Assembly (NCBI GenBank): GCA_002049455.2
Contig: KV918763.1
Span: 661,191 to 725,190, forward strand
DNA length: 64,000 bases
Direction of reading: 5' to 3'
Origin: Porphyra umbilicalis
Lineage: Eukaryota; Rhodophyta; Bangiophyceae; Bangiales; Bangiaceae
Shown here: in pieces, positions 1-64,000 of the stretch
Position numbering within the stretch: position 1 is the stretch's first letter
Layout: every line of letters begins with the position of its first letter
Program-made: the position numbers and the translations under genes
The notes under the pieces: generated by a model
Databases searched by the model: none
The model's input: the letters and a program-made list of their open reading frames with translations, nothing else
Told to the model about the DNA's origin: nothing

Positions 1-1292
1 CCTCGTTGCTGGATGCACCACGAGCCCGGTTCTGGCCCGAATTGCTCGTTCAGAACTTGCACGACCCCTCGTAAACGCCTCTGTGGAGCGTTTTTCTCGT
101 GCAAACCATGTTTTCACTTGCATACTTTTGCAGTCGAGCATTCTACACCGACTTTTTGGATGTATCAGAAGCGTCTCTGGAAGCGCCTCCTATGGTGTAC
201 AGGGCCATAGCGGGAATGCCCGAATGCAAACGTATGCAGATGCTCAACAAGCGCGTGCGAGCTCTCCCGTTCTCTCAACGAGGTGTTTCTGCGATTTCTG
301 CACGCTGCATTAGGACACCCTTGTCGAGGCGCGTGTATTAAGTCGAGCACGGGTGTCGAGGTGCTGCACGAGTACCGGGTTTTCACACTTAGCTCCCCCT
401 TCTCTGCGACTTGACGGTATTTTATACCAGCCACCGGAGCGGCAACTGTCCCTCCGTGAACGCCGAAAGGGAATGGTCTCGGTATTGTGAACTCACTTGC
501 CACCAAGCTCTGTGACAATTGCCAAAGAACTGTGCATCCCGTGCGGAGAAAGCGGGTTCCGACGCCCCCCACCCCGGGGGTTGCGGGGCTTGTGGCACGA
601 TGTCCGCGTCGCTCTGCCGACTCCGTTGCCGGTTGCCCACTGCTGTTGCCATGCTCCACCTTTGTTACCGTGCTTCCCCGCCGCCGGCCTGTGCTTGCGC
701 CAGTGGCGGCTACGGAAGCGGCGGCTACCTCCCGCTGCGGCAGCCACCACCGCTGCGGCGACCGAGCCGCCCGCGTGGTGGCCGCACCCCCGCCACCTTC
801 ACCATGGCCCCGCCCCGCGTGGCGGCCGTGCCCCCGCCACCTCCGCCATGCCCGCCCCCCCCCCCCCCCCCTCGCTTGCCCCACCGCCCATCCCGCTGCG
901 ATGACCAGGGCCGCTGCGGCGACCGAGCCGCCCGCGTGGCGGCCGCGCCCCCGCCACCTCCGCCATGCCCCCCCCCCCCCCGCTGGCTCTGCCCCGCCTG
1001 CTCGTGGGCTGCACGATGGTGTCCTTCTACGTATTTCTTGCTATACTCGGCACACATCCGGTACTGAGCACCGCACCCGTTTAATGTATCAAGTCGCACT
1101 TGTAAGAACTTGAGCGGACTCCATAGAGCTCTTAATCACGCCCTAATCTCGTCGCCAGCACGCCACAACGAGTTTTTTGGACGGGATAAATACGAGCAAA
1201 CACTCCCAGCGTGCGAGCAGGAGCCCGTTTTCAACGAGCATTTACGAGCAATGTGAGCCAGAACCGGGCTCGTGGTGCATCCAGCAACGAGG
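1..1292. mobile_element. TIR-bounded DNA element, left end cut by window edge
   Basis: A perfect 36-bp inverted repeat lies at 1-36 and 1257-1292 (each arm starts, reading inward, CCTCGTTGCTGGATGCACCA). Inside both arms the similarity continues loosely as ATTGCTCGT, and many short CTCGT/ACGAG subterminal motifs fill the outer 300 bases at each end. The interior has no convincing gene; 770-1000 carries three copies of a GC-rich unit reading CGCGTGGCGGCCG followed by CCCCCGCCACCT. The left arm begins at base 1, so the TIR may extend outside the window and no target duplication can be checked. The arrangement fits a non-autonomous DNA transposon; the superfamily is not decided. Confidence 0.55.
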
Positions 1293-1964
1293 TGCACTGC
1301 GCAGCGGCTCGAGGCTACCAGCGCTGCAAACGTGCGCGCATCGCGCGTCCCCGACCCCGTGATCCGCCCCGGCCGCCGCCACGCTGGCAGAGTGTGTGTC
1401 GATGGCCGGCCGCCGCCGCGCGGCGCCGCCGCCGCCGCCGCGGCCGGCCGCCGCGCCTCTCGCCCCCCCCGGCGGCGGCCGTGGCCCCCCCCCCCCCCTC
1501 CCGCCCCCGCCGGCACCGCCGTCACCCCCGCCCCCCCGCTACGCCCGCCCTCTGCAACGCGCCCGCGCGGGGGACCCCCACCCCCCCGCCGCCGCCGCCG
1601 CCCGCCGCCGCCGCCGCCACCGCGCCCGCCGCACTGCACCGCACCGGCGGGCGGGGTCGCCCACGGGCCCTCTGCCGCACCGGGTTCCCCCCCCCCCCCC
1701 CCCGCCTCTCTTTGGGATTTTTTTCCGGCCGTTGCGCCCGGCTTGCCTCACCCCCACCCCCCACCCCCCCCCCCGCCGCCGCGCCCCTGCGCGTCGGCGG
1801 GCGCCACGGGCGGTCCGCCCGCCCGCCCGCCCGCCGCGCGACCGGTGGGCGCCACCCCCGCCGCCGCGTCGGCCGCGGGCGCCGCCTCTGCCGCCGCCGC
1901 AGGGGGGGGGGGGCGGGGTGCGCGCCCCCCCGCCCGACGTCGGCAGACGCCGCGTCGGTGCGGC

Positions 1965-2005
<41 letters not shown>

Positions 2006-3261
2006 CCCGGCCGTGGGGCGGGGTCGGCGCGCCGCCGCCCCGCGCGCGCCGCACCCCCCGCGCGCCGCGCATGACGCACGGGCGCGGGTCGTTTGGTCTG
2101 CGGCGGCCCGTGGCGGCCGTTGCGCGCGGCGGTGGGGGTGTGTGTGTGTGTGTGTGCACGGGCGGGGGGGGGGCGGGGGGGCGGGGTGACCGCCGCCCTC
2201 TGCCCGCGCGTGTCGCGCGGATGGGCGGCGGGGGGGGGGGGGGGGGGGGGGGGAGAGTGGAAGCCCCCGCGCGGCGTGGGCGCGGTGCCCCCTCCCCCGT
2301 CGTGGGCGCCCTCCTTGGATTCCTCCCCCCCGCCCCACTCCCCCCCCCCCCCGCCGTGGGGTCATGGCACCCCCGCGGTGGCGCCGTCGGGTGGAGCCGC
2401 CTGCGCCGGCGCGCGGCGGCGCCGGCGGGGACGTGTCAGCGGGTCGGCCCCCGCGGGCGGCGCACCCGCCGCGCGCGTGCCGCGCGCGGCGCCGCGCGGC
2501 GGCGAGAGGGCGCGCCGACGGCGGGGGGGGGGGCGCACGCTGACACGGCACGGCCATGGGGGCGGGGGCGGGGGGGGGGGGGGGGGGGGGTGGTGCTGGG
2601 GACGCCCCGCCCTTTGACCCACCCCCGCCCGCCGGCAGCCGCCGCCGGCCGGAAACCCGTGGCGCGCCGCCCGTCTGCCTCGCGCCGGGGGGGGGGGTGC
2701 GCACCACCGCGCGCGCGCGCACGCGCGCGCGCGCGCGGCCGCCGGGGGGCGGGGGCGCCCATGGCGCGGCCGCCACCTGCTGCTGCCGGCCGTGCCGCGG
2801 CGCGCGGCGGGGGAGGCGCGGCGGCCCATCGTTTTTCTCGGGGACGGCGGTGGGGCGGCCGACGGGGGGGGGGGGGGGGGGGGGGCGAAGGAGGGGACGA
2901 CGCCCCGCCGCGGCCGCGGGGCGTGGTGCCGCCAGACACGCCGGCGTGGCCGGCGGGGGGGGGGCCCCGCGTCGCCGCGTCGCGGCGCCCGCGCGTCGCC
3001 GACGCGGGCGGCCCACAGCAGGCGTGGAGCGGGCGCGGCGCGTGGCGGGCCGCGGCGCGCCGGCGGGGGCGCCGCCCCTCCCCCTCTGCCCGTCGGCCAC
3101 GGACGGCGCCCCGCGTCGGGGGCGGGGGGGCGGGAAAGGCGTCAAAAGCGGCGGCGGCGGGCGCCGTCTACCACCCACCACCCCCGCCACGCCGCGCACC
3201 CACACCCGCGCCGCGTCGGCCCGTGGTGCACGGCGTGTGCCGCCTTGCCCTCTGCCCGCCT

Positions 3262-3324
<63 letters not shown>

Positions 3325-3456
3325 CGACGGGCCTCCGTGGGCGTGGGCGGTGGCACCCACCCGCCGCTGACGGACTGGCGGCGGCGGCGGTGCTCGCCGG
3401 GAGGTGCCAACCCGTGCGTTCCCCCCCCCCCCCCCCCCCCCGCTCTCCCCCTCGCC
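1293..3456. other. GC-rich low-complexity stretch, no gene recognised
   Basis: Long G and C runs (for example the G run near 2231-2252), a (GT)n tract at about 2139-2158, an alternating purine-pyrimidine CG tract at about 2710-2740, and GCC/GCG triplet repeats near 1970-2005 and 3270-3320. Long open frames exist on both strands but are compositional. The part just before 3457 is presumably the 5' flank of the downstream secreted-protein gene. Confidence 0.6.
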
Positions 3457-5397
3457 ATGGCCGTGACGGCGGTGCTGGTGGCCGCCGTGGCGGTGGCCAC
3501 CACCGCCGCCTCGGCAGCGTCGGCCACGCCGACGGGGCCCGGCGCCGCGGCGGCAACCGCCGCCGTGTCTGCCTCTGCCGACGGCGCGGCGGCGCCGTCG
3601 GCCAAGCAGTATGGCGGCTACGCGTCGCCGTATGGGCGCTACTACAACCCGACGGCGTATGGCGGCGACGGGCGGTCGCCCGCGTCGCTGTACGACCGGT
3701 TTGGGCGGCCGCCGGCGTATGGGCCGCCGGCCACGAGCAGCAACGGCAATGGCAATGGCAATGGCAATGGCGACGGCGGCGGGGGTGTTGCGGGCGCGGC
3801 GACGGGGCGGGGCGGCGGCGCGTATGCGCCACCCGCGCCGTACAACCCGTACGGCGCGTATGGGGGCTATGGCCACGACGGGCGTGGCGGGTATGGCGGG
3901 TATGGTGGGTATGGCTCGCCGCCGCGGGCGTATGCGCCGCCGCCGCCGCAGCCGCGGGCGTATGCGCCGCCGCCGCCGCAGCCGCGGGCGTATGCGCCGC
4001 CGCCGCCACCGTCTGAGGGGTCACCCTACTACACGCCGCCGGGGCCGTACGCGGCGCCCGCGCCGGCCGCCGAGGCGCCCGCCCCCGCGCCTGCCGACGC
4101 GCCCGCGCCGGCGCCGGCCGACGGGGCGGCGGCCGGCCCCGGGCCCTACTCTGCCCCTGCGCCGGCGGAAGAGGCGCCCGCGCCGGGCCCTTACGACGCG
4201 CCCGCGCCTGCGCCGGCAGAGGAGGGGCCGGGTCCGTATGCGCCGCCCGTCCCTGCGCCGGCAGAGGAGGGGCCGGGTCCGTATGCGCCGCCCGCCCCCC
4301 CGCCGGCAGAGGAGGCGCCCGCGCCGGGTCCGTACGATGCGCCCGCCCCTGCGCCGGCAGAGGAAGGCGCACCGCCCGCGCCCGTCGCCCCCCCCCCCCC
4401 ACCTACTACGCGCCGCCGCCGCCGCCAAAGGACAACCCCTACTACTATGGCCCGCCGGCGCCGCCGCCGCAGGACAACCCCTACTATGCGCCGCCCGCGC
4501 CGGCCCCCCCCCCGTCTACGGGCCAATTGACCCGTCGTTTGGCGACGGCGACGGCTACTATGGGCACGTCGTCAAGGACCCCCACGTGCGCGCCTTTGAC
4601 GGCTCCCCCGAGTATGATTTCCAAGGCAAACCGTCGCGCACGTACGCGCTGCTCGCCGACGCGTCGCTGCACGTCAATGCCAAGTTCAAGGCCGGCCCCC
4701 GCTGGGGCAGCTCCTTCCTCGGCACCGTCGGTGTGACGGGCGCCGCCGGGGACCGGGTGGCCATTGCCGAGTGTGGCTACTCGTGCATGGACGTGACGGT
4801 CAATGGGGAGCCCCTCGACGCGGACAATGCCGACGGCGTGACGCTCGCCGCGTCGGGGCTCCACGTGGCGCTGACCGACGATGGCTTTTCGCCGACGGCG
4901 ACGGTGCGGCACGGCACCTACACGCTGTCGGTCGTGTCCCCCCCGCAAGACTTGTTGTGGAAGGCGGGCGCGGAGGACGCACCGCACGTCGACTTGGCGG
5001 TACGCCTGCGGTCGCCGCCCGTGTCGCCGCACGGGGTGCTCGGCCGCTCTGCCGCGCACCTGGTGTCCGCCGTCGCAGCGGCGGCCGACGGGGACGACCT
5101 CAAGGCTACCGCGTCGCGGGTGGCGGCGCAAGGCACCAAGCGCGACTTTCAAACAAAGGGGCTGTGGGACCCCGCGTTTCGCTTCCAACGCTTCTTCCCG
5201 GGCGACGCGGCCGCCGCGGCGGGCGCCGCCGTTGCCGCCGCCTCGCGCGCGGCGGTGGCGGCGGCGGGGACGGGGGGGCGGGCGCGCCACCCGCCGCCGC
5301 CGCTGCCAGTGGCGGGCGGCGCGCCCTGCTGGTGGTGGCCGAGGGGGAGGCGCCGCCGCTGGCGGTCGCCTCCCTCCGCTCGTCCCGCCGCGTGTAG
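3457..5397 (+). CDS. Secreted Pro/Tyr-rich matrix protein with vWF-D/root-cap-like C-terminal domain (frame broken at C/G runs)
   Basis: The ATG at 3457 starts a typical signal peptide (MAVTAVLVAAVAVATTAASA). A Gly/Tyr and then Pro/Ala/Tyr-rich region follows, with repeats such as PRAYAPPPPQ (three copies) and GPYAPPAPAPAEE (several copies), the composition of a cell-wall or extracellular matrix structural protein. The C-terminal ~270 residues contain DPHVRAFDGS, then YDFQGKPSRTYALLAD and HVNAKF, the pattern of von Willebrand factor D and plant root-cap-type domains. The frame shifts at the C run 4388-4400, at the C run near 4505-4515 and at the G run near 5265-5272. Each shift is equivalent to one missing base, and restoring them leads to a stop ending at 5397. 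The gene converges with the hydrolase gene on the other strand. I infer an extracellular role from the signal peptide and composition only. Confidence 0.7.
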
Positions 5398-5782
5398 AGG
5401 GCGTGGCGGAGGGTGTGGGGGGTGGGGGGGGGACTGTGGAGGGAAGCAATCTGCGGCGCCCCGTCGCGTCGACGCGTGCCTTGTACATTGAGCGTGGGGG
5501 GTGGGGGGGGGGAGGTGGGGCTGGTGGGGTAGGGGCGGGCGGGCACGCGCGTCAGAGAGGACGGTGCCGGCACCCGCGGCCGCCGGAGGGGGGAGGGAGG
5601 CAACCGCGAGGGAGCGCATGAACATTTAAACGTGTGTTGTTAGCTACCGCCGCACGGTCACGGCGGGCGCCGCCGCGTCGGGCGCCACCCCGCCACGCAC
5701 TGTCACCACAAACGCAGGGGCGGTTTGCGCGTCAAACAAAAAAATAAAAAAGCGGACGGACCGTGCCCCTTACCCTAAAACT
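5398..5782. other. Intergenic region between convergent genes
   Basis: Probably overlapping 3' regions. It holds an A-rich stretch around 5735-5752 (AAACAAAAAAATAAAAAA) and no reading frame of note. Confidence 0.6.
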
Positions 5783-6407
5783 TTAGACGGTCATCCCGCG
5801 GCCGAGGACCCCCCTCCCCCCGTCGCGGTCGTCGTCGCGGTCGTCGTCGCTCCCACCGCCGCCGTCACCGTCACCAACCACCTCGACGGGCATCCCGACC
5901 GGCACGGCGCGGAGGACCCCCCCCCCCGGCACCCGCGCGTTGGCCCGCGCGAGCGCCGCCACCGGCTCGAGCACCCCCTCCGTCGTGAGTACAAACGTCC
6001 CCCAGTGCACCGCCACCGCCACGTCGGCGCCGACAGCGGCCACGGCGGCGACCGCCTCGGCCGCGTCCATGTGCTGCGCCCGCATCAGCGCCCGCGGGTG
6101 CGTCGCGCCAATCGGCACGGCGGCGCCGTGGACGCGGCCGCCGCCGGCGGGCGCCGCCGCGGCGGCGGCAGCGACTTCGGGAAACACGGGGCAGTCGCCC
6201 GAATCGCCGACGGCGTAGAGGGTGATGCCGGGGGCGGCGAGGAGGTATCCCCCCCACAGCGACCGACACACGTCGGAGAGGGTGCGGCGGGACCAGTGCT
6301 GCGCGGGCGTCAGCGTGAGGTTGGTGGCCGCGGCGGGGGGGGGGGGGGGGGGCGCCCCCGCCGCCGCCGCCGCCGCCGCCCCCGCCGCTACGATCACCCC
6401 AGCCGGC

Positions 6408-6440
<33 letters not shown>

Positions 6441-7229
6441 ACCCGCCGGGCCACCCGCCGCCGGCAGGGTGACCGACCCCCACCACGCGAGTTCCGTGAC
6501 GCGGGCGGGCGGCACGCCGACCTCGGGCCCCGTCACCCACGCGCCGAGGCCGAGGGGCACCACCACGGCCGCTGCCGGAAAGGCGGCGGCGAGCGCCGCC
6601 ACCGCCGCCGCCTCGGCGTGGTCGTAATGCGCGTGCGTGATGGCCACGGCCGACAGGTCCGCCCCCGCCTCGGCGAGCAGCGCCCGCAGGTGGGGCACGC
6701 CGTCAAACGGGGGCGGCTGGAGGCGCACGGGCGCCGGCGCCCGTCGCGGCCCCGCCACCCGCCCAAACACCGGGTCGACGAGCACCGCCGCCCCCGGCCC
6801 CGCTTGCAGCAGCACCGACCCGTGGCCGAGCCACGTCATCCGCCCCGCCCCCAGACGCGGCGGCGCCAAGGCGCCCGCCGTCAGGCGCACGGGGGGAAAG
6901 GCGGCCGTGACCGCCGCCGACGCGGCGCCATACCAGCGCCCGACGCCGAGGGAGGTGGCGGCGGCGCCGTACCACGACCGGGTGGTGAGGAGGGTGAGGA
7001 ATCGCCGCGGGCGGGGGAGGCCGGGGAAGGTGGGGAAGGGGTTGGTGAAGGCCCGCCCGTCGGCGGTGAGGGTGGTGACCGTCGCCGCGCCGGGGGGGGG
7101 GGGGGGAACAACCCCGCTGCGTAGGGGAGGGGGGGGGGGGGTGCCGCAGCTGCCAGTCGACGGCGGCGGCGGCGGCGAGGGCGGCGACAGAGAGGGTGGA
7201 GAGGAGGATGGCCCGGGGGGGGGGGCCAT
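5783..7229 (-). CDS. NAPE-hydrolysing phospholipase D-like metallo-beta-lactamase protein (frame broken)
   Basis: Metal-dependent hydrolase of the NAPE-PLD family, whose members release N-acylethanolamines from N-acyl phosphatidylethanolamine. Signs in the first frame are MTWLGHGSVLL, DPVFGRVAGPRR, the metal-binding HAHYDH (HxHxDH) and VVPLGLGAWV. In a second frame come LTPAQHWSRR, LWGGYLL, VGDSGD (the GDTG-type metal site), PIGATHPRALM and HWGTFVL, in the order and spacing of the family. The two frames meet in a GC-rich stretch around 6330-6450 that includes an 18-G run, so the real gene must cross a frame break there (one extra or two missing bases). The start at 7229 is the last ATG before the conserved part; an Ala/Pro-rich extension is open further upstream. 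It is convergent with the matrix-protein gene. Confidence 0.8.
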
Positions 7230-7986
7230 GGTGGGGGGGGGGGGGGGGTTGTGGCGGAATGGAGAGGGTGGGCGAGCGGCCCCTGGGGGGGGGGGGAGGT
7301 GCACAGGCGGTTGGGGAAGCGAAGCGGGTGAGCCAAAGGAGAGAGACAGGGGGGGGGGAGGGGGGCGCGTGCGACCACACGGCCTTGGGCGGGGGCGGGT
7401 GCCGCTGAGGAAGCTGCGGGCGGGCCGGGCGGGGCCGCAGGGGACAATGGGCGGCGCGCCCGCCGGGAACGAGGCGGGCGCGGGGGGGGGGGGCGCGGGT
7501 GCCACCGCCGCAATCGGGCGCTGGCCGGCGGGGCGACGGGGCGCGGGGACCGACGCGCGGCGTCGCGGCGCGGGCGCCAAGCGTGCGAGGGGGGATCAAT
7601 CCGCGGAGCGTGACCGCCCCCGCCGTGATCGCGCTCGCGGTGTGGCGCGCGGGCGGCCGCCGAGCCCAGCGGCGGCCGAGGCACCGTCGGGGACACCCGA
7701 CCGATGCACGCCGATTGACATGCGGGTCCTACCGCGCCGTCGAGTTCATTTTGCGTCTGGGGAGGGGGGGGCACGGCCGCGGCGCAGCAGCCGTGAGAGG
7801 CCGGCCACGTCGACTCGCGGGGGCCCGCGCGTGGACAAAAAAGGCTCGAGACGCGGCCGAGCATGGATGAGACACAGCGAGCTCCCTATGGACACAAAAG
7901 AGACTGGAGTGCAGGCAAACGAGGCCCACGTGTCGCAACGATGGCGTGTGGCAACTGGAGCCCCCTCGCCGCCCCCCTCCCCCACC

Positions 7987-10068
7987 TCAAGCCTTGGCCG
8001 ACCGCGTGCTCCGCTTGCTCCGCTTGGTCGTCGGCGCCGGCGCGGCGGCCGCCGCCTCGGCCGCCTCGATGCGCGCGCGCTTGGCGGTGAGGCGGTTGCC
8101 CACGGCGGCGCCCTTGCGGTCGGCGGCGGTCGCCGCCGCGTACGCCTTGCGCTTCTTCTTGGACATCATGGTCATGGCGAGGCGCTTGGCGTCAGCCTCC
8201 TCGGCGGCGGCGCGGGCGGCAATGACCTCCTCGTCCTCCTCCACGTCTTCCTCCTCCTCCTCCTCCTCCTCCTCGTCCTCGTCCTCCTTGCCTTCCTCCG
8301 CGCCATCAACGTCGCCTGCATCGTTGCCGCCGCCGGCGTCGGCACCGGCAGCGTCGCCTGGCAGCGTAACGACGGCCTCCCCCCCCCTGCCGACGGGTCC
8401 GGGCAGGCGCTCGCCCTCCCCATCGTCGGCGCCAACGCCAAACGCGGCCGCCGCTTCGGCCACGACGCTCTCGTCACCCGCCCGGATGCGGTCGATCATG
8501 GCTTGGAAGCGGGGCACGTAGCCGCCCTCGGACGACGGGTCGACAAACGGGCTCAGGTGCGGGGGGAGCTTCCCGCCGACCGCGTACATGGCCGGCGGCA
8601 GCGGCAGGCCGGCATTGATCGAATCAAACACCCACTGCGGCTGCACGTACTCGGCGCGGAGGAGGCGGCCGCGGATCGACGGGCGGTCCGCCACCCAGTG
8701 AGTGACCGTGGCGAGGAAGGCGTCGCGGGCGGATGTGCCCACGGGCGCCGCCGCCGCCGCCGCCGCCTCGCCACCGCCCTTCTTTTGCATTTTCTTTTGT
8801 TTTGGCAGCACCACGCCCGGCGCAGAGGCGGCGGCGGCGGCGGTGCCATCACCGTCGCCGTCACCGCCGGGGATGTCGCCTTCGGCAACGACACGCGCCG
8901 CGCCGCAGGAGAGGAGCGCAAACTCGAGTTCGGGCACGGGCGTTTCGCGGCCGAGCACAATGACCGCGCCGGCAAAGATGGTTTCCGACGCTGCCGACCG
9001 CTCCCCGGGGGGAGCCCCGTCGCCAGCCTCGACGGCCATGCCCGTCGGCTCGTCACCGCCGCCGTCCGCGACGGGCGCGCCGGCGCCGGTCGCGGGGGTG
9101 GGAGGCGTGGCGCCGGCGGTGCCGTCCATGGCGTCGCCGTCGCCCGTGTCGCCATTGTTGCCACCTTCCTCCTCCTCGTCATCCTCCTCGGTCGCGGCGG
9201 TCGCGGCAACAACGTCCGCCATCCGCGTCTGCGCCGCGGCAATGGCGTCTTTGGAGATGGCTGGCGCCGCCGCCGCCGCCGCTGGCGGCCCCGTGACAAA
9301 CGATGTGACCAGCCGCCCCGACGCGGTCGCCGACCGGTCGGCGACGGGCGGGTAGGCCCACCCCGTCGATGCGTACAACTTGTAGTTGACCACGTGCAGG
9401 ACGGCCGTGTACAGCTCCATGAATGTGAGCATGACGCGGTAGTCAACGTCTGCCGGCAGCTGCTGGGAGAAGCGGTGCGGCACGCACCAGGTGATGAGCT
9501 CCCCGCCAACGAGCGCTTGGAAGTAGTAGCCCTTGACGCTCGCAAAGGCCTTGCGGAGCCCCCCCGTGCGGGCGACGTAGTGGGTAAACTCGGCGAGCAG
9601 CCGCGACGCGGTCACCACGACCGTCGGTTGGATGGGCTTGGCCGCCGGCAGGGAGGCAAAGAGGGCCACCAAAGACAGGGCGTCGTCCAAGTCCCGCAGC
9701 GCCGCCTCAAACGTCGGGTAACGCTCCCGAATAATGTGCTCAAGGGTGTAGCGGGGACGGGAAGCTTTGAGTGCGGCGACCACGTCGTGCTGCTTCTTGG
9801 CCGCCGCACGCCGAATTTTCTTGGCGTGCGCCGACGACGCGCGGAAGGTGGCGAGGAGGGGCTCGTGGGCTAGGAAAGCCACGTCCTTGCGCAGGTAGTA
9901 GGTCTTGTTGGGGCCCTCCACCTTCTTCTTGGGCTCTCGCGGGAAGATGCCCTTGAGGATGCACAGCCGCCGAAAGTCTTTGAGGGACACTTGGAGCTTG
10001 CGCAACGCCTTGGTACGCGTAATGTAGAGGACCGCATTGCCGCGGGTGCCCTTCTTGAGCGGCCTCAT
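7987..10068 (-). CDS. PES1: Pescadillo homologue (PES1/Nop7), 60S ribosome biogenesis
   Basis: Intact 693-residue frame. The N-terminal pescadillo domain is plain: RTKALRKLQVSLKDFRRLCI, LKGIFPREPKKK, then YYLRKDVAFLAHEPLL, and further on RVMLTFMELYTAVLHVVNYK. A BRCT domain begins near residue 365 (IFAGAVIVLGRETPV) and ends near WVFDSINAGLPLPP; it is split by a low-complexity insert of about 45 residues. The C-terminus has the expected acidic run followed by MMSKKKRKAY and a basic tail with probable nuclear localisation signals. In yeast and animals this protein works in the PeBoW/Nop7 complex with Erb1/BOP1 and Ytm1/WDR12 in the nucleolus. I chose the ATG at 10068 because the conserved domain starts there. 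The protein is longer than the human one (about 588) because of Ala/Asp/Glu inserts. Confidence 0.95.
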   Translation of the reverse strand: MRPLKKGTRGNAVLYITRTKALRKLQVSLKDFRRLCILKGIFPREPKKKVEGPNKTYYLRKDVAFLAHEPLLATFRASSAHAKKIRRAAAKKQHDVVAALKASRPRYTLEHIIRERYPTFEAALRDLDDALSLVALFASLPAAKPIQPTVVVTASRLLAEFTHYVARTGGLRKAFASVKGYYFQALVGGELITWCVPHRFSQQLPADVDYRVMLTFMELYTAVLHVVNYKLYASTGWAYPPVADRSATASGRLVTSFVTGPPAAAAAAPAISKDAIAAAQTRMADVVAATAATEEDDEEEEGGNNGDTGDGDAMDGTAGATPPTPATGAGAPVADGGGDEPTGMAVEAGDGAPPGERSAASETIFAGAVIVLGRETPVPELEFALLSCGAARVVAEGDIPGGDGDGDGTAAAAASAPGVVLPKQKKMQKKGGGEAAAAAAAPVGTSARDAFLATVTHWVADRPSIRGRLLRAEYVQPQWVFDSINAGLPLPPAMYAVGGKLPPHLSPFVDPSSEGGYVPRFQAMIDRIRAGDESVVAEAAAAFGVGADDGEGERLPGPVGRGGEAVVTLPGDAAGADAGGGNDAGDVDGAEEGKEDEDEEEEEEEEEDVEEDEEVIAARAAAEEADAKRLAMTMMSKKKRKAYAAATAADRKGAAVGNRLTAKRARIEAAEAAAAAPAPTTKRSKRSTRSAKA

Positions 10069-10638
10069 GTCGGCGGCGGTGGGGGGGGGAGCGCGCACGC
10101 CGTGGCCGCGAGACCAGCGGGACGGGACCAGAGTCAGAAGTCGACGACGCGGTCGTCGGGTTGGGAGAGCAGAGAGCACTCCCTAGACCAGGAGCGGGGC
10201 TAGGACGACTGCCAATTCTGGAGAAGCGCCCAGACGCCGACGTACAGTGGGGCACCCGGTGGGTCGGGTCGACGACGCGGCACCGATGGCTTTAGCACAG
10301 ACGGCTCTCCGGCGGTGAAACGGGCTGTTGCCGTCGTCGACTCATTGCGTTGGTTTTTGTGCCACAAATACACTTGGGCAAGGGACATTACTTCGATAGT
10401 ATTTGTATTGCACATAGCGGTCGAAGCGATCGTCACATAACGTCGGAGTTTAAATATGTTTAGGTATGCTATATATCAAGATGGTTCATAAACGACATTC
10501 CGTGTCAATATGATTCGACCAACTCGACTTGACTTTTTAGGATTGGAGAGTCCGGAGACACAGCATGATTCTTGACGTGACCCATCAGGATTTCTATCGA
10601 GTGATCTACTGCTCCGAGCGGGTTCGGTGTTTCTCGAA
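10069..10638. other. 5' flank of pescadillo, no gene seen
   Basis: Presumed promoter region; no clear TATA box. The stretch around 10390-10500 is AT-richer than its surroundings. Confidence 0.5.
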
Positions 10639-11020
10639 GCTGCGCGGATGGCCGGGCCACACGGCTGGCGACGCGTGGTGGCGAGTGTGGGGCCAGGACC
10701 GACCGGCTGGCGAGCAGGCCCCGCTTCTTCTCAAGACGCCTGATTGTGACCGTGTGCTCAAAGCGCAACGGCTGTGCCAGCGGGGACAGAGTGCACACTA
10801 GCCTCCGAGAGTGGGGGCTGCGGTGGCTGACTCTGTCTGTGCGTTTGCCTCGTCCGGGTGGGCGGCTCCCGTCGCTCGTCACCCGTCGCATCGCCGGGGC
10901 CTGGCCTCAAGAGGGCGGGCCGCAACCCACGGTGACCGGTCGAGCATTTCCGCGTCGGCGGGTGAGGCCCGCCCGAAGAAGCGTGGGGCTGAAGAGAGGC
11001 TGGACTTTCGGCTGCCCAGG
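10639..11020 (+). repeat. Old dispersed repeat, copy 1 (partner at 24020-24380, opposite strand)
   Basis: Aligns by eye with the reverse complement of 24020-24380. Shared anchors are GGCTGGCGAGCAGGCCC, GCTCGTCACCCGTC and GTGAGGCCCGCC at similar spacing, with roughly two thirds identity between them. No coding function is visible, so this is probably an ancient transposon or retroelement fragment. Confidence 0.5.
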
Positions 11021-11461
11021 AGATCTTTCAGGCGGCGGTGCTTGTGGCCCCGACTCGATGCTCTGGTGTTCTGGACCAATAGGAAGCTGCAGGTCAGTGT
11101 TTGTGGCTATTGCGGGCTGGAAAGCACCACTCGTCGACCCAATCAAAACAGTTGCCCATCGTCCTTTTCTTCGCGCTGTCCTTTTCTCCAACCCACCGCA
11201 GCAGCATCGGGAACACCATTGCCGTAGGATGTCTGCCCTTAGAGGGCTCTCCGGCCAGAAAACGATACGGGGCGAATCGTCGCCGCAAACTGTCTGTCAA
11301 CACATGCTTTGACTATGCTGCGCGTTCAACCTGCACCGACACAAGGGCATGATCCCTCAGGAAGATCCCGATGCCGTGGGGTGGGTCACACCTGCAACCA
11401 GTGGGCGGGAAGAGCCCGTGGCAGGGCCAGGCCACCCGGGCCAACCCACCCTACTGTTATT

Positions 11462-11485
11462 CCATCATGGCATATGCCATGATGG
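11462..11485. repeat. Perfect 24-bp palindrome
   Basis: CCATCATGGCAT is followed directly by its exact reverse complement, with no spacer. Function unknown; it lies in a non-coding stretch upstream of the hAT element. Confidence 0.8.
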
Positions 11486-11603
11486 CGGTGCCGTATCCAT
11501 CTCACGAGCCTGTCGGCTAGACCCAGAGGGCTTCGCCGGGTACCCAACCAAGGCTCACGTGCTGGAAGGGAGGATATTCTGTCAGAGGGTGCTGAGGCCC
11601 AAT

Positions 11604-12847
11604 TAGGGATGACCAATCGGTTAATCGCAATTGGTTGAAATTGATTAAATCGGGCCAAAACATAAAATCGATCTCGAACCGGTTCGGAGACAGATAAATC
11701 GGGCCATTCGATTTGAACTAACTCCCGGAAATGTCCAAGCTCATACGCGTCTTGAATCGGTTAGAATAGAGTATTTACAAATTGATAAGCTTTTTCATCC
11801 AAGGATCCAATGAGAATGGTCGCTGGGTCCGCAGTGCAGCGGACGATGGTATGTGAAGGGCCCTGCTCCCCATGCAGCAACAACCACGCTCGAGCCGAAG
11901 CACTGTCTGTTACTCTCATGTCCTCCATCTACCTCCACGGGTCGCGTCAGAGCAACCAGATACGGAGAACTTCAGAGAAGGACTTCGGGTGTGGGGAAAA
12001 CGGTCGCTTCATGTGGCAGATGCCGAAGTAGAATGTGGCTGATGCGTCGGCTTTGCGATGGCCCTTACGAGGTTAGTGCTCTCTTAGGAAGGCACCGAGC
12101 AGTAAGCAGTTCTCCACCATTCAAGGCCCGCATAGGTTAGGTGGACACTGTACCGAGGAGTACCTAAACTTGTTCTACATCTACGAGCAGTCACTTCATT
12201 GACGACTGCTTGCCTCCAGGGCATGAACAATATCTGCTGGAAAGGTCTCGATGGCTCATGAGACTCTGTGGCACTGGGGTCCGCCCTCTTCTTCTGCTGC
12301 ACAAGCTCGGCCGATCTGAGGGGTAGTCAGCGAAGTGTTATCGCAACAGCCTTTGGTGTCTATTCTACTGGCCGCCTCATTTGAGCCGATTCCCCTCATT
12401 TGAGGCTGTTTTTAATGCCTCTTTGTGACCATGTTCCCGGCCTCAGCTGCTCTTTCTGAGAATAGATCTGGACTCGGCGCAGTTCAGTCACCTATGGGCC
12501 AACTCGGCGGCTGTGTACGATGAAATCTCGGAGGGGGTGCCCCAGACACCCCAAAAAGGCCGCGTTTCCAGGCCATATGAGAGGGAGCCTCATTTGAGCT
12601 TCACCTGAGCCTCATTTGAGCATCGGGAGCAGTAGAATGGACACTAGTACTTTACCAAAAGCGCGTGTGAGATGCGTTGCCTACGGAATGATGTATAAGT
12701 TCCTCATTTTACCTTATAACTCTGCAGTTTCGGAGGACTTAAATGGCTAGTTGTACAACTGACTACAAATCGGTCTCGAATCGATAATGGGCTGTAACGA
12801 AAACCGGTTTAATCGGCCTGGCTTCACCATCCGATTGAACTTCCCTA
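11604..12847. mobile_element. Non-autonomous hAT-like transposon (1244 bp)
   Basis: The ends are imperfect TIRs: left TAGGGATGACCAATCGG and, reading inward from the right, TAGGGAAGTTCAATCGG (14 of 17 match). The element is flanked by an exact 8-bp duplication GGCCCAAT at 11596-11603 and 12848-12855, the hallmark length of hAT insertions; the terminal TAGGGATG resembles Ac-type hAT ends. Subterminal AATCG(G) motifs recur near both ends, as expected for transposase binding sites. The body is AT-richer than the surroundings and has no long reading frame, so it would need a transposase in trans. Confidence 0.85.
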
Positions 12848-12891
12848 GGCCCAATGCAACTCGCGCGGGCGCGCGAGAGATGCATTGGGCC
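12848..12891. repeat. Hairpin at the right hAT flank
   Basis: GGCCCAATGCA pairs with TGCATTGGGCC, and inside it CTCGCGC pairs with GCGCGAG, giving a 44-base stem-loop. The outer stem includes the right target duplication, so the transposon inserted at the foot of an existing palindrome. Confidence 0.75.
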
Positions 12892-13533
12892 CCAGCATCT
12901 CGACGCGCGCGTCGCTTCTCTTCGATGCGACACCCCCTTCAGGCGAGGTCTTCGGTGCTGGAGGGCATCTCCTACGATAGGTGCCAGTTGTTGATGGAAG
13001 CCGTCTCCGCTAGCCGCGCGAAGGCAGTCTGAGAGCGAATATTGCGCCGTCACAGGTCAGGGACGAGCCTCTCACCGTGGAGGCCGGTGGTTGGGCAAGG
13101 GAGATCAGCTCTCGACGATGGGTGGCCGCGGGAACACGGGAGGGTATCAAGGCCTACTGCACCTGTCAGTGACAGGGCACTCTCAGAGGTCTTGTCCACC
13201 GTCCGTTGACTGGCCGGCAGCCCAGCACGCACAGGCATGTGTCCGGCAACGTAGGGCCGTGATGGCTGGCTCTTTTTGTTTTCCTCAAACCCAGCGTTTG
13301 GGCTGCATCTTGGGCACTGTCGCACCGCTGCGGTCTGTGACCTAAGCCGCCGCACGTCACACCAACCACAAAGCACTTTGTCCTGCATTTGTACACCACG
13401 CCGCTCTCCTCACTCCCGGTGCACAGAGCTCCACGACCTCCCTCCCACCACTCTCAACGGAGCATCTCGGCACTCTACCGTTCACCCCCCTCCTTCCCTT
13501 CCTGCGTGGCTGACGACAACGTACCAAGCCGCC
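12892..13533. other. No gene recognised
   Basis: The last ~100 bases before 13534 are rich in C and T and end in a GCCGCC context before the ATG, as for a short 5' leader. Nothing else is apparent. Confidence 0.5.
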
Positions 13534-13761
13534 ATGTGCTTCCGCATTCAGGAAACCTACGCTTGCGGCTGTGTGATGCTGAGCGAAGTCATCTGGTGCG
13601 ACTACGCGCGGTCCATCGGCCGGCAGTGCGCGAATGTGGCGATTCAGGGAGGCCCAGGCTCCGTCCACACCTATAAATGCCCCGCGTGCGGGGGGAAACG
13701 GCAAGCTGACAATGATGAGAGCGGCGCGGAGGAGTCCGATGACGACGACGAAGAAGAATAA
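13534..13761 (+). CDS. Small cysteine-rich protein with acidic tail (family member 1)
   Basis: 75 residues. It starts MCFRIQETYACGC, followed by WCDYARS, single Cys residues and KCPACGGK, and ends in a run of Asp and Glu. The C-x2-C pair and the spaced N-terminal cysteines suggest a small zinc-binding fold. The ATG sits in a good context (GCCGCCATG). The same architecture occurs at 22456-22836 on the other strand: MC, then TFACCGC, WCDNAR and C-x2-C, then an acidic tail. The pair supports real coding. It also resembles short Cys-rich hypothetical proteins known from fungi, but I cannot name a function. Confidence 0.7.
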   Translation: MCFRIQETYACGCVMLSEVIWCDYARSIGRQCANVAIQGGPGSVHTYKCPACGGKRQADNDESGAEESDDDDEEE

Positions 13762-14383
13762 GGGATCGGTGCTTGCCAGACTGGGCCGCGGCGGCTGCCG
13801 GGCGCGTCGTCGGCAGACGCTTCCCCCGCCAAACCGGTGGGCTGCTCTCCGTCGCTGGGCACCGCACCGCGAAGCTCTCTTTTGCGCGCATCGGTCGCGC
13901 TTGCTTGTGGCGACGGCGTTGGTGAATCCACGCTGTCGATAAGGCGTCGGCAACTGGAAGTGGACCACCAAGACGAGACCGACGTGGCTGAGCCGTGGAC
14001 TGCACCCGAAAGGGGCGGCGTGGTGCGTCGCCTTCTTGGTGATGTCGATACAGGTGTGCAAGTGACGGCGGCTACCGCGAGGGGGTGCTCGTGGACATCT
14101 TTTTGTTTCCTACTTTACTTTGTTCTTTTGCCTTCCATTCGAGTAGGGAACGTCGGGGATAGTTTTTTTTTATGTACAGTGGGCAGCCCGGGGAGGGCGG
14201 GGGCGCGGATGGCGGCGGTGGCTGTGGCTGCCACCGCAGGTCCGCTGCAGCTGGTGGGGATGTTCTGATAAATTGTCGCCGATAGCAAATCGGTCCCCTT
14301 CGAGCCTCGGACGGTGGCGGATCACCATGTGACTGGCGTCGCCGCTGTGCTCACGCCGCCATCAGCTTCACCGTCTCTGTCCC
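13762..14383. other. No gene recognised
   Basis: Contains a T-rich stretch at about 14098-14172 that could be the 3' end of the preceding small gene. Nothing else is supported. Confidence 0.5.
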
Positions 14384-14462
14384 ATGATGTACCGGCGGGT
14401 GGGCCTCTGCTTCCTTCCCCCATTCTCCTTGACGCCACCTCGTCCGGTTCAGGCCGCCCTCG

Positions 14463-15293
14463 TCCGACACAGGGGAAGCCCCCTCACCGCCCCCCCCCCC
14501 CCCGCCGCTCACTCCCGCTGCCGACGCCATTGTTCCCCATGTGCGTTGGCGGTCTCCCCCCCCCCGCCAGGCGCTCCCCCCCCCCCCCCCTGCACGCCGT
14601 CAAAATCTGCGGCGTCACCTCCCCCGCCGACGCGTCTGCCGCCGTCGCCGCTGCGACGGCCGCCCTCCCCCCCGGCGTGGAGCTCCTCATCGGCATGATT
14701 GCCCACCCGCCGTCGCCGCGGCACGTCGAGGCGGCGGCCGCGGCGGCGATTGCCGGCGTGGCGCGGGCGGGCGGCGCCACGCCCGTGGTCGTGTTTGTGC
14801 GGCAAACGGCGGCCGAGATGGGCGCCTACCTCCACGCTGCGGGCGTGGACGTGGCGCAACTGCACGGGCCGGCGGCAGCGGCGGCGCGGGGGGGGCTCCC
14901 ACCCGCCGTGCGCGTCATGCGCGTCGTGCACGTGGCGGCGGATGGGAGCTACTCGGCGCCGCCGCCGGCGCCAGCCGAGGGTGGTGGGGCCGACGGCGAC
15001 TGGTGGACGGTGTACGACGCGGGGTCGGGTGGGGGGGGGTGGCGTTTGACTGGTCGGCGTTTGTGCCGCCGCCGGCGGGGAGGCGGTGGTTGCTGGCGGG
15101 GGGACTCCATGCGGGCAACGTGGGTGGGGCGCTGGACGTTGTTTCGCCGGGGGGGTGGACGTGAGCTCGGGCGTGTGTGGGGCGGACGGGGTGGCCAAGG
15201 ACGCGGGGCGAGTGGCGGCGTTTTTGGAGGCGGTGGCCGCCGCGCGTGCCAAGCGGGTGGGGAGGCGTGGCGACACGGCGCCTGTGTGAGCGG
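14463..15293 (+). repeat. Arm 1 of an ~830-bp inverted duplication carrying PRAI
   Basis: Almost identical to the reverse complement of 20885-21718. Similarity starts at GTCCGACAC and stops just after the PRAI stop codon. Differences are few: a diverged C-rich patch near 14493, homopolymer lengths, and one base near 15148. The arms are 5.6 kb apart. Confidence 0.9.
14539..15289 (+). CDS. Phosphoribosylanthranilate isomerase, copy 1 (two frame breaks)
   Basis: Third step of tryptophan synthesis (N-(5-phosphoribosyl)anthranilate to CdRP), a TIM barrel. Motifs in order are HAVKICGVTSPADA, VVFVRQTAAEMGAYLHAAG, VAQLHG and VYDAGSGGGG in one frame; VAFDWSAF and LAGGLHAGNVGGALDVVSPGG in the next; then VDVSSGVCGADGVAKDAGRV to the stop. 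The first switch is at a 9-G run near 15032-15040, which copy 2 shares. The second, near 15147-15156, is caused by one C missing relative to copy 2. The in-frame ATG at 14539 is the minimal start. An ATG at 14384 in another frame would add a Ser/Arg-rich leader (MMYRRVGLCFLPP) that could be a plastid transit peptide if one more C were present in the run near 14562. Confidence 0.85.
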
Positions 15294-15518
15294 CATGCAA
15301 TTGGATGGGGAGCGTCTGTGGGCGGGACGTTTGGTCGGCGCCGCCTCTTTTTTGCCCTCCGTTGTTTTTCGTAGACCGCGTAGGCCGCAGCGGCAAGCGC
15401 GGTGTACAGCGGGGTTGCCACCGTCCCCCTCTGAACGAACAGAAAATAGGACGCCGCCCACCTCGTGCCGTCCAAGCCCCCTCTGGCGGGCGACACGCCG
15501 CCACCCCCACCTGCACCC

Positions 15519-18289
15519 TCAGGCAGTCCCTCCCCCCACGCCGCTGCCCCGCTCCGCGGGCAGACGCAAGACGCCCTTGCGTCGCGCCCGCAGCGGAAAC
15601 GACGGCGACGGCGTTGCGGCGGCAGCGGCGGGTGCCGTTGCCGCCGCGGATGCCCCATCGGCGGCAACGACCGCCGCCGCGGCGTGGACGGCGACGGCGG
15701 CGGCGGCGGCAGCGGCCGCCACGGCCGCCGCCACCGACGCTGCGTCGGACGCGGTCGTGAGCGCCGCCGCGTCGGCCGTCGCAGCGGCGGCGAGCGGCGG
15801 CGGTGGCGGCGGAGCCACGACGGCGGCAACAGACGGCGCGGCGACCGCGGCGGCGGGCGGCAGCAGGGGGAGGAGGGCCACGCCAGCGTCCGGCGAGGGA
15901 GCCGCGCCGCCGACAGCGTCGGCGAGCGGCCGCTTGCGGCGGGCGGGTGGGGGGGAGGCGCCGCCCGGTGAGGACGATGGCGGGCGCTTGCGCCGCGCAA
16001 ATGTGGGCGGCGGGGGGGGGGGGCGGCCGCGCCGGGGAAAGCGGCGGGGGGGGGGAGGGGCGCCGGAGTGGGTGACCTTTGCGGGCCCGGGTGCGGCGCA
16101 GATAGGGGGAGGGGGAGGGAGGGGGATGGCGCTGCCACAGGTGGCGGGGGGGGGGGGGGGGCATCGCCGGCGGCGGGAGGGGAGGCGGCGCCATCGCCGG
16201 TGGCGGGAGGGGGGGGGCGCCACCGCCGGTGGCGGGAGGGGTGGGGGCGCCACCGCCGGTGGCGGGAGGGGTGGGGTCGCCACCGCCGCTGCCGGCCGTG
16301 GCGGCGGTGGCGACACCGCTGCCGCCGGCCGCGCGGGGTCTGCCGGCTGCGATGACGCTTCCGACGATTCGGTCGTCCACGACCCGTCGGATGAGCCGTC
16401 GGCCACTGCCAGCGGCAACGGCGCAGGCGCCGGTGCTGCCAGTGCCGCCGCCGGCGCCGGCTCGGGCGGACCGACGGCGGGAGCCACGGCGGGGGCAGCC
16501 GACCGCGGCGGCCACTCGTCACGGGTGGCGGAGCCGCCGCCGCTCCGCACGCCGGCGGCGGTCACGGTCTCGACAATGACCACCGAGGCGGAGGACGAGG
16601 AGGGCGACGGCGGCGGCGCCGCCGCCGCCGACGCCGCTCGCAACGGTGACAGGGGCGGCGGCGACCGCGGGCGCTTGGGAGTAGGCTGACCGCTGGCGGG
16701 GGCGCCCGCGGGGCCCGCCGCGGCGGGTGTCGGGAGCGCCTTGACGCCCGGGGCGGCAGCGGGTGCGCTCGTGGCGGCCACCGCGCCGCCGCTGCTCGAC
16801 GACGCGGACGCAGACGCCAACCCAAACCCCCGCAAGTCGGCCGACGGCCCAGACGAGCTGCTGCTGCTGCCACTGCTGTCGCTACTGCTGTCGCTGCCGC
16901 TGCCATTGGCGCTGCCGCTGTCGCTCCTGCTGCCGCCGTCGCTGCCACTGTGGCTGCTGCAACGACCGCCGCTCCTGCTGCCGTTGCCGCAGCGGATGCC
17001 GCCCCCACAACCACTGCCACCGCCACTGCCGCTGTCGCTCCGACTGCTGGCGTCCCCACGCGACGACGTGGCAGAGGAGGACGACGCAGCAGGCGGTAGC
17101 GAGCGTTTGCGCCGCGAAGGGCCGCGGCTGGAAAGGAGGCGCCGCGCCGGCCTGAGCGGCGGCAACGTCTTGCCGGCAAAGGACCCGGGCGACGGCAACG
17201 TTTTGCCGGTAAACGCACTGGCGAGAGTAGTCGCGGCGGCGGCGGCGGTGGCGGTGGCGGGGGCAGTGGTAGACGGCGTCGAACGGTGGGGCGATGGCGA
17301 CGGCCGGCGGCGGGGCGACCGTGATGGCCGGCGGCGGGGCGACCGCGACGGCCGGCGGCGGGGCGACTGCGACTGTGACGGCCGGCGGCGGTGTGATCGC
17401 GTTCGCCGCCGGCGGGGTGACCGCGTTCGCTGCCGGCGGGGAGACCGCAACCGTCGGCGGCCGGGCGGCCGTGACACCGTCGGGGACCGCGACCGGGTCG
17501 CCCGCCGCCGGATGCGGCGCGGCGGCGCCCTCGAGCGCGACGACGGCGAGCGGGAGGACGCCAACGCCGACGACGAGGAGCGGGAGCGGGAGGTTGTCGA
17601 CCCGCGGCGGGTGCCCCAGGAGCGGGAGGACGACGACCGCGTCGACGGCGACGACGACCGCCGCCGCCCGCGCCGCCACCGCCGCGCCCGCGACCGCCCC
17701 CGCGACGACCGGGACGAGCGTGACACGGGCGACCGCGAAGACGGCGACGCAGACGAGCGGGAGCGCGACGAGCGCGACGCGCGCAACGGGCGGCTCCGCG
17801 ACAGCGACTGCAACAGGGCGGCGGGCGGCGGTGGGACAGACGCAGACGGGGAGGCGGGCGGCGACGGCGCCGTGCGCGGGCGCTTGCGACGCACACCGCC
17901 GCCATCCGGTCGTGGCGCCGGCCGCGGCGACGACGCTGCTGCGGGTGGGGGGGCGGCGGGCGGCGCCGCTGTGGGCGCCGCCGCCGTCGCACCGCCCGGC
18001 GCCGGGCCCTCTTCGTCAGACGAGGAGAGGATTTGAATCACCTCGGCGGCCGCAGCGGCGGCGGGACGGGCGGACTGGGCGGCGCCGACGGGTGGAGCGG
18101 GCGGCAGCCGCGCCGCAATGGCGGCGGCGGCCTCAACGGTGGCGGTGACGGGTACCCCCCCCCGCCCCCCCCTCCCGCCGTCACTGCCAACACCGGCCGT
18201 CGGGGCGGGTCGCCCCAACACCCCCCCCCCTCCCCCCAACAGCGTCTGCGGCGGTGCCACCCCCAGCCGCCCCTCCCCCGCGGCAACAT

Positions 18290-18334
<45 letters not shown>

Positions 18335-19754
18335 CCGTCGCGGCCGCCGCAGCGGCCGCCCCGCGTCGGCCGCGGCGCGGCGGAGCTCGGCTACGGTGCG
18401 GCCGGCGAGCGCCGCCTCGCCGGCGGCCGCCGTCGCCCAGGCGGCGACGGGCGCTGCGGCGCCGCCGGCAACGGCGGTGGCGCGCCGCAACGCCGCCGCC
18501 TCGTCGGCGGTAAAGGCGTAGCCGCCCGCCGCGGGCGCGTCGCCGTCGAGGGGGTGCGGCCGTGCCGCGGCAGCAGCAGCAGCGGCGGCCGCCGCCGCCG
18601 CCGCTGCCGCTGCCGCCGCGCTGTCGGCCGCCGGGGGGGCCACGGGGGGGAGGCCGCCTGATGCCTCGTCGCCGCCCTGCCCGCCGCCGCCACCGCCGCC
18701 GCCGCTGCAGCCGCAGCCGCCGCCGCCGCCGCGGCCGGCCTTGCGCCCCCGCCCCCGCCCGCGGGCGCGGCGCCCCCGCTCGGCGGCGGCGGCAGCCGCC
18801 GCCGCCGCCCGCTCCGCCGCCGCCCCCCCGTCGTGGGTGACGCGCGGGACGACAAACTTGCCCCCCGCGCCGAGGCAGTACCACAACGCGGGGCCGCGGG
18901 CGGCGGGGTTCCACGGCTTGCGCAGGGGTGGGGGGGCGGGCGCGCGGGGGGGGGGGGGAGCGCCATCGGCCGCCGCCGCCGCCGAGTCACGGGGGGGGGG
19001 GGGGGGGAGGCGGGGGGCGGGGGCGCCGCCGCCCCCGCCGCCTGGGCAGCCGCCGACGGGGCGGAGGCGGGCGCCGCGTCGGCAACGGGCGGGGGGTACC
19101 CGCCGTGCCGGCGGGCGGTGCCGCCACCGCCGCCGCCGCCGCGCAGATGGCAACGGCTGGGAGGGGGGGTGGCGACCGCGGCGCGCCAACAAACGCCTTG
19201 CCCTTGGCCGACGCCGTCGCGGGTTTGGCTTGGATGGTGAGGAGCTCCCAGCCGGCGGCGGCGGCTGCTGCCGCCAACGCGGGGAAGAGGTCGACCAGGC
19301 TGGGGGGGGGCGGGGACAGCCGCACCCCGGCCAGAGCCGGCACGGGAGCAACCACCGGCGGGGAAGCAGCCGCCGGCGGGGACGCAGCAACCGTAGCGGC
19401 GCCCGGAGGCGGCAGGCCAAAGATAGAGGTGGCAGCGGTGGCGGAATGCCCGCCGGCGGCGCCGGCCGCGGCGGCGGGCGACGGCCCACCATTGACGAGC
19501 GGCGTGGTTGCGCCGCCGGGTGCGGCGACACAGAGCAACGCCGTCGGTGCCGCCACCAGCGACTGCGCCCCTGACGCCGCCGCCGCTCCCGCCGCCACCG
19601 CCCCCGCTGCTGCACCCGCTGCGCCGGCTGGCGTGCCCGTTGCCGCCGCCGCCGCCGCCGCCGCCACGGGCGTCCCCCGACGGGTCGGCGGAACGCCTAT
19701 CGCCGCAGGGGCTCGGCCAGGCAACCCTGCCCCGGCCACTGCGTCCAGCATCAC
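15519..19754 (-). CDS. Large SR/Pro/Ala-rich nuclear protein of unknown function (frame uncertain at G/C runs)
   Basis: A set of minus-strand frames that join in order. First is an Ala/Pro-rich N-terminus (from about 19754). Next is a more protein-like block with ALWYCLGAGGKFVVPRV and YAFTADEAAALRRATAV, then LAGRTVAELRRAAADAG, which resembles a SANT/Myb or a SAP helix pair. The last frame carries EVIQILSSSDEEG, a good SUMO-interacting motif followed by acidic/phosphorylatable residues, then a long Arg-Ser region (SRSRPLRASRSSRSRSS) and Ser/Gly and Pro-rich tails. Frame changes coincide with the G runs around 18945-19010 and a GCC repeat near 18300. SR and SIM features point to a nuclear RNA- or chromatin-linked role, but I do not recognise the family. 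A 30-bp tandem repeat near 16195-16300 encodes PPAVAPPPLP. Confidence 0.45.
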
Positions 19755-20884
19755 CGTCGTGGGGGGGTCATACCGCGCCGCGGGGCGGCGGGCACGCGCC
19801 GGCGGACACCTGCAAGACCCGGGGGCGGGGGCGCGCGCCGGGGCGACGGCGCGCGGTGGGAGCGCTGGGGCTCAATAGGGGATGGCGAGGGGAAAAAGCG
19901 AGTGGGGGAAGGACGGTTTGGGCAGAGATGGGCGATGGGACAGTAGGGGCAAGGGGGAGGGGGGGGGGGCAAAACGGGCCACGCGGCCGCGTCGCGCCAG
20001 CCGACGCAACGGGCGCCGGCGAGGACGGCAAGACGCGTCGGCGCGAAGCCGCCGCGAACGAGGGGGACAAAAACGGCCGTGGCGGGGCGGTCGGCCCGCA
20101 CGAGCCCGTAAGTTCAACCCCTTGGCTCATCGCGGGAGCAAAGTCGGCCACCTCGTGCGAATGCGGCGGAAATTCCTCTTGGACCTTGGAATGAAGTCCG
20201 CCAGCATGGCACCTCCGGACCTCCTTCCGAAGCACGCCTCCTCTCGGCTGTATCGATTCCCCGCGTCTCTCTTTCCCAAGAGAGCAGACCGTGGGCCGAC
20301 CAGGCTCACCGTCTTACCCGCAGAGGCCCGCGCCTACGGCCTCGGCTGCGACGCCAATGGGCCAAGTCTATCAAACCAAACAGCACCAGGTGCCGGCATG
20401 TAACTAGGAGGCAGCACAGCAGCCGAGCTGATGCTGATAGCAATGTGACGAGCTCCCTTGGACCGTGCCGTCCGACATTCAGTTTCCGTCGCAGCGGTGG
20501 TCCCCAGCATGACGGTGGAGGAGAGGGTGAAAGCGTGGGTGGTCGAAATGGCATTGTACTTTCCGCTCCCGGTCCCGCTCCTCATCCACCTCTCCCGACT
20601 GCTCCCATCCCACTTGCTCCAGCTCGCGTTCGTCGCCGCCTCGCCGCCAGTGGTGGGCCATCGAGGCCGTGGTCCTCCGCCAACTGGCCATACAGCTGCA
20701 AACGGCAATCACCATTGCACTGTCAATGGACGTCTGGCGTAACACACACTGGCACAGCACAGCTACGCCATCCCTACAGACGCAAACAACCATCAAGAAC
20801 AAGCGGCAGGGAAACATAAACACAGCGCCGACGCCGACGCCGACACAGACGCTGGCCCGACCACACACGTCCCCACCACAGTGA
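19755..20884. other. No gene recognised
   Basis: Upstream flank of the SR-type gene and 3' flank of PRAI copy 2. Short open frames only. Confidence 0.5.
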
Positions 20885-21718
20885 CAGCTCATACGGGCGC
20901 CGTGTCGCCACGCCTCCCCACCCGCTTGGCACGCGCGGCGGCCACCGCCTCCAAAAACGCCGCCACTCGCCCCGCGTCCTTGGCCACCCCGTCCGCCCCA
21001 CACACGCCCGAGCTCACGTCCACCCCCCCGGGCGAAACAACGTCCAGCGCCCCACCCACGTTGCCCGCATGGAGTCCCCCCGCCAGCAACCACCGCCTCC
21101 CCGCCGGCGGCGGCACAAACGCCGACCAGTCAAACGCCACCCCCCCCCACCCGACCCCGCGTCGTACACCGTCCACCAGTCGCCGTCGGCCCCACCACCC
21201 TCGGCTGGCGCCGGCGGCGGCGCCGAGTAGCTCCCATCCGCCGCCACGTGCACGACGCGCATGACGCGCACGGCGGGTGGGAGCCCCCCCCGCGCCGCCG
21301 CTGCCGCCGGCCCGTGCAGTTGCGCCACGTCCACGCCCGCAGCGTGGAGGTAGGCGCCCATCTCGGCCGCCGTTTGCCGCACAAACACGACCACGGGCGT
21401 GGCGCCGCCCGCCCGCGCCACGCCGGCAATCGCCGCCGCGGCCGCCGCCTCGACGTGCCGCGGCGACGGCGGGTGGGCAATCATGCCGATGAGGAGCTCC
21501 ACGCCGGGGGGGAGGGCGGCCGTCGCAGCGGCGACGGCGGCAGACGCGTCGGCGGGGGAGGTGACGCCGCAGATTTTGACGGCGTGCAGGGGGGGGGGGG
21601 GGGAGCGCCTGGCGGGGGGGGGGAGACCGCCAACGCACATGGGGAACAATGGCGTCGGCAGCGGGAGTGGGCGGTGCGGGGGAGAGGAGCGGTGAGGGGG
21701 CTTGCCCGGTGTCGGACA
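20885..21718 (-). repeat. Arm 2 of the inverted duplication
   Basis: Reverse-complement partner of 14463-15293; see that entry. The sequences outside both arms are unrelated, apart from weak similarity over about 20 bases beyond GTCCGACAC. Confidence 0.9.
20889..21640 (-). CDS. Phosphoribosylanthranilate isomerase, copy 2 (one frame break)
   Basis: Same protein as copy 1, on the opposite strand. The N-terminal part (from the ATG at 21640, through VKICGVTS to DAGSGGGG) and the C-terminal part (VAFDWSAF through SPGGVDVSSGVCG to the stop at 20889) differ in frame at the 9-C run near 21139-21148, equivalent to one missing base. Unlike copy 1, the SPGGVDVSSG junction is intact. If the G/C run is an assembly under-count, this is the functional copy and copy 1 is the damaged one. 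Family enzymes are about 200-230 residues, which fits this length of about 250. Confidence 0.85.
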
Positions 21719-22455
21719 AGGGCAGTCCGGGCGCGAACAGCCGCGGGCAAGGGGGGTGGGGCGCGGAAGCCGAGGCACTCAGCGTCCGGCCGGCCGACCA
21801 TGGCAGGCAGCTCCGGTTATTTGGTGGCGTGAGGCACAAGGTTTGGTGCAGGCGCAGGCGTTGCCGGTCCCGCTCTGCAGACGGTGGACGGTGCGCGGAG
21901 TGTTCGCTCGCGGGGTCGAGGGAGGCTGTCATCATAGCAAGCCGCGTACGGGTATCAAGTGGATCGGACGCATCCAATTTGGGCGCGCCGCGTTTCGCTG
22001 TTTCAAAAAAAACAATGCCCATTGAAATTTGCTACCGCGCACCGTCGCTAGAGAGAAGGACGAGCCCCTGTCACAGACGCCGTCATCCGCGCTCCCACCC
22101 TCCACTGCCGCCATGCTATCGCTACCGTCTCGCAAAGCACACACGAGCAACACAAACAGGATATCGTGGAAGCAGATAGAAAAGAAAACAATACGACAAG
22201 GGGAACCCGCAGGACAAGACCACCGCCCGCGCTGTTGTAGATGCTCACGGATACTCTTGCTGGCCGTCCACGTCGCGACGGACATCGGTCAGCGGCGGCG
22301 GCGGGAGCCACCGCCGGCGCCACCGACGAGCTCCACCACTACATGCGGCGGCATCACACGCCTTATGCCAAGCGACTAGAAGCAGGTAGTCCGGGTGGCA
22401 AAGGTGGCGCCGACGCGCCAGACGCGACGGCCGCCGCAACTAGCGCGTGCCTCCC
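21719..22455. other. No gene recognised
   Basis: Mixed composition, no repeats or convincing frames. It is the 5' flank of PRAI copy 2 and the 3' flank of the next minus-strand gene. Confidence 0.5.
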
Positions 22456-22527
22456 TTAATTGTCGTCGTCGTCCTTGTTCTCGTCGTCTTCGTCGTCCTG
22501 GTTGTCGTCGTCATCGTCCTCCTGGTT

Positions 22528-22590
<63 letters not shown>

Positions 22591-22836
22591 CTGGTTCTCG
22601 TTCTGGTCGTCGTTCTGGACTTCTTCCTCGCCGTCGATCTTGTCCTTGTCCACATTCGCGGCTTCTGCTGCTTGTTTTCTGAGGCAATGGTTGCACGTTC
22701 GGCTCAACACATCTCCTTGGACCGTCTCAATATCCTTGCAGGGTCTGAGAGTCGCCCGTGCGTTGTCACACCAGAAGGGGGAAGGGATCAACTCGCAGCC
22801 GCAGCACGCGAAGGTGAAAACCTTGAATTTGCACAT
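22456..22836 (-). CDS. Small cysteine-rich protein with poly-Asp tail (family member 2)
   Basis: 126 residues. The N-terminal ~60 residues match the layout of the protein at 13534: MCKFKVFTFACCGC, FWCDNARATLRPC and RTCNHCLRK. The C-terminal half is almost purely acidic, with a run of about 21 Asp encoded by a (GTC)n triplet repeat at 22529-22590 (plus strand). The CCGC and C-x2-C cysteines could bind zinc. The poly-Asp tract is a pure codon repeat, so it may be variable in length between strains. Function unknown. Confidence 0.65.
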
Positions 22837-24019
22837 CTTGTCTGGTGGTACACGGGGGCGCCGGGCTCGCCCGAGGCTTGAGCGGCTGCCCTTAGGGAGG
22901 CAACGTCACTGCACGAGGAGAGGTGCCGCCTTGGAACGATGACGACTCGGATATGTGCCGACGAAACTTGGGGGAGGCGCCTCTGGCTACTGCAGTGCCA
23001 CGGGGAGACCGCGAATGGTTGCGGTACAGCGGGTGCGGTAGACGGATGACTGCGACAGGGGCACGCCACCAAGACACAGGCCCACCGAGGGGGCAAAGGG
23101 ATTGATTGTAGGACGAGGGGGAAAGACGAAGGGTTGTCTTGGTCGCTATGGCGGGTGGATGGTGGTGTGCTCTCGATGGTACCCAACAAAGTGGAACGGC
23201 GGCTTTCCGTCATCAGTCCTCAAGAAACGGGCCTTAAGGGCTTCTTTATTGGTGTGTGCCAGGGCCTCGGCCCCAGCCCGCAGCGGTGCCTAAACGCAAG
23301 ACGAAAAACAGCTGAGGGCGGATCAGCAGTGGGGGGGCGGAGAGTCCGAATACACCGCTGACCGCGACCGTTCACGCGCATGGCGGCAATCAGCAACACC
23401 TAATCTGGACCGTGTCAGCTGCCCTTGTGCCTTTGACACGCCCTACCCCTCCGAACGCTGCGCGCTGTCGCCTTTGCATCTCCAACCGTAGGCCTCAAGA
23501 TACAGTACGCCAGAGACTTTCGTTCGGGAACCAAACCGTCCACGCCATGGAATCGCACGTAGGCCGCCGCGCCGCGCTCGCGAGATGTCCACACCACTCT
23601 GTGTCGCGGGTCGCACCGACGGCTGGCACCCTCCCACTCCAAGAATCTCCCAATGGCGCGATGGTGATGAACACCGGGTGTCCAGGTAGACCTGGGCACC
23701 TTGGCCCCAAGACTCACCCCCCTTTCGGAATCACTGGTGGCTGCATCATGCAGCGCAGAGATGATCTCTGTCTGCTGACGTTTGGCTTCGAACGCCTGGC
23801 CGACACTACTGTCTGACGGTGTGCTACAGCAACCCTCAGCAGCGTAGTGCTCGCGCGGCCTATCACGATGGCGCGAGAGCAGGAAGACGGGCAAGTTTTT
23901 TTACTGGAACCCGCCGGGCCCTAATAGTCGCGCACCACGTGCAGTACCTCATGACCGCGGGCAATACCGAGCCGCAAAACCTGCTGGATCGCTTGAGCGG
24001 ACTTCCCAGCGGGCTGGCA
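22837..24019. other. No gene recognised
   Basis: Only short open frames, none with recognisable motifs. Confidence 0.5.
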
Positions 24020-24380
24020 ACCACACCCTCCTGCCAGCCCCGCGGTGGTTTAGGCGGGCCTCACACCCTCGCGGGAGTGCTGGCCCGGTCACGTGTGTCG
24101 GGGCCCCATCTCGCCACGCCTCGGCCTTGGGACGGGTGACGAGCGACGCGAGCCGTCCGGTCAGGCGGAGCCAACGCGTAGAACTTGGCGACAGCAACGG
24201 CCCCGCGCCTGATGTTCGCCAGCTCGGCACGATCCGCGGGCATAGCACGAAACGTCTTGCGACCAGGACACCCACCGTCTCGAGACGGCGCAGGGCCTGC
24301 TCGCCAGCCGGCTTTGGCCCCTGCTCGTGGCCCCCGCATTTGGCCCGCGGGCCTCGCCAGCAATCGGCTGTACGGATATC
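24020..24380 (-). repeat. Old dispersed repeat, copy 2
   Basis: Reverse complement aligns with 10639-11020 through GGCTGGCGAGCAGGCCC, GCTCGTCACCCGTC and GTGAGGCCCGCC. See copy 1. Confidence 0.5.
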
Positions 24381-24722
24381 CACTAAATCTTGATAATCAT
24401 TCTCGTTCATGTGGCCCTTTTCGTGCAACATTGTGGGGGTTTCTGACTGTCCGGAGCCCCTGGGCGTTTTTCTTGAGCGAAGACAAACTCACGAGCCAGA
24501 AGTGATAGCCTCGGAATCAGCGGATGTCACCAACAAACTACGATCGCTTCGACTGTGAAATGGATCGAGAGCTTGCTGTGTCATACAATTATTCATCTAA
24601 AATGGAATGTTTTCAAGTACCGATACGCCAGAGGCGAGAGCCGGTGGACCGGCTTCGAGGCGATTCTGGCGGATGGTCGAGCCTTCACGGCACCACGAGT
24701 ACGCCATCGGCGGTCACCACAC

Positions 24723-24881
24723 TCACGCCACCTGCGGGCCGTCAAGCAGGTTCCGCCCAATTGCCGCTCGAAGCAGCGAGCGCAGCGTGTCGGCCACCAC
24801 CGGCGCCGCAACGGGCCCGTCGTCGGCCTCGTCCTCCCCAAGGAGTTCCTCCTCGTCGCCGTCCCAGCCGCCGCCGCCGTG

Positions 24882-24966
<85 letters not shown>

Positions 24967-25560
24967 TCTCCGTCCCAGCGGTGGTGGTAGCCGGCGCCCT
25001 GCAGACCACCGCCACCGGCGCTGCCGCCGCCGCTGCCGTCGGCCGCACCCGCCCCGCCACCATCGCCGCCGTCTCTGCCGCCATAGCCGCCCTCCCAGCC
25101 ACCGCCACCGCCGTCCCCTCCACACCTGCCAAACCCGTCGTCCGCATAGCCGCCGTCCCCAAACCCGCCGCCGCCGCCGCCGTACCCGCCGCCGCCCCCA
25201 TCCCCGTTATCGGCCGCCCCGTGGCCGCCGTCGCCGCTGCTGCCAGAGGCGCGGTCGAGGCGGGGCTTCTTGACCCACCCCGCCCCACCCCCCCCACAGC
25301 CTGCCCGCTCGCCCCCGCATCGAGCTGCTCCCGCACCACCCGCAGCACGTCTGCAGCGGCAAACGCACCGAGGCGCCGCCCGGCCTCGACCAACCCCATC
25401 CGCTCCCGCCGCAGGAGCAGCCGCAGGCCGGCGAGCGCCAGCCGCACGGCGGGGGTTTCCACCTCGGCCCACCGCTCCCGGCGCGCGTCGAGGCGCACCC
25501 ACTCGACGCGGCCACCGCCGCTGCCGCCGCCGCCGCGGCGGTCCCCCCCCCCCCCCCATC

Positions 25561-25591
<31 letters not shown>

Positions 25592-27657
25592 ACGGCGGCC
25601 GTGTCGGTCAGCGGGCGGAGGAGCGCCTTAAAGTGCCGCGCCTGCCCCGCGTGGAGGAGCGCCACGCTCTCCCCCCGCGCGCCGCCGCGGGCGGTGCGCC
25701 CCGCGCGGTGCACGTACGTTTTGGCATGCGGCGGCACGTCATAGTGGACGACCGCCTGGACGGCGGGGAGGTCGAGGCCCCGCGCGAGCACGTCGGAACA
25801 AACAATGACCGTCGCGACGGGCGTGGACGTGGGGGCGGTGAGGGAGGCGAGGGCCCCCGCCCGCTGCGCGGGCGTCAGTGAAGAAGACATGTGGACGACG
25901 CGGATCGGATGGACCGCGGGCGTGGGGGGGGGGGGGGTACGCCCGCCGCGGCGGCGGGCGTGGCCCGACCGCCGCCACGCGTCTGGCTACCACCACCCGC
26001 ACCGTCGCTGCCGTCGCTCGACGCTTCATCGTCTGACAGGCGGGTGCGGCGCTTCTTGGCCCGCCGCCGGCGCTTCTTGGCCGCCGACACGGCGGGCGCC
26101 GCGGCGGCGGCCGCGCCGCCAGCGTCCGACGCACCCCCGCCGCCCGCCGCCCGCCCCGCGGCGGAGGTGGCCGCCGCCGCCGCTGGCGCGTCGGCGGCAA
26201 GCAACTCGAGCAGCCGCCCGAGCCGGTGCGCCGCCTCGACCGACTTTGTAAAGACGAGCGTCAGCGCCGCGCCCGTCAGGGGCGCCACCGCCGACGCGGC
26301 GAGCGGGGACGCCCCGCCCCTGCCGCCCGCCCGTCGGGCCGACGGCGCCGCCACTGGCGGCGGCGGCGGCACCAGCCGCAGCAGCCGCGCCAGCGCCAGC
26401 GGCTTGTCCGCCGGCGACTCGACGACCAGCACCCGCTGCGCGAGCGTCGCCGGCAGCGTGAATTTGGGCGCCGCGCCGGCCCCGTCGCCGGCCGCCGTCG
26501 CCGCCACCCCGACACCTGCCGCAACGTCGTCCCCGTCGGCCGCCGCCGCCGCCGCGCCCACCGCGCGGGCCGTGTCAAACGCAACCGGCCGGACGAGGGC
26601 GAGTGGGGAGAGCCGCGCGGGATTCCGCGTCTGCGTCGCCGACACGAGGATTTTCCGCACGTAGCGCCGCGGCCGCGTCGCGTCGGCGGCGCCGGCGGTG
26701 GCGGCGGTAAAGAGGGACGCCGCGAGGTCGGCGACCATCACCCCGCGGGACGCCTCTGGGGCAACGGCGGCGGCGGCGGCAGCGGCGGCGGCAGACCCGC
26801 GCGACGCGGCCGGCGCAGCGGCGGCCGCACCGACGCCCGCGGCGCCGAGCACCACCTCGACCCAGCCGTGGAAGGATTGGGACAGCAGCCGGTCGCTCTC
26901 GTCGAGAACGAGCGTCTGCAAGCCGCCCAACGACAGCCACCGCCCCCCCGCCCCCCCCCGCCGCCGCCGCCGCCGGCACCGCCGCCGCCGCCGGCACCGC
27001 CATCGTCGCCGCTGTCGCCGTCGCCGCCCGCCTCTGCCGCCGCCGCCCACGTCAGGTGGTCGACGAGCCGCCCCGGGGTGGCGACGAGGACGTCGACGCC
27101 CCCCCCCCCAGCACGCGCGCTTCCGCTGCCAGCGGCGTTTTCCCAACCGCCGTGCCGACTGTCACGCCCGTGCCGGCGGCGAGGGCGGTCAAGACGGACG
27201 CGACTTGGCCGGCGAGCTCCCGCGTCGGCACGAGCACCAAGCCGCGGGGGGACGCGCTGCCGATGACCGGTGGGGCGCCCGCCCGCCACGGCGCCGCGAT
27301 GGCGGTGGTGGTGGTGGAGGTGGTGGTGGCAGGTAGAGGCGCCGGCGGCGTCGGCGGCGCCGCGGCCGCCGCGGCCGCCGCCGCCGGTGGGGGCACGAGG
27401 GATTGCAGGAGCGGCAGCGCGTACGCCACCGTTTTTCCACTCCCCGTCGGCGCGCAAAGGAGAAAGTCGCGGGCGATACCCGCCTGGTCGGCGGCGAGGA
27501 GGTGCCCCGCGACGACCGACTGCATGGTGAAGAGGGTGGGGATGCCGAGGCCGCCCGCGAGGTTGGCGACGAGCGCCGGGTGGAGGCGCAGGGGGATGAG
27601 GGGGTGGGAGCCCCCTTGGGGAAGCTGTATGGGCACGGGGCCTGAGGCGGAGCCCAT
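24723..27657 (-). CDS. DEAD-box RNA helicase, DDX51/Dbp6 type (five single-base frame breaks at G/C runs)
   Basis: Motifs appear in order along the minus strand: SHPLIPLRLHPALVANL and IPTLFTMQ (Q region), CAPTGSGKTVAYALPLLQ (motif I), LVLVPTRELAGQV (Ia), VDVLVATPGRLVDHL (Ib), LVLDESDRLLSQSFHGWV (II, DESD in place of DEAD), LVSATQTRNPARL (III), LTLVFTKSVEAAHRL (IV), VCSDVLARGLDLPAVQAVVHY (V, cut short here: SDVLARGLD) and HRAGRTARGG (VI). The HGWV extension after motif II and the long linker are typical of DDX51/Dbp6, needed for early 60S assembly. The C-terminus is Gly-rich and ends GRNLLDGPQVA. Frame changes fall at runs near 27100, 26945-26960, 25925-25936, 25549-25558 and 25282-25296. Every one equals one missing base, and restoring them closes a single frame of 980 codons. 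Confidence 0.85.
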
Positions 27658-27786
27658 CGTAAATGAAAAAGTGTGATGGGGGGGGGGGGTGGAAGAGGAG
27701 GGGGAGGCGTGTTATGGGAATGAACGCGGGTGCAGGATCCCGACATTGATGCGGGGACAGACGCGAAGACGACGACGGGAGTGTCA

Positions 27787-27893
27787 ACACGGATAATGCC
27801 AGGGTTGGGATGGGGGTTTTGTTGCAACGGCTCTCCGACAAACCCCCCCAGCGCCTCATCTGATTGGTTGCAATATATTCTTGCAGCCCCAAT
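27787..27893. promoter_or_regulatory. Conserved ~105-bp module, copy 1 (likely helicase promoter)
   Basis: Blocks shared with 32131-32234 in the same order and spacing: GATAATGCCAG, ATGGGGGTTTTGTTGCAACG (with the palindrome GTTGCAAC), CCCCCCAG, TGATTGGTTGCA (an inverted CCAAT box) and GCAGCCCC. The intervening sequence has diverged. It lies 130 bases upstream of the helicase ATG, in the position of a core promoter for that minus-strand gene. Confidence 0.55.
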
Positions 27894-28532
27894 CAATTCA
27901 AGATTGTGAGAGCCAGTTTCTCTGATTGTACGCGTTGTGGCGTGGAATCGGCTGGGATTCCTAAGTGTTAGAAATGTAGGCCGCCATCACCGGTGCTCTG
28001 GACGCCAACCTCAGCGGCACACCGTGCTGTGGAGCCGGGGTTGGCACAGCTCTCCCATCCCCCACCTGCCGTATACGGACACGCGCTCGCCCGCTGCCCC
28101 TCCCCGACTGCCACACCACCGCTGCCGCCCGACGCCTGATTCTTGTGCCCTGACGACGACCACATCCGCGTCTGCGACCGTTGGTTCCGGTTCATTACCT
28201 TCGGGCGGCCCTCGGCTTGATGAGGACATCCTGTCTTCAACCTATCTGATTTTAGCGAGCACGGCGCCGCTGTCCTTTTTTTGTCCGCGTCTGGGCTCTG
28301 TGAAGGCGCAGAGGTTGTTTCGGGCAACGGTGACTTATCTAAATCAGCTTGAGGTGCGCTCTGACGGTCTTTCGGGCGACAGCTAACAGCGCTTTTTTTT
28401 TTCGTATTGGACGCTCGTGATAGACATTTTCTTTATCTTGACGCTCTTCTTGTGTTCTCTCTCCCTCTTCTCTCGTTGTTTGTTGCTTCCACGGCACCTC
28501 AGGGGCCTTTCTTTCCGGCGCTGACGCACATC

Positions 28533-30377
28533 ATGGCGTCGTCGTCAGCATCTGTACCGGTCCTCGCATCTGTTGCGGAGCGCTTGGCCGCTGCGGCACA
28601 GCACTTTGCCGCTGTTACAGAGAAGTTGGCCACTGCCGATGCCAACAATGCGAGGATGGAACGTGAGGTCACGGACATCGAGAAGGAGAAGCAACGCCTT
28701 TGCAGCCGAGCCCGTGCAGCAGATGTCGCCGATGTCGACTACGCCGCCGCCATGGCGGATTGCCAGGCCCGCCTTGCTACCGCCCGGCGTCGACTGGAGC
28801 ATGGGCAGGCAACTTCGCTTGCTTATGTGCAACAGGAGACCATCCTTTTGCGGGAGCGGGCTGCTTGTGCGGAGGAGCAGGCTGCTCATGTGCGAAATGC
28901 CGGTACTTATGCGGAGGAGCAGGCCAAGACTGCGGGGCGGCGTCAGAAAGTGCCGCCGAAGCCTGCCGCTTTGGAGGCCGCCCCGGTGTCGCACGCGCTC
29001 TACCGTGTTCTCCGGTCCAACATTAAGTTCAACGTCGAGTCCCCGAGCAAGGCTGACAAGACGCTGCTGATAGCGCCGTACGCTCATTTTGTGACCGAGA
29101 CCCCGCTGACTGTCAAGACCAACCTGTCGCCCACCTACTTCGCGTCTTTTGGCAAGAGGCCCGACGCATACTCGGCGGGCCTCGAGGCAACCTTCATCCG
29201 CGAGGCCGTCCAGTACTTGCCAGTGGGCACTCGGGTGGTTGGCAAGGCCGGGACATCGACCAAGATGAGCGCCAAGCGCCTGTTCCCAGCTGGCAGCGGC
29301 CGCAGCATTCCTTTTGTGTGCCTGCCTTGGAACTGCTTTCCGGAGCTGGCCGTCCGGAGCGATCGCGGTTACCCTGGCTTTGCCGGGGAGCTCAAGTCTC
29401 TCCCACCCGTCGCGTGGCACGAAGCTCTGATGTACGTCACGATGAGCATGCTGGACAGTCTCTTCTGCGGAACCAAGCTTCATGACGTGTATCACTTGGC
29501 TCCGCCTACTGGGTACGCTCTGATAGCCATGGCGGGCTGTGGGTTCTTCTCCGCCGTCGAGTGGGTCGCCCGGCTTTTTATCGGGCCCGTCTCGTTTTCG
29601 TTCACCCTTGGCTCGGAGCAGCACAAGGCTGCCGTCGACATGCTGGACATGGTCAAAGTCGAACGGTGGGTGGAGCTGAACGTCACTCAATCCGTCGGGG
29701 CGTCAACATACCCCGCGGACGTGGATGAGAATGCCGCCGAGATCCTTTGGTTGACCTCGCCGGCGGAGCTGCGGGTCGTGTCGGATGACGGTCGCGTCGA
29801 GCTGCTGAGCAACCGGTTTGTCAAGATCATCACCCACAAGGCGTTCTCCCACCTCTCCGAACATGACGCTGCCTACCAATTTCGCCACCTGCACCGTGTG
29901 TACGCGATGTACGCCGAGCTGTTTGTGGGCGCGTCGGGCGACCCAGCGAACGTTAGCCCCCCAGCTCTGGTGTCGGCGCGGCTGCTCTACGGCGCCTTCT
30001 CCGTGTTGGTGGACATGCCTTTCATCGACGGCCGACCGGCAATGGAGAAGGAGCTATACGAAGACGGGCCGGTGCTGCAGCAGCTTGCTGCCGCCATCGC
30101 TTGGCTCGCACGCCGCGGTTTGCTCTACTGCGACCTCCGTGCCCCAAATGTCATTGTGGCGGACAAGCAGGACACGATCAATGCCTACCTGGTTGATTAT
30201 GACGACATGGTCATCGTGACTCCCGGCACGGTTCGGAGCACGGACGCCCTTGTTGAGAAAATTCGCGAGCATGCTGCGAGGCATGGGTTGCGAGACAGTG
30301 CCGCGACTGTCGGCGATCGCCCTGCGCTGCGGCGGCTGCTTGACGAGGCGCTGCAGGTGTGTGAGGTCGGGGCGTGA
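28533..30377 (+). CDS. Unknown protein with coiled-coil N-terminus and atypical kinase-like C-terminus
   Basis: Intact frame of 614 residues. I chose the ATG at 28533 (MASSSASVPVL); the frame is open upstream but without conserved features. Residues 15-150 are rich in Ala, Glu, Gln and Arg in coiled-coil pattern. The middle part is unknown. The C-terminal part resembles a protein kinase C-lobe: RRGLLYCDLRAPNVIV, with the presumed catalytic-loop Asp at 534 and Asn at 539, then AYLVDYDDM, where DYD (555-557) would take the place of DFG. No Gly-rich loop or VAIK Lys is evident. Codon use and composition are less extreme than in the neighbours. Such kinase-like ends occur in expanded effector or mobile-element families of algae and oomycetes; that link is inference. 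Confidence 0.7.
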   Translation: MASSSASVPVLASVAERLAAAAQHFAAVTEKLATADANNARMEREVTDIEKEKQRLCSRARAADVADVDYAAAMADCQARLATARRRLEHGQATSLAYVQQETILLRERAACAEEQAAHVRNAGTYAEEQAKTAGRRQKVPPKPAALEAAPVSHALYRVLRSNIKFNVESPSKADKTLLIAPYAHFVTETPLTVKTNLSPTYFASFGKRPDAYSAGLEATFIREAVQYLPVGTRVVGKAGTSTKMSAKRLFPAGSGRSIPFVCLPWNCFPELAVRSDRGYPGFAGELKSLPPVAWHEALMYVTMSMLDSLFCGTKLHDVYHLAPPTGYALIAMAGCGFFSAVEWVARLFIGPVSFSFTLGSEQHKAAVDMLDMVKVERWVELNVTQSVGASTYPADVDENAAEILWLTSPAELRVVSDDGRVELLSNRFVKIITHKAFSHLSEHDAAYQFRHLHRVYAMYAELFVGASGDPANVSPPALVSARLLYGAFSVLVDMPFIDGRPAMEKELYEDGPVLQQLAAAIAWLARRGLLYCDLRAPNVIVADKQDTINAYLVDYDDMVIVTPGTVRSTDALVEKIREHAARHGLRDSAATVGDRPALRRLLDEALQVCEVGA

Positions 30378-32130
30378 GACAAGTGGCATCCTCACATTCG
30401 CCGCCGCTGCCGCCTGTCTCTCCATCGTTTTGCTGCATCTCTCTTTGCCTATATGCCATGTTGTTTAAGTTGACATGCGCTTACATGTGTGCTGCTATGG
30501 TGCGTGTCCCAAAAATGAGACATGCGCGTTTTCTGGAAGACTGACACGCCGCAGCGGCCACCGCTGCTGCAGGCGCCGCCGTCGGTGCTTCCCGACGGCC
30601 CCGCAGGAGCCGGCGGCACCAGCAGCGGACCAACTGAGAGACGACGGCGGCGGCGGGGGCCCATCTAGCAGTCGGCGACGGCAGCGGTGACCCAGACCAG
30701 AGTCGGCGGCGAGGGCGGGGGGCGCGACGGAGGCGACGACGGTGTTTTCAGGCACCTGCTGTGGGCCCGCCGCCGCCGCCGTCGTCGCCGCCGACGACGA
30801 CGCCACCGCTGCCGCCACCGCGGCCACCGCTGGAACCACCGCTGTCGCCACCGCGGCCACTGCTGCCGCCGCCGCGGCTACCGCTGCTGCCACCGCGGCC
30901 ACCGCTGGAACCACCGCTGTCGCCACCGCGGCCACTGCTGCCGCCGCCGCGGCTACCGCTGCTGCCACCGCTGCCGCCGCCGCGGCCACCGCCGACGACG
31001 CCGCCGACGCCGCCACCGACACCGCTGCCTCTGCCGCGGCCACCGTCGCCGCCGCCGTGGCCACTGCTGCCGCCGCCCCGGCCACCGCTTCCGCCACCAG
31101 GGCTGCCGCCGCGGCTCACCGCCGCCGACGCCGCCGACGCCGCCACCGACACCGCTGCCGCTGGCGCGCCTACCACTGGCGACGCCGCCGACGCCGCGAC
31201 CGACGCCGCGACCGACGCCGCCACCGACACCGCTGCCGGCGCCGCGGCCAACACTGCCGACGCCGCCGACGTCACGACCGACACCGCTGCTGCCACCGCG
31301 GAAACTGCAGCCGACGACGTTGCCGGCGCCGCTACCGCCGTCACAGCCGCCGCCGCAGGTGCAGCCGCCGCCGCCGCCACAGCCGCCGACGACGCCACTC
31401 CGGCGGCACCTTCAGCCGCCACCGCTATCGCCGACGCCGCCGCTACTGCCGCTGCCGCGGCCACCGCTGCTGCAGGTGCCGCCGCCTGTGCCTCCCGACG
31501 GCCAACCAGAGGGCGGCGGCGCCGGCGGGGGCACAGCCAGGAGTCGGTGGCGGCGGCGGGGGGCCAACCAAGAGTCGGCGGCGTCGGCGGGGGCCCAGCC
31601 GAGAGTCGGCGGCGGCGGCGGGGGGCGCGACGGAGGTGACGACGGTGTTGGAAGGCACACATCCAGTGGGCCCGCCGCCGCCGCCGTTGACGCCGCCGCC
31701 GTTGACGCCGCCGCCGACGACGCCACCGCTGCCGCCACCGCGGCCACCGCTGCCGCCACCGCGGCCACCGCTGCCGCCGCGGCGGCGGCCCCCGCCGCCG
31801 ACGCCGCCACCGACACCGCCGCGGGCCTCGCTGCCGCCGCCGCGGCCACCACCGGTGCCGCCGTCACAGCCGCCGCTGCAGATGCAGCCGCCGCCGTCGC
31901 CGTCGACCACCACTGACGCCGCCCACTGCGCTTGGGCGGCGTCGGAGCTGGCGGCGAGCGCACGTGCGGAGGAGAGATCGTGGGCGGCGGCCGCGCCGCA
32001 GCGGCCACCGGGGGGGACGTCACGGCGGTGGCCGAGGAGCGGCACCCTGTGACCACTCCACGGAGGTTGCCGGCGGGCGCCTCGCGAGCGGGTGGGGCGG
32101 GAGGCTTGGGGGCAGGATTGCGGTGGACGC
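30378..32130. repeat. GC-rich tandem duplication (~903-bp period) with internal minisatellites
   Basis: The block starting near 30560 recurs near 31462: for example GCGCGACGGAGGCGACGACG at 30721 returns with one change at 31626, and TCCCGACGGCC recurs at a similar offset. Within unit 1, a 75-bp unit starting GGCCACCGCTGGAACCACCG is repeated twice from about 30827. All six frames are open over long distances because the sequence is GCC/CCG triplets, so I do not call a gene. Confidence 0.7.
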
Positions 32131-32234
32131 AACACAGATAATGCCAGCATCCACATGGGGGGTTTGTTGCAACGAATCCACGATGGACCCCCCCAGGACC
32201 ACATATGATTGGTTGCATGACTCTCTTACAGCCC
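32131..32234. promoter_or_regulatory. Conserved ~105-bp module, copy 2
   Basis: Same ordered blocks as 27787-27893 (GATAATGCCAG, ATGGGGGGTTTGTTGCAACG, CCCCCCCAG, TGATTGGTTGCA, ACAGCCCC). No recognised gene starts downstream on the minus strand, only the GC-rich tandem region. It may be the promoter of an unrecognised transcript or a leftover of a repeated element. Confidence 0.5.
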
Positions 32235-32443
32235 CGCCTCAACATTGAGCTGAAAGCCTGCTGATCGGGCCAGTCGCCGGCACAGGCCCGCTTTGGGGGT
32301 GACCGCGATTAGTGCAGAGCGGAATGTAACCCCCCACGCGGGCGCACCCCCTGCTTCGCAGCTCCCCCCCGTTTGAATGCCAGCCAGTTTGAACCGCCGC
32401 CAGCCCCGCTTGAAGGCGCACCAGTTTAAGATGTGGCATCACG

Positions 32444-34693
32444 TCACGGCCGGCCGCCTGGCACGATGGCGCGTCGCCTCACCGCTGCCGTCCGCCGCAC
32501 TCTACCGCCCCCGGTGCCGCCGCCACCACCACGCCTCGCTGCATCGGCGGCGGCGCGGCGGCCCGCGCGGCGCCCGTGCTTGGGCCCCGTCGACGGCGCC
32601 GGCGCGGGTTCTCCCCCCGCCGCGTCGTCGGCGCCCCCCGCGGCGGCGGCCGCCGCCCGCACTGCCGACCGGTCATCGTCCCCGGCGGCCGCGGCGGCGG
32701 CGGCAGCACCCGCCGTCGGCAGCGCGCCGTCGATGTGGGCCCCCGCGCCCGCCGACGGGCACCCGCCAGTGGCGGCAGCGGCCAGCGCCTGCAGCAGCGC
32801 CGCCGCGGCCGCCCCCGACGCGGCTTCGATTTTGGCGGCCGCCGGTGGCACCCCCCCCCCCCCGACGAGGCGGGAGAGCAGCCGCGTGTGGGCGCCGACG
32901 AGGCCAGTGGGGGCGAAGAGCTCCCCGATGGCGGCGGCGACGGCTGCACCTGCTTCGCCGTCGGCGAGGCCAACGCCGGGAGGGGGCGGGGGAGCGCCTC
33001 CGCCGGCGACAAGGTCGTCGGCCCTGACGGGCAGCGGGGAGGGGGGGGGGGGGCGCCGCCGGGACCGCCGGCTGGCCGTGGCGGGCGTGGCGGCAATCGT
33101 GCCGCAGGCCGCGGTGGCGGCGCCGCGACGGCGGTGGGCGGGCGCGGGCGTGCACGCGGGGCGGCCGCCGCCGCCGCCGCCGCCGCCGCCCCCACTCTTA
33201 TTGTCCATGTCTGTCGCCGACACCGCGTCGGCGGCGGCGCGGCGGCCCGCGCGGCGCCCGAGCTTGGGCGCCGGCTACGGCGCTGGCGCGGGTCCCCCCC
33301 CCGCCGCGTCGTCGGCGCCCCCCGCGGCGGCGGCCGCCGTGCGGCGGCGGTCGGCGGCGGCGAAGGCTGCGACGAGCCCCTCGACGCGCGCCGGCTGACA
33401 CATGGCCCTGTGGCCAATGAGATAGAGGAGCCAGCAGACGCACGCCGCGTCGACGGGGACGCTGCTCGCGTCGGCGCCGCCGCCGCCGCCGCCGTCGTCG
33501 TCTGGGGCCGTGGCGGCGGCGGGTGGCGGGGCGGCGGCTCTGACGATTGCGGCGTTGACGGCGCCGAGGGCGCGGCGGAGGCGCTCCTCGGGCGCCCTGT
33601 CGATTGCGTAAATGGCGCCGACGGCCTGCTCGGCGGCAGGCATGTAGCCACACCGGGGGGGGGGCGGGGCGGCCCCCGTCGCCGCGGCAGGCGGCGCCGC
33701 GCCGCTGCCCACACTCGCCGCGTCGTCGTCGTGCACCTCGGCGGCCGCGTCGGCGTCGCCACCGCCCGGTTCGCCGCGGACGCGCCCATCGGCCTCCCCG
33801 TCCGTGTCGGCCGCGAGACTCACCGTCTCTTGCATGCCGTCGGCGGGTACCGGCGCCGGCGGTTGCGGCCGCACGGCGACGATGAGGCCCTCCGCCGCCG
33901 CCCCCAGGCGCGCCTTGGCACCCGCACCGAGGGACGGGGCGGCCACACCCGCGACCACTACCGTCCACCCGGAGAGCACCCAGTCAACCCCCTCCCCCGG
34001 CGGCATCGCGTCGGTGACCACCCCGGCCTCCTCACCCTCCTCCCCCACGCCGTCGCCGTCGGTCGCCGCTTCCGCGTCCGAGCCGTCCGCCGCCGCCGCC
34101 GCCGCCGACGCCGACGACGGTGGCAACACAGCACGAGCCAAGCGGCAAAAAAGCGCGCCCGCCCCCCCCCCCAACCCCCCGAAACGCGTGACAGCCACCA
34201 AGACGGCGACCGCTGCCACTCGCGTCGGCGCGTCGACCCCGTGCACCCCCCCCCTGCCACGTCCCACAACACCCCCACCGCCGGCGCGTTTTGGATCTCC
34301 CCCCCTCCCGACCCTCCCCTCCGTGCAGGTGCGCGAAGAGCACGTAGAATGCCGCCACAGCGGCCGCGGAGCCGGGCGTCAGCCCGAGGGCGATCCGAAA
34401 AGCGTCGGCCTTCCCCCCCCCCCCCCCCCACCCTGCCCCCCCTCCGCATCGGGGCCGAGGAGCCGCCTAAACGCGGCCGTGGCGGCGGCAACTACCGCCG
34501 CAGCCGGAGACAGCAGCAGCGGAAGCAGCGTGGGCCGCTCCGTCGCCGGCGACGCCACCGCAAACTGCGTCGCCGTTATGAGGAGCAACGCGCCCGCCGG
34601 CACGTCGATTGTGGAGGGCGTGGCGAGCAGCGCCGCAGAGCGGGGGATGGCGTCGTGGAGGGCGGCCGCCAAGGGGAGCGAGAAGTGCGGCAC
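32444..34693 (-). pseudogene. Condensin complex subunit 1 (CAP-D2) fragment, N-terminus missing or displaced by a retrotransposon
   Basis: CAP-D2 is a HEAT-repeat regulatory subunit of condensin I. Recognisable pieces in order: IPRSAALLATPSTIDVPAGA and LLPLLLSPAAAVVAAATAAF (the ...SxDVxEA...LxS...VxxAVxxAY region), VGVLWDVAG, GYMPAAEQAVGAIYAIDRAP, CVCWLLYLIGHRAMCQPARV (matching the family's RLLFVLGHVA) and GEAGAAVAAAIGELFAP. Frames switch at C runs near 34417, 34300 and 34247, each equal to one missing base. A TAG at 33275-33277 interrupts the frame, which then continues as PAPKLGRRAG. The C-terminal Cnd1 half is absent; the frame ends in Arg-rich sequence at 32444. A copia element abuts the N-terminal side. 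No ATG fits at 34693 (GTG), so the true start must lie upstream. Family call about 75% sure. Confidence 0.65.
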
Positions 34694-34750
34694 TGCCGGC
34701 TGCCGCCGCCGTCATCGTCGCGGCCGCCACCCGTCGCTCCACGGCTGCAC

Positions 34751-34755
34751 GGTGC
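34751..34755. other. Target-site duplication of copia element (left)
   Basis: GGTGC directly precedes the LTR and is repeated at 40607-40611 after the other LTR. Confidence 0.85.
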
Positions 34756-35010
34756 TGAGAGAAAGGAGGTGTATTGTTGCTGCCCTCACCCTCCTCTCGC
34801 CCTTGTCCCGCCCGCGGTGCTTCTAAAGGTACCGCGGCCAGCGCGGCCAAGGAGAGACTGCTCCTCGCGGACGACCGGCGCCCCCGGACGACCGGTGCTT
34901 CCCGACGACCGGGGCTTCCCGACGACCGGCGCTACCAGACGACCGGTGCTTCACCCGTCGCGTGGCCGCTCGCCTCCTCGCGTGAGGTCAAGTAGCCCCC
35001 CCAGTTCACA
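34756..35010 (-). repeat. 3' LTR of copia element
   Basis: 255 bp, 252 identical to the other LTR. On the plus strand it runs TGAGAGAAAGGAGG to CCAGTTCACA. It contains a run of five ACGACCGG motifs at about 34872-34950 that could be enhancer-like or regulatory repeats. Confidence 0.95.
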
Positions 35011-35020
35011 TGCACCCCTA

Positions 35021-37300
35021 TCAACTATGCACGGATGACAGAGGGTTGGCATACGCCGGCGCCACCCTGGAGACAGAGGAGGCGAGTAGGGCAGCGTCCA
35101 GGTCCGCCCGGTCCGTCGCGTGTGTCTTGGTGAGGGCTCCCACGGGGGACAGGCCGTACCGGCCGGACCGCAGCACCGCGCGCAGAGAGGAGGAGGAAGA
35201 CGGCTTAGTCAGGCAGTCAGCGAGTTGCCCGGCCGCAGGGAGCCAGGTCAGCGACGACATGGCGGCGGAGAAGTACATGTCCCGTAGCGCGGCGATGGCG
35301 GCGTTGATCTCCTTGGGTCGGCTCAAACCAGTGCCTGACATAGTGTTGAAGAGGCCGTGGCAGTCGATGAAGGCGTCGATGGGCATCAGCGACGCGTCCG
35401 TCCCTTCCGTCAGATGCGCCAGAACGCACGCCGTCTCGACGGCGGCTCGCATGCCGTCGAGCAGCGCGTACGTCTCTGCGGCAAACGAGCTGTGGGTCAC
35501 CCGCCGCTGCCGGTGGGAGCCCCACGCGAGCAGGGTCAGAGCCGTGTCAGGCTGCAGGGCGCCCCGCTTGTCGTCCGTGGCCAGGGACAGCAGGTACCCC
35601 GTCTGAGCCGTGGCCGACTGGAGGGTGATACTGGAAGCGTCCGTAAAGAGGACGAGGCGGTACGGCGCCCCGAAGCGTTGGTAGAGCAGGGGGAGGCCAC
35701 ACGCCGCCTTGGCGGCGCCGATGGAGCGGTTTACGTCCAGAAGGTCTTTGACGACAGCCTGGTGAAAGCGCCGGGCGAGGAGCGACGACGCGCACGCCAG
35801 GAACGGCTGCGTCTGGCCGGACGCCTACAGAAGAGCACCCACCGCCCGCCGGTACTGGGTCAGTTCCGCCGACGACACCGCCGCCGCGTTGGTGGAGGTC
35901 CGCGCCGCCGAGACGGAGACAGTGTCAATGGTTGCCAAGTAGTGGTCTTGGTTGACCGTGATGGACAGGGCGCCGGAAGACGTGTCGGCGTCCGTGACCA
36001 CGTGAAGGCCAGTGAAGGCCAATGTGCCGACAGTGACGGGCCCAACGTCGAAGGCCTGGCGCAGGGCGGTCTCAAACCGAGCCACCTCCTTGACCGTCCC
36101 GCCGTATAGGAAGTCGTCCACGTGGGTGGCGATGACGAACAACAAGCGGCCGCCGAGGTAAAAGAAGAAAAGGCCGTGGTCCACCTCGCAGCGGACGTAC
36201 CCCAGCGAGAGGAGAAGCGACAACACTGCCTCGTACAACCGGCGTGGCGCGTCCGTCAGCCCGTAGGCGCACTTGCGCAGCTCCCACAAAAGGCCGTCCG
36301 GCACGTGCGCCTGCGGCGGCGGGCGGACGTACACCGGCTTGAAACGATCGAGCGGCAGGCCCTGGAGAAAGGCCGTGCGCACTTCGACCGAGCGCGGGAC
36401 CCAGCCGTGCTCGGTCATTGACGCTATAACCACGCGGAGCGTGGCGCGCCCCACGGTCGGGGAGGTACTGACCACCGACGCCCTGTGGCGGTCCTCGCAG
36501 CCGCGGACAACCAGCCGGGCTTTGAGCTTGGCGGGGTCCTCCGGCAGCTCCGCGGGTTTCTCCGTGAGCACCCATCGCATCGAGATGGCGATTTGCCCCT
36601 CGTCGGGAACCTCGACGAACACACCTGGGTTGTGCCAAGCGTCCAGCTCCGACCGCATCGGGGCGTCAAAGCGCCGCCCCACGAGAGCGATGGGCACTTC
36701 TTGCCGCCGGCGGATCTCCGAGCGGGACATGTACACCTGCGAAACGGGCGCCGAGGGGTGCTCTCCGACGCGGAGGACGGAGGAGATGTCCTCCGCACCC
36801 GCGTGCGCCGTCAGCAGCAGCGAGGCGTGGAAGGTGGTCGGCGTCCGCGCCGTGGGCACACAGGCACGGGGCGGGGAGGGGGGGGGTGCCGGCACACGGT
36901 AACCCGCGACCACCCACGCGGCCGCCGTCTCATGCACCGCGGCCATGGTGCAGCCGACGGGAGGCACCGGCGGCGGATCCGGGGGCTTCGGAGGTGGCGC
37001 GGGGCGCCGGTGAACGCGCGCCACGGAGCCCGTCGCAGACGATGAGGCTAGAAGAGCGAGCCCCGCCGCCGGCGATGACGCTGCCGCGCCCGCCGGCGCC
37101 GGCCCCGTGCCGTCAGCAAAAAGGACCACCGGCGCGGCGGCACGAGTCGAGCGGCGCAGGGGAGCCTCCCCGTTCACTGGGGAGCCCCCGAGCGGCCCGG
37201 GCGGCGCTACCTCCCCCACCGCCGGGGGGTTTCCCACAGGGGAGGGGGGGCGCACCGGCGGCGGGCCGATGTCGGCCAGCGCCCCGGGCCACCTTGGCCC
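35021..37300 (-). pseudogene. copia pol: reverse transcriptase and RNase H
   Basis: RT begins around RFDAPMRSELDAWHNPGVF and includes RWVLTEKPAEL, KARLVVRGCEDRH, VEVRTAFLQGLPLDRFKPV, LRKCAYGLTDAPRRLYEAVL and the catalytic THVDDFLYGG. Motif A has Glu (VEVRTAF) where copia elements have the catalytic Asp (VDVKTAF). A TAG at 35825-35827 breaks the frame after RRAVGALL; the same frame continues as ASGQTQPFLACA, where the family has Trp or Tyr, so the stop looks like a TGG to TAG change. RNase H follows in the same frame with FTDASS, SSFAAETYALLDGMRAA, DCHGLF and LADCLTK. The upstream join to integrase is a frameshift in the G/C runs around 37225-37300. Confidence 0.9.
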
Positions 37301-39283
37301 ACATATCCATGGACGTGCGCTCCACCCCCGCATCTTCGTCGTCGGGAGGCTCGTCGACCGCTCCGCGGATGTCGTCCTCCGCACAGGCCTCCATCTGTGA
37401 CGGTGCCGGGTCCAGGGCGGCGGACGGCGCGGCCACCGCGGGTACCGAGACCGCGGCGGGGGTGACCGGGATGATGCACCCCGTGTCCCGGGTGACCCAC
37501 TTGCCCCCGTGCCGCAGCAGAACCTGTCGACCAACTTGGCCACCGACCCGCGCGGGGCCTCGGAAGCCACGCATTGCCGCCGACACACTGGCGTTCCAGT
37601 AGTAGACGGCGGTGTCGCGCGCCCAGTTGGTGACACCCGGGGACCGCGTCTTGCGCTGTAACGCGCGGCGGAGCGACTGGTCGGCCTCCGCGCGCATGAA
37701 GGCCACCCGGGACGCGCCAAGCAACCGCAACGTCTGCTGCAAGTTAGAGTCTTCCAGCTCCCGGACCTCCGAAAGGGCCGGTGGCGCGTCCGTCACGACC
37801 GAAGGGAGCCGCGGCTGGGACCCGCACATAAGCTGATGGGGGGTGGCGGCGCCATGCACTAAGAGGGAGTTCTTGGCGAGACACGTCATGTCCAACAGCA
37901 GCTGCGAGGGAGCCGTTGGCTCATCTGCCCGGAGCTTGTTGTAGGTATGCTTGATGACAGCGTTGTGGCGCTCACACAGGCCGTTGCTCCATGGCGCCTG
38001 CGCCGCCGTTTGGTCAAGGAAGATGCCGAACCGGTCCGCCACCAGCCGCGTCAGGTCCGAGTCGAACTCGCCGCCACCGTCGCTGAGGAGCCGCAGCGGC
38101 GCACCGAATGGCACGATCCAGGAGAGTAGCGCGTCACCGACCGCCACCGCCGTCTGATTGGGCAGTAGCGTGCACTTCGAGTAGCGCGAGTACATGTCAA
38201 TTACATGAAGTACCGGTCGCCCGGCCGACAGAAATAGAAGATCTGCCGCAAGGGCCTCGTTAAAGGCGGTGGCGGATGGAACCGTCACCACGGCATGTGT
38301 GGGCGCCGCCGCACGGTGCACGTGGCAGGTCGTGCAGGCCGCCTCCGCGTTCCGCACCGCCGCAAACACCTCGGCGTCGCACGTGCCGCCCCAACGCAGA
38401 AGACCCGAGATCTTAGCTGTCGACGCATGGCTGTACTGCACGTGCAGCTTACGGCCGACGCCCGCCAGATCGGGCGTGTCCTTGGTGAGGAGCGGGGGTG
38501 GTGGCATTTGGGCCGCGACCCCGCTCGTGTGGCGGCGGCCGCTCGCCGCCGCCACCGCCCCGTGCCCGACGATGGTTGGCGGGGCCTCATTCTCCGTGGA
38601 GTCGTCACCGGTCGGGTCCGGCCGGTGGGTGGCAGCTGCCGGGGCCGCAACGAGTGCCACCCCGCGGTTCGCGTGCGGAGTACCAAGGGCGTTGATGGTG
38701 TGGTGGCCGGCCGACGACAACTGCAGTTGGATCGGCGACCGGTGCCCGGGGATACTGATGGTGTGATGCTCATAATCGATGGAAGTCTTTAGGGAGGTCA
38801 AAGTTGGCCGGCTGATGAGCAGGGGCAGAATGCCAGGCAGAGTGTAGGCGCGCACCAGCTCCGTGCGGCAGCCCAGGCGAACCGGCAGGACGACTTGGCC
38901 GGTGGCGTCGACATGCGCCCCGTCGCCGAACTTGAGGGTGGCCGACACTGGTGTGCGCGTGACGCGGCACAGGTCCTCCATGGGCAGCTACAAGAGAAAG
39001 GCAGTTACCCAATCGTCTCCCACCACAGTGGCCGTAGCGCCCGAGTCCACGATGACCTCGCCGGCGGGCACCTCCCAGGAGGAGCCCGTTGTCCCCGTGA
39101 GCACCACCATGTGGATGACGGCAGCGGCAGGAGGGTCGTCATTGGAACCCCCTCCACCCGCGTCCTCGACGGTGATGCCACGCTCGCGGAGGTGCTTGAC
39201 CCGCATACGACAGTCGCGCTTGGTGTGGCCCGCCTTCTTGCAATACCAGCAGGCGCTCTCGGCCGCCGCCCCGCTGCCTGGAT
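37230..39283 (-). pseudogene. copia zinc knuckle, protease and integrase
   Basis: Downstream of a 12-C run (39284-39295), which shifts the frame from gag, the sequence encodes a CCHC knuckle (CWYCKKAGHTKRDC) and the aspartic protease site IVDSGATATVV. A TAG at 38988-38990 then interrupts (VTAFLL, stop, LPMEDLCRV) and the same frame continues through the rest of the protease. The integrase follows: HHCC zinc region (YSHAST to CTTCHVHR), core Asp in EALAADLLFLSAGRP, DMYSRYSKC, SDGGGEFDSDL and the last acidic residue in NGLCERHNAVIK. It ends in the Pro-rich linker before RT. Two disabling changes in an otherwise well conserved protein, together with young LTRs, suggest very recent decay or sequence error. 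Confidence 0.9.
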
Positions 39284-39934
39284 CCCCCCCCCCCCGGGCG
39301 GCTTGCGCGGAGGACGGGGGGTGCGGCTGGGGCGCGGCTGAGCGAGCAGCGCGACGTCCGTCTTCTTGGCCTTACCGCCGTACAGAAGCAGAGGAGCACG
39401 GGTTATGGCGAGGTAGGTCACGGGCGCGTCCGTGCCGGTGCTAGCCGTGGAGAGAGCCATACTCTGCTCCGCGGAGGACAGGTTGGCCTGGTCGACGACC
39501 ACATGTGTCTGCATGGCGTCGCTGAGAGTGCAGTCCGCCTCCTCACACAGCGCGACCGCCTCGTCTAACGAGACGAGGTACTCCTGCATGGTCGAGTTGC
39601 CCCGCGTGCACGACCGGAGGCCGTCAAACGCGACCTTGCTTGTCGTGCCTCCCGCATCGCCGAAGCGGCTGCGCAAGAGCGACATCAACGAGTCCACACC
39701 GGTGTCCCCAAACATCACGTCCGGCGGGAGTCGGAGCGCCAGGCGCTTGGCGACGCCCGTCATGGCGGCAGTCAGGGTGGCCGCCTGCTTGTTCGGCGGC
39801 ACCGAGGTGAGCCGCAGCCAGATGGCGACCTCGGCGCCCCACGCGCGGAAGCCGGTGGGACCGGCAAAGGGCGGCGCCTTGGCGTGGGTGCTCGAGGCAG
39901 CGGCGACGGCAGCCGCCAGACCCGCCTCATCCAT
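39284..39934 (-). CDS. copia gag
   Basis: The ATG at 39934 (MDEAGLAAAVAAASS) starts a copia-type capsid: FRAWGAEVAIWLRLTSVPPN, LRSRFGDAGGTTSKVAFDGL, TMQEYLVSLDEAVALCEEA and HVVVDQANLSSAEQSMA. The frame is open upstream to 40330 but the extra sequence is low complexity. It leads into the zinc knuckle only across the 12-C run, either by an assembly indel or by a frameshift. Confidence 0.8.
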
Positions 39935-40351
39935 CTTGTCGCGGCACGTGTCGCTCCTCGAAGAGCCGGCCGTGCCCCTGTCGCCGACGCCGCGGGCGTC
40001 CAGGGCCGCCGCGGCGACGCGCGAGTGCGAGTGGTCGATGGTCGACCCGAAGGGGGCGACCGCCGGCGTGCCCCCGACGGCGGTGCTCACAGCCGACGGG
40101 GCGTCGCCCGTGTGGAGAACGCCCGAGGGGTGAAGGCCCCCGGGCGAGTCGTCACCCGCCGTCGCGGAGGGGTCAGCGCCGAGGCGCCGCAGCCGGCGGG
40201 CGTGTCCTTCCCCCGGCCGGCAGTGGCCGTGCCACCAAGTCCCAATGCCAGCTCCGGGCCCAGGGGAGAGCAGCGGAAATGTCAGCCTTCGCGCGGCAAG
40301 CACGCCCGTGGCTCGAGTCAACAACAGCACCTCAGAGAGAGGGTGCTACCA

Positions 40352-40606
40352 TGAGAGAAAGGAGGTGTATTGTTGCTGCCCTCACCCTCCTCTCGCCCTC
40401 GTCCCGCCCGCGGTGCTTCTAAAGGTACCGCGGCCAGCGCGGCCAAGGAGAGACTGCTCCTCGCGGACGACCGGCGCCCCCGGACGACCGGTGCTTCCTG
40501 ACGACCGGGGCTTCCCGACGACCGGCGCTACCAGACGACCGGTGCTTCACCCGTCGCGTGGCCGCTCGCCTCCTCGCGTGAGGTCAAGTAGCCCCCCCAG
40601 TTGACA
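40352..40606 (-). repeat. 5' LTR of copia element
   Basis: 255 bp; see the 3' LTR. Terminal TGTCAACTGG and TTTCTCTCA when read on the minus strand. Confidence 0.95.
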
Positions 40607-40611
40607 GGTGC
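40607..40611. other. Target-site duplication of copia element (right)
   Basis: GGTGC, identical to 34751-34755. Confidence 0.85.
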
Positions 40612-42064
40612 CACCGCTTGTCGCCGGAAGCGCCAGCGCCACCGCTGTTGCCACCGCGACGCGGCAGCGGCGGCCACGCAGCCCGCCACTGCCGCCGCCG
40701 CCGCCTCAGCTGGCAGCCCGTCACGGGCCGGCGGGCGGGCTTGCGGCGACACCCGCGGCGACCGCCAACGGCCGTGGTGGCGTCGCGAAGGCCGCCCGTC
40801 GGCGGGCGGTCGGGCCCGTCGCGGCAGCCATGGGGGGACCGCCGACGCAGGCCGCCCGCTGCCACGCCGGCCAACCGGCGTGGCGTCCGCTTACTCCGCC
40901 CCCCCCCCCTGCCCCCCCTTGCCACCTGCCGCGCGCTTCGAACCGCTCTCATAACCAGGCGGTTGGCCGCGTCCTCCGCCGTGCGGGTGCCCTCCGTTGT
41001 GTGCGCGTTGCGGTGGCGGCGCGCCTCTGCGCTCCTGAGACAGTTTGTCGCGCTTCCCGACTTTTTTAATTCTCTCCAGCTGAAACGTGGACTACCCCCA
41101 CTGGGGCGAGTGCGTCGCCGCCGCCCACAGTGCACTTCGCCGGCAGTGGTGGCAAGGGTGGAGGGCGGCTCTGGGGGACATACACGAGCGGGTCGGCACC
41201 TTGCTTCCTAGACGCCGCGCAGAAGCGATTGATCACATTGGCTAGTCCCTATAGCGTATGTTTCTACCATCAGCCAAACGACACTAAACGACATGAAAGG
41301 CGCTCGCACGGCACCTTCCTGGGTAGTCTCAAGTCTATCCCATTCTGTTAGACGGGGGCGGCCGATGCCCGCACGCACTGCACCCGAGCAGATCCAGGCA
41401 CAGGCATGCGTGCAACAGGGCAAGAGGGGGGTGCTCGTGTCGATGGGCCGGTCGACGGGATGGAGGCCACCCCCCCCCCCTCCCCCCGGCCGTCATGGTG
41501 CCAGGGGGGGTACCTGGGTCGGCACCAGCAAACAGGTATGAACCGGTCTGAGCGTCCGAACAGTCGGTGGGTGGCGTGGGAGAAGCGGAACTCGGACAGG
41601 CAGGTGTGGGAGGGCACACCGCATACGACACAAGACATACCGAGCACGCCGATCGCGGGCGAGTCCCTGGCCGCAGGCACAGCGATGCACGCCACGTGCA
41701 GGGACAAAATTCAAACCTCAGAAACCCCCCCCCGATCCAGCATTCAAACGAGGCCCGTGCCCCCCCCGGACGAAAACTCACCCCCCCTATTTCCTCCTTA
41801 GTAATTTTCTAGCCCCCCTCCACCTTCCTTACTTATATGTGGACCCTCTCTAATGAGATGTGGACCCTGGCATTTTCGACACTCGTGGACGGGGCGGCCT
41901 GCGGTGGGGGGTCGCACAACGGTGGCGCGCGAGGTCTTCCAAAAACATTGTGTCTCGACACAACGTTTATTGAAATATTTCTCCAACTCTGTTCTGCTGT
42001 CACCGGTCGCCTTGACAGTCGAGCACACACATTTAATCGCAAAATATATCATGACGATGACACT
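40612..42064. other. No confident gene; may include the severed upstream part of CAP-D2
   Basis: If the element and one GGTGC are removed, a minus-strand frame is open across the junction (SGDKRWH joined to RAAVERRVAAATM), so the insertion may be inside a transcribed or coding region. The sequence from 40612 to 41135 has no diagnostic motif. 41200-42064 is unremarkable. Confidence 0.35.
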
Positions 42065-42600
42065 GTCCAATCACATGGCTTAATTCAGAGCAAGTTCTCA
42101 TGTCACGAAAGCAGACCGAATCATGAGATCCATCTTGTGCGCACAACGACCAATGAAGCCACTTGTTCCTGTCCTACATTGCAAGGCTTTGTGCTTCCTC
42201 CTTGATAAATAACAAATCTAAGTGATCCCATTGGTTCTCATAGCGCTTGATCAATGATGTCCCACGGTTACGGGACGCTTGGATCTCACATATTCCCTTG
42301 CATAACGTAAAAAGCCAATCAGAACACTTGTATTGACAATATAATGCAACACTTTTTTCCGCGTCACTTGCGAGCAACATGTCTGACCATTCCATTGGTT
42401 GTCGTGGCGCTGTGTCAATGCCCGCAGTGGGCGATTGACGGATGGACACGCGCTTCCGAACTCATATTTATCAAGAACCAATCAGAACACATGCATCTAT
42501 CTTGGACTGCACACCTGTGTACCGCGTCTTTTGCGACTGGCTTTTCCGTGCACCCCATTGGCTGTCGTGACGCATTTGGGATGACTCGTCCGAGTGGATG
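42065..42600. repeat. ~163-bp tandem repeat with alternating CCAAT and ATTGG boxes
   Basis: CCATTGG occurs at 42228, 42391 and 42555, and CCAATCAGAACAC at 42315 and 42478, with degenerate forms at 42150 and 42069; the spacing is 163-164 bases. The monomers have diverged to perhaps 60% outside the boxes. The block is AT-richer than the surroundings. It could be an enhancer- or promoter-like array or an element end beyond the Fanzor 3' side. Confidence 0.6.
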
Positions 42601-42780
42601 GATGCCAGTGTGATCCTCGGCGGCGACCGCGGGACCTGACGGGAGGTGGACGGTGGCCGTTTGCCACCCGAAGATCGCACGGGGGTGAGGGCATGAACTG
42701 GGACGATCTGTGGTCAACGATCCCGCAAAGACTGGGGCGTCAGCGACCACGGGAGGCGGGTGGCGCGGATCTTGGATAAG

Positions 42781-42823
42781 CATTCTCTTCTCTGACAACC
42801 AGTAGTCACCTCTGGAAGAGGTG
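42781..42823. other. Shared end motif and hairpin just past the Fanzor frame
   Basis: CATTCTCTTCTCTGACAA (42781-42798) is found again, identical, at 58699-58716. Next to it CACCTC-TGGAA-GAGGTG (42807-42823) forms a 6-bp stem hairpin 18 bases from the last stop codon (42842). TnpB/Fanzor elements commonly have structured ends and guide RNAs at the 3' side of the gene; whether this is one is inference. Confidence 0.4.
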
Positions 42824-42841
42824 AGGAGCGAAGCTGCCTAT

Positions 42842-45800
42842 TCACACCCCACGAGATGAACCTGGTGAACAGTCTACGATTACCCGCTCGAGGCGGCTCG
42901 AAGACGAGTGGCTGTGCCCTACGGCTGGCGCGGGGCTGGCAGCAGCAATCTGGCCGACGTTACTCGGGGCCAGGTCACCGCTTGCCGACGCAGCAGCTGC
43001 GTCGTGCGCCCCGTCTGCCACCACACCCAGCGCCTCTACCCGCACCGTTGGCGCCGCCACTGGCACGGCCGTGGGGGCCGTCCCAGCCTCCGCGACCGGC
43101 GGGTCGGTGACGACAGGTCGGCGCCATCGCTCGCACGACGTGGGTGAACAGCGCGTCCACCCGTAGCCGGCCTCGTAGGTACCCACGTCGATCGCAGCCG
43201 CGTGCCGCACCGCCTGTACAGGGTCTTCCTGGGGTGGCGCGCGTGACACGGTGTACCCTCGGATGTGGGGGTAGATGCTGCGACCCTGCATGCTCTTGAT
43301 GGAAATCTTGGACATGTTGCGCGCCGCGTTGGTGTCTCGCCCGACGTACGAAGCCGGGCAGGCGACGTTGGTACACAGCTTGACCCCCCACAGCGCCAGC
43401 GGATCGGTCCCAAACGCCCACTTGCCGTGAGCCGCAATCGCCTGCAGCACCTTTGTCCGCACCGCCTCTGCGTGCTCCTTGGCGCGCTGAGCAGCCGCAC
43501 CGTCGCGTGGGCCCGACCGACTACCGGTCGTCACACCCCGTCGCGCGCGCCGGCCGCCGCGGTGGGGCGAGGCGCGCTTGGCCGCCGACACCGACGCGCG
43601 ATGCGCGTAGCTGCTTGCCGCCTTGAGGGGCGTCAGGTCGACCGGCAAGTCGGGCGACACGTACGTGTTGCACAAGCCGTGACCGCACTCTGCACACGTC
43701 TGGCTCGTATTGTGCTCGTCAACGTACACGAGGTGCACGTGTTTGGCCATGCGCCGCACGAGGTCGGCGCTGCCGGCGCGGGGCCTGCACCGGCCAATGG
43801 CCAACACCGCCTTGGTACCGTCCACCGTGCGCCGCAGCAAACCGCCCGTCAAGCGGTGGGCCAACTTTGCCGCGTACCGGTTGCGCTGGATGAGGACGTG
43901 CAGGCGCGCCTTTCACCGGCCCGACGTCGCGGCCGCCCCGTACGCAGACTGGTAGGCGTAGGTGTACGTGCGCGCAATGCGCGCAGTGGCCGCCACCACC
44001 CACGCGCCCCACGTCGTGACCTTGAGGGAGCCCCCCGCCGTCAGTGACTCGCGCGGCACGCCTGGGTGTGTCGCCGCCCACGCCGCCACCGCTGCCGCCT
44101 CGGCGCACCTCGTCATACCGGCGCCCGTCGCCTCGCGGTACGCGCCTTTGGAGACGACCAGCGTCGTACCAGTGGGCGGGACGCGCACGCGCCGGCGCCC
44201 CCCGGCGGCGGCCGCACGTTTGAGCGCGGCACACATCACGCGCAAGCGGTCGGCCGACGGCAGCGACGTGCCGGGCGCGCCGAGCTGCGGGGGCGCAGCG
44301 GGTGCAGCAGCGGCCGCCGCAGCCGCCACTCTCTCTGCCGTGCGCAATGCCGCCGCCGTCTGGCGCTTGTCCTGCGCCGCGCGCCGCACGATGCACGCGG
44401 CGTGTGCCCCACTGTCGACCGACACTGCACGCCTTGCCGCCTCTGCGTGCGCCGCCGCGTCTGTCTTGGCCTTGACAGCCGCCGTCGCGTGCGCCGCCTC
44501 CTGGAACAGGGCCGCCTCGCCCACGCACACACACACGTGGTTGAAGAAGTGCCACGGTTGGACGTTGCCGCCATTGATCGTGGCGTGCGCGGTGGCGCGC
44601 ATGCGCGTGAGGATGGCCCGGCGGCGGCCGGGGGCGCTCGTCCCCCGCTTGCGGGCCACCTCTTGCCGTTGAATCGGGGTCAGCCACTCGTCGCCAAAGG
44701 CCGGCTGCTTGTACCGCCGGCGCTTGGGGGGGGGGGGGTCGACCGCGTCTGTCGGCACCGTCGGTGCGTGCTCCAAAGGGGGCAAAGACGCTTGTGCCGC
44801 GGGCGTGGGCGCCGGAGGGCCCACCAGATCTGTACGAGTCCGCTTTGGGGGAGATCCCTCCGCCCCGTTCGACGCGCCGAGCGCGCCACGGCCGCGCTTT
44901 TTGGTCGTCTGGCTCACCGCGTCACCGCCGCCGACGGGAAGGCCCACCGCGGTGGCCTTGGCCGCGCGCGCAACCTCGGCCACCGCTGCACGCAGCGCGT
45001 CGACGGTCGGCAAAACCCGACCACCCCGCCGCACGAGGCACTCGGCGGCGGCGGTCGCGGCCATGGCCGCCCGCGCAAGCGCTTAGCCCGCAATTCGCTG
45101 CGCCCGGTACGCCCGATACGCGTGCAGGTGCGGCGCAGGTGACTGAACAAACGGCACCGCCCCGGGGCAGTAGGCAGCGACAATCGACGCGACGCCCGGG
45201 TCCCACCCAACAAACGTCAGCTCCTTGACAACGTCGGCCGAAAACGCCACGCGGTCCAGCTGCGTCCGCACGCTCGCCGTCTCGGTGGCCCCCCCCCCCC
45301 CACAACGACTGTCACTGGCAGCCTTACGACGCGCCCGCCGAGCGGCCGCCGTCGACGCGGCGGTGGCGGGGTGCCGTACCGTAAAGTGCACGCCGACACC
45401 GTCCGACACGATGGAGGGCCCGACCACCGTCTTGGCGCCGACAATGCGCGCGCGGCGGAGCAGCGTTTGGATGAACAGCCCGTCGGTTGTCGGCGCTGGC
45501 AGCGACACCCCGGCGGACGCCAGGCGCCGGCGGAGCAGCGCGCCGCCGACGCGCGCGTACGCGGTGCACGTGGCGGCTCGGCCGGGTGACGTGTCGGTCG
45601 CCTCGATGCCGGCACGGATGCACAACAGCTGGGCATAGTGAAGGAGCGGGTAGGTGTGCAGCGGCTGCTGTCGCAGGGCCGACGTGTCGAGCTGGAGGAG
45701 ACAGCGCCGCCGACCGTCACCACCGGCGTAGACTAGCACAGTGTCGTACGCCAGCGTGGCCCCGGCCGCCATGGCAGCCCCATCCGCCGCAGACACTTTG

Positions 45801-47770
45801 CCCGCCGGCCACTTGAACGACGGCGGGCGCGTGCCGTCGGCGGCTTGCAGGCCAGCAACGAGGGCCGCAATCAGTGCCGCGCGGCGCTGTCCGTTGAGAC
45901 CGCCGGGGGCCTGCGGGTAGACGTCGTGAACGATGCACTTGGCAATGGCCTTGACCGCCGACGTGACGTGCGTCACATAGTGGTTTTCAAAAGCCGTCGC
46001 CACGGTGGCCCAACCAGACGTGTCGCCCGGACTCGGCAGCAGCGTGCTGCACGGCAAATGGCTTGGCTCGGTCACCGCGTCTGCCACCGCCGCCGACGCC
46101 GCCACAAAGGCAGAGTAGTCGCCATCACCCTGGGCGGCGGCCTTGATGTCCCCGCGGGGCTTGACGCGTGCGCCTCTACCCGAGCAATCGACGCACGCCC
46201 GCCGGGAAGCACCGCCAAACGCACCGACGCCGCGACAAGAGACGGTCGAAGCGACCTGCTTCCAGGCCAGCCTGTGGTTGCTTGTCAGCGACGCCGGCAC
46301 GGCCGCGATAAACCCGTCGAGCGTGCGCCGGCGGTGGCTGCCGCCACCGCCGCCATCCCCACCACCGCCGCCGCCCCCGCCCGCACCCTGCCCGCCGCCA
46401 CCACCATCGACGCGCTCGAGCAGGTACCGCATCGTGCCGTCCATGACAATGGCCACGAGCCGCAGATGCTTTGTCTGTGCCTTGGCCAAATCGGTCAGCG
46501 CGGCCGCCCACGCGGCAGCGTTTGCGAGAGCGGCGGCGGTCCCCGGCGCCGTGCGACGGCTTGACGTCGTAGGCGGGCGCCCCGTCGGGGGCAAAGAATT
46601 TGCCGGCCGTCCTGGCGCCAGCCGTCGTCGGACACCAAAAAACCGGTCGACCGACACGGAAACGGTCGTCGTCACCTCCCCCGTCATGCGGTGCTGGTCG
46701 ACGCACCCCAAGTCGCGCCCGCTGTCCGCATTTTGGCCCGACCAGCCGTGAGCGACGGCTCGCAGCGGACACACAGCGCTGGCCCGGGTGTGGCCACGCG
46801 CGTGGCACGCACTGCACTTGTTGTTTTCGCTGCCGGCCTTGGCGCCCTTGGCCGCCCTGGCCGCCTCGCCACGCGCCGAGTGCGCCGCCTTGGTGGCAGC
46901 GTCAGCCGGACACGTTTTCACATTGTGCCCCGTCGCCCCGCAGCCGCCGCATCGACGCTGGTGGCCACGCGTGCCGCCGCCGCCGCGCGCCGTGGCGCCA
47001 GCGTCGCCACCATTGCCGTCGCCATCGTCGTCGCCCGCGCGGGCCCCCGCGTCAAGCAGCACCATGGGGATCAGGCCCTTGACCGCCGACAAGACGCTGC
47101 CCGCCGCGTGACGCGCTCGCGCGCAGAGGCGCCTGCACGCCACCCGGGCGGAGGCGTCCGCTCTTGTGTCGGCATCGACGGGGGGTGCCGCGGCGCCCTC
47201 GTCACCGTCGTCTGGTGCGGGTGGCCGGGGCGGCGGCACCGTCACCGCGGCGACGGCTTGCAGCACGGCAGTAGAGGCCGACGTGGCGTCGTCCATCGCC
47301 GCCAACGCGGGCGACCCAGTGCCCCGCGCGTGTACCGGCTTTGATGCGAGGAGCTTGGAAAGGACGGCACTCGCGGCACGCAAGCTCGCCACCGGCCCCG
47401 CATCACCGGCCGCCTCACAAGCGGCGACGGCGGCGGCAACCTCCACCGTCGCCGACCGCACGGCAGACGCCGCACTCTGCCGCGCGCTGTCGAGGTGGCC
47501 ACCCGCCCTGATTGCCGCGTCCTCGCCGGCCGTACCGAGGTGCGTGACCTCGTCGTCGTCGTTGAGGTCTGCGCCCACAGGCCCAGCCACACCCCGGACA
47601 TTGTCCCCATTGTCGTTGCCGCTCGCCGTCGCCTCGCGGGGCGGCGCTGTCGCCAAACTGGTGGTCGTTGTGGGGCGCCGCGTCGTGGGACAGTTGCCGC
47701 TGCCACGCGCTCGAAGCGCTGTCGACGTGCCGGGCGCCTCATCCTCGTTGGTCGACGACTGGTCGTCCAT
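42842..47770 (-). pseudogene. Giant Fanzor/TnpB-type RuvC nuclease frame with two in-frame stops
   Basis: One reading frame of 1643 codons, cut by TAA (45083-45085) and TGA (43913-43915) but never shifted. ATG at 47770 (MDDQSSTNEDE). Two CCHC knuckles lie near residues 270-340 (CGGCGATGHNVKTC and CSACHARGHTRASAVC). RuvC-I is LTFVGWDPGVASIVAAY (about residue 850, just before the TAA). After the TGA come the Fanzor-style alternative glutamate and zinc ribbon, YVDEHNTSQTCAECGHG, then about 100 extra residues, then CTNVACPASYVGRDTNAARN with the RuvC-III Asp and the typical NAAR motif. Family proteins are usually 400-1000 residues, so this one is very long, with Ala/Gly-rich inserts. Fanzors are eukaryotic RNA-guided nucleases carried by transposons. 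The two stops imply inactivation, unless introns or readthrough apply. Confidence 0.8.
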
Positions 47771-47925
47771 GGCGGGGCACGAGCGCACACGGGCGGGGGG
47801 GGGCTTGACGTCCTCAAGGCGGTGGCGCGCCCTTGCCGCCGCACCGCCACTGGGGGTGCGACACGCGGCGGCACGGCGGCCAGGACTGTAGGGCGCATGG
47901 TTGTGCACGGCGCCAGCACCCATCA

Positions 47926-47940
47926 CACCTTTTATAGGAA
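47926..47940 (-). promoter_or_regulatory. TATA box upstream of the Fanzor frame
   Basis: Reads TTCCTATAAAAGGTG on the minus strand, about 160 bases upstream of the ATG at 47770. One of the few clear TATA boxes in the window; it supports the chosen start over longer open frames upstream. Confidence 0.6.
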
Positions 47941-48748
47941 ACGGCACGGGTAGCGGTGGCTGGCTCGCCGCGGACCACCACACGACACGGGCGGGAACAG
48001 ACCACCCTGCGAGACGGTCTAGGAGCTGGTTGCGGGCCGGCCGAGCGCACGACACAAACACACCCTTGCGTGCAGGCACTCCCGCCGCGCTCTCCTCCTT
48101 CCTCGGCTCCACGCGCCACGCCGCCGCCGGCTCGTGCAGGTGGGTGTACCCACAGGCCGCCATGCGGGCACCGGCGGCCGCGGGAGAAGCTGGACGGTCG
48201 GTCGGCGGGTCGGCACCCGGTGGGTCGGCACCCGACGGTGGGAGAAGACAATGTACGGACGAACGGGCACTGCCAGTCTTCCCTCCCGCCCCCCCCCCCC
48301 CCCCTCCGCGAGGATGGGGTGTGGAAAATTTTGACGTCATACGCGCGGGCGTGTCACGGACAGAAGGGGTGTGGCGTGTTGAACGCCACCGTTGGCCATC
48401 ATGGGACGCCTGGACGACGTCGTGCCGACCGCTGCGGTGCGGCGGCGTCGCCGCATAGAGCACATGCGCGCCATACAGGTCCCACGGGTCCGACAGATGG
48501 GCCCAACCACAGCGCTGCGACGACATCGCGTCCATCCCGCCGGGGCGTGCGACCACCTGGCCGAAACACCCCCTCCTTCCTGGTGTTGAACGTGTCCACA
48601 TGGATGAAACCCGGCCGCACGAGTCGTCGTGGTGGCGGGGGTGGTCGGTCGTGTGGGGTGAGAATTTGGCCAACACGGCTGGTGTCGGTCGCCTGGCGGC
48701 GCCGCTGCACTAGAGACCCCCCACCATACCTGGTGAGGGGGGGGGGGG

Positions 48749-49111
48749 CGGGGACAATGAGGACGATGAGGAACACCAGGACAATGTGGACAATGAGGAA
48801 ACAGACAATGAGGACAATGAGGAAATTGAAGAAAAGGACAAGGAGGACAAGGAGGACAATGGGGACAATGAGGACATTGAGGCATCCGAGAGTACGGGGC
48901 GGCCGTCTCTGGGACGACCAAACACCGGCATTCGGGCGCTCAGTGGCGGACGGGCCCCACGCCGACACCCACCGACACCCACCGACACCCACCGACACCC
49001 ACCGACACCCACCGACACCCACCAACACGCGGCGCGCGTCTCCACCACCACCACCGCCGGGCACGAGTGCGAGAGCGCCGACTCGCGCTTTGGCCAGGCG
49101 ACACCGTCGCG
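48749..49111. repeat. Block A, part 1: 9-bp minisatellite and conserved segment
   Basis: Imperfect GGACAATGA repeats (48749-48880) are followed by a segment shared with 52930-53030 (TCCGAGAG, CGGGGCG, CATTCGGGCGCTC, GTGGCGGACG) and then by six tandem CCGACACCCA units (48963-49020). On the plus strand the minisatellite would read Asp-Asn-Glu; on the minus strand, Cys-Pro-His or Ser-Leu-Ser. Confidence 0.75.
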
Positions 49112-49330
49112 GTTGCTGCCGTCGGATCGGTAGTTGCGTCGAGTCGCGCCAATTGAAAAGCAGCCGCCCGCGCAGTCTTAAATACAATTTCAAAGTGGTC
49201 TACAACCCGCCTCAAGTTCGGTACCATCGGTCAAAGTGTCGATCACTGGGTTAAAGTGTCGATCACTGGGTTAAAGTGTCGGTCACTGGGCTAAAGTGTC
49301 GATCACTGGGTGAAAGTGTCGATCATCGGG
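49112..49330. repeat. Block A, part 2: conserved leader plus five 20-bp iterons
   Basis: The 117-base leader (GTTGCTGCCGTCG to CGGTACCATCG) is nearly identical to 54448-54563. It is followed at 49229-49330 by five 20-bp direct repeats of the form GGTTAAAGTGTCGATCACTG, with small variations. Copies B (54448-54670) and C (58010-58165) have the same arrangement and the same number of repeats. Confidence 0.9.
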
Positions 49331-49947
49331 TCGTCGGCAGCGGGGTTATGTCTGGTGGTGGGCGGTCAGTTTGGCGGCGCCTCTGTCGTCTCCGGATCAT
49401 ACGCGTAGTTGTGTACCCAAATTGCACTATCAACTCTTGAGACGAGGAGATGCTGCGGTGTGGTTGTTGGTGCGACAAGGCAACGACGACTGGCGCTCCG
49501 GCACATGCACGCACTCTAGCTCGCTGCTCCCCAGCGCCTTCAGCATTCCACTCTGTCCCTCCCCCTGGCCATCCCAAGTCTCCCACCGTGTCCGTTGTGC
49601 TTGTACTTCCCCACCTTTGTGCGCTTTTGTGGATTCCCTGTAGACGCTTACAACACCCGACGCGTTCCGACAGCCGTATAGAAGCCGCTCGTATGATCGT
49701 CAGCCTCGGTCTTTTGGACAAAGGTCCGTTGCATTCCAAAAACGGCCCCACTACCCCCCCGCCGCCGCCCCATACGCACACGCCGGCGCGGCGGCGGCGG
49801 TGGCGACCTCGATGGGCCGCACTGCAGCGGTGGGGGACCACCCGCCCCCACCGCCGCCGCCCCCCCCGCCCTCGCGTGCGCCGCGAGGGAGGTGAAGCGG
49901 GAGGCGGCGACCGCCGATATGGTGGTGCCCGCCCCCGCCAGCTGCTC
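49331..49947. other. No gene recognised
   Basis: Short open frames only. Possibly the distal 3' side of the minus-strand hypothetical gene that follows. Confidence 0.4.
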
Positions 49948-50540
49948 CCTATCGTCCACGCCCGACGCGACCGGCAGGCGGTCCGAAAGGTCGGCCCACA
50001 TCGCCCCGACGACCGACCGCTCGGTGGGCGCGCCTGCAACGAGGAGTGCCGCGATCGCCGACCGCGGCAGCGCCCACGGGGTGATCAGGCGTGGAAGAGC
50101 GTCGACAGGTCGAAGACGCGGCCGTCAAGCGCCGCCGCCGCCGCCGCGGCGCCGTCGGACCGGGACGTATCGGCGCTGCCGCTGGTGGCTGTCGCAACCG
50201 CCGCCGCCGCCCCCCAACCCGCCGCCGCACGCCGCAGCAGCGCCATCCGCAGGCGCATCTTTACTGCGGCCACGTCGAGGGCGGCGATGAGCTTCGCCGC
50301 CACCGCCGCGACGGCAGCGCCCGGCGGGGACGCCACAAAGTCAGCGCGGGCCGCCCCGCCGCCGGGGCCGCCTCCCACCGCCGCCGCCGCCGCGTGGACT
50401 CCGAGCGACAGGTGCGCGATGCGGGCTGCGAGGCATCACGGCGGGTGGTCCGCGTCGTGGCCGCCGTCGCCGTCGGCGGCGGCGGCGGCGGCGGTCGACG
50501 GGGTGTCGCCGCCGGTGCATTCGTGGACGAGAAATGTCAT
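49948..50540 (-). CDS. Hypothetical protein (frame uncertain)
   Basis: The ATG at 50540 (MTFLVHECTGGDTP) begins an Ala-rich but protein-like frame (KLIAALDVAAVKMRLRMALL) that stops at 50085 after VFDLSTLFHA. A neighbouring frame carries on with PRSAIAALLVAGAPTERSVV and MWADLSDRLPVASGVDDREQ, which also looks protein-like and may be the continuation after an indel. The helical, Ala/Leu-rich pattern suggests an alpha-helical protein. I do not recognise the family. Confidence 0.4.
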
Positions 50541-51036
50541 GCTGGAGACGCTGACTGTATTTGGGGTTGGTCTAGTGCCTTTCCCGGCCCGCCGCTGTCG
50601 TTTATCCTGACATAACGACTGCGCACGCCCGCTGCGCCACCCCCTTTCCGGCAAATGACGTCGTGATAGGCACCCTCCCGGCCACGGCGGCCCACGACCT
50701 GGCGCCCCAAACTGTCTGCCGGCATTCTTATTTGGTCGGGTCCTCCTGTCCAGGCTGTCCAGGGGGAGCAGAGAAACACAAACAGGACGAGGTCGCAATA
50801 AAAACACACGCTGATAAACGAGGGAAGGTGGCTGCCGCGCACAGTGGTGCAGGGCGCCGATGTCGTAGACCGAGCCCGTGACGTCAGTTCTCATGTACCC
50901 ACTGTGGATCCTGGCACAGATGCGTGCCATGTCTTCCTCCTCGAGCATATGGACGACATCATACCAATCACAGTAACGCACACACTCACACACCACTCGC
51001 CCACCAAGGCGACCACGACAGAGAGAACGTACCTTG
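50541..51036. other. No gene recognised
   Basis: Region between the 5' end of the hypothetical gene and the 3' end of the dioxygenase gene, both on the minus strand. Confidence 0.5.
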
Positions 51037-52279
51037 CTACCACTTGCGCGCCCTGCGCGGTCCCGCCCAGCGAGGCAGCGGGTTGGTTGCATCCAAGTCG
51101 ACGTCTGTCTCATGCCCAGCAGCGATTAGATACACGTGGATGCGGCAGTGATGTAGACGGGAGCTGTTGCGCACACCACAGTGCACAGAATCCCCACGAA
51201 AAACCAGACAATCATAAGGGTTGACGTCAACGAGAACCCCCGGTCCTCCCCCAGTGGTGGAGCCCCCACGCACCACTCGGTGCGAGTCGGGCCACAGCCG
51301 TAGGCGTGTGTCCGGCCCTACGGCCAAGAGAGCGCCAAGAAGCCGAGGGGGATCCGCTGTCACAAACGGTGGTCGATCGTCAGTGTGCGCGAGCTGCTGG
51401 CAGGCCCGCGGAGAAGACACCAATGCAGCAGGCCTGTGGTAGCCATATGTCCAACCAAACAAAGTCGAAACAAGAAACGAGAGCCCTGACAGCGCCGCAA
51501 CCATTGCCATGAGGCCGGGCGCGCCACCAATCGCGGCTGCAGCTTCGTCGCACAGGTGCACCATGCCGCGGCCTCGGTCCGCTGACCGTCCCTGTGCGAC
51601 AATAGCCCTCACGCTTGTCGAGTTGAAGATGGTCGTGACGAGCCCCGACCCAGCGAGAGCGCGCATCTCAGCTTGGACGTTGGCCGTCAAAGACCGCGAG
51701 ATACCCAGCGAGAACATCCAGTGACCCTGTCCACCAATACTCAACGCACGACGCGCCAGCTCCAAAGGGCCCCCACCGCCCAGGTTGACGCCCGCATCGC
51801 GGCTGCGCCCCGATCGGCGCAAGACTCAGCGTCCGCGCTTCGGACCAAGCTGCTCTGAAGCTCTTCGCGGTCCTCACCAAACACATGCAGATAAGAATCA
51901 CCCAAAGGCAGTAAAGGGGGATCAGAAGGGGGCGAGCCGCGGGTAGGAGACAATCATCGCGCTCGGCAACTGCGTCATCAGCTTGAGCAGCGGTAGCGTC
52001 GTTGGACGCGGCTAGTACACCCCCAGCCGCAGGCCCGCTGCCAGCGTTGACTGGTGTGATGGGGCGGCACCCGGTCGAGACGCGGGGGGCATTCAGGGGG
52101 GAGGTGCACCCCCGCCTGGCGGCCCGACTCCGCTGCTTGTAGACCCGACCAGCGGCGAGAGCGGCCGCTCGCTCCTCGGTCGTGGTGGATATGCGCGGGG
52201 CTCCACGCGGAGCGGGCCCTAAGCCCAGGCGCTTCCGCTCCTTGTACTTCCGATTGCGCTCGGCGCCCGAAACAGCCAT
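51037..52279 (-). CDS. 2-oxoglutarate/Fe(II)-dependent dioxygenase-like protein (frame broken)
   Basis: The C-terminal part has the double-stranded beta-helix signature: QQLAHTDDRPPF (HxD iron ligands), a mid-region with LLAVGPDTRLRLWPDSH, then CLVFRGDSVHCGVRNSS (distal His) and CRIHVYLIA (Arg for the 2OG carboxylate). The N-terminus from the ATG at 52279 (MAVSGAERNRKYKERKRLG) is basic, like a DNA-binding or nuclear-targeting tail. A middle segment (LGDSYLHVFGEDREELQSSL) lies in a third frame. The frames change near 51910 and 51770, each equal to one missing base, at short G/C runs. Related single-domain dioxygenases in algae and fungi can be transposon passengers; the position between iteron blocks A and B fits that, but substrate and role are unknown. 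Confidence 0.65.
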
Positions 52280-52763
52280 CGCCAAAGAGAGACAGTGACG
52301 GGGGATGGAAGAGAAGACGTACGGGGCTGGGGTTGGTTCGAAGTGAGGCACGCAGCGGCGAGTGGGATCAGTTCCGATGCACGCTCTCGAGGACAGGGTG
52401 CGGCAGCCTCTCTGACCTGGAGTCGTTTCGAGTGATTCAAAGCTTGCCAAAATATTTTCGAGCGGCACCCTTCCTTGTAGCTTGCAGGGGCAGATGGTGA
52501 CATTGTCAGGTTTGGCCCACTTCCCAATATCGAAGACATCGGCCTGTGAGTGACCGGGACAAGGGGGTGACATTGTCATGTTTCAAAATGATTCGTTCTC
52601 GCGGAAAGATATCGCGCGGTGGCGCGGGCTTGGTGGACCAAAGGTGTCTGTGGCGTCCTCTATCACGTCATGCCAGTGCGAAAAAGGAAAACCACTGGAT
52701 GGAGCAGGCGGCGGCGACTGATTGGCGGTGGCGGCGGTCGATGTCGCCTGCACAGCCTGACAA

Positions 52764-53040
52764 AACAGACAATGAGGACAATGGGGATACTGAACTAAAA
52801 GGACAATGAGGAAATGAAGAAAAGGGCCAATGAGGACAATGAGGCAATGAGGACAATGAGGACAATGAGGACAATGAGGACAATGAGGACAATGAGGACA
52901 ATGAGGACAATGAGACAAAAGACAATGAGGACGAGGAGGACAATGAGGAATCCGAGAGCACGGGGCGTCTCAGGGACGACTAAACACCGACATTCGGGCG
53001 CTCGGTGGCGGACGCGCCTCACGCCGAGACCCACCACGGC
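52764..53040. repeat. Block B, part 1: GGACAATGA minisatellite and conserved segment
   Basis: Same parts as 48749-48960: the 9-bp GGACAATGA array (very regular at 52835-52915), then TCCGAGAGCACGGGGCG and CATTCGGGCGCTCGGTGGCG. It lacks the CCGACACCCA array. In this copy about 1.4 kb separates it from its iteron part at 54448. Confidence 0.8.
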
Positions 53041-53313
53041 CTGCTGCAGCCTGTGTCTAAGGAGCTGCAGTGCCCGCCGCAAGTCCGCGACTGCACGCAC
53101 CTGCGATGGCACGTGCAAGACGGGGCATCAGACGTGTCGCGGTGCTCTGTGCCAACCTCGGTACCGAGGACAACGGAACAGGTCGTTTCCGACTTTGGGG
53201 CCCTGGCCACGCGCCTTGGTTACGTCGCCGTGCCGGCTGCGCTGGGTGTACCCCTCGAGGACCACAAGGCCGTGTGCTTCTACCCCAATGCCCTCTATGC
53301 GTGGGACGCTTGA
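53005..53313 (+). CDS. Small hypothetical ORF
   Basis: ATG at 53005, 102 residues, ending LATRLGYVAVPAALGVPLED and HKAVCFYPNALYAWDA. The second half has a natural amino-acid mix, unlike the surrounding low complexity; the first half overlaps the repeat block. No family recognised, so the call rests on composition only. Confidence 0.3.
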   Translation: MADAPHAETHHGLLQPVSKELQCPPQVRDCTHLRWHVQDGASDVSRCSVPTSVPRTTEQVVSDFGALATRLGYVAVPAALGVPLEDHKAVCFYPNALYAWDA

Positions 53314-53757
53314 TGAGTTTGTGGCGCCAGTGCCGCTCCTAAAATAAGCGGGGGGGCTTTCGTGCTTCGCTTCGTGGTCACGCATTTCCATCTGTGTCGA
53401 GTGGCATACCCTCGGAGTCTGCTCGTCAGTTGGGCCCTCGTGCTGTTCCACGGGCTGTTAGCAACAAAGGCGGCGGCAGTCCACATGGGTGCACGGGCAC
53501 CAGAGGACGTGCAAAAGCACACCCAAGTGCCGCACGGAAAAGGGGAGCGGGGCGTACGGCCTACACGTCGTCTCCTCACCTCAAATTGTCACGTGGTGTG
53601 ACACACAGGGCCTGGTATCGTCGCGCATCTATCATCACCTCCATCCTGCCGCCTGTGTCGACGGTGCGGTGGGTGGACGTACAAGAGCACACGAGAAGAG
53701 ACCAGATCAGAGTCCAGACAGGATGGGGGCACACACACGGGGCACACACACAGTTCT

Positions 53758-54117
53758 TTACATCAGCCCAACGGCGCGCGGCACCCACCCAACACGGTTC
53801 CCACTCTCCATCTGCTCGTGCAGCACCCAGCTACCTACAGCCGAACGTATACCGGCCGCGTCCAAGACGCCGTCGTAAAAGGGGGCAAGCTCCCTACCCA
53901 GCTCTTCAGGGTCAAAGATCATGGGAATGACAAGGTCCATTGTCATCAGATGGTCCATCATCCCCACCCGCGTGCGCTCCGATGCCAGCGGATGGCACGC
54001 CGCCAGCGGGTACTCGCGGTGTAGAAAGTCCAGGAAGGCGTCCACGGCTTCGGCAGCAGCCGCTGCAGGCCGGCCAGGGAAGCGAACGACATGCGCCGCC
54101 AGACGCCGGGCCTCCAT
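53758..54117 (-). CDS. Small hypothetical protein inside block B
   Basis: ATG at 54117 (MEARRLAAHVVRFPG), 119 residues, including AVDAFLDFLHREYPLAACHP, MMDHLMTMDLVIPMIFDPEE and GSWVLHEQMESGNRVGWVP. Balanced composition and helical pattern suggest real coding. The frame is open upstream to 54411 but low complexity there. It sits between the minisatellite and iteron parts of block B and could be cargo of that element. No family recognised. Confidence 0.45.
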   Translation of the reverse strand: MEARRLAAHVVRFPGRPAAAAAEAVDAFLDFLHREYPLAACHPLASERTRVGMMDHLMTMDLVIPMIFDPEELGRELAPFYDGVLDAAGIRSAVGSWVLHEQMESGNRVGWVPRAVGLM

Positions 54118-54447
54118 GCCGTGCGGCGACGACGGAGGTGGAGACAAGAGGTGTAGAGAGGAGTGGGGGGGGGGGGGGTTGGGCGCACGCGCCGAGGGGG
54201 TCCACAGACCGGGGGCGGGCGCCCAGAAAACCGCCCCTCGACCGGGCGCACGCGTCAAGGGGTCGAGCGGGGGTCGGCGTGAACGCACAGCCAGGCTGCC
54301 CGCCGCGCGCGCCGAGGGGACAGACCAACACACCGCAACCATCCGCCAAGCAAGACGATGCCCAGCGCCCGACACAGACAGAAAACCTGTGACCTCGACA
54401 ACGAGGATCAAACTCCCGCCGGGCTGTTGGGTTTCCCGTTTCTGAAT

Positions 54448-54670
54448 GTTGCTGCCGTCGAATCGGTAGTTGCGTCAAGTCGCGCCAATTGAAAAGCAGC
54501 CGCCCGCGCAGTCTTAAATACAATTTCAAAGTGGTCTACAACCCGCCTCAAGTTCGGTACCATCGATTGAAGTGTCGGTCACTGGGTTAAAGTGTCGTCC
54601 ATTGGGTCAAAGTGTCGATCAGCGTGTTAAAGTGTCTCTCACTGGGTTAAAGTGTCGGTCTTTCTGTTAA
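54448..54670. repeat. Block B, part 2: conserved leader plus five 20-bp iterons
   Basis: The leader differs from copy A at only a few positions. Iterons at 54565-54670 are more diverged than in A and C (variants include GTCGTCCATTGG and TCTCTCACTGG), but there are again five. It lies about 330 bases upstream of the orphan gene at 55001. Confidence 0.9.
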
Positions 54671-55000
54671 AATAAACTTCTATCGACCATCAGAGGGATT
54701 GGCGTTCCCATCAATTTCAAAGTATCCGTTGTGGGCAACTGTGAACTGCTGTGACGTACTCAGAGCGTTTCACAGACCCGATCATTCGTTCTCACGCGCA
54801 AAATCCCCGTTACCAGCTCCAAACGGGTCCCCGGCTGGTGCCGACGAGCCAGCGTGTCCCTGTCCCTGTCACCCGGCGCCCCCCAAGTCGCACGAGCGAC
54901 TTTATCGGCGCGTGCCGGAGCCTTGGTAGTACACGTTCTTTCGGGTTGGCCGACACCCACGGCGGCGGCGACCGTCACACCACCCCGGGGTCGGGCCGCG

Positions 55001-57007
55001 ATGGACGGTGCGATGGACGCTGCGGACCTACGCCGCTGGACCCCGTTCGACCTCGACGGCATGCCCCATCAGGAGCACAGTCGTGCAAAGGCGGAGGCAA
55101 ATGTGCGGGCAGTCGCCCACACCAACCGCGTGACTGCTATTGCGCGTATGCGCCTTCGGCGGTGGGGCACTCCGTGCGGGTTCGTGGACGTCTTTAAGAC
55201 GGGCAATCGCGCAGCTTCTGCGCGACCGCTGGGCGACTTTCATGGCGACCCGGTCACCGGTCCACGCGCCCATCATCGGACAACACTCGAGGTGCTCGTG
55301 TTTTGCAATGAGGTTCTCTGCCACCCGAAGAAAGAACACCTCCCCGACGTGTTTTTCCGCTTCGCCCGGTGGGGCTCGTTCAACACCCTGCGGTGCATGG
55401 ACTGCGACCGTGTCGACGTCCTCATGGCTGCGAAGGCGTTCGCCCGCTTGCAGCGGGCGTGGCCTACAGCCGTCTACGCGGACCGGGTGGCCGTCTTTGA
55501 GAGTGAGCTGTCTTGGCTACTCGCACCCGCGGACGAGTCCTACATCTTGTCGGCGCAGATGCTCCTGTCGCAGCACGCGGACGACCCGCAGACGGAGGAC
55601 GCAAAGGCGTGGTTCAATTGGGAGGAGTTTGTGTGTCAGGGTGAGGGTCACCTCGTCCCGTCAACCGCCCCCCCCGGGCGCGCCGTCCAGGAGGCGACGT
55701 GCCAGGTCGCCCGCCAGGGCTTCATTTGCCCCCCCTGGGCGAGCTCCTTCTTCAAAGACGCTTCGCCGGAAACGATGCGCCGCTGGCTGCCGGAGGTACC
55801 CGACATCTTTCGGAAACTGCCCTTCTCGTTGGCACCCACGTCGCCGCTGGTCGTCACATACTTTCGGGGCGCGCTTGTGGCACGCAAGTGCCCCTTACGG
55901 CACACACTGTTCGCTGAACTCGTGGCGAAGGTGGCCGCCACCTGGTTTGCAGCGTTACGTGTACGACAGCTCATGTACCGGCTGCCGGGTGAGTTGCCAC
56001 ACCTCATCACGCGCATCCCCTTGAACGTGCTCGGCACTGGGGTGGCCGAACCCTCGTGGCCCCTGTCTGTTGCAGCCGCGCGGCAGGGCCTACCCCTCGT
56101 CCCGTGGGAAGAGGTGCACCAGTCGGACGTTGCGAACCGGTTCGTGGACGGTTCGGTCGCAGCCATCCGTGTCGCCTACGCACCCGAGATGGTCTACGCG
56201 TTCGAGCTTCTCCACCCCGCCGGGGATTTTGCCGCGGTGTCGCGCCGTACGCCTGAGAGCCCACTCCGTGCACCACCGAGTCCGGGGGCATCCGGTGTGC
56301 CCCCGCGAGCGTGCTCGGCGTCGGCACCCGGGTCGCCGGCGGAGCGGACGTCCCCACCGCCAAGCCCCGAAGGCGGTTCCCCGGCAGCTAGGTCCCAGCG
56401 TAGCGCGGCCCAGTCGGCGTCCCACTGGGCACCCCCCACGACCCAGACTCCCTCCACCCCGGCACACCCGGGCGATTCAAGGGTGCCCGTGTCGCCTTCG
56501 GCGGACGCCCCGACGGCCGTCATACCATTGTCGGAGGATGAGGCGCTTTGGGGTGTCCTGGACGCCGCGCAAGAGCCCCCGCGGGTGCCCCTTGCGTCCA
56601 CCGCGCGCGTCGGCGCGGCGGTGCGCGCGATCCGCCGGCAGGAGTCTGCGGCATGGGCCGCGCGGACGGCGCCGCCCGAGACCCTGGCCCTGGCTTTGGC
56701 GCACATGCGCTGCCGCGACGCGACGGTCTTCTGTCGGGCACTGCGGGACATGCAGGGTGCCACCCTCCAGGTCGCGTACGAAACGCTCCTTGACGCAATT
56801 CGCACGACGTTCGGGCCGCAGGTAGGCCGCCAGGCCCTGGACGCCGAAGTCGAGCGCCTGTGCACCGGGCAGATGGGGACGCCTGGGGGGGGCACCAGCG
56901 GGCCCCGGATGTCGACCACAACGGAGCGGGGCCGAGCCCGCTCCTCGGGTGGTCGGGGAGCGTCCCGCGACGAAGAACGTCCGTCGCAGCGGCGCCGGCA
57001 GGAGTAG
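55001..57007 (+). CDS. Intact orphan gene between iteron blocks B and C
   Basis: 668 residues from the ATG at 55001 (MDGAMDAADLRRWTPFDLDG). The frame is open upstream but has no ATG there. The N-terminal ~400 residues are globular and Trp/Phe-rich (LEVLVFCNEVLCHPKKEHLP, FFRFARWGSFNTLRCMDCDR, FNWEEFVCQGEGHLVPS, RYLPEVPDIF-like RWLPEVPDIFRKLPFSLAP). A Ser/Pro-rich linker follows (about 425-530), then a helical C-terminal part (MRCRDATVFCRALRDMQGAT, then ATLQVAYETLLDAI) and a basic tail. No known motif is recognised. It is uninterrupted although almost every neighbour is broken. Its place between two direct copies of the iteron block suggests it belongs to that mobile element, perhaps as its DNA-binding or replication protein; this is inference. 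Confidence 0.7.
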   Translation: MDGAMDAADLRRWTPFDLDGMPHQEHSRAKAEANVRAVAHTNRVTAIARMRLRRWGTPCGFVDVFKTGNRAASARPLGDFHGDPVTGPRAHHRTTLEVLVFCNEVLCHPKKEHLPDVFFRFARWGSFNTLRCMDCDRVDVLMAAKAFARLQRAWPTAVYADRVAVFESELSWLLAPADESYILSAQMLLSQHADDPQTEDAKAWFNWEEFVCQGEGHLVPSTAPPGRAVQEATCQVARQGFICPPWASSFFKDASPETMRRWLPEVPDIFRKLPFSLAPTSPLVVTYFRGALVARKCPLRHTLFAELVAKVAATWFAALRVRQLMYRLPGELPHLITRIPLNVLGTGVAEPSWPLSVAAARQGLPLVPWEEVHQSDVANRFVDGSVAAIRVAYAPEMVYAFELLHPAGDFAAVSRRTPESPLRAPPSPGASGVPPRACSASAPGSPAERTSPPPSPEGGSPAARSQRSAAQSASHWAPPTTQTPSTPAHPGDSRVPVSPSADAPTAVIPLSEDEALWGVLDAAQEPPRVPLASTARVGAAVRAIRRQESAAWAARTAPPETLALALAHMRCRDATVFCRALRDMQGATLQVAYETLLDAIRTTFGPQVGRQALDAEVERLCTGQMGTPGGGTSGPRMSTTTERGRARSSGGRGASRDEERPSQRRRQE

Positions 57008-58009
57008 TAACCCTCTTGCACCCGACTCGTCGTGGCCTCTGCCTTGCGGGGACCACGGTGCAGGGCGACACCATCCCTGGCGGTGCTCCGACTTTCAGTG
57101 GAACACTGTTGGCACGCGGGCGCAGGGGGGGCACCTCCCAAGTGGTCCGCGCCCGCGCGCCGGCACTTGGAGCGAAAGGCAGGAGCGAGGCGTCGGCGGC
57201 GGCGGAGAGGTGCAGAATGGGTGAAACACTGCGACGGGCCCGATGCGACGACGGCCTACGGCCGGAAGGGGGCAGGGGCGGCGCGTCTGTTCGACTGTAG
57301 CACAAGAGCGACAGCGTGGCTGGCGCGCTGCCCAACGGACCCGGGCCGTTTGGCCAGCAGCCGAATTGAGTGCCGAGTGGGCGAGTCGAGCGGGCACCGC
57401 TCAGAGCGTATAAGAGAGCCCGCGCCCGGGGACTAGCCCCGGCCAAGGGAAAGAAGACGAGAAAGACCTGTACTCTCGACACAATTCTCGTCGGCGGGAC
57501 GACTGCGCTCGCGCTCACCGGCACGCGTGCGCTCGAGCTAAGGTAGTGAGAAAAACACCACCAAAGGCACGCCTGCTGCTTTTCCCCGTGCGCACCCGTG
57601 TGGCTCCGTCTTCCCGCGCCCTTTCATTCACCGCGGAGCGGCCGCGACGGCGTGTGCGTGTCCCCGTGCGCCGCCACGTCAACCCGCCATGCAGGCGCTT
57701 CCCCCCCCCCGTCACCATGATGGGACAGCGCTGGCGACCGCTTAGCCGCACGGGAAGGCCGCGGCCTTGCATGCACTGTGCAGCCGCAACGGTCGCCTGC
57801 ACGCTTGCCGCCGGGCGGTCGCATTCGCCCCCCGGCACCACTCAACGGCCTCGGTGGTAGCGTCAGCTGCTTGAACACCACCATTGGGGAGATGGGAGGT
57901 GGTGCCGTTCTGCTCGGGGCCCCCCAGAATCGTGTACGGTACGCAGTTCGTACTTAGGGGTAGTGCGCCGGGCACGAGGGGCGTGACATTTACGGATGAC
58001 GACGACGTG
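57008..58009. other. No gene recognised
   Basis: 3' side of the orphan gene. A TATA-like TATAAGAG occurs near 57408, with no convincing coding sequence behind it. Confidence 0.5.
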
Positions 58010-58165
58010 TGAATACACATTCGAAGTGGCCTGCTATCCACCTGAAGCTCGGTACCATGGGTTAAAGTGTCGATCACTGGGTTAAAGTGTCGACCACTGG
58101 GTTAAAGTGTCGGTCATCGGGTTAAAGTGTCGATCACTGGGTTAAAGTGTCGGTCTTTCTGTCGA
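58010..58165. repeat. Block C: partial leader plus five exact 20-bp iterons
   Basis: Leader remnants (TTCGAAGTGG, GCTCGGTACCAT) followed by exactly five 20-base units at 58061-58160, most reading GTTAAAGTGTCGATCACTGG. After the last unit, CGGTCTTTCTGT also matches the end of copy B (GGTCTTTCTGTTAAAATA against CTTTCTGTCGAAATA). Confidence 0.9.
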
Positions 58166-58370
58166 AATACAGTTGTGTGAACCCACTTCTCACTCAGTTG
58201 TAGGACGGATAAAACGATGTACCGAAAGTATCTGATCATTCGTAAATGTCGAGCTGAAGTACCTCATTCCCGGCCCGTGTGGCGCGTGCCGGCGCGCCGG
58301 CCGCACGGACGCACCGGGCGCCGCGACGTTCACCGAGGGGCGGGCGCGCCCCCGCCCGCGTCACCAAATA

Positions 58371-58502
58371 CAGCCGTTCTCTCAAAAACCTCGCACGCCC
58401 ACTGTTGCACCACTCTGACAAATCGGCCTTCACGGGGTCGCAGAGGCCGCTTTGTCAGAGTGGTGCAACAGTCGGCGTGCGAGGTTTTTGAGAGAACGGC
58501 TG
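58371..58502. mobile_element. Foldback MITE 1
   Basis: A 132-base hairpin. The left arm runs CAGCCGTTCTCTCAAAAACC through GTTGCACCACTCTGACAAA, and the right arm is its near-perfect reverse complement, with a loop of about 16 bases at 58430-58445. The terminal CAGCCGTTCTC is shared with the elements at 58793 and 59515-59640. Flanking TA is seen at some copies, so a Tc1/mariner-type TA target is likely. Confidence 0.85.
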
Positions 58503-58619
58503 TTTATCACACGCTGCGTCGCGCGAGCTGCTTACACGGTTGCTCCGGCTGCAGCCGGGTGGTTGGCTGTCGTTCCGCTCACCCCCCCCGCTTTTCTGCC
58601 TTTATAACAACTGGCACTC

Positions 58620-58720
58620 TCACCCCATCCTTCCCTCTCCCCCCCCCCCCCCCCCCCCCCCCCCTGCCCCAGCCCGCACCTGAGGGGGCGTCCAGCTCAT
58701 TCTCTTCTCTGACAATAACT
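58620..58720. other. Long C run and shared end motif
   Basis: A C run of about 24 (58639-58664) is followed by CATTCTCTTCTCTGACAA at 58699-58716, identical to 42781-42798 beside the Fanzor frame and in the same orientation. Confidence 0.6.
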
Positions 58721-58790
58721 TCCGCACTTTAATTGACTCTAACTCAAATGGATGGGGAGAAATAGACATTTCCACGCCTCAACGGAGTCA

Positions 58791-58830
58791 TACAGCCGTT
58801 CTCCCAAATTCCAGGCACGTGCGTGCAATA
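58791..58830. repeat. Solo end of the MITE family
   Basis: TACAGCCGTTCTCCCAAATT matches the terminal sequence of the two foldback elements; no partner arm was found nearby. Probably a truncated copy. Confidence 0.55.
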
Positions 58831-59514
58831 CCCTGGCCTTCAGGGCGGTGCCGCGCTCTGCGACGCATCGACACCGAGCACGCCGGCCGGCTTCATAGCC
58901 GCGAGCGCGCACGGGGGCACGTACAGCCATGCTGCCGTGGTGGGGAGAATTTGGGGCGGGGAAAGGGGTGCCGCCGCCGCCACCGCAGCGGCGGTGGCCC
59001 GCCGGCATTGCGCGAGGCCCACAGGAGGGGCCGTCACTCCGCCACGCAGCACACCTGCGCACGGCGGGCAGGGCGGCCGACACGGCGCACGAGTGGGCAG
59101 ATGGGACTGATCGCTGCGCGATGGGATGCCACCAACCGCGCCACTAGGTGGCGTCAGCAACCGCCGATGCGCCGCCGCAACAGAAGACGGCGCGCAGACA
59201 CGATCACCCGCGGGTCATCGTGGGCGCGTCGAACCCCGGAAGTCGCTGCGCGCGGTCGCCGCGCGCAACTCGGGGCGGTGGGGGGGGCAGAAGGGCAGAC
59301 GCCGTCCGGGCCCTGTGACCCTTGTGGCAGGAGAGTCCATCTCAGCCACGTAACTCTATTCACGTTTTAGCGTTATCGCGACCCTTTCATCGCTGACACG
59401 CCCTCAGATCCTGTGGACACGAATGCAGACTGCCACCTCTGAAACGGAGATCAAGTCCCGTTACCTAAGTATATGTGTGCATCACTACACTTTGAGAGCA
59501 CCCTGTTCTAAAGA

Positions 59515-59642
59515 CCAGGGAAGATTCCCGCACTCCAACAGTTGCAAAAGAGTGCCAAATCGGCTCTACGACCCTGCAGAGGCCGATTTAGAACTATTTC
59601 GCAACAGTTGGAGTGCGGAATTTTTGGGAGAACGGCTGTAGA
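59515..59642. mobile_element. Foldback MITE 2 (left tip damaged)
   Basis: The right arm ends TTTTTGGGAGAACGGCTGTA. The arms pair over GCACTCCAACAGTTGC / GCAACAGTTGGAGTGC and AAATCGGC / GCCGATTT around a ~20-base centre. The outer left arm has diverged before GATTCCCGCACTCC. Same family as 58371-58502; TA follows the right end. Confidence 0.75.
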
Positions 59643-59813
59643 GACGGCGGATTCGGATGACTCTGCGAGCCCAATATGTACAAAGGAGAAGGAATGTCCC
59701 CACAGATGCATCCACTCAGAGACTCAGAGGGTTTTCTAGTCCTGCCCAGATGGTCTCTGGCAGGCAGTGGCCGTGCATGCCCCCCAGGGTGCACAGTGCA
59801 CGCCGATTCTCAG

Positions 59814-59820
59814 TATAAAG
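59814..59820 (+). promoter_or_regulatory. TATA box of the histone H3 variant gene
   Basis: TATAAAG, 243 bases upstream of the ATG at 60057. No other plausible gene follows it, so it is assigned to the H3 gene. Confidence 0.6.
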
Positions 59821-60056
59821 AGGAGCCCATCCCAGCTGTCTCCTCTTGGCGACATATCGCAGTATCGCCTCTCGTGCCCGCCCCCCTCCCCACCCCCTGC
59901 CCCGCCAACCTCTAACGGCGGTGCGGCCTGTACCCGCCGCAACGACTGTGGTTTGGGGTTGACCTGCCCCCTCCGCGCACCCCGCCGCAACCCCCCCCCC
60001 TGGCGTTCCTCCCCTCAGCCACCTGTGGCGGATACTACACCTTCCCCCCGTCCGTC

Positions 60057-60470
60057 ATGGCCCGGACCAAGCAGACGGCGCGGCGGTCCACTCGCGGCAA
60101 GGCGCCGCGTTCTCTGGCGCTGGCTGCTGCCAGGCGGGCGACCAAGGCCAAGGCCGGTGGCAAGGCCGCTGTCAAGCGCCGCTACCGGCCTGGCACGGTC
60201 GCCCTGCGGGAAATCGGCAAGTTTCAGCGCTCTGGGGAGCTGCTCATCAGCAAGCTCCCCTTCCAGCGTCATGCGCGAGAAATCGCACAAGATTACACCA
60301 ACGTACAGCGCTTTCGCGCGTCGGCCGTTTCGGCCCTTCAGGAGGCGGCGGAGACCTACCTCGTCGGCCTCTTCCAAAATGCACAATTGTGTGCTATTCA
60401 CGGCAAGCGAGTCACAGTGATGTCCAAGGACATCCAACTTGCTCGCCGCATCCGCGGTGAGCTGGCGTAG
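60057..60470 (+). CDS. Divergent histone H3 variant with K9R and K27R
   Basis: 137 residues, intact and intronless. The histone fold is clearly H3: [59 protein letters not shown] and [14 protein letters not shown]. Loop 1 has normal H3 length, which argues against a centromeric CenH3. The tail starts [19 protein letters not shown]4 and K14 are kept, but K9 is Arg (ARRS instead of ARKS). K18 and K23 are lost, and the second ARKS (K27) is ARRA. Core changes include GKFQRSG for RRYQKST and DYTNVQRF for DFKTDLRF. Family knowledge: K9 and K27 methylation are the main silencing marks, so nucleosomes with this protein could not carry them. Its own TATA box and separate promoter suggest a replacement or stage-specific variant; whether it is expressed is unknown. 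Confidence 0.95.
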
Positions 60471-60629
60471 CTTTAGGGGATGTGCTTGCGAGGGATTTAT
60501 TACAATCAGTAACTTCTTTTGGAGACGTCGTGATAAAGTAGGATGGAGAAGAGGCAGGAGGTGGGTCATATCTCGTATTAATACACATGAAGAGACAGGT
60601 GGCCGGCACACGTACTCGAATTTAACGAT

Positions 60630-62987
60630 CTATACATACCGTACCCGAACCTGAAAACGATACTTATGACAGGGCCTGTTCTGCGTCGTGGTGGCGGCCG
60701 CCTCGAGCAGCCGGCGCCACAACGGCAGCGCGTGCGGCGCCCACGCAGGTTGGCCATCGGCCAGGTTGTCATGGGGGGCGCGGGAGGCGCAGGCGTCAGG
60801 GCGAGGGCGGGCGGCGGGGGCAAACGACGGGAGCCTGCGTGCTCGGTGGCGCGGCCGCCACACCGCCGCCGCAGAAGAAACGGCGTGGGCGGCCACCGCA
60901 TCCGCTAGGAACAGGAGGTCGACACGCCAGGCGGCGGCCGCCGGGGGCAGAGGGGGCGCGGGCGCGGCGCTCGGCGCCGCGGGCCCGGGCGCCGGTTCTT
61001 CGTCGGCCAGCAGCGGCGGGCACAACTCTGGGCCATCAGGGCCTTACCAAACGGTAGGTGCGGGCACGTTGGCCGGCGCGGCGGCGGCGCCGCGGGCGTC
61101 CAAGGCGGCGCGCGCGGCGGCCAGGGCGGCGGACGCCACGCGAGAGGACCGGCGAGGCGGCGTTGCGTGGGCCCCCCTGCGAGGCGTGGCCGCGAGAGGG
61201 GCCAAGCAGCCCGCAGGCCCGCGGGGGGACAGAGGAGGGGACAGAGGCATGGGGCGCGGGCCAGCCACGGGGGAAAAGGCGGCGAGGGAGGACGTCGTTT
61301 CCGCAAAAGGCGCCGGTGCCGGCAGCCGCCGGCACCCGGCGGCGGAGGGGGAGGAGCCTGTGTGCGTGGGGGGCGTCCGGGGAGAAGCCGGCGCAGCTGC
61401 CGGCGCGCCACAGACGACACGGGCGGCCGAAGAGGCGGCCGCAGAATCCGCGGCAACGTCGGCGGCTGGCAGTGCGGCACCAGTGGCGGCGCGCACAGGC
61501 CGGCGCGCGGACGCAGGAAAGCCGCACGGGACAGCGAAGCCGACAAAGAGAGGCACCGTGCGGCGACGCGAGCCGCCCACCGAGGGCACCAACAGAACGG
61601 GCGCAGCCAACCGGAGGGATGGCGGCGCGGAACGGGGCCGAGGCGCGCCGCTGCGGCACGAGGGGACATGCGGGAGCGGGAAGGCAGGACGACGAGGAGG
61701 CGATGGCAACAAGCGGGCGCCGCCAGGCACCAGAGAGCGCTGGTCTGCGCGGCGGGTGGGTAGGGCAACCCGGGGCCACGCAGCGGGGAAGGTCGGGGGC
61801 GCGCGCGCGGGCGAAGACGGCGCTCCCCAGTGGGGGCCCGGGACTCCCACACAGCCGGGCGGCGGCGCCGGCGCCGGAATGGCCCGCAGACGCGGCTGAA
61901 GGGGGGGTGGTGGGTGCCAGAGCTCGGAGGGAAGGCCCACAGGGGTGGAGGGCGCGCACGGGCGGCCCGGACCTGGCGCGCCCCGCAGGGCCCGAACGAC
62001 CACCGGCGGATCGGCCGCGAAGTCGGCCGCAGGCGAAACCCGCGCACGCGCCGCGAGCGGGTGCACGGCGGGGCGTGGTCGGGCCGCGACAGCGGGCGCG
62101 CCAGCGATCGGCGAGGGCGCGAGGGAGGAAAAAAGCTCGGCACAGGCCGCAGCCAAGGCGGGTGGCGCCCCGGCGGCGGCGGGCCCCGGTCCGGAGGCCG
62201 CGCCCGCATCCAATGTGTGCCGGCACTGTGGCTCAGCGCCGCCGGTCGCGACGGCGGGGAGTGCGGGCGGCGAAGAAGTGGAGGGCGGCGACCACCGTTG
62301 CGCTCAGGGAAAACGGTGTGATGGCGGCGCAGAACGTGGCCGCGGCGCGCCGCCGCGGCACGAGGGAACAGGCGGGACCGAGAAGGCACGGCAACGAGGA
62401 CGCGAGGGAAACGGACGGGCGCCGCCAGGCACCAGAGCGTACGGGTCTGCGCTGCGGGCGAGTGGGGAGATCCGGGGCGGCGCAGCGGGGAAGGTCGGGG
62501 GCGAGCGCGCGAGCGAGGACGGCGCTTCCCCGTGGGGGTCCGGCACCTTCCCTCCGCCGGGTGGCGGCGCCGGTGGCGTTGTGGCCCGCACGTGCGATGG
62601 GTGGGAGCGTGGCGGGGGCAAAACCCGAAAGGGAAGGCCCGCCGGGGTGGACGGCGCGCGCGGGCGGCCAAAGACTGCCGCGCATCGCAGGGCCCGAACG
62701 CCCAGCGGTGGACCGGTCGCACAGGCGGCCGCAAGCTGCAACCGCGCACGTGCCGCGAGGGGGTGCACGGCGGCGCGTGGTTGGGCCGCGCTAGCCGGCG
62801 CGCCGGCGAGCGGCGAGGGCGCGAGGGACGCCAAGTGCGCGGCAGAAGTTGCCGCCGAGGTGGGGCGCGCACCCGCGGCGGCGGGCCCCGGCCAAGTAGC
62901 CGCGCCCGCGGCGGCAGTGTGCCGCCGCGGTTGTGGTATTAATAACGTTAGTTCAATTACCAGTGTACTGAGACCGACCGTAGCCAA
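60630..62987 (-). repeat. Ala/Pro-rich region built of two ~700-bp tandem units; possible minus-strand gene
   Basis: GGGCGCCGCCAGGCACCAGA at about 61718 and 62417 starts homologous stretches of about 650 bases (about 75-80% alike by eye). One minus-strand frame is open over the whole region apart from a TGA at 62304 and a TAA at 61044, and both units are read in it in phase (AGAPASAAQPRAAVHPLAAR against AGAPAVAARPRPAVHPLAAR). The end near 60630 is less repetitive (LWRRLLEAAATTTQNRPCHK). No ATG is found at the upstream end. Long open frames on the other strand reflect composition. A real gene is possible but not shown. Confidence 0.4.
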
Positions 62988-63700
62988 GCAATAAAGCGAG
63001 TTCTATCGCCGTCGCGGCGAGGAAGAAGACCTTTTGTTGGAGGGCATCCGATGGGGAGCCGGGTGGTGCCCACGACGGCGACCCCGGACCCACGGTGGTT
63101 TAATACAAACAACGGCACTGGTCGATCGACCATCCGATCAAGCGATCGTAATGAGTGCCGGCAGACAGATAAGACAGGCAAGCGAACAAGCAATAAAAAA
63201 ATAAACAATGCGGAAGTAACCCCCCAAAGGGCGTGCCGCAAGCCGAGTCACACACATCCGTGGATTCGGCCAGTCAAGGGGGCTACCCGTGGCTAATTGC
63301 CAATTGGTAGCAGAGATATGCTACATACCTCCAACGCGAGATTCGAACCGTCCCGGTGAGATCCGAGGATTGTGAAACCCGGTTGGGCGATCGCGGCCCC
63401 TTACGGGCCCGCGCGGGCGCAACCGCCCAGGCGGTGGGAGCCGTGGGGGGCGCGCCGCCCAGTCCCGATTGGGGGGAGGTGGCGGTTCGCCGTCATCGGT
63501 CGCGACCGTCCCGCCACACACGCGTGGGCGTGGGTGGCGGGCAGCTGACGCTGCGGATCCGACCGGCGCTTGCGCGTACACGCGCCCTCGCAGGGGAGTC
63601 GGCGTCGGCGTCGGCGTGGTGGCCAGACGGCCGGTTGACAGGCGACCAGCTTCGGGGTTAAGACCCGTTGGTGCGCGGGTGCGTCGTGCAACACGCGTTG
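62988..63700. other. No gene recognised
   Basis: AT-richer around 62940-63200; short frames only. Confidence 0.5.
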
Positions 63701-63734
63701 GGACAACCGTCGTCGGCGCCGAGTGGCGCTTCCT

Positions 63735-63948
63735 TCGTCGGGGGTTTGACTACCCCGACGACACGGCGAAAGCCGGGACGCGGGTCCGTGGTGCCGAGCG
63801 TGGGTGTGGGGTTCACACCTCCAGGCCGGTTAGCACCGAGTCGGGCGCGCGGGGTAGCACCAGCTGGTTGTCGTCGTGCCGGCAGGCGCCGCCCTCGTCG
63901 GGGTGTTGACTCCCCCGACGACACGGCGGAAGCCGGGGTGCGGGTCCG
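63735..63948. repeat. Two copies of a 53-base hairpin repeat
   Basis: 63735-63787 and 63896-63948 share the form CGTCGGGG-(T/G)TTGACT-CCCCGACG (a stem-loop) followed by ACACGGCG-AAGCCGGG-GCGGGTCCG, 161 bases apart. Function unknown; they lie near the window end, so the array may continue. Confidence 0.7.
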
Positions 63949-64000
63949 CGTTGTTATCGGCACGGGGCCATCCCGTGTCTTCGTGCTCGCGCACAGGTCG

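Follow-up and report, generated by a model that had tools for sequence, protein, structure and literature searches.

The window, a 64,000-nucleotide stretch of Porphyra umbilicalis DNA at the end of our contig C3, contains an open reading frame for a histone H3 that lacks both silencing lysines, K9 and K27. Such a gene raises the question of whether it is a histone variant of the alga or belongs to something else, and what its loss of lysines would serve.

60057–60470, forward strand: H3 variant ORF, 137 amino acids, without internal stop.

The H3 variant and its family in the genome

Translation and alignment of this ORF confirmed what the initial annotation had claimed for its tail. K9R and K27R are accompanied by a retained K4, both ARKS motifs read ARRS/ARRA with the neighbours of positions 9 and 27 kept, and K18 and K23 are lost, position 18 being a gap and position 23 an alanine relative to canonical H3. 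K14 is retained, and K56R and K79T are further changes; the alignment near K36/K37 is ambiguous and we make no statement on those positions. The core, which had been described as a good H3, proved to be one: the protein matched PF00125 at 2e-35 (Pfam), and the best 60 of its 182 distinct sequence matches in the PDB were all labelled H3 (best E 2e-50), with H3 chains matching across residues 1–136. We checked 16 DNA-contact and 12 H3–H3 positions, which we take to represent these interfaces. The window copy is canonical at 15 of the former, R63S being the exception, and at 10 of the latter, positions 107 and 114 being different. At three core positions that relatives conserve, it carries R52G, L70H and V71A. 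The AlphaFold model of the protein, based on an eight-row alignment, was poor (mean pLDDT 52.8).

CenH3 proteins are marked by a longer loop 1 and a divergent tail. CenH3 identity was rejected for the window copy, which has no insertion in loop 1 and a tail reading ARTKQTAR. No viral relatives were found in a phage collection or in IMG/VR, both of which are poor for algal sequence. A search for the histone 3′ stem-loop or another RNA element gave nothing at E values up to 1 in five loci; it is uninformative because the canonical H3 loci among them also gave nothing.

In the assembly (83.8 Mb, 665 contigs), we identified 77 H3-like matches, which we counted as 73 places: 51 of the K9R/K27R type (hereafter R-type), four canonical and 18 other, more divergent ones (places and contigs carry our own L and C numbers). 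With 51 of 73 places sharing it, the altered tail is not a chance occurrence. The initial annotation had asked whether canonical H3 of the same lineage shares the substitutions. This was rejected by comparison with the H3 genes of the same genome: canonical L049, L050 and L052 retain all the lysines altered in the variant. L054, the remaining canonical place, shares their tail, and its frame breaks after approximately residue 45.

Forty-three of the 51 R-type places could be aligned; L063, L067, L072, L073, L074, L076, L078 and L079 were left out as broken or partial. Position 9 is arginine in all 43 aligned copies and position 27 in 42, with one tryptophan. Position 18 is a gap throughout, position 23 is alanine in 42 copies and valine in one, and R56, T79, K4 and K14 are each present in 42. 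Among the six left-out copies with a visible tail, position 9 is arginine in four and proline in two, and none has lysine at 9 or 27. Most aligned copies have an intact ORF; four (L019, L025, L051 and L053) contain internal stops, and L041 extends past its stop. One protein sequence is shared by five copies and a second one by three. In a protein tree of 23 rows, the 11 R-type rows, including the window copy, clustered at 100/100; the tree supports no particular placement of this cluster among the other H3 families.

The genome also contains other non-canonical H3-like families, which are often multi-copy (L056–L066, L068, L069–L071 and L075). Fifteen of the 18 other places have a readable start and three do not; read by eye, K4 is present in 14 of the 15, R9 in 12 and K9 in none. 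Several of these places have up to 2.9 kb of flank in common, and the 5 kb beside L056 contains, by eye, a copia-like pol frame on the opposite strand. One further H3-like sequence, L060:1261–1680, has a longer loop 1 and a divergent tail and is a CenH3 candidate.

The carrier of the H3 variant

The flanking DNA of the best-preserved R-type copies is 97–98% identical over approximately 2.9 kb (L009 compared with L014, L015, L017 and L022, on different contigs). The DNA shared by the four canonical H3 genes reaches at most approximately 630 bp around the coding region, with an additional upstream stretch of approximately 500 bp common to L049 and L050. Two R-type copies, on C139 and C148, were read for approximately 10 kb on each side of H3. 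The two elements align over approximately 14 kb and both end in 20-bp inverted terminal repeats, GAGCAAACCCTGCAACGTCG; they are bounded by target duplications (TAA at C139, TCA at C148) and lie in unlike host flanks. The gene order is the same in both: transposase (forward strand), H3 variant (forward) and a putative Myb-like gene (reverse). On the left side of C139, a 704-residue frame matches PF04827 (2.8e-60) and PF13359 (1.3e-15), which identifies a PIF/Harbinger transposase, and the C148 element also has this transposase, at 99%. A Myb/SANT-like second ORF is expected in the PIF/Harbinger superfamily. The protein encoded on the opposite strand of the right part of C139 is a candidate for this partner, a weak call that draws on matches to PF14303 (4.6e-6, just above the cut-off) and PF13837 (0.0092, below it).

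The exact terminal repeat occurs 81 times in the genome (43 forward, 38 reverse) and its reversed-letter control not once. Seventeen of the 51 R-type places lie inside a facing pair of repeats spanning 11,480–14,579 bp, a further 14 have one repeat in reach at similar spacing, and the remaining 20, including the window copy, have no exact repeat in reach; nor does any of the 22 other H3 places. Conversely, 17 of the 19 close facing pairs enclose an H3 and 13 a scored PF04827 match; the two pairs without an H3 match are on C76 and C173. Harbinger elements are common in this genome (624 first-look PF04827 candidates, of which 150 were scored), so that mere proximity to a transposase is weak proof, and it is the shared ends, spacing and orientation that count. 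We read the ends of 12 elements, and each has matching 3-bp target duplications (TGA in seven, TCA in three, TTA and TAA in one each); those of PIF/Harbinger elements are 3 bp long and usually TWA. Apart from C139, they are distributed as follows:

TTA: C8
TGA: C9, C10, C11, C28, C79, C82 and C98
TCA: C48 and C94, besides C148

A simple 30-base comparison detected no flank similarity between the ten elements other than C139 and C148. Because facing terminal repeats, target duplications and a transposase surround the H3, we conclude that a PIF/Harbinger DNA transposon carries the K9R/K27R variant as cargo, with a probability of approximately 95%. The window H3 is a member of this 51-place, transposon-carried family rather than a single host variant.

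Searches of a library of open-access literature brought up no intact transposon-encoded core histone, and an earlier description, for example in a repeat database, is possible. Bracovirus histone H4 and the giant-virus histones are likewise parasite-encoded core histones, but viral ones. The word histone does not occur in a 2026 review on plant gene capture (PMC13317346). The nearest case in that literature is a Helentron of Culex, whose H4 and H15 fragments contain a premature stop, a frameshift and indels; the same paper describes a SET domain in a Phytophthora proto-Helentron (PMC4067079). Helentrons and the algal element thus both carry histone-derived sequence, the Helentron fragments being broken, whereas the algal ORF is mostly intact and selected.

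The window copy and selection on the family

The structure of the window copy differs from that of the complete elements:

59641–60570, forward strand: H3 module, comprising the promoter region, the ORF and a 3′ part, with approximately 79–84% DNA identity to the best-preserved transposon copies.
59814–59819, forward strand: TATAAA box; the equivalent site is at −345 in the transposon copies (−344 in L015).
58698–58790, forward strand: outer upstream end of the H3 module, 80% identical to positions −609 to −516 in the transposon copies and separated from the rest by an insertion.
58791–59640, no strand assigned: nested insertion, approximately 850 bp long, which has TA at its start and end and whose 18-nt inverted ends match perfectly (58791–58808 and 59623–59640).

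Similarity to the transposon copies of subfamily 1 extends from −609 to approximately +520 of H3 (79–84%), roughly 1.1 kb, with none beyond. No Harbinger terminal repeat was detected in the window at up to three mismatches, a shorter pattern occurring only at chance level, and the window contains no transposase or Myb matches; the contig ends 3.5 kb downstream of the gene. Part of the nested insertion (58807–59522) is 87% identical to a stretch adjoining the H3-like place L055. We infer that the window gene is an old relative of the transposon H3s whose transposase was lost or absent from the start. Because it has neither transposase nor terminal repeat, and because of the core changes R52G, L70H and V71A, it may be a relic.

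We estimated dN/dS by the Nei–Gojobori method with our own script. Between the two transposon subfamilies, dN/dS was 0.090 (L010–L035) and 0.079 (L009–L035) at dS of approximately 0.55–0.67; the window copy gave 0.135 against L010, 0.128 against L009 and 0.195 against L035, and dS across all these comparisons was 0.49–0.67. Within L010–L035, the core (0.065) is more constrained than the tail (0.181). Copies that look decayed gave higher values (L041 0.97, L044 0.43, L037 0.48, L045 0.83, L053 0.82 and L051 1.74). The window's own branch carries 15 non-synonymous and 18 synonymous changes, compared with the 2.68:1 expected under uniform mutation, and this excess of synonymous changes has a one-sided binomial probability of 0.0008, which ignores mutation bias. 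Because dN/dS between lineages is low (0.08–0.20) and the share of non-synonymous changes on the window branch falls below the expectation for uniform mutation, we conclude that the R-type family is selected at the protein level, with purifying selection between lineages. The window lineage has been selected during at least some of its history and may have decayed recently. The dN/dS comparison that the initial annotation had proposed separates constrained lineages from visibly decaying copies (0.43–1.74), and the annotation's view of selection rather than decay is supported in that the coding sequence evolved under constraint.

The window gene could instead be a host H3 variant, either the gene that the transposon captured or one domesticated from it, and act in, for example, phase- or spore-specific reprogramming. 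This would suit its intact ORF and TATA box and the confinement of transposon homology to the 1.1-kb H3 module, with neither terminal repeat nor transposase in the window. Against it stand the changes at core positions that its relatives conserve and a transposon-like insertion upstream of its TATA box. Moreover, dS is alike (0.49–0.57) for window–L010, window–L035 and L010–L035; the window copy and the two subfamilies are therefore near-equally diverged, and the window copy is not marked as the source. We consider this origin of the window gene rather unlikely and retain its reading as a relative of the transposon-borne H3s.

Several other features of the window were recorded. Positions 41992–42793 are 69% similar to the sequence that directly precedes the H3 module on the C139 transposon, and therefore this neighbouring module of the transposon exists elsewhere too. 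Positions 62932–63584 are a dispersed repeat with 94–98% identity to stretches beside the H3 places L034 and L021. A short match to a Cas12f1-like TNB domain (42842–43750, reverse strand, 1.4e-6) possibly represents a degraded Fanzor/TnpB-like gene, and weak integrase-core and zinc-knuckle matches at 37113–38981 and 45083–48601 (both reverse) are probably retroelement remains. A 668-residue ORF at 55001–57007 (forward) has no Pfam match at E values up to 0.01. An ordinary host gene, a Pescadillo homologue (PF06732, 3.7e-99), lies at 7987–10068 on the reverse strand.

Possible roles of a transposon-encoded H3

We give slightly better than even odds to the proposal that the transposon-encoded H3 counters silencing by the host. 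The element, which has a TATA box, would express the variant, and the protein, canonical at 15 of the 16 DNA-contact positions, would enter nucleosomes. PRC2 would find no K27 on it, which follows from the sequence, so that new nucleosomes, chiefly on the transposon's own DNA, would be refractory to H3K27 (or K9) methylation and still able to bear active K4 methylation. Arginine would be expected to evade PRC2 passively and not to poison it. By analogy with Arabidopsis H3.15, host PRC2-type silencing would be diluted and the transposase would stay expressed. Because a histone diffuses, protection of the transposon alone would need a targeting step; confinement through the Myb-like protein or through deposition during transposition would be guesses.

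Arabidopsis H3.15 and H3.10 retain K9, and VANDAL transposons are Mutator-like elements. H3.15 carries K27H, cannot be marked by PRC2 at that position and removes H3K27me3 from chromatin; like the algal variant, H3.15 and H3.10 are H3 variants tied to escape from H3K27me3 or its resetting (PMC10426802). They differ from it in being host genes, each of one tissue, whereas the algal variant is a transposon gene without K9 and K27, present in dozens of copies. The VANC proteins of VANDAL transposons in Arabidopsis counter epigenetic silencing (PMC10398659, PMC5735166). VANC and the algal H3 are both transposon-encoded products, the effect of the latter being a proposal, but VANC proteins bind DNA sequence-specifically, whereas the algal H3 is a core histone encoded by a Harbinger element. 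ALP1, a Harbinger-derived protein, antagonises Polycomb, and ALP1 and ALP2 likewise involve a Harbinger protein opposing Polycomb silencing (PMC4671723); they are domesticated host genes that bind PRC2, whereas the algal transposon would carry a PRC2-refractory substrate. In C. merolae, the relevant passage reports transposable elements marked by H3K27me3 and expressed upon loss of E(z) (PMC13353863, citing Hisanaga 2023). Given such PRC2-type silencing in C. merolae, an H3 closed to K27 methylation is a plausible weapon for a transposon.

The H3 could alternatively serve transposition itself, for example by forming open or unstable nucleosomes at ends or targets or by quick assembly of excised DNA, with K9 and K27 lost through disuse. 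Changes beyond the silencing lysines, namely the loss of K56 and K79 and the replacement of R63 by serine, are compatible with this, as is the strong selection on the core relative to the tail. Lysine-to-arginine replacement at exactly positions 9 and 27, with the ARRS/ARRA neighbours and K4 and K14 kept, is nevertheless more specific than tail decay, and R9 with K4 recurs in the other non-canonical H3 families in the proportions given above. We regard a role in transposition as unlikely. Still less probable is a passenger, a host variant captured by chance and of no use to the transposon. Decay is frequent among the copies, with four of the 43 aligned interrupted by stops and eight of the 51 broken or partial. 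The dN/dS of 0.08–0.09 between the two subfamilies and the eight copies that encode just two proteins strain this reading, because useless cargo would not preserve its frame across so many synonymous changes. An artefact, in which the count is inflated by repeats or by a single locus present as uncollapsed haplotypes, might be suspected in a 665-contig assembly where L057/L058 and L071/L075 share 2.9 kb and could be haplotypes, but it was rejected for 12 elements by target duplications and flanks, ten having unlike host flanks and their own duplications and C139 and C148 differing in both, and we consider it extremely improbable.

If the anti-silencing role is correct, a nucleosome supplied by the transposon that cannot be marked would be a route different from that of the known DNA-binding anti-silencing proteins, and the family would amount to a K9R/K27R experiment run by nature and kept up by selection. 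Whether PRC2 originated as a silencer of transposons could then be tested directly in red algae, PRC2 being reported to silence transposable elements in C. merolae and a six-frame search of the present genome having found no C5 DNA methylase. More tentatively, and as a possibility rather than an expectation, selfish histones may exist as a class: DNA transposons would encode their own H3 without the silencing lysines but with K4, assemble their own DNA or the entire genome into chromatin that Polycomb is unable to lock, and, in this alga, engage in an arms race with E(z)-type enzymes that have reached dozens of copies.

The silencing enzymes of the alga were surveyed by six-frame family searches, which miss intron-split genes. 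No C5 DNA methylase (PF00145) was found in the genome by this method, its control being positive in 10 of 14 genomes, all prokaryotes, and no Pre-SET domain, for which the control was silent too. Matches to phycobilisome linker genes lay on the organelle-like contig C665 in four of 12 cases and on nuclear contigs in eight, which points to a red alga or a close ally as host. SET domains were found at 85 places and CXC domains of the E(z) type at 76 by the family searches. L093, a SET domain from the multiplied set, has EZH2 as its best match (9.8e-28), and its matches at ranks 1–19 are EZH2/EZH1 proteins or chimeras, one of which bears no label beyond putative protein and H3 peptide; by eye, the SET domain of L089 resembles that of SET1, a K4 enzyme. 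The E(z)-type SET/CXC genes are multiplied (for example on C71, C261, C21, C50 and C192; L090–L096), often with frames of approximately 1000–1290 residues. They could be mobile or partly haplotypes; the C71 and C261 copies are 99.6% identical across 1.2 kb of 3′ flank. In several E(z)-type copies, the NHS motif, read by eye, is NHR or otherwise changed.
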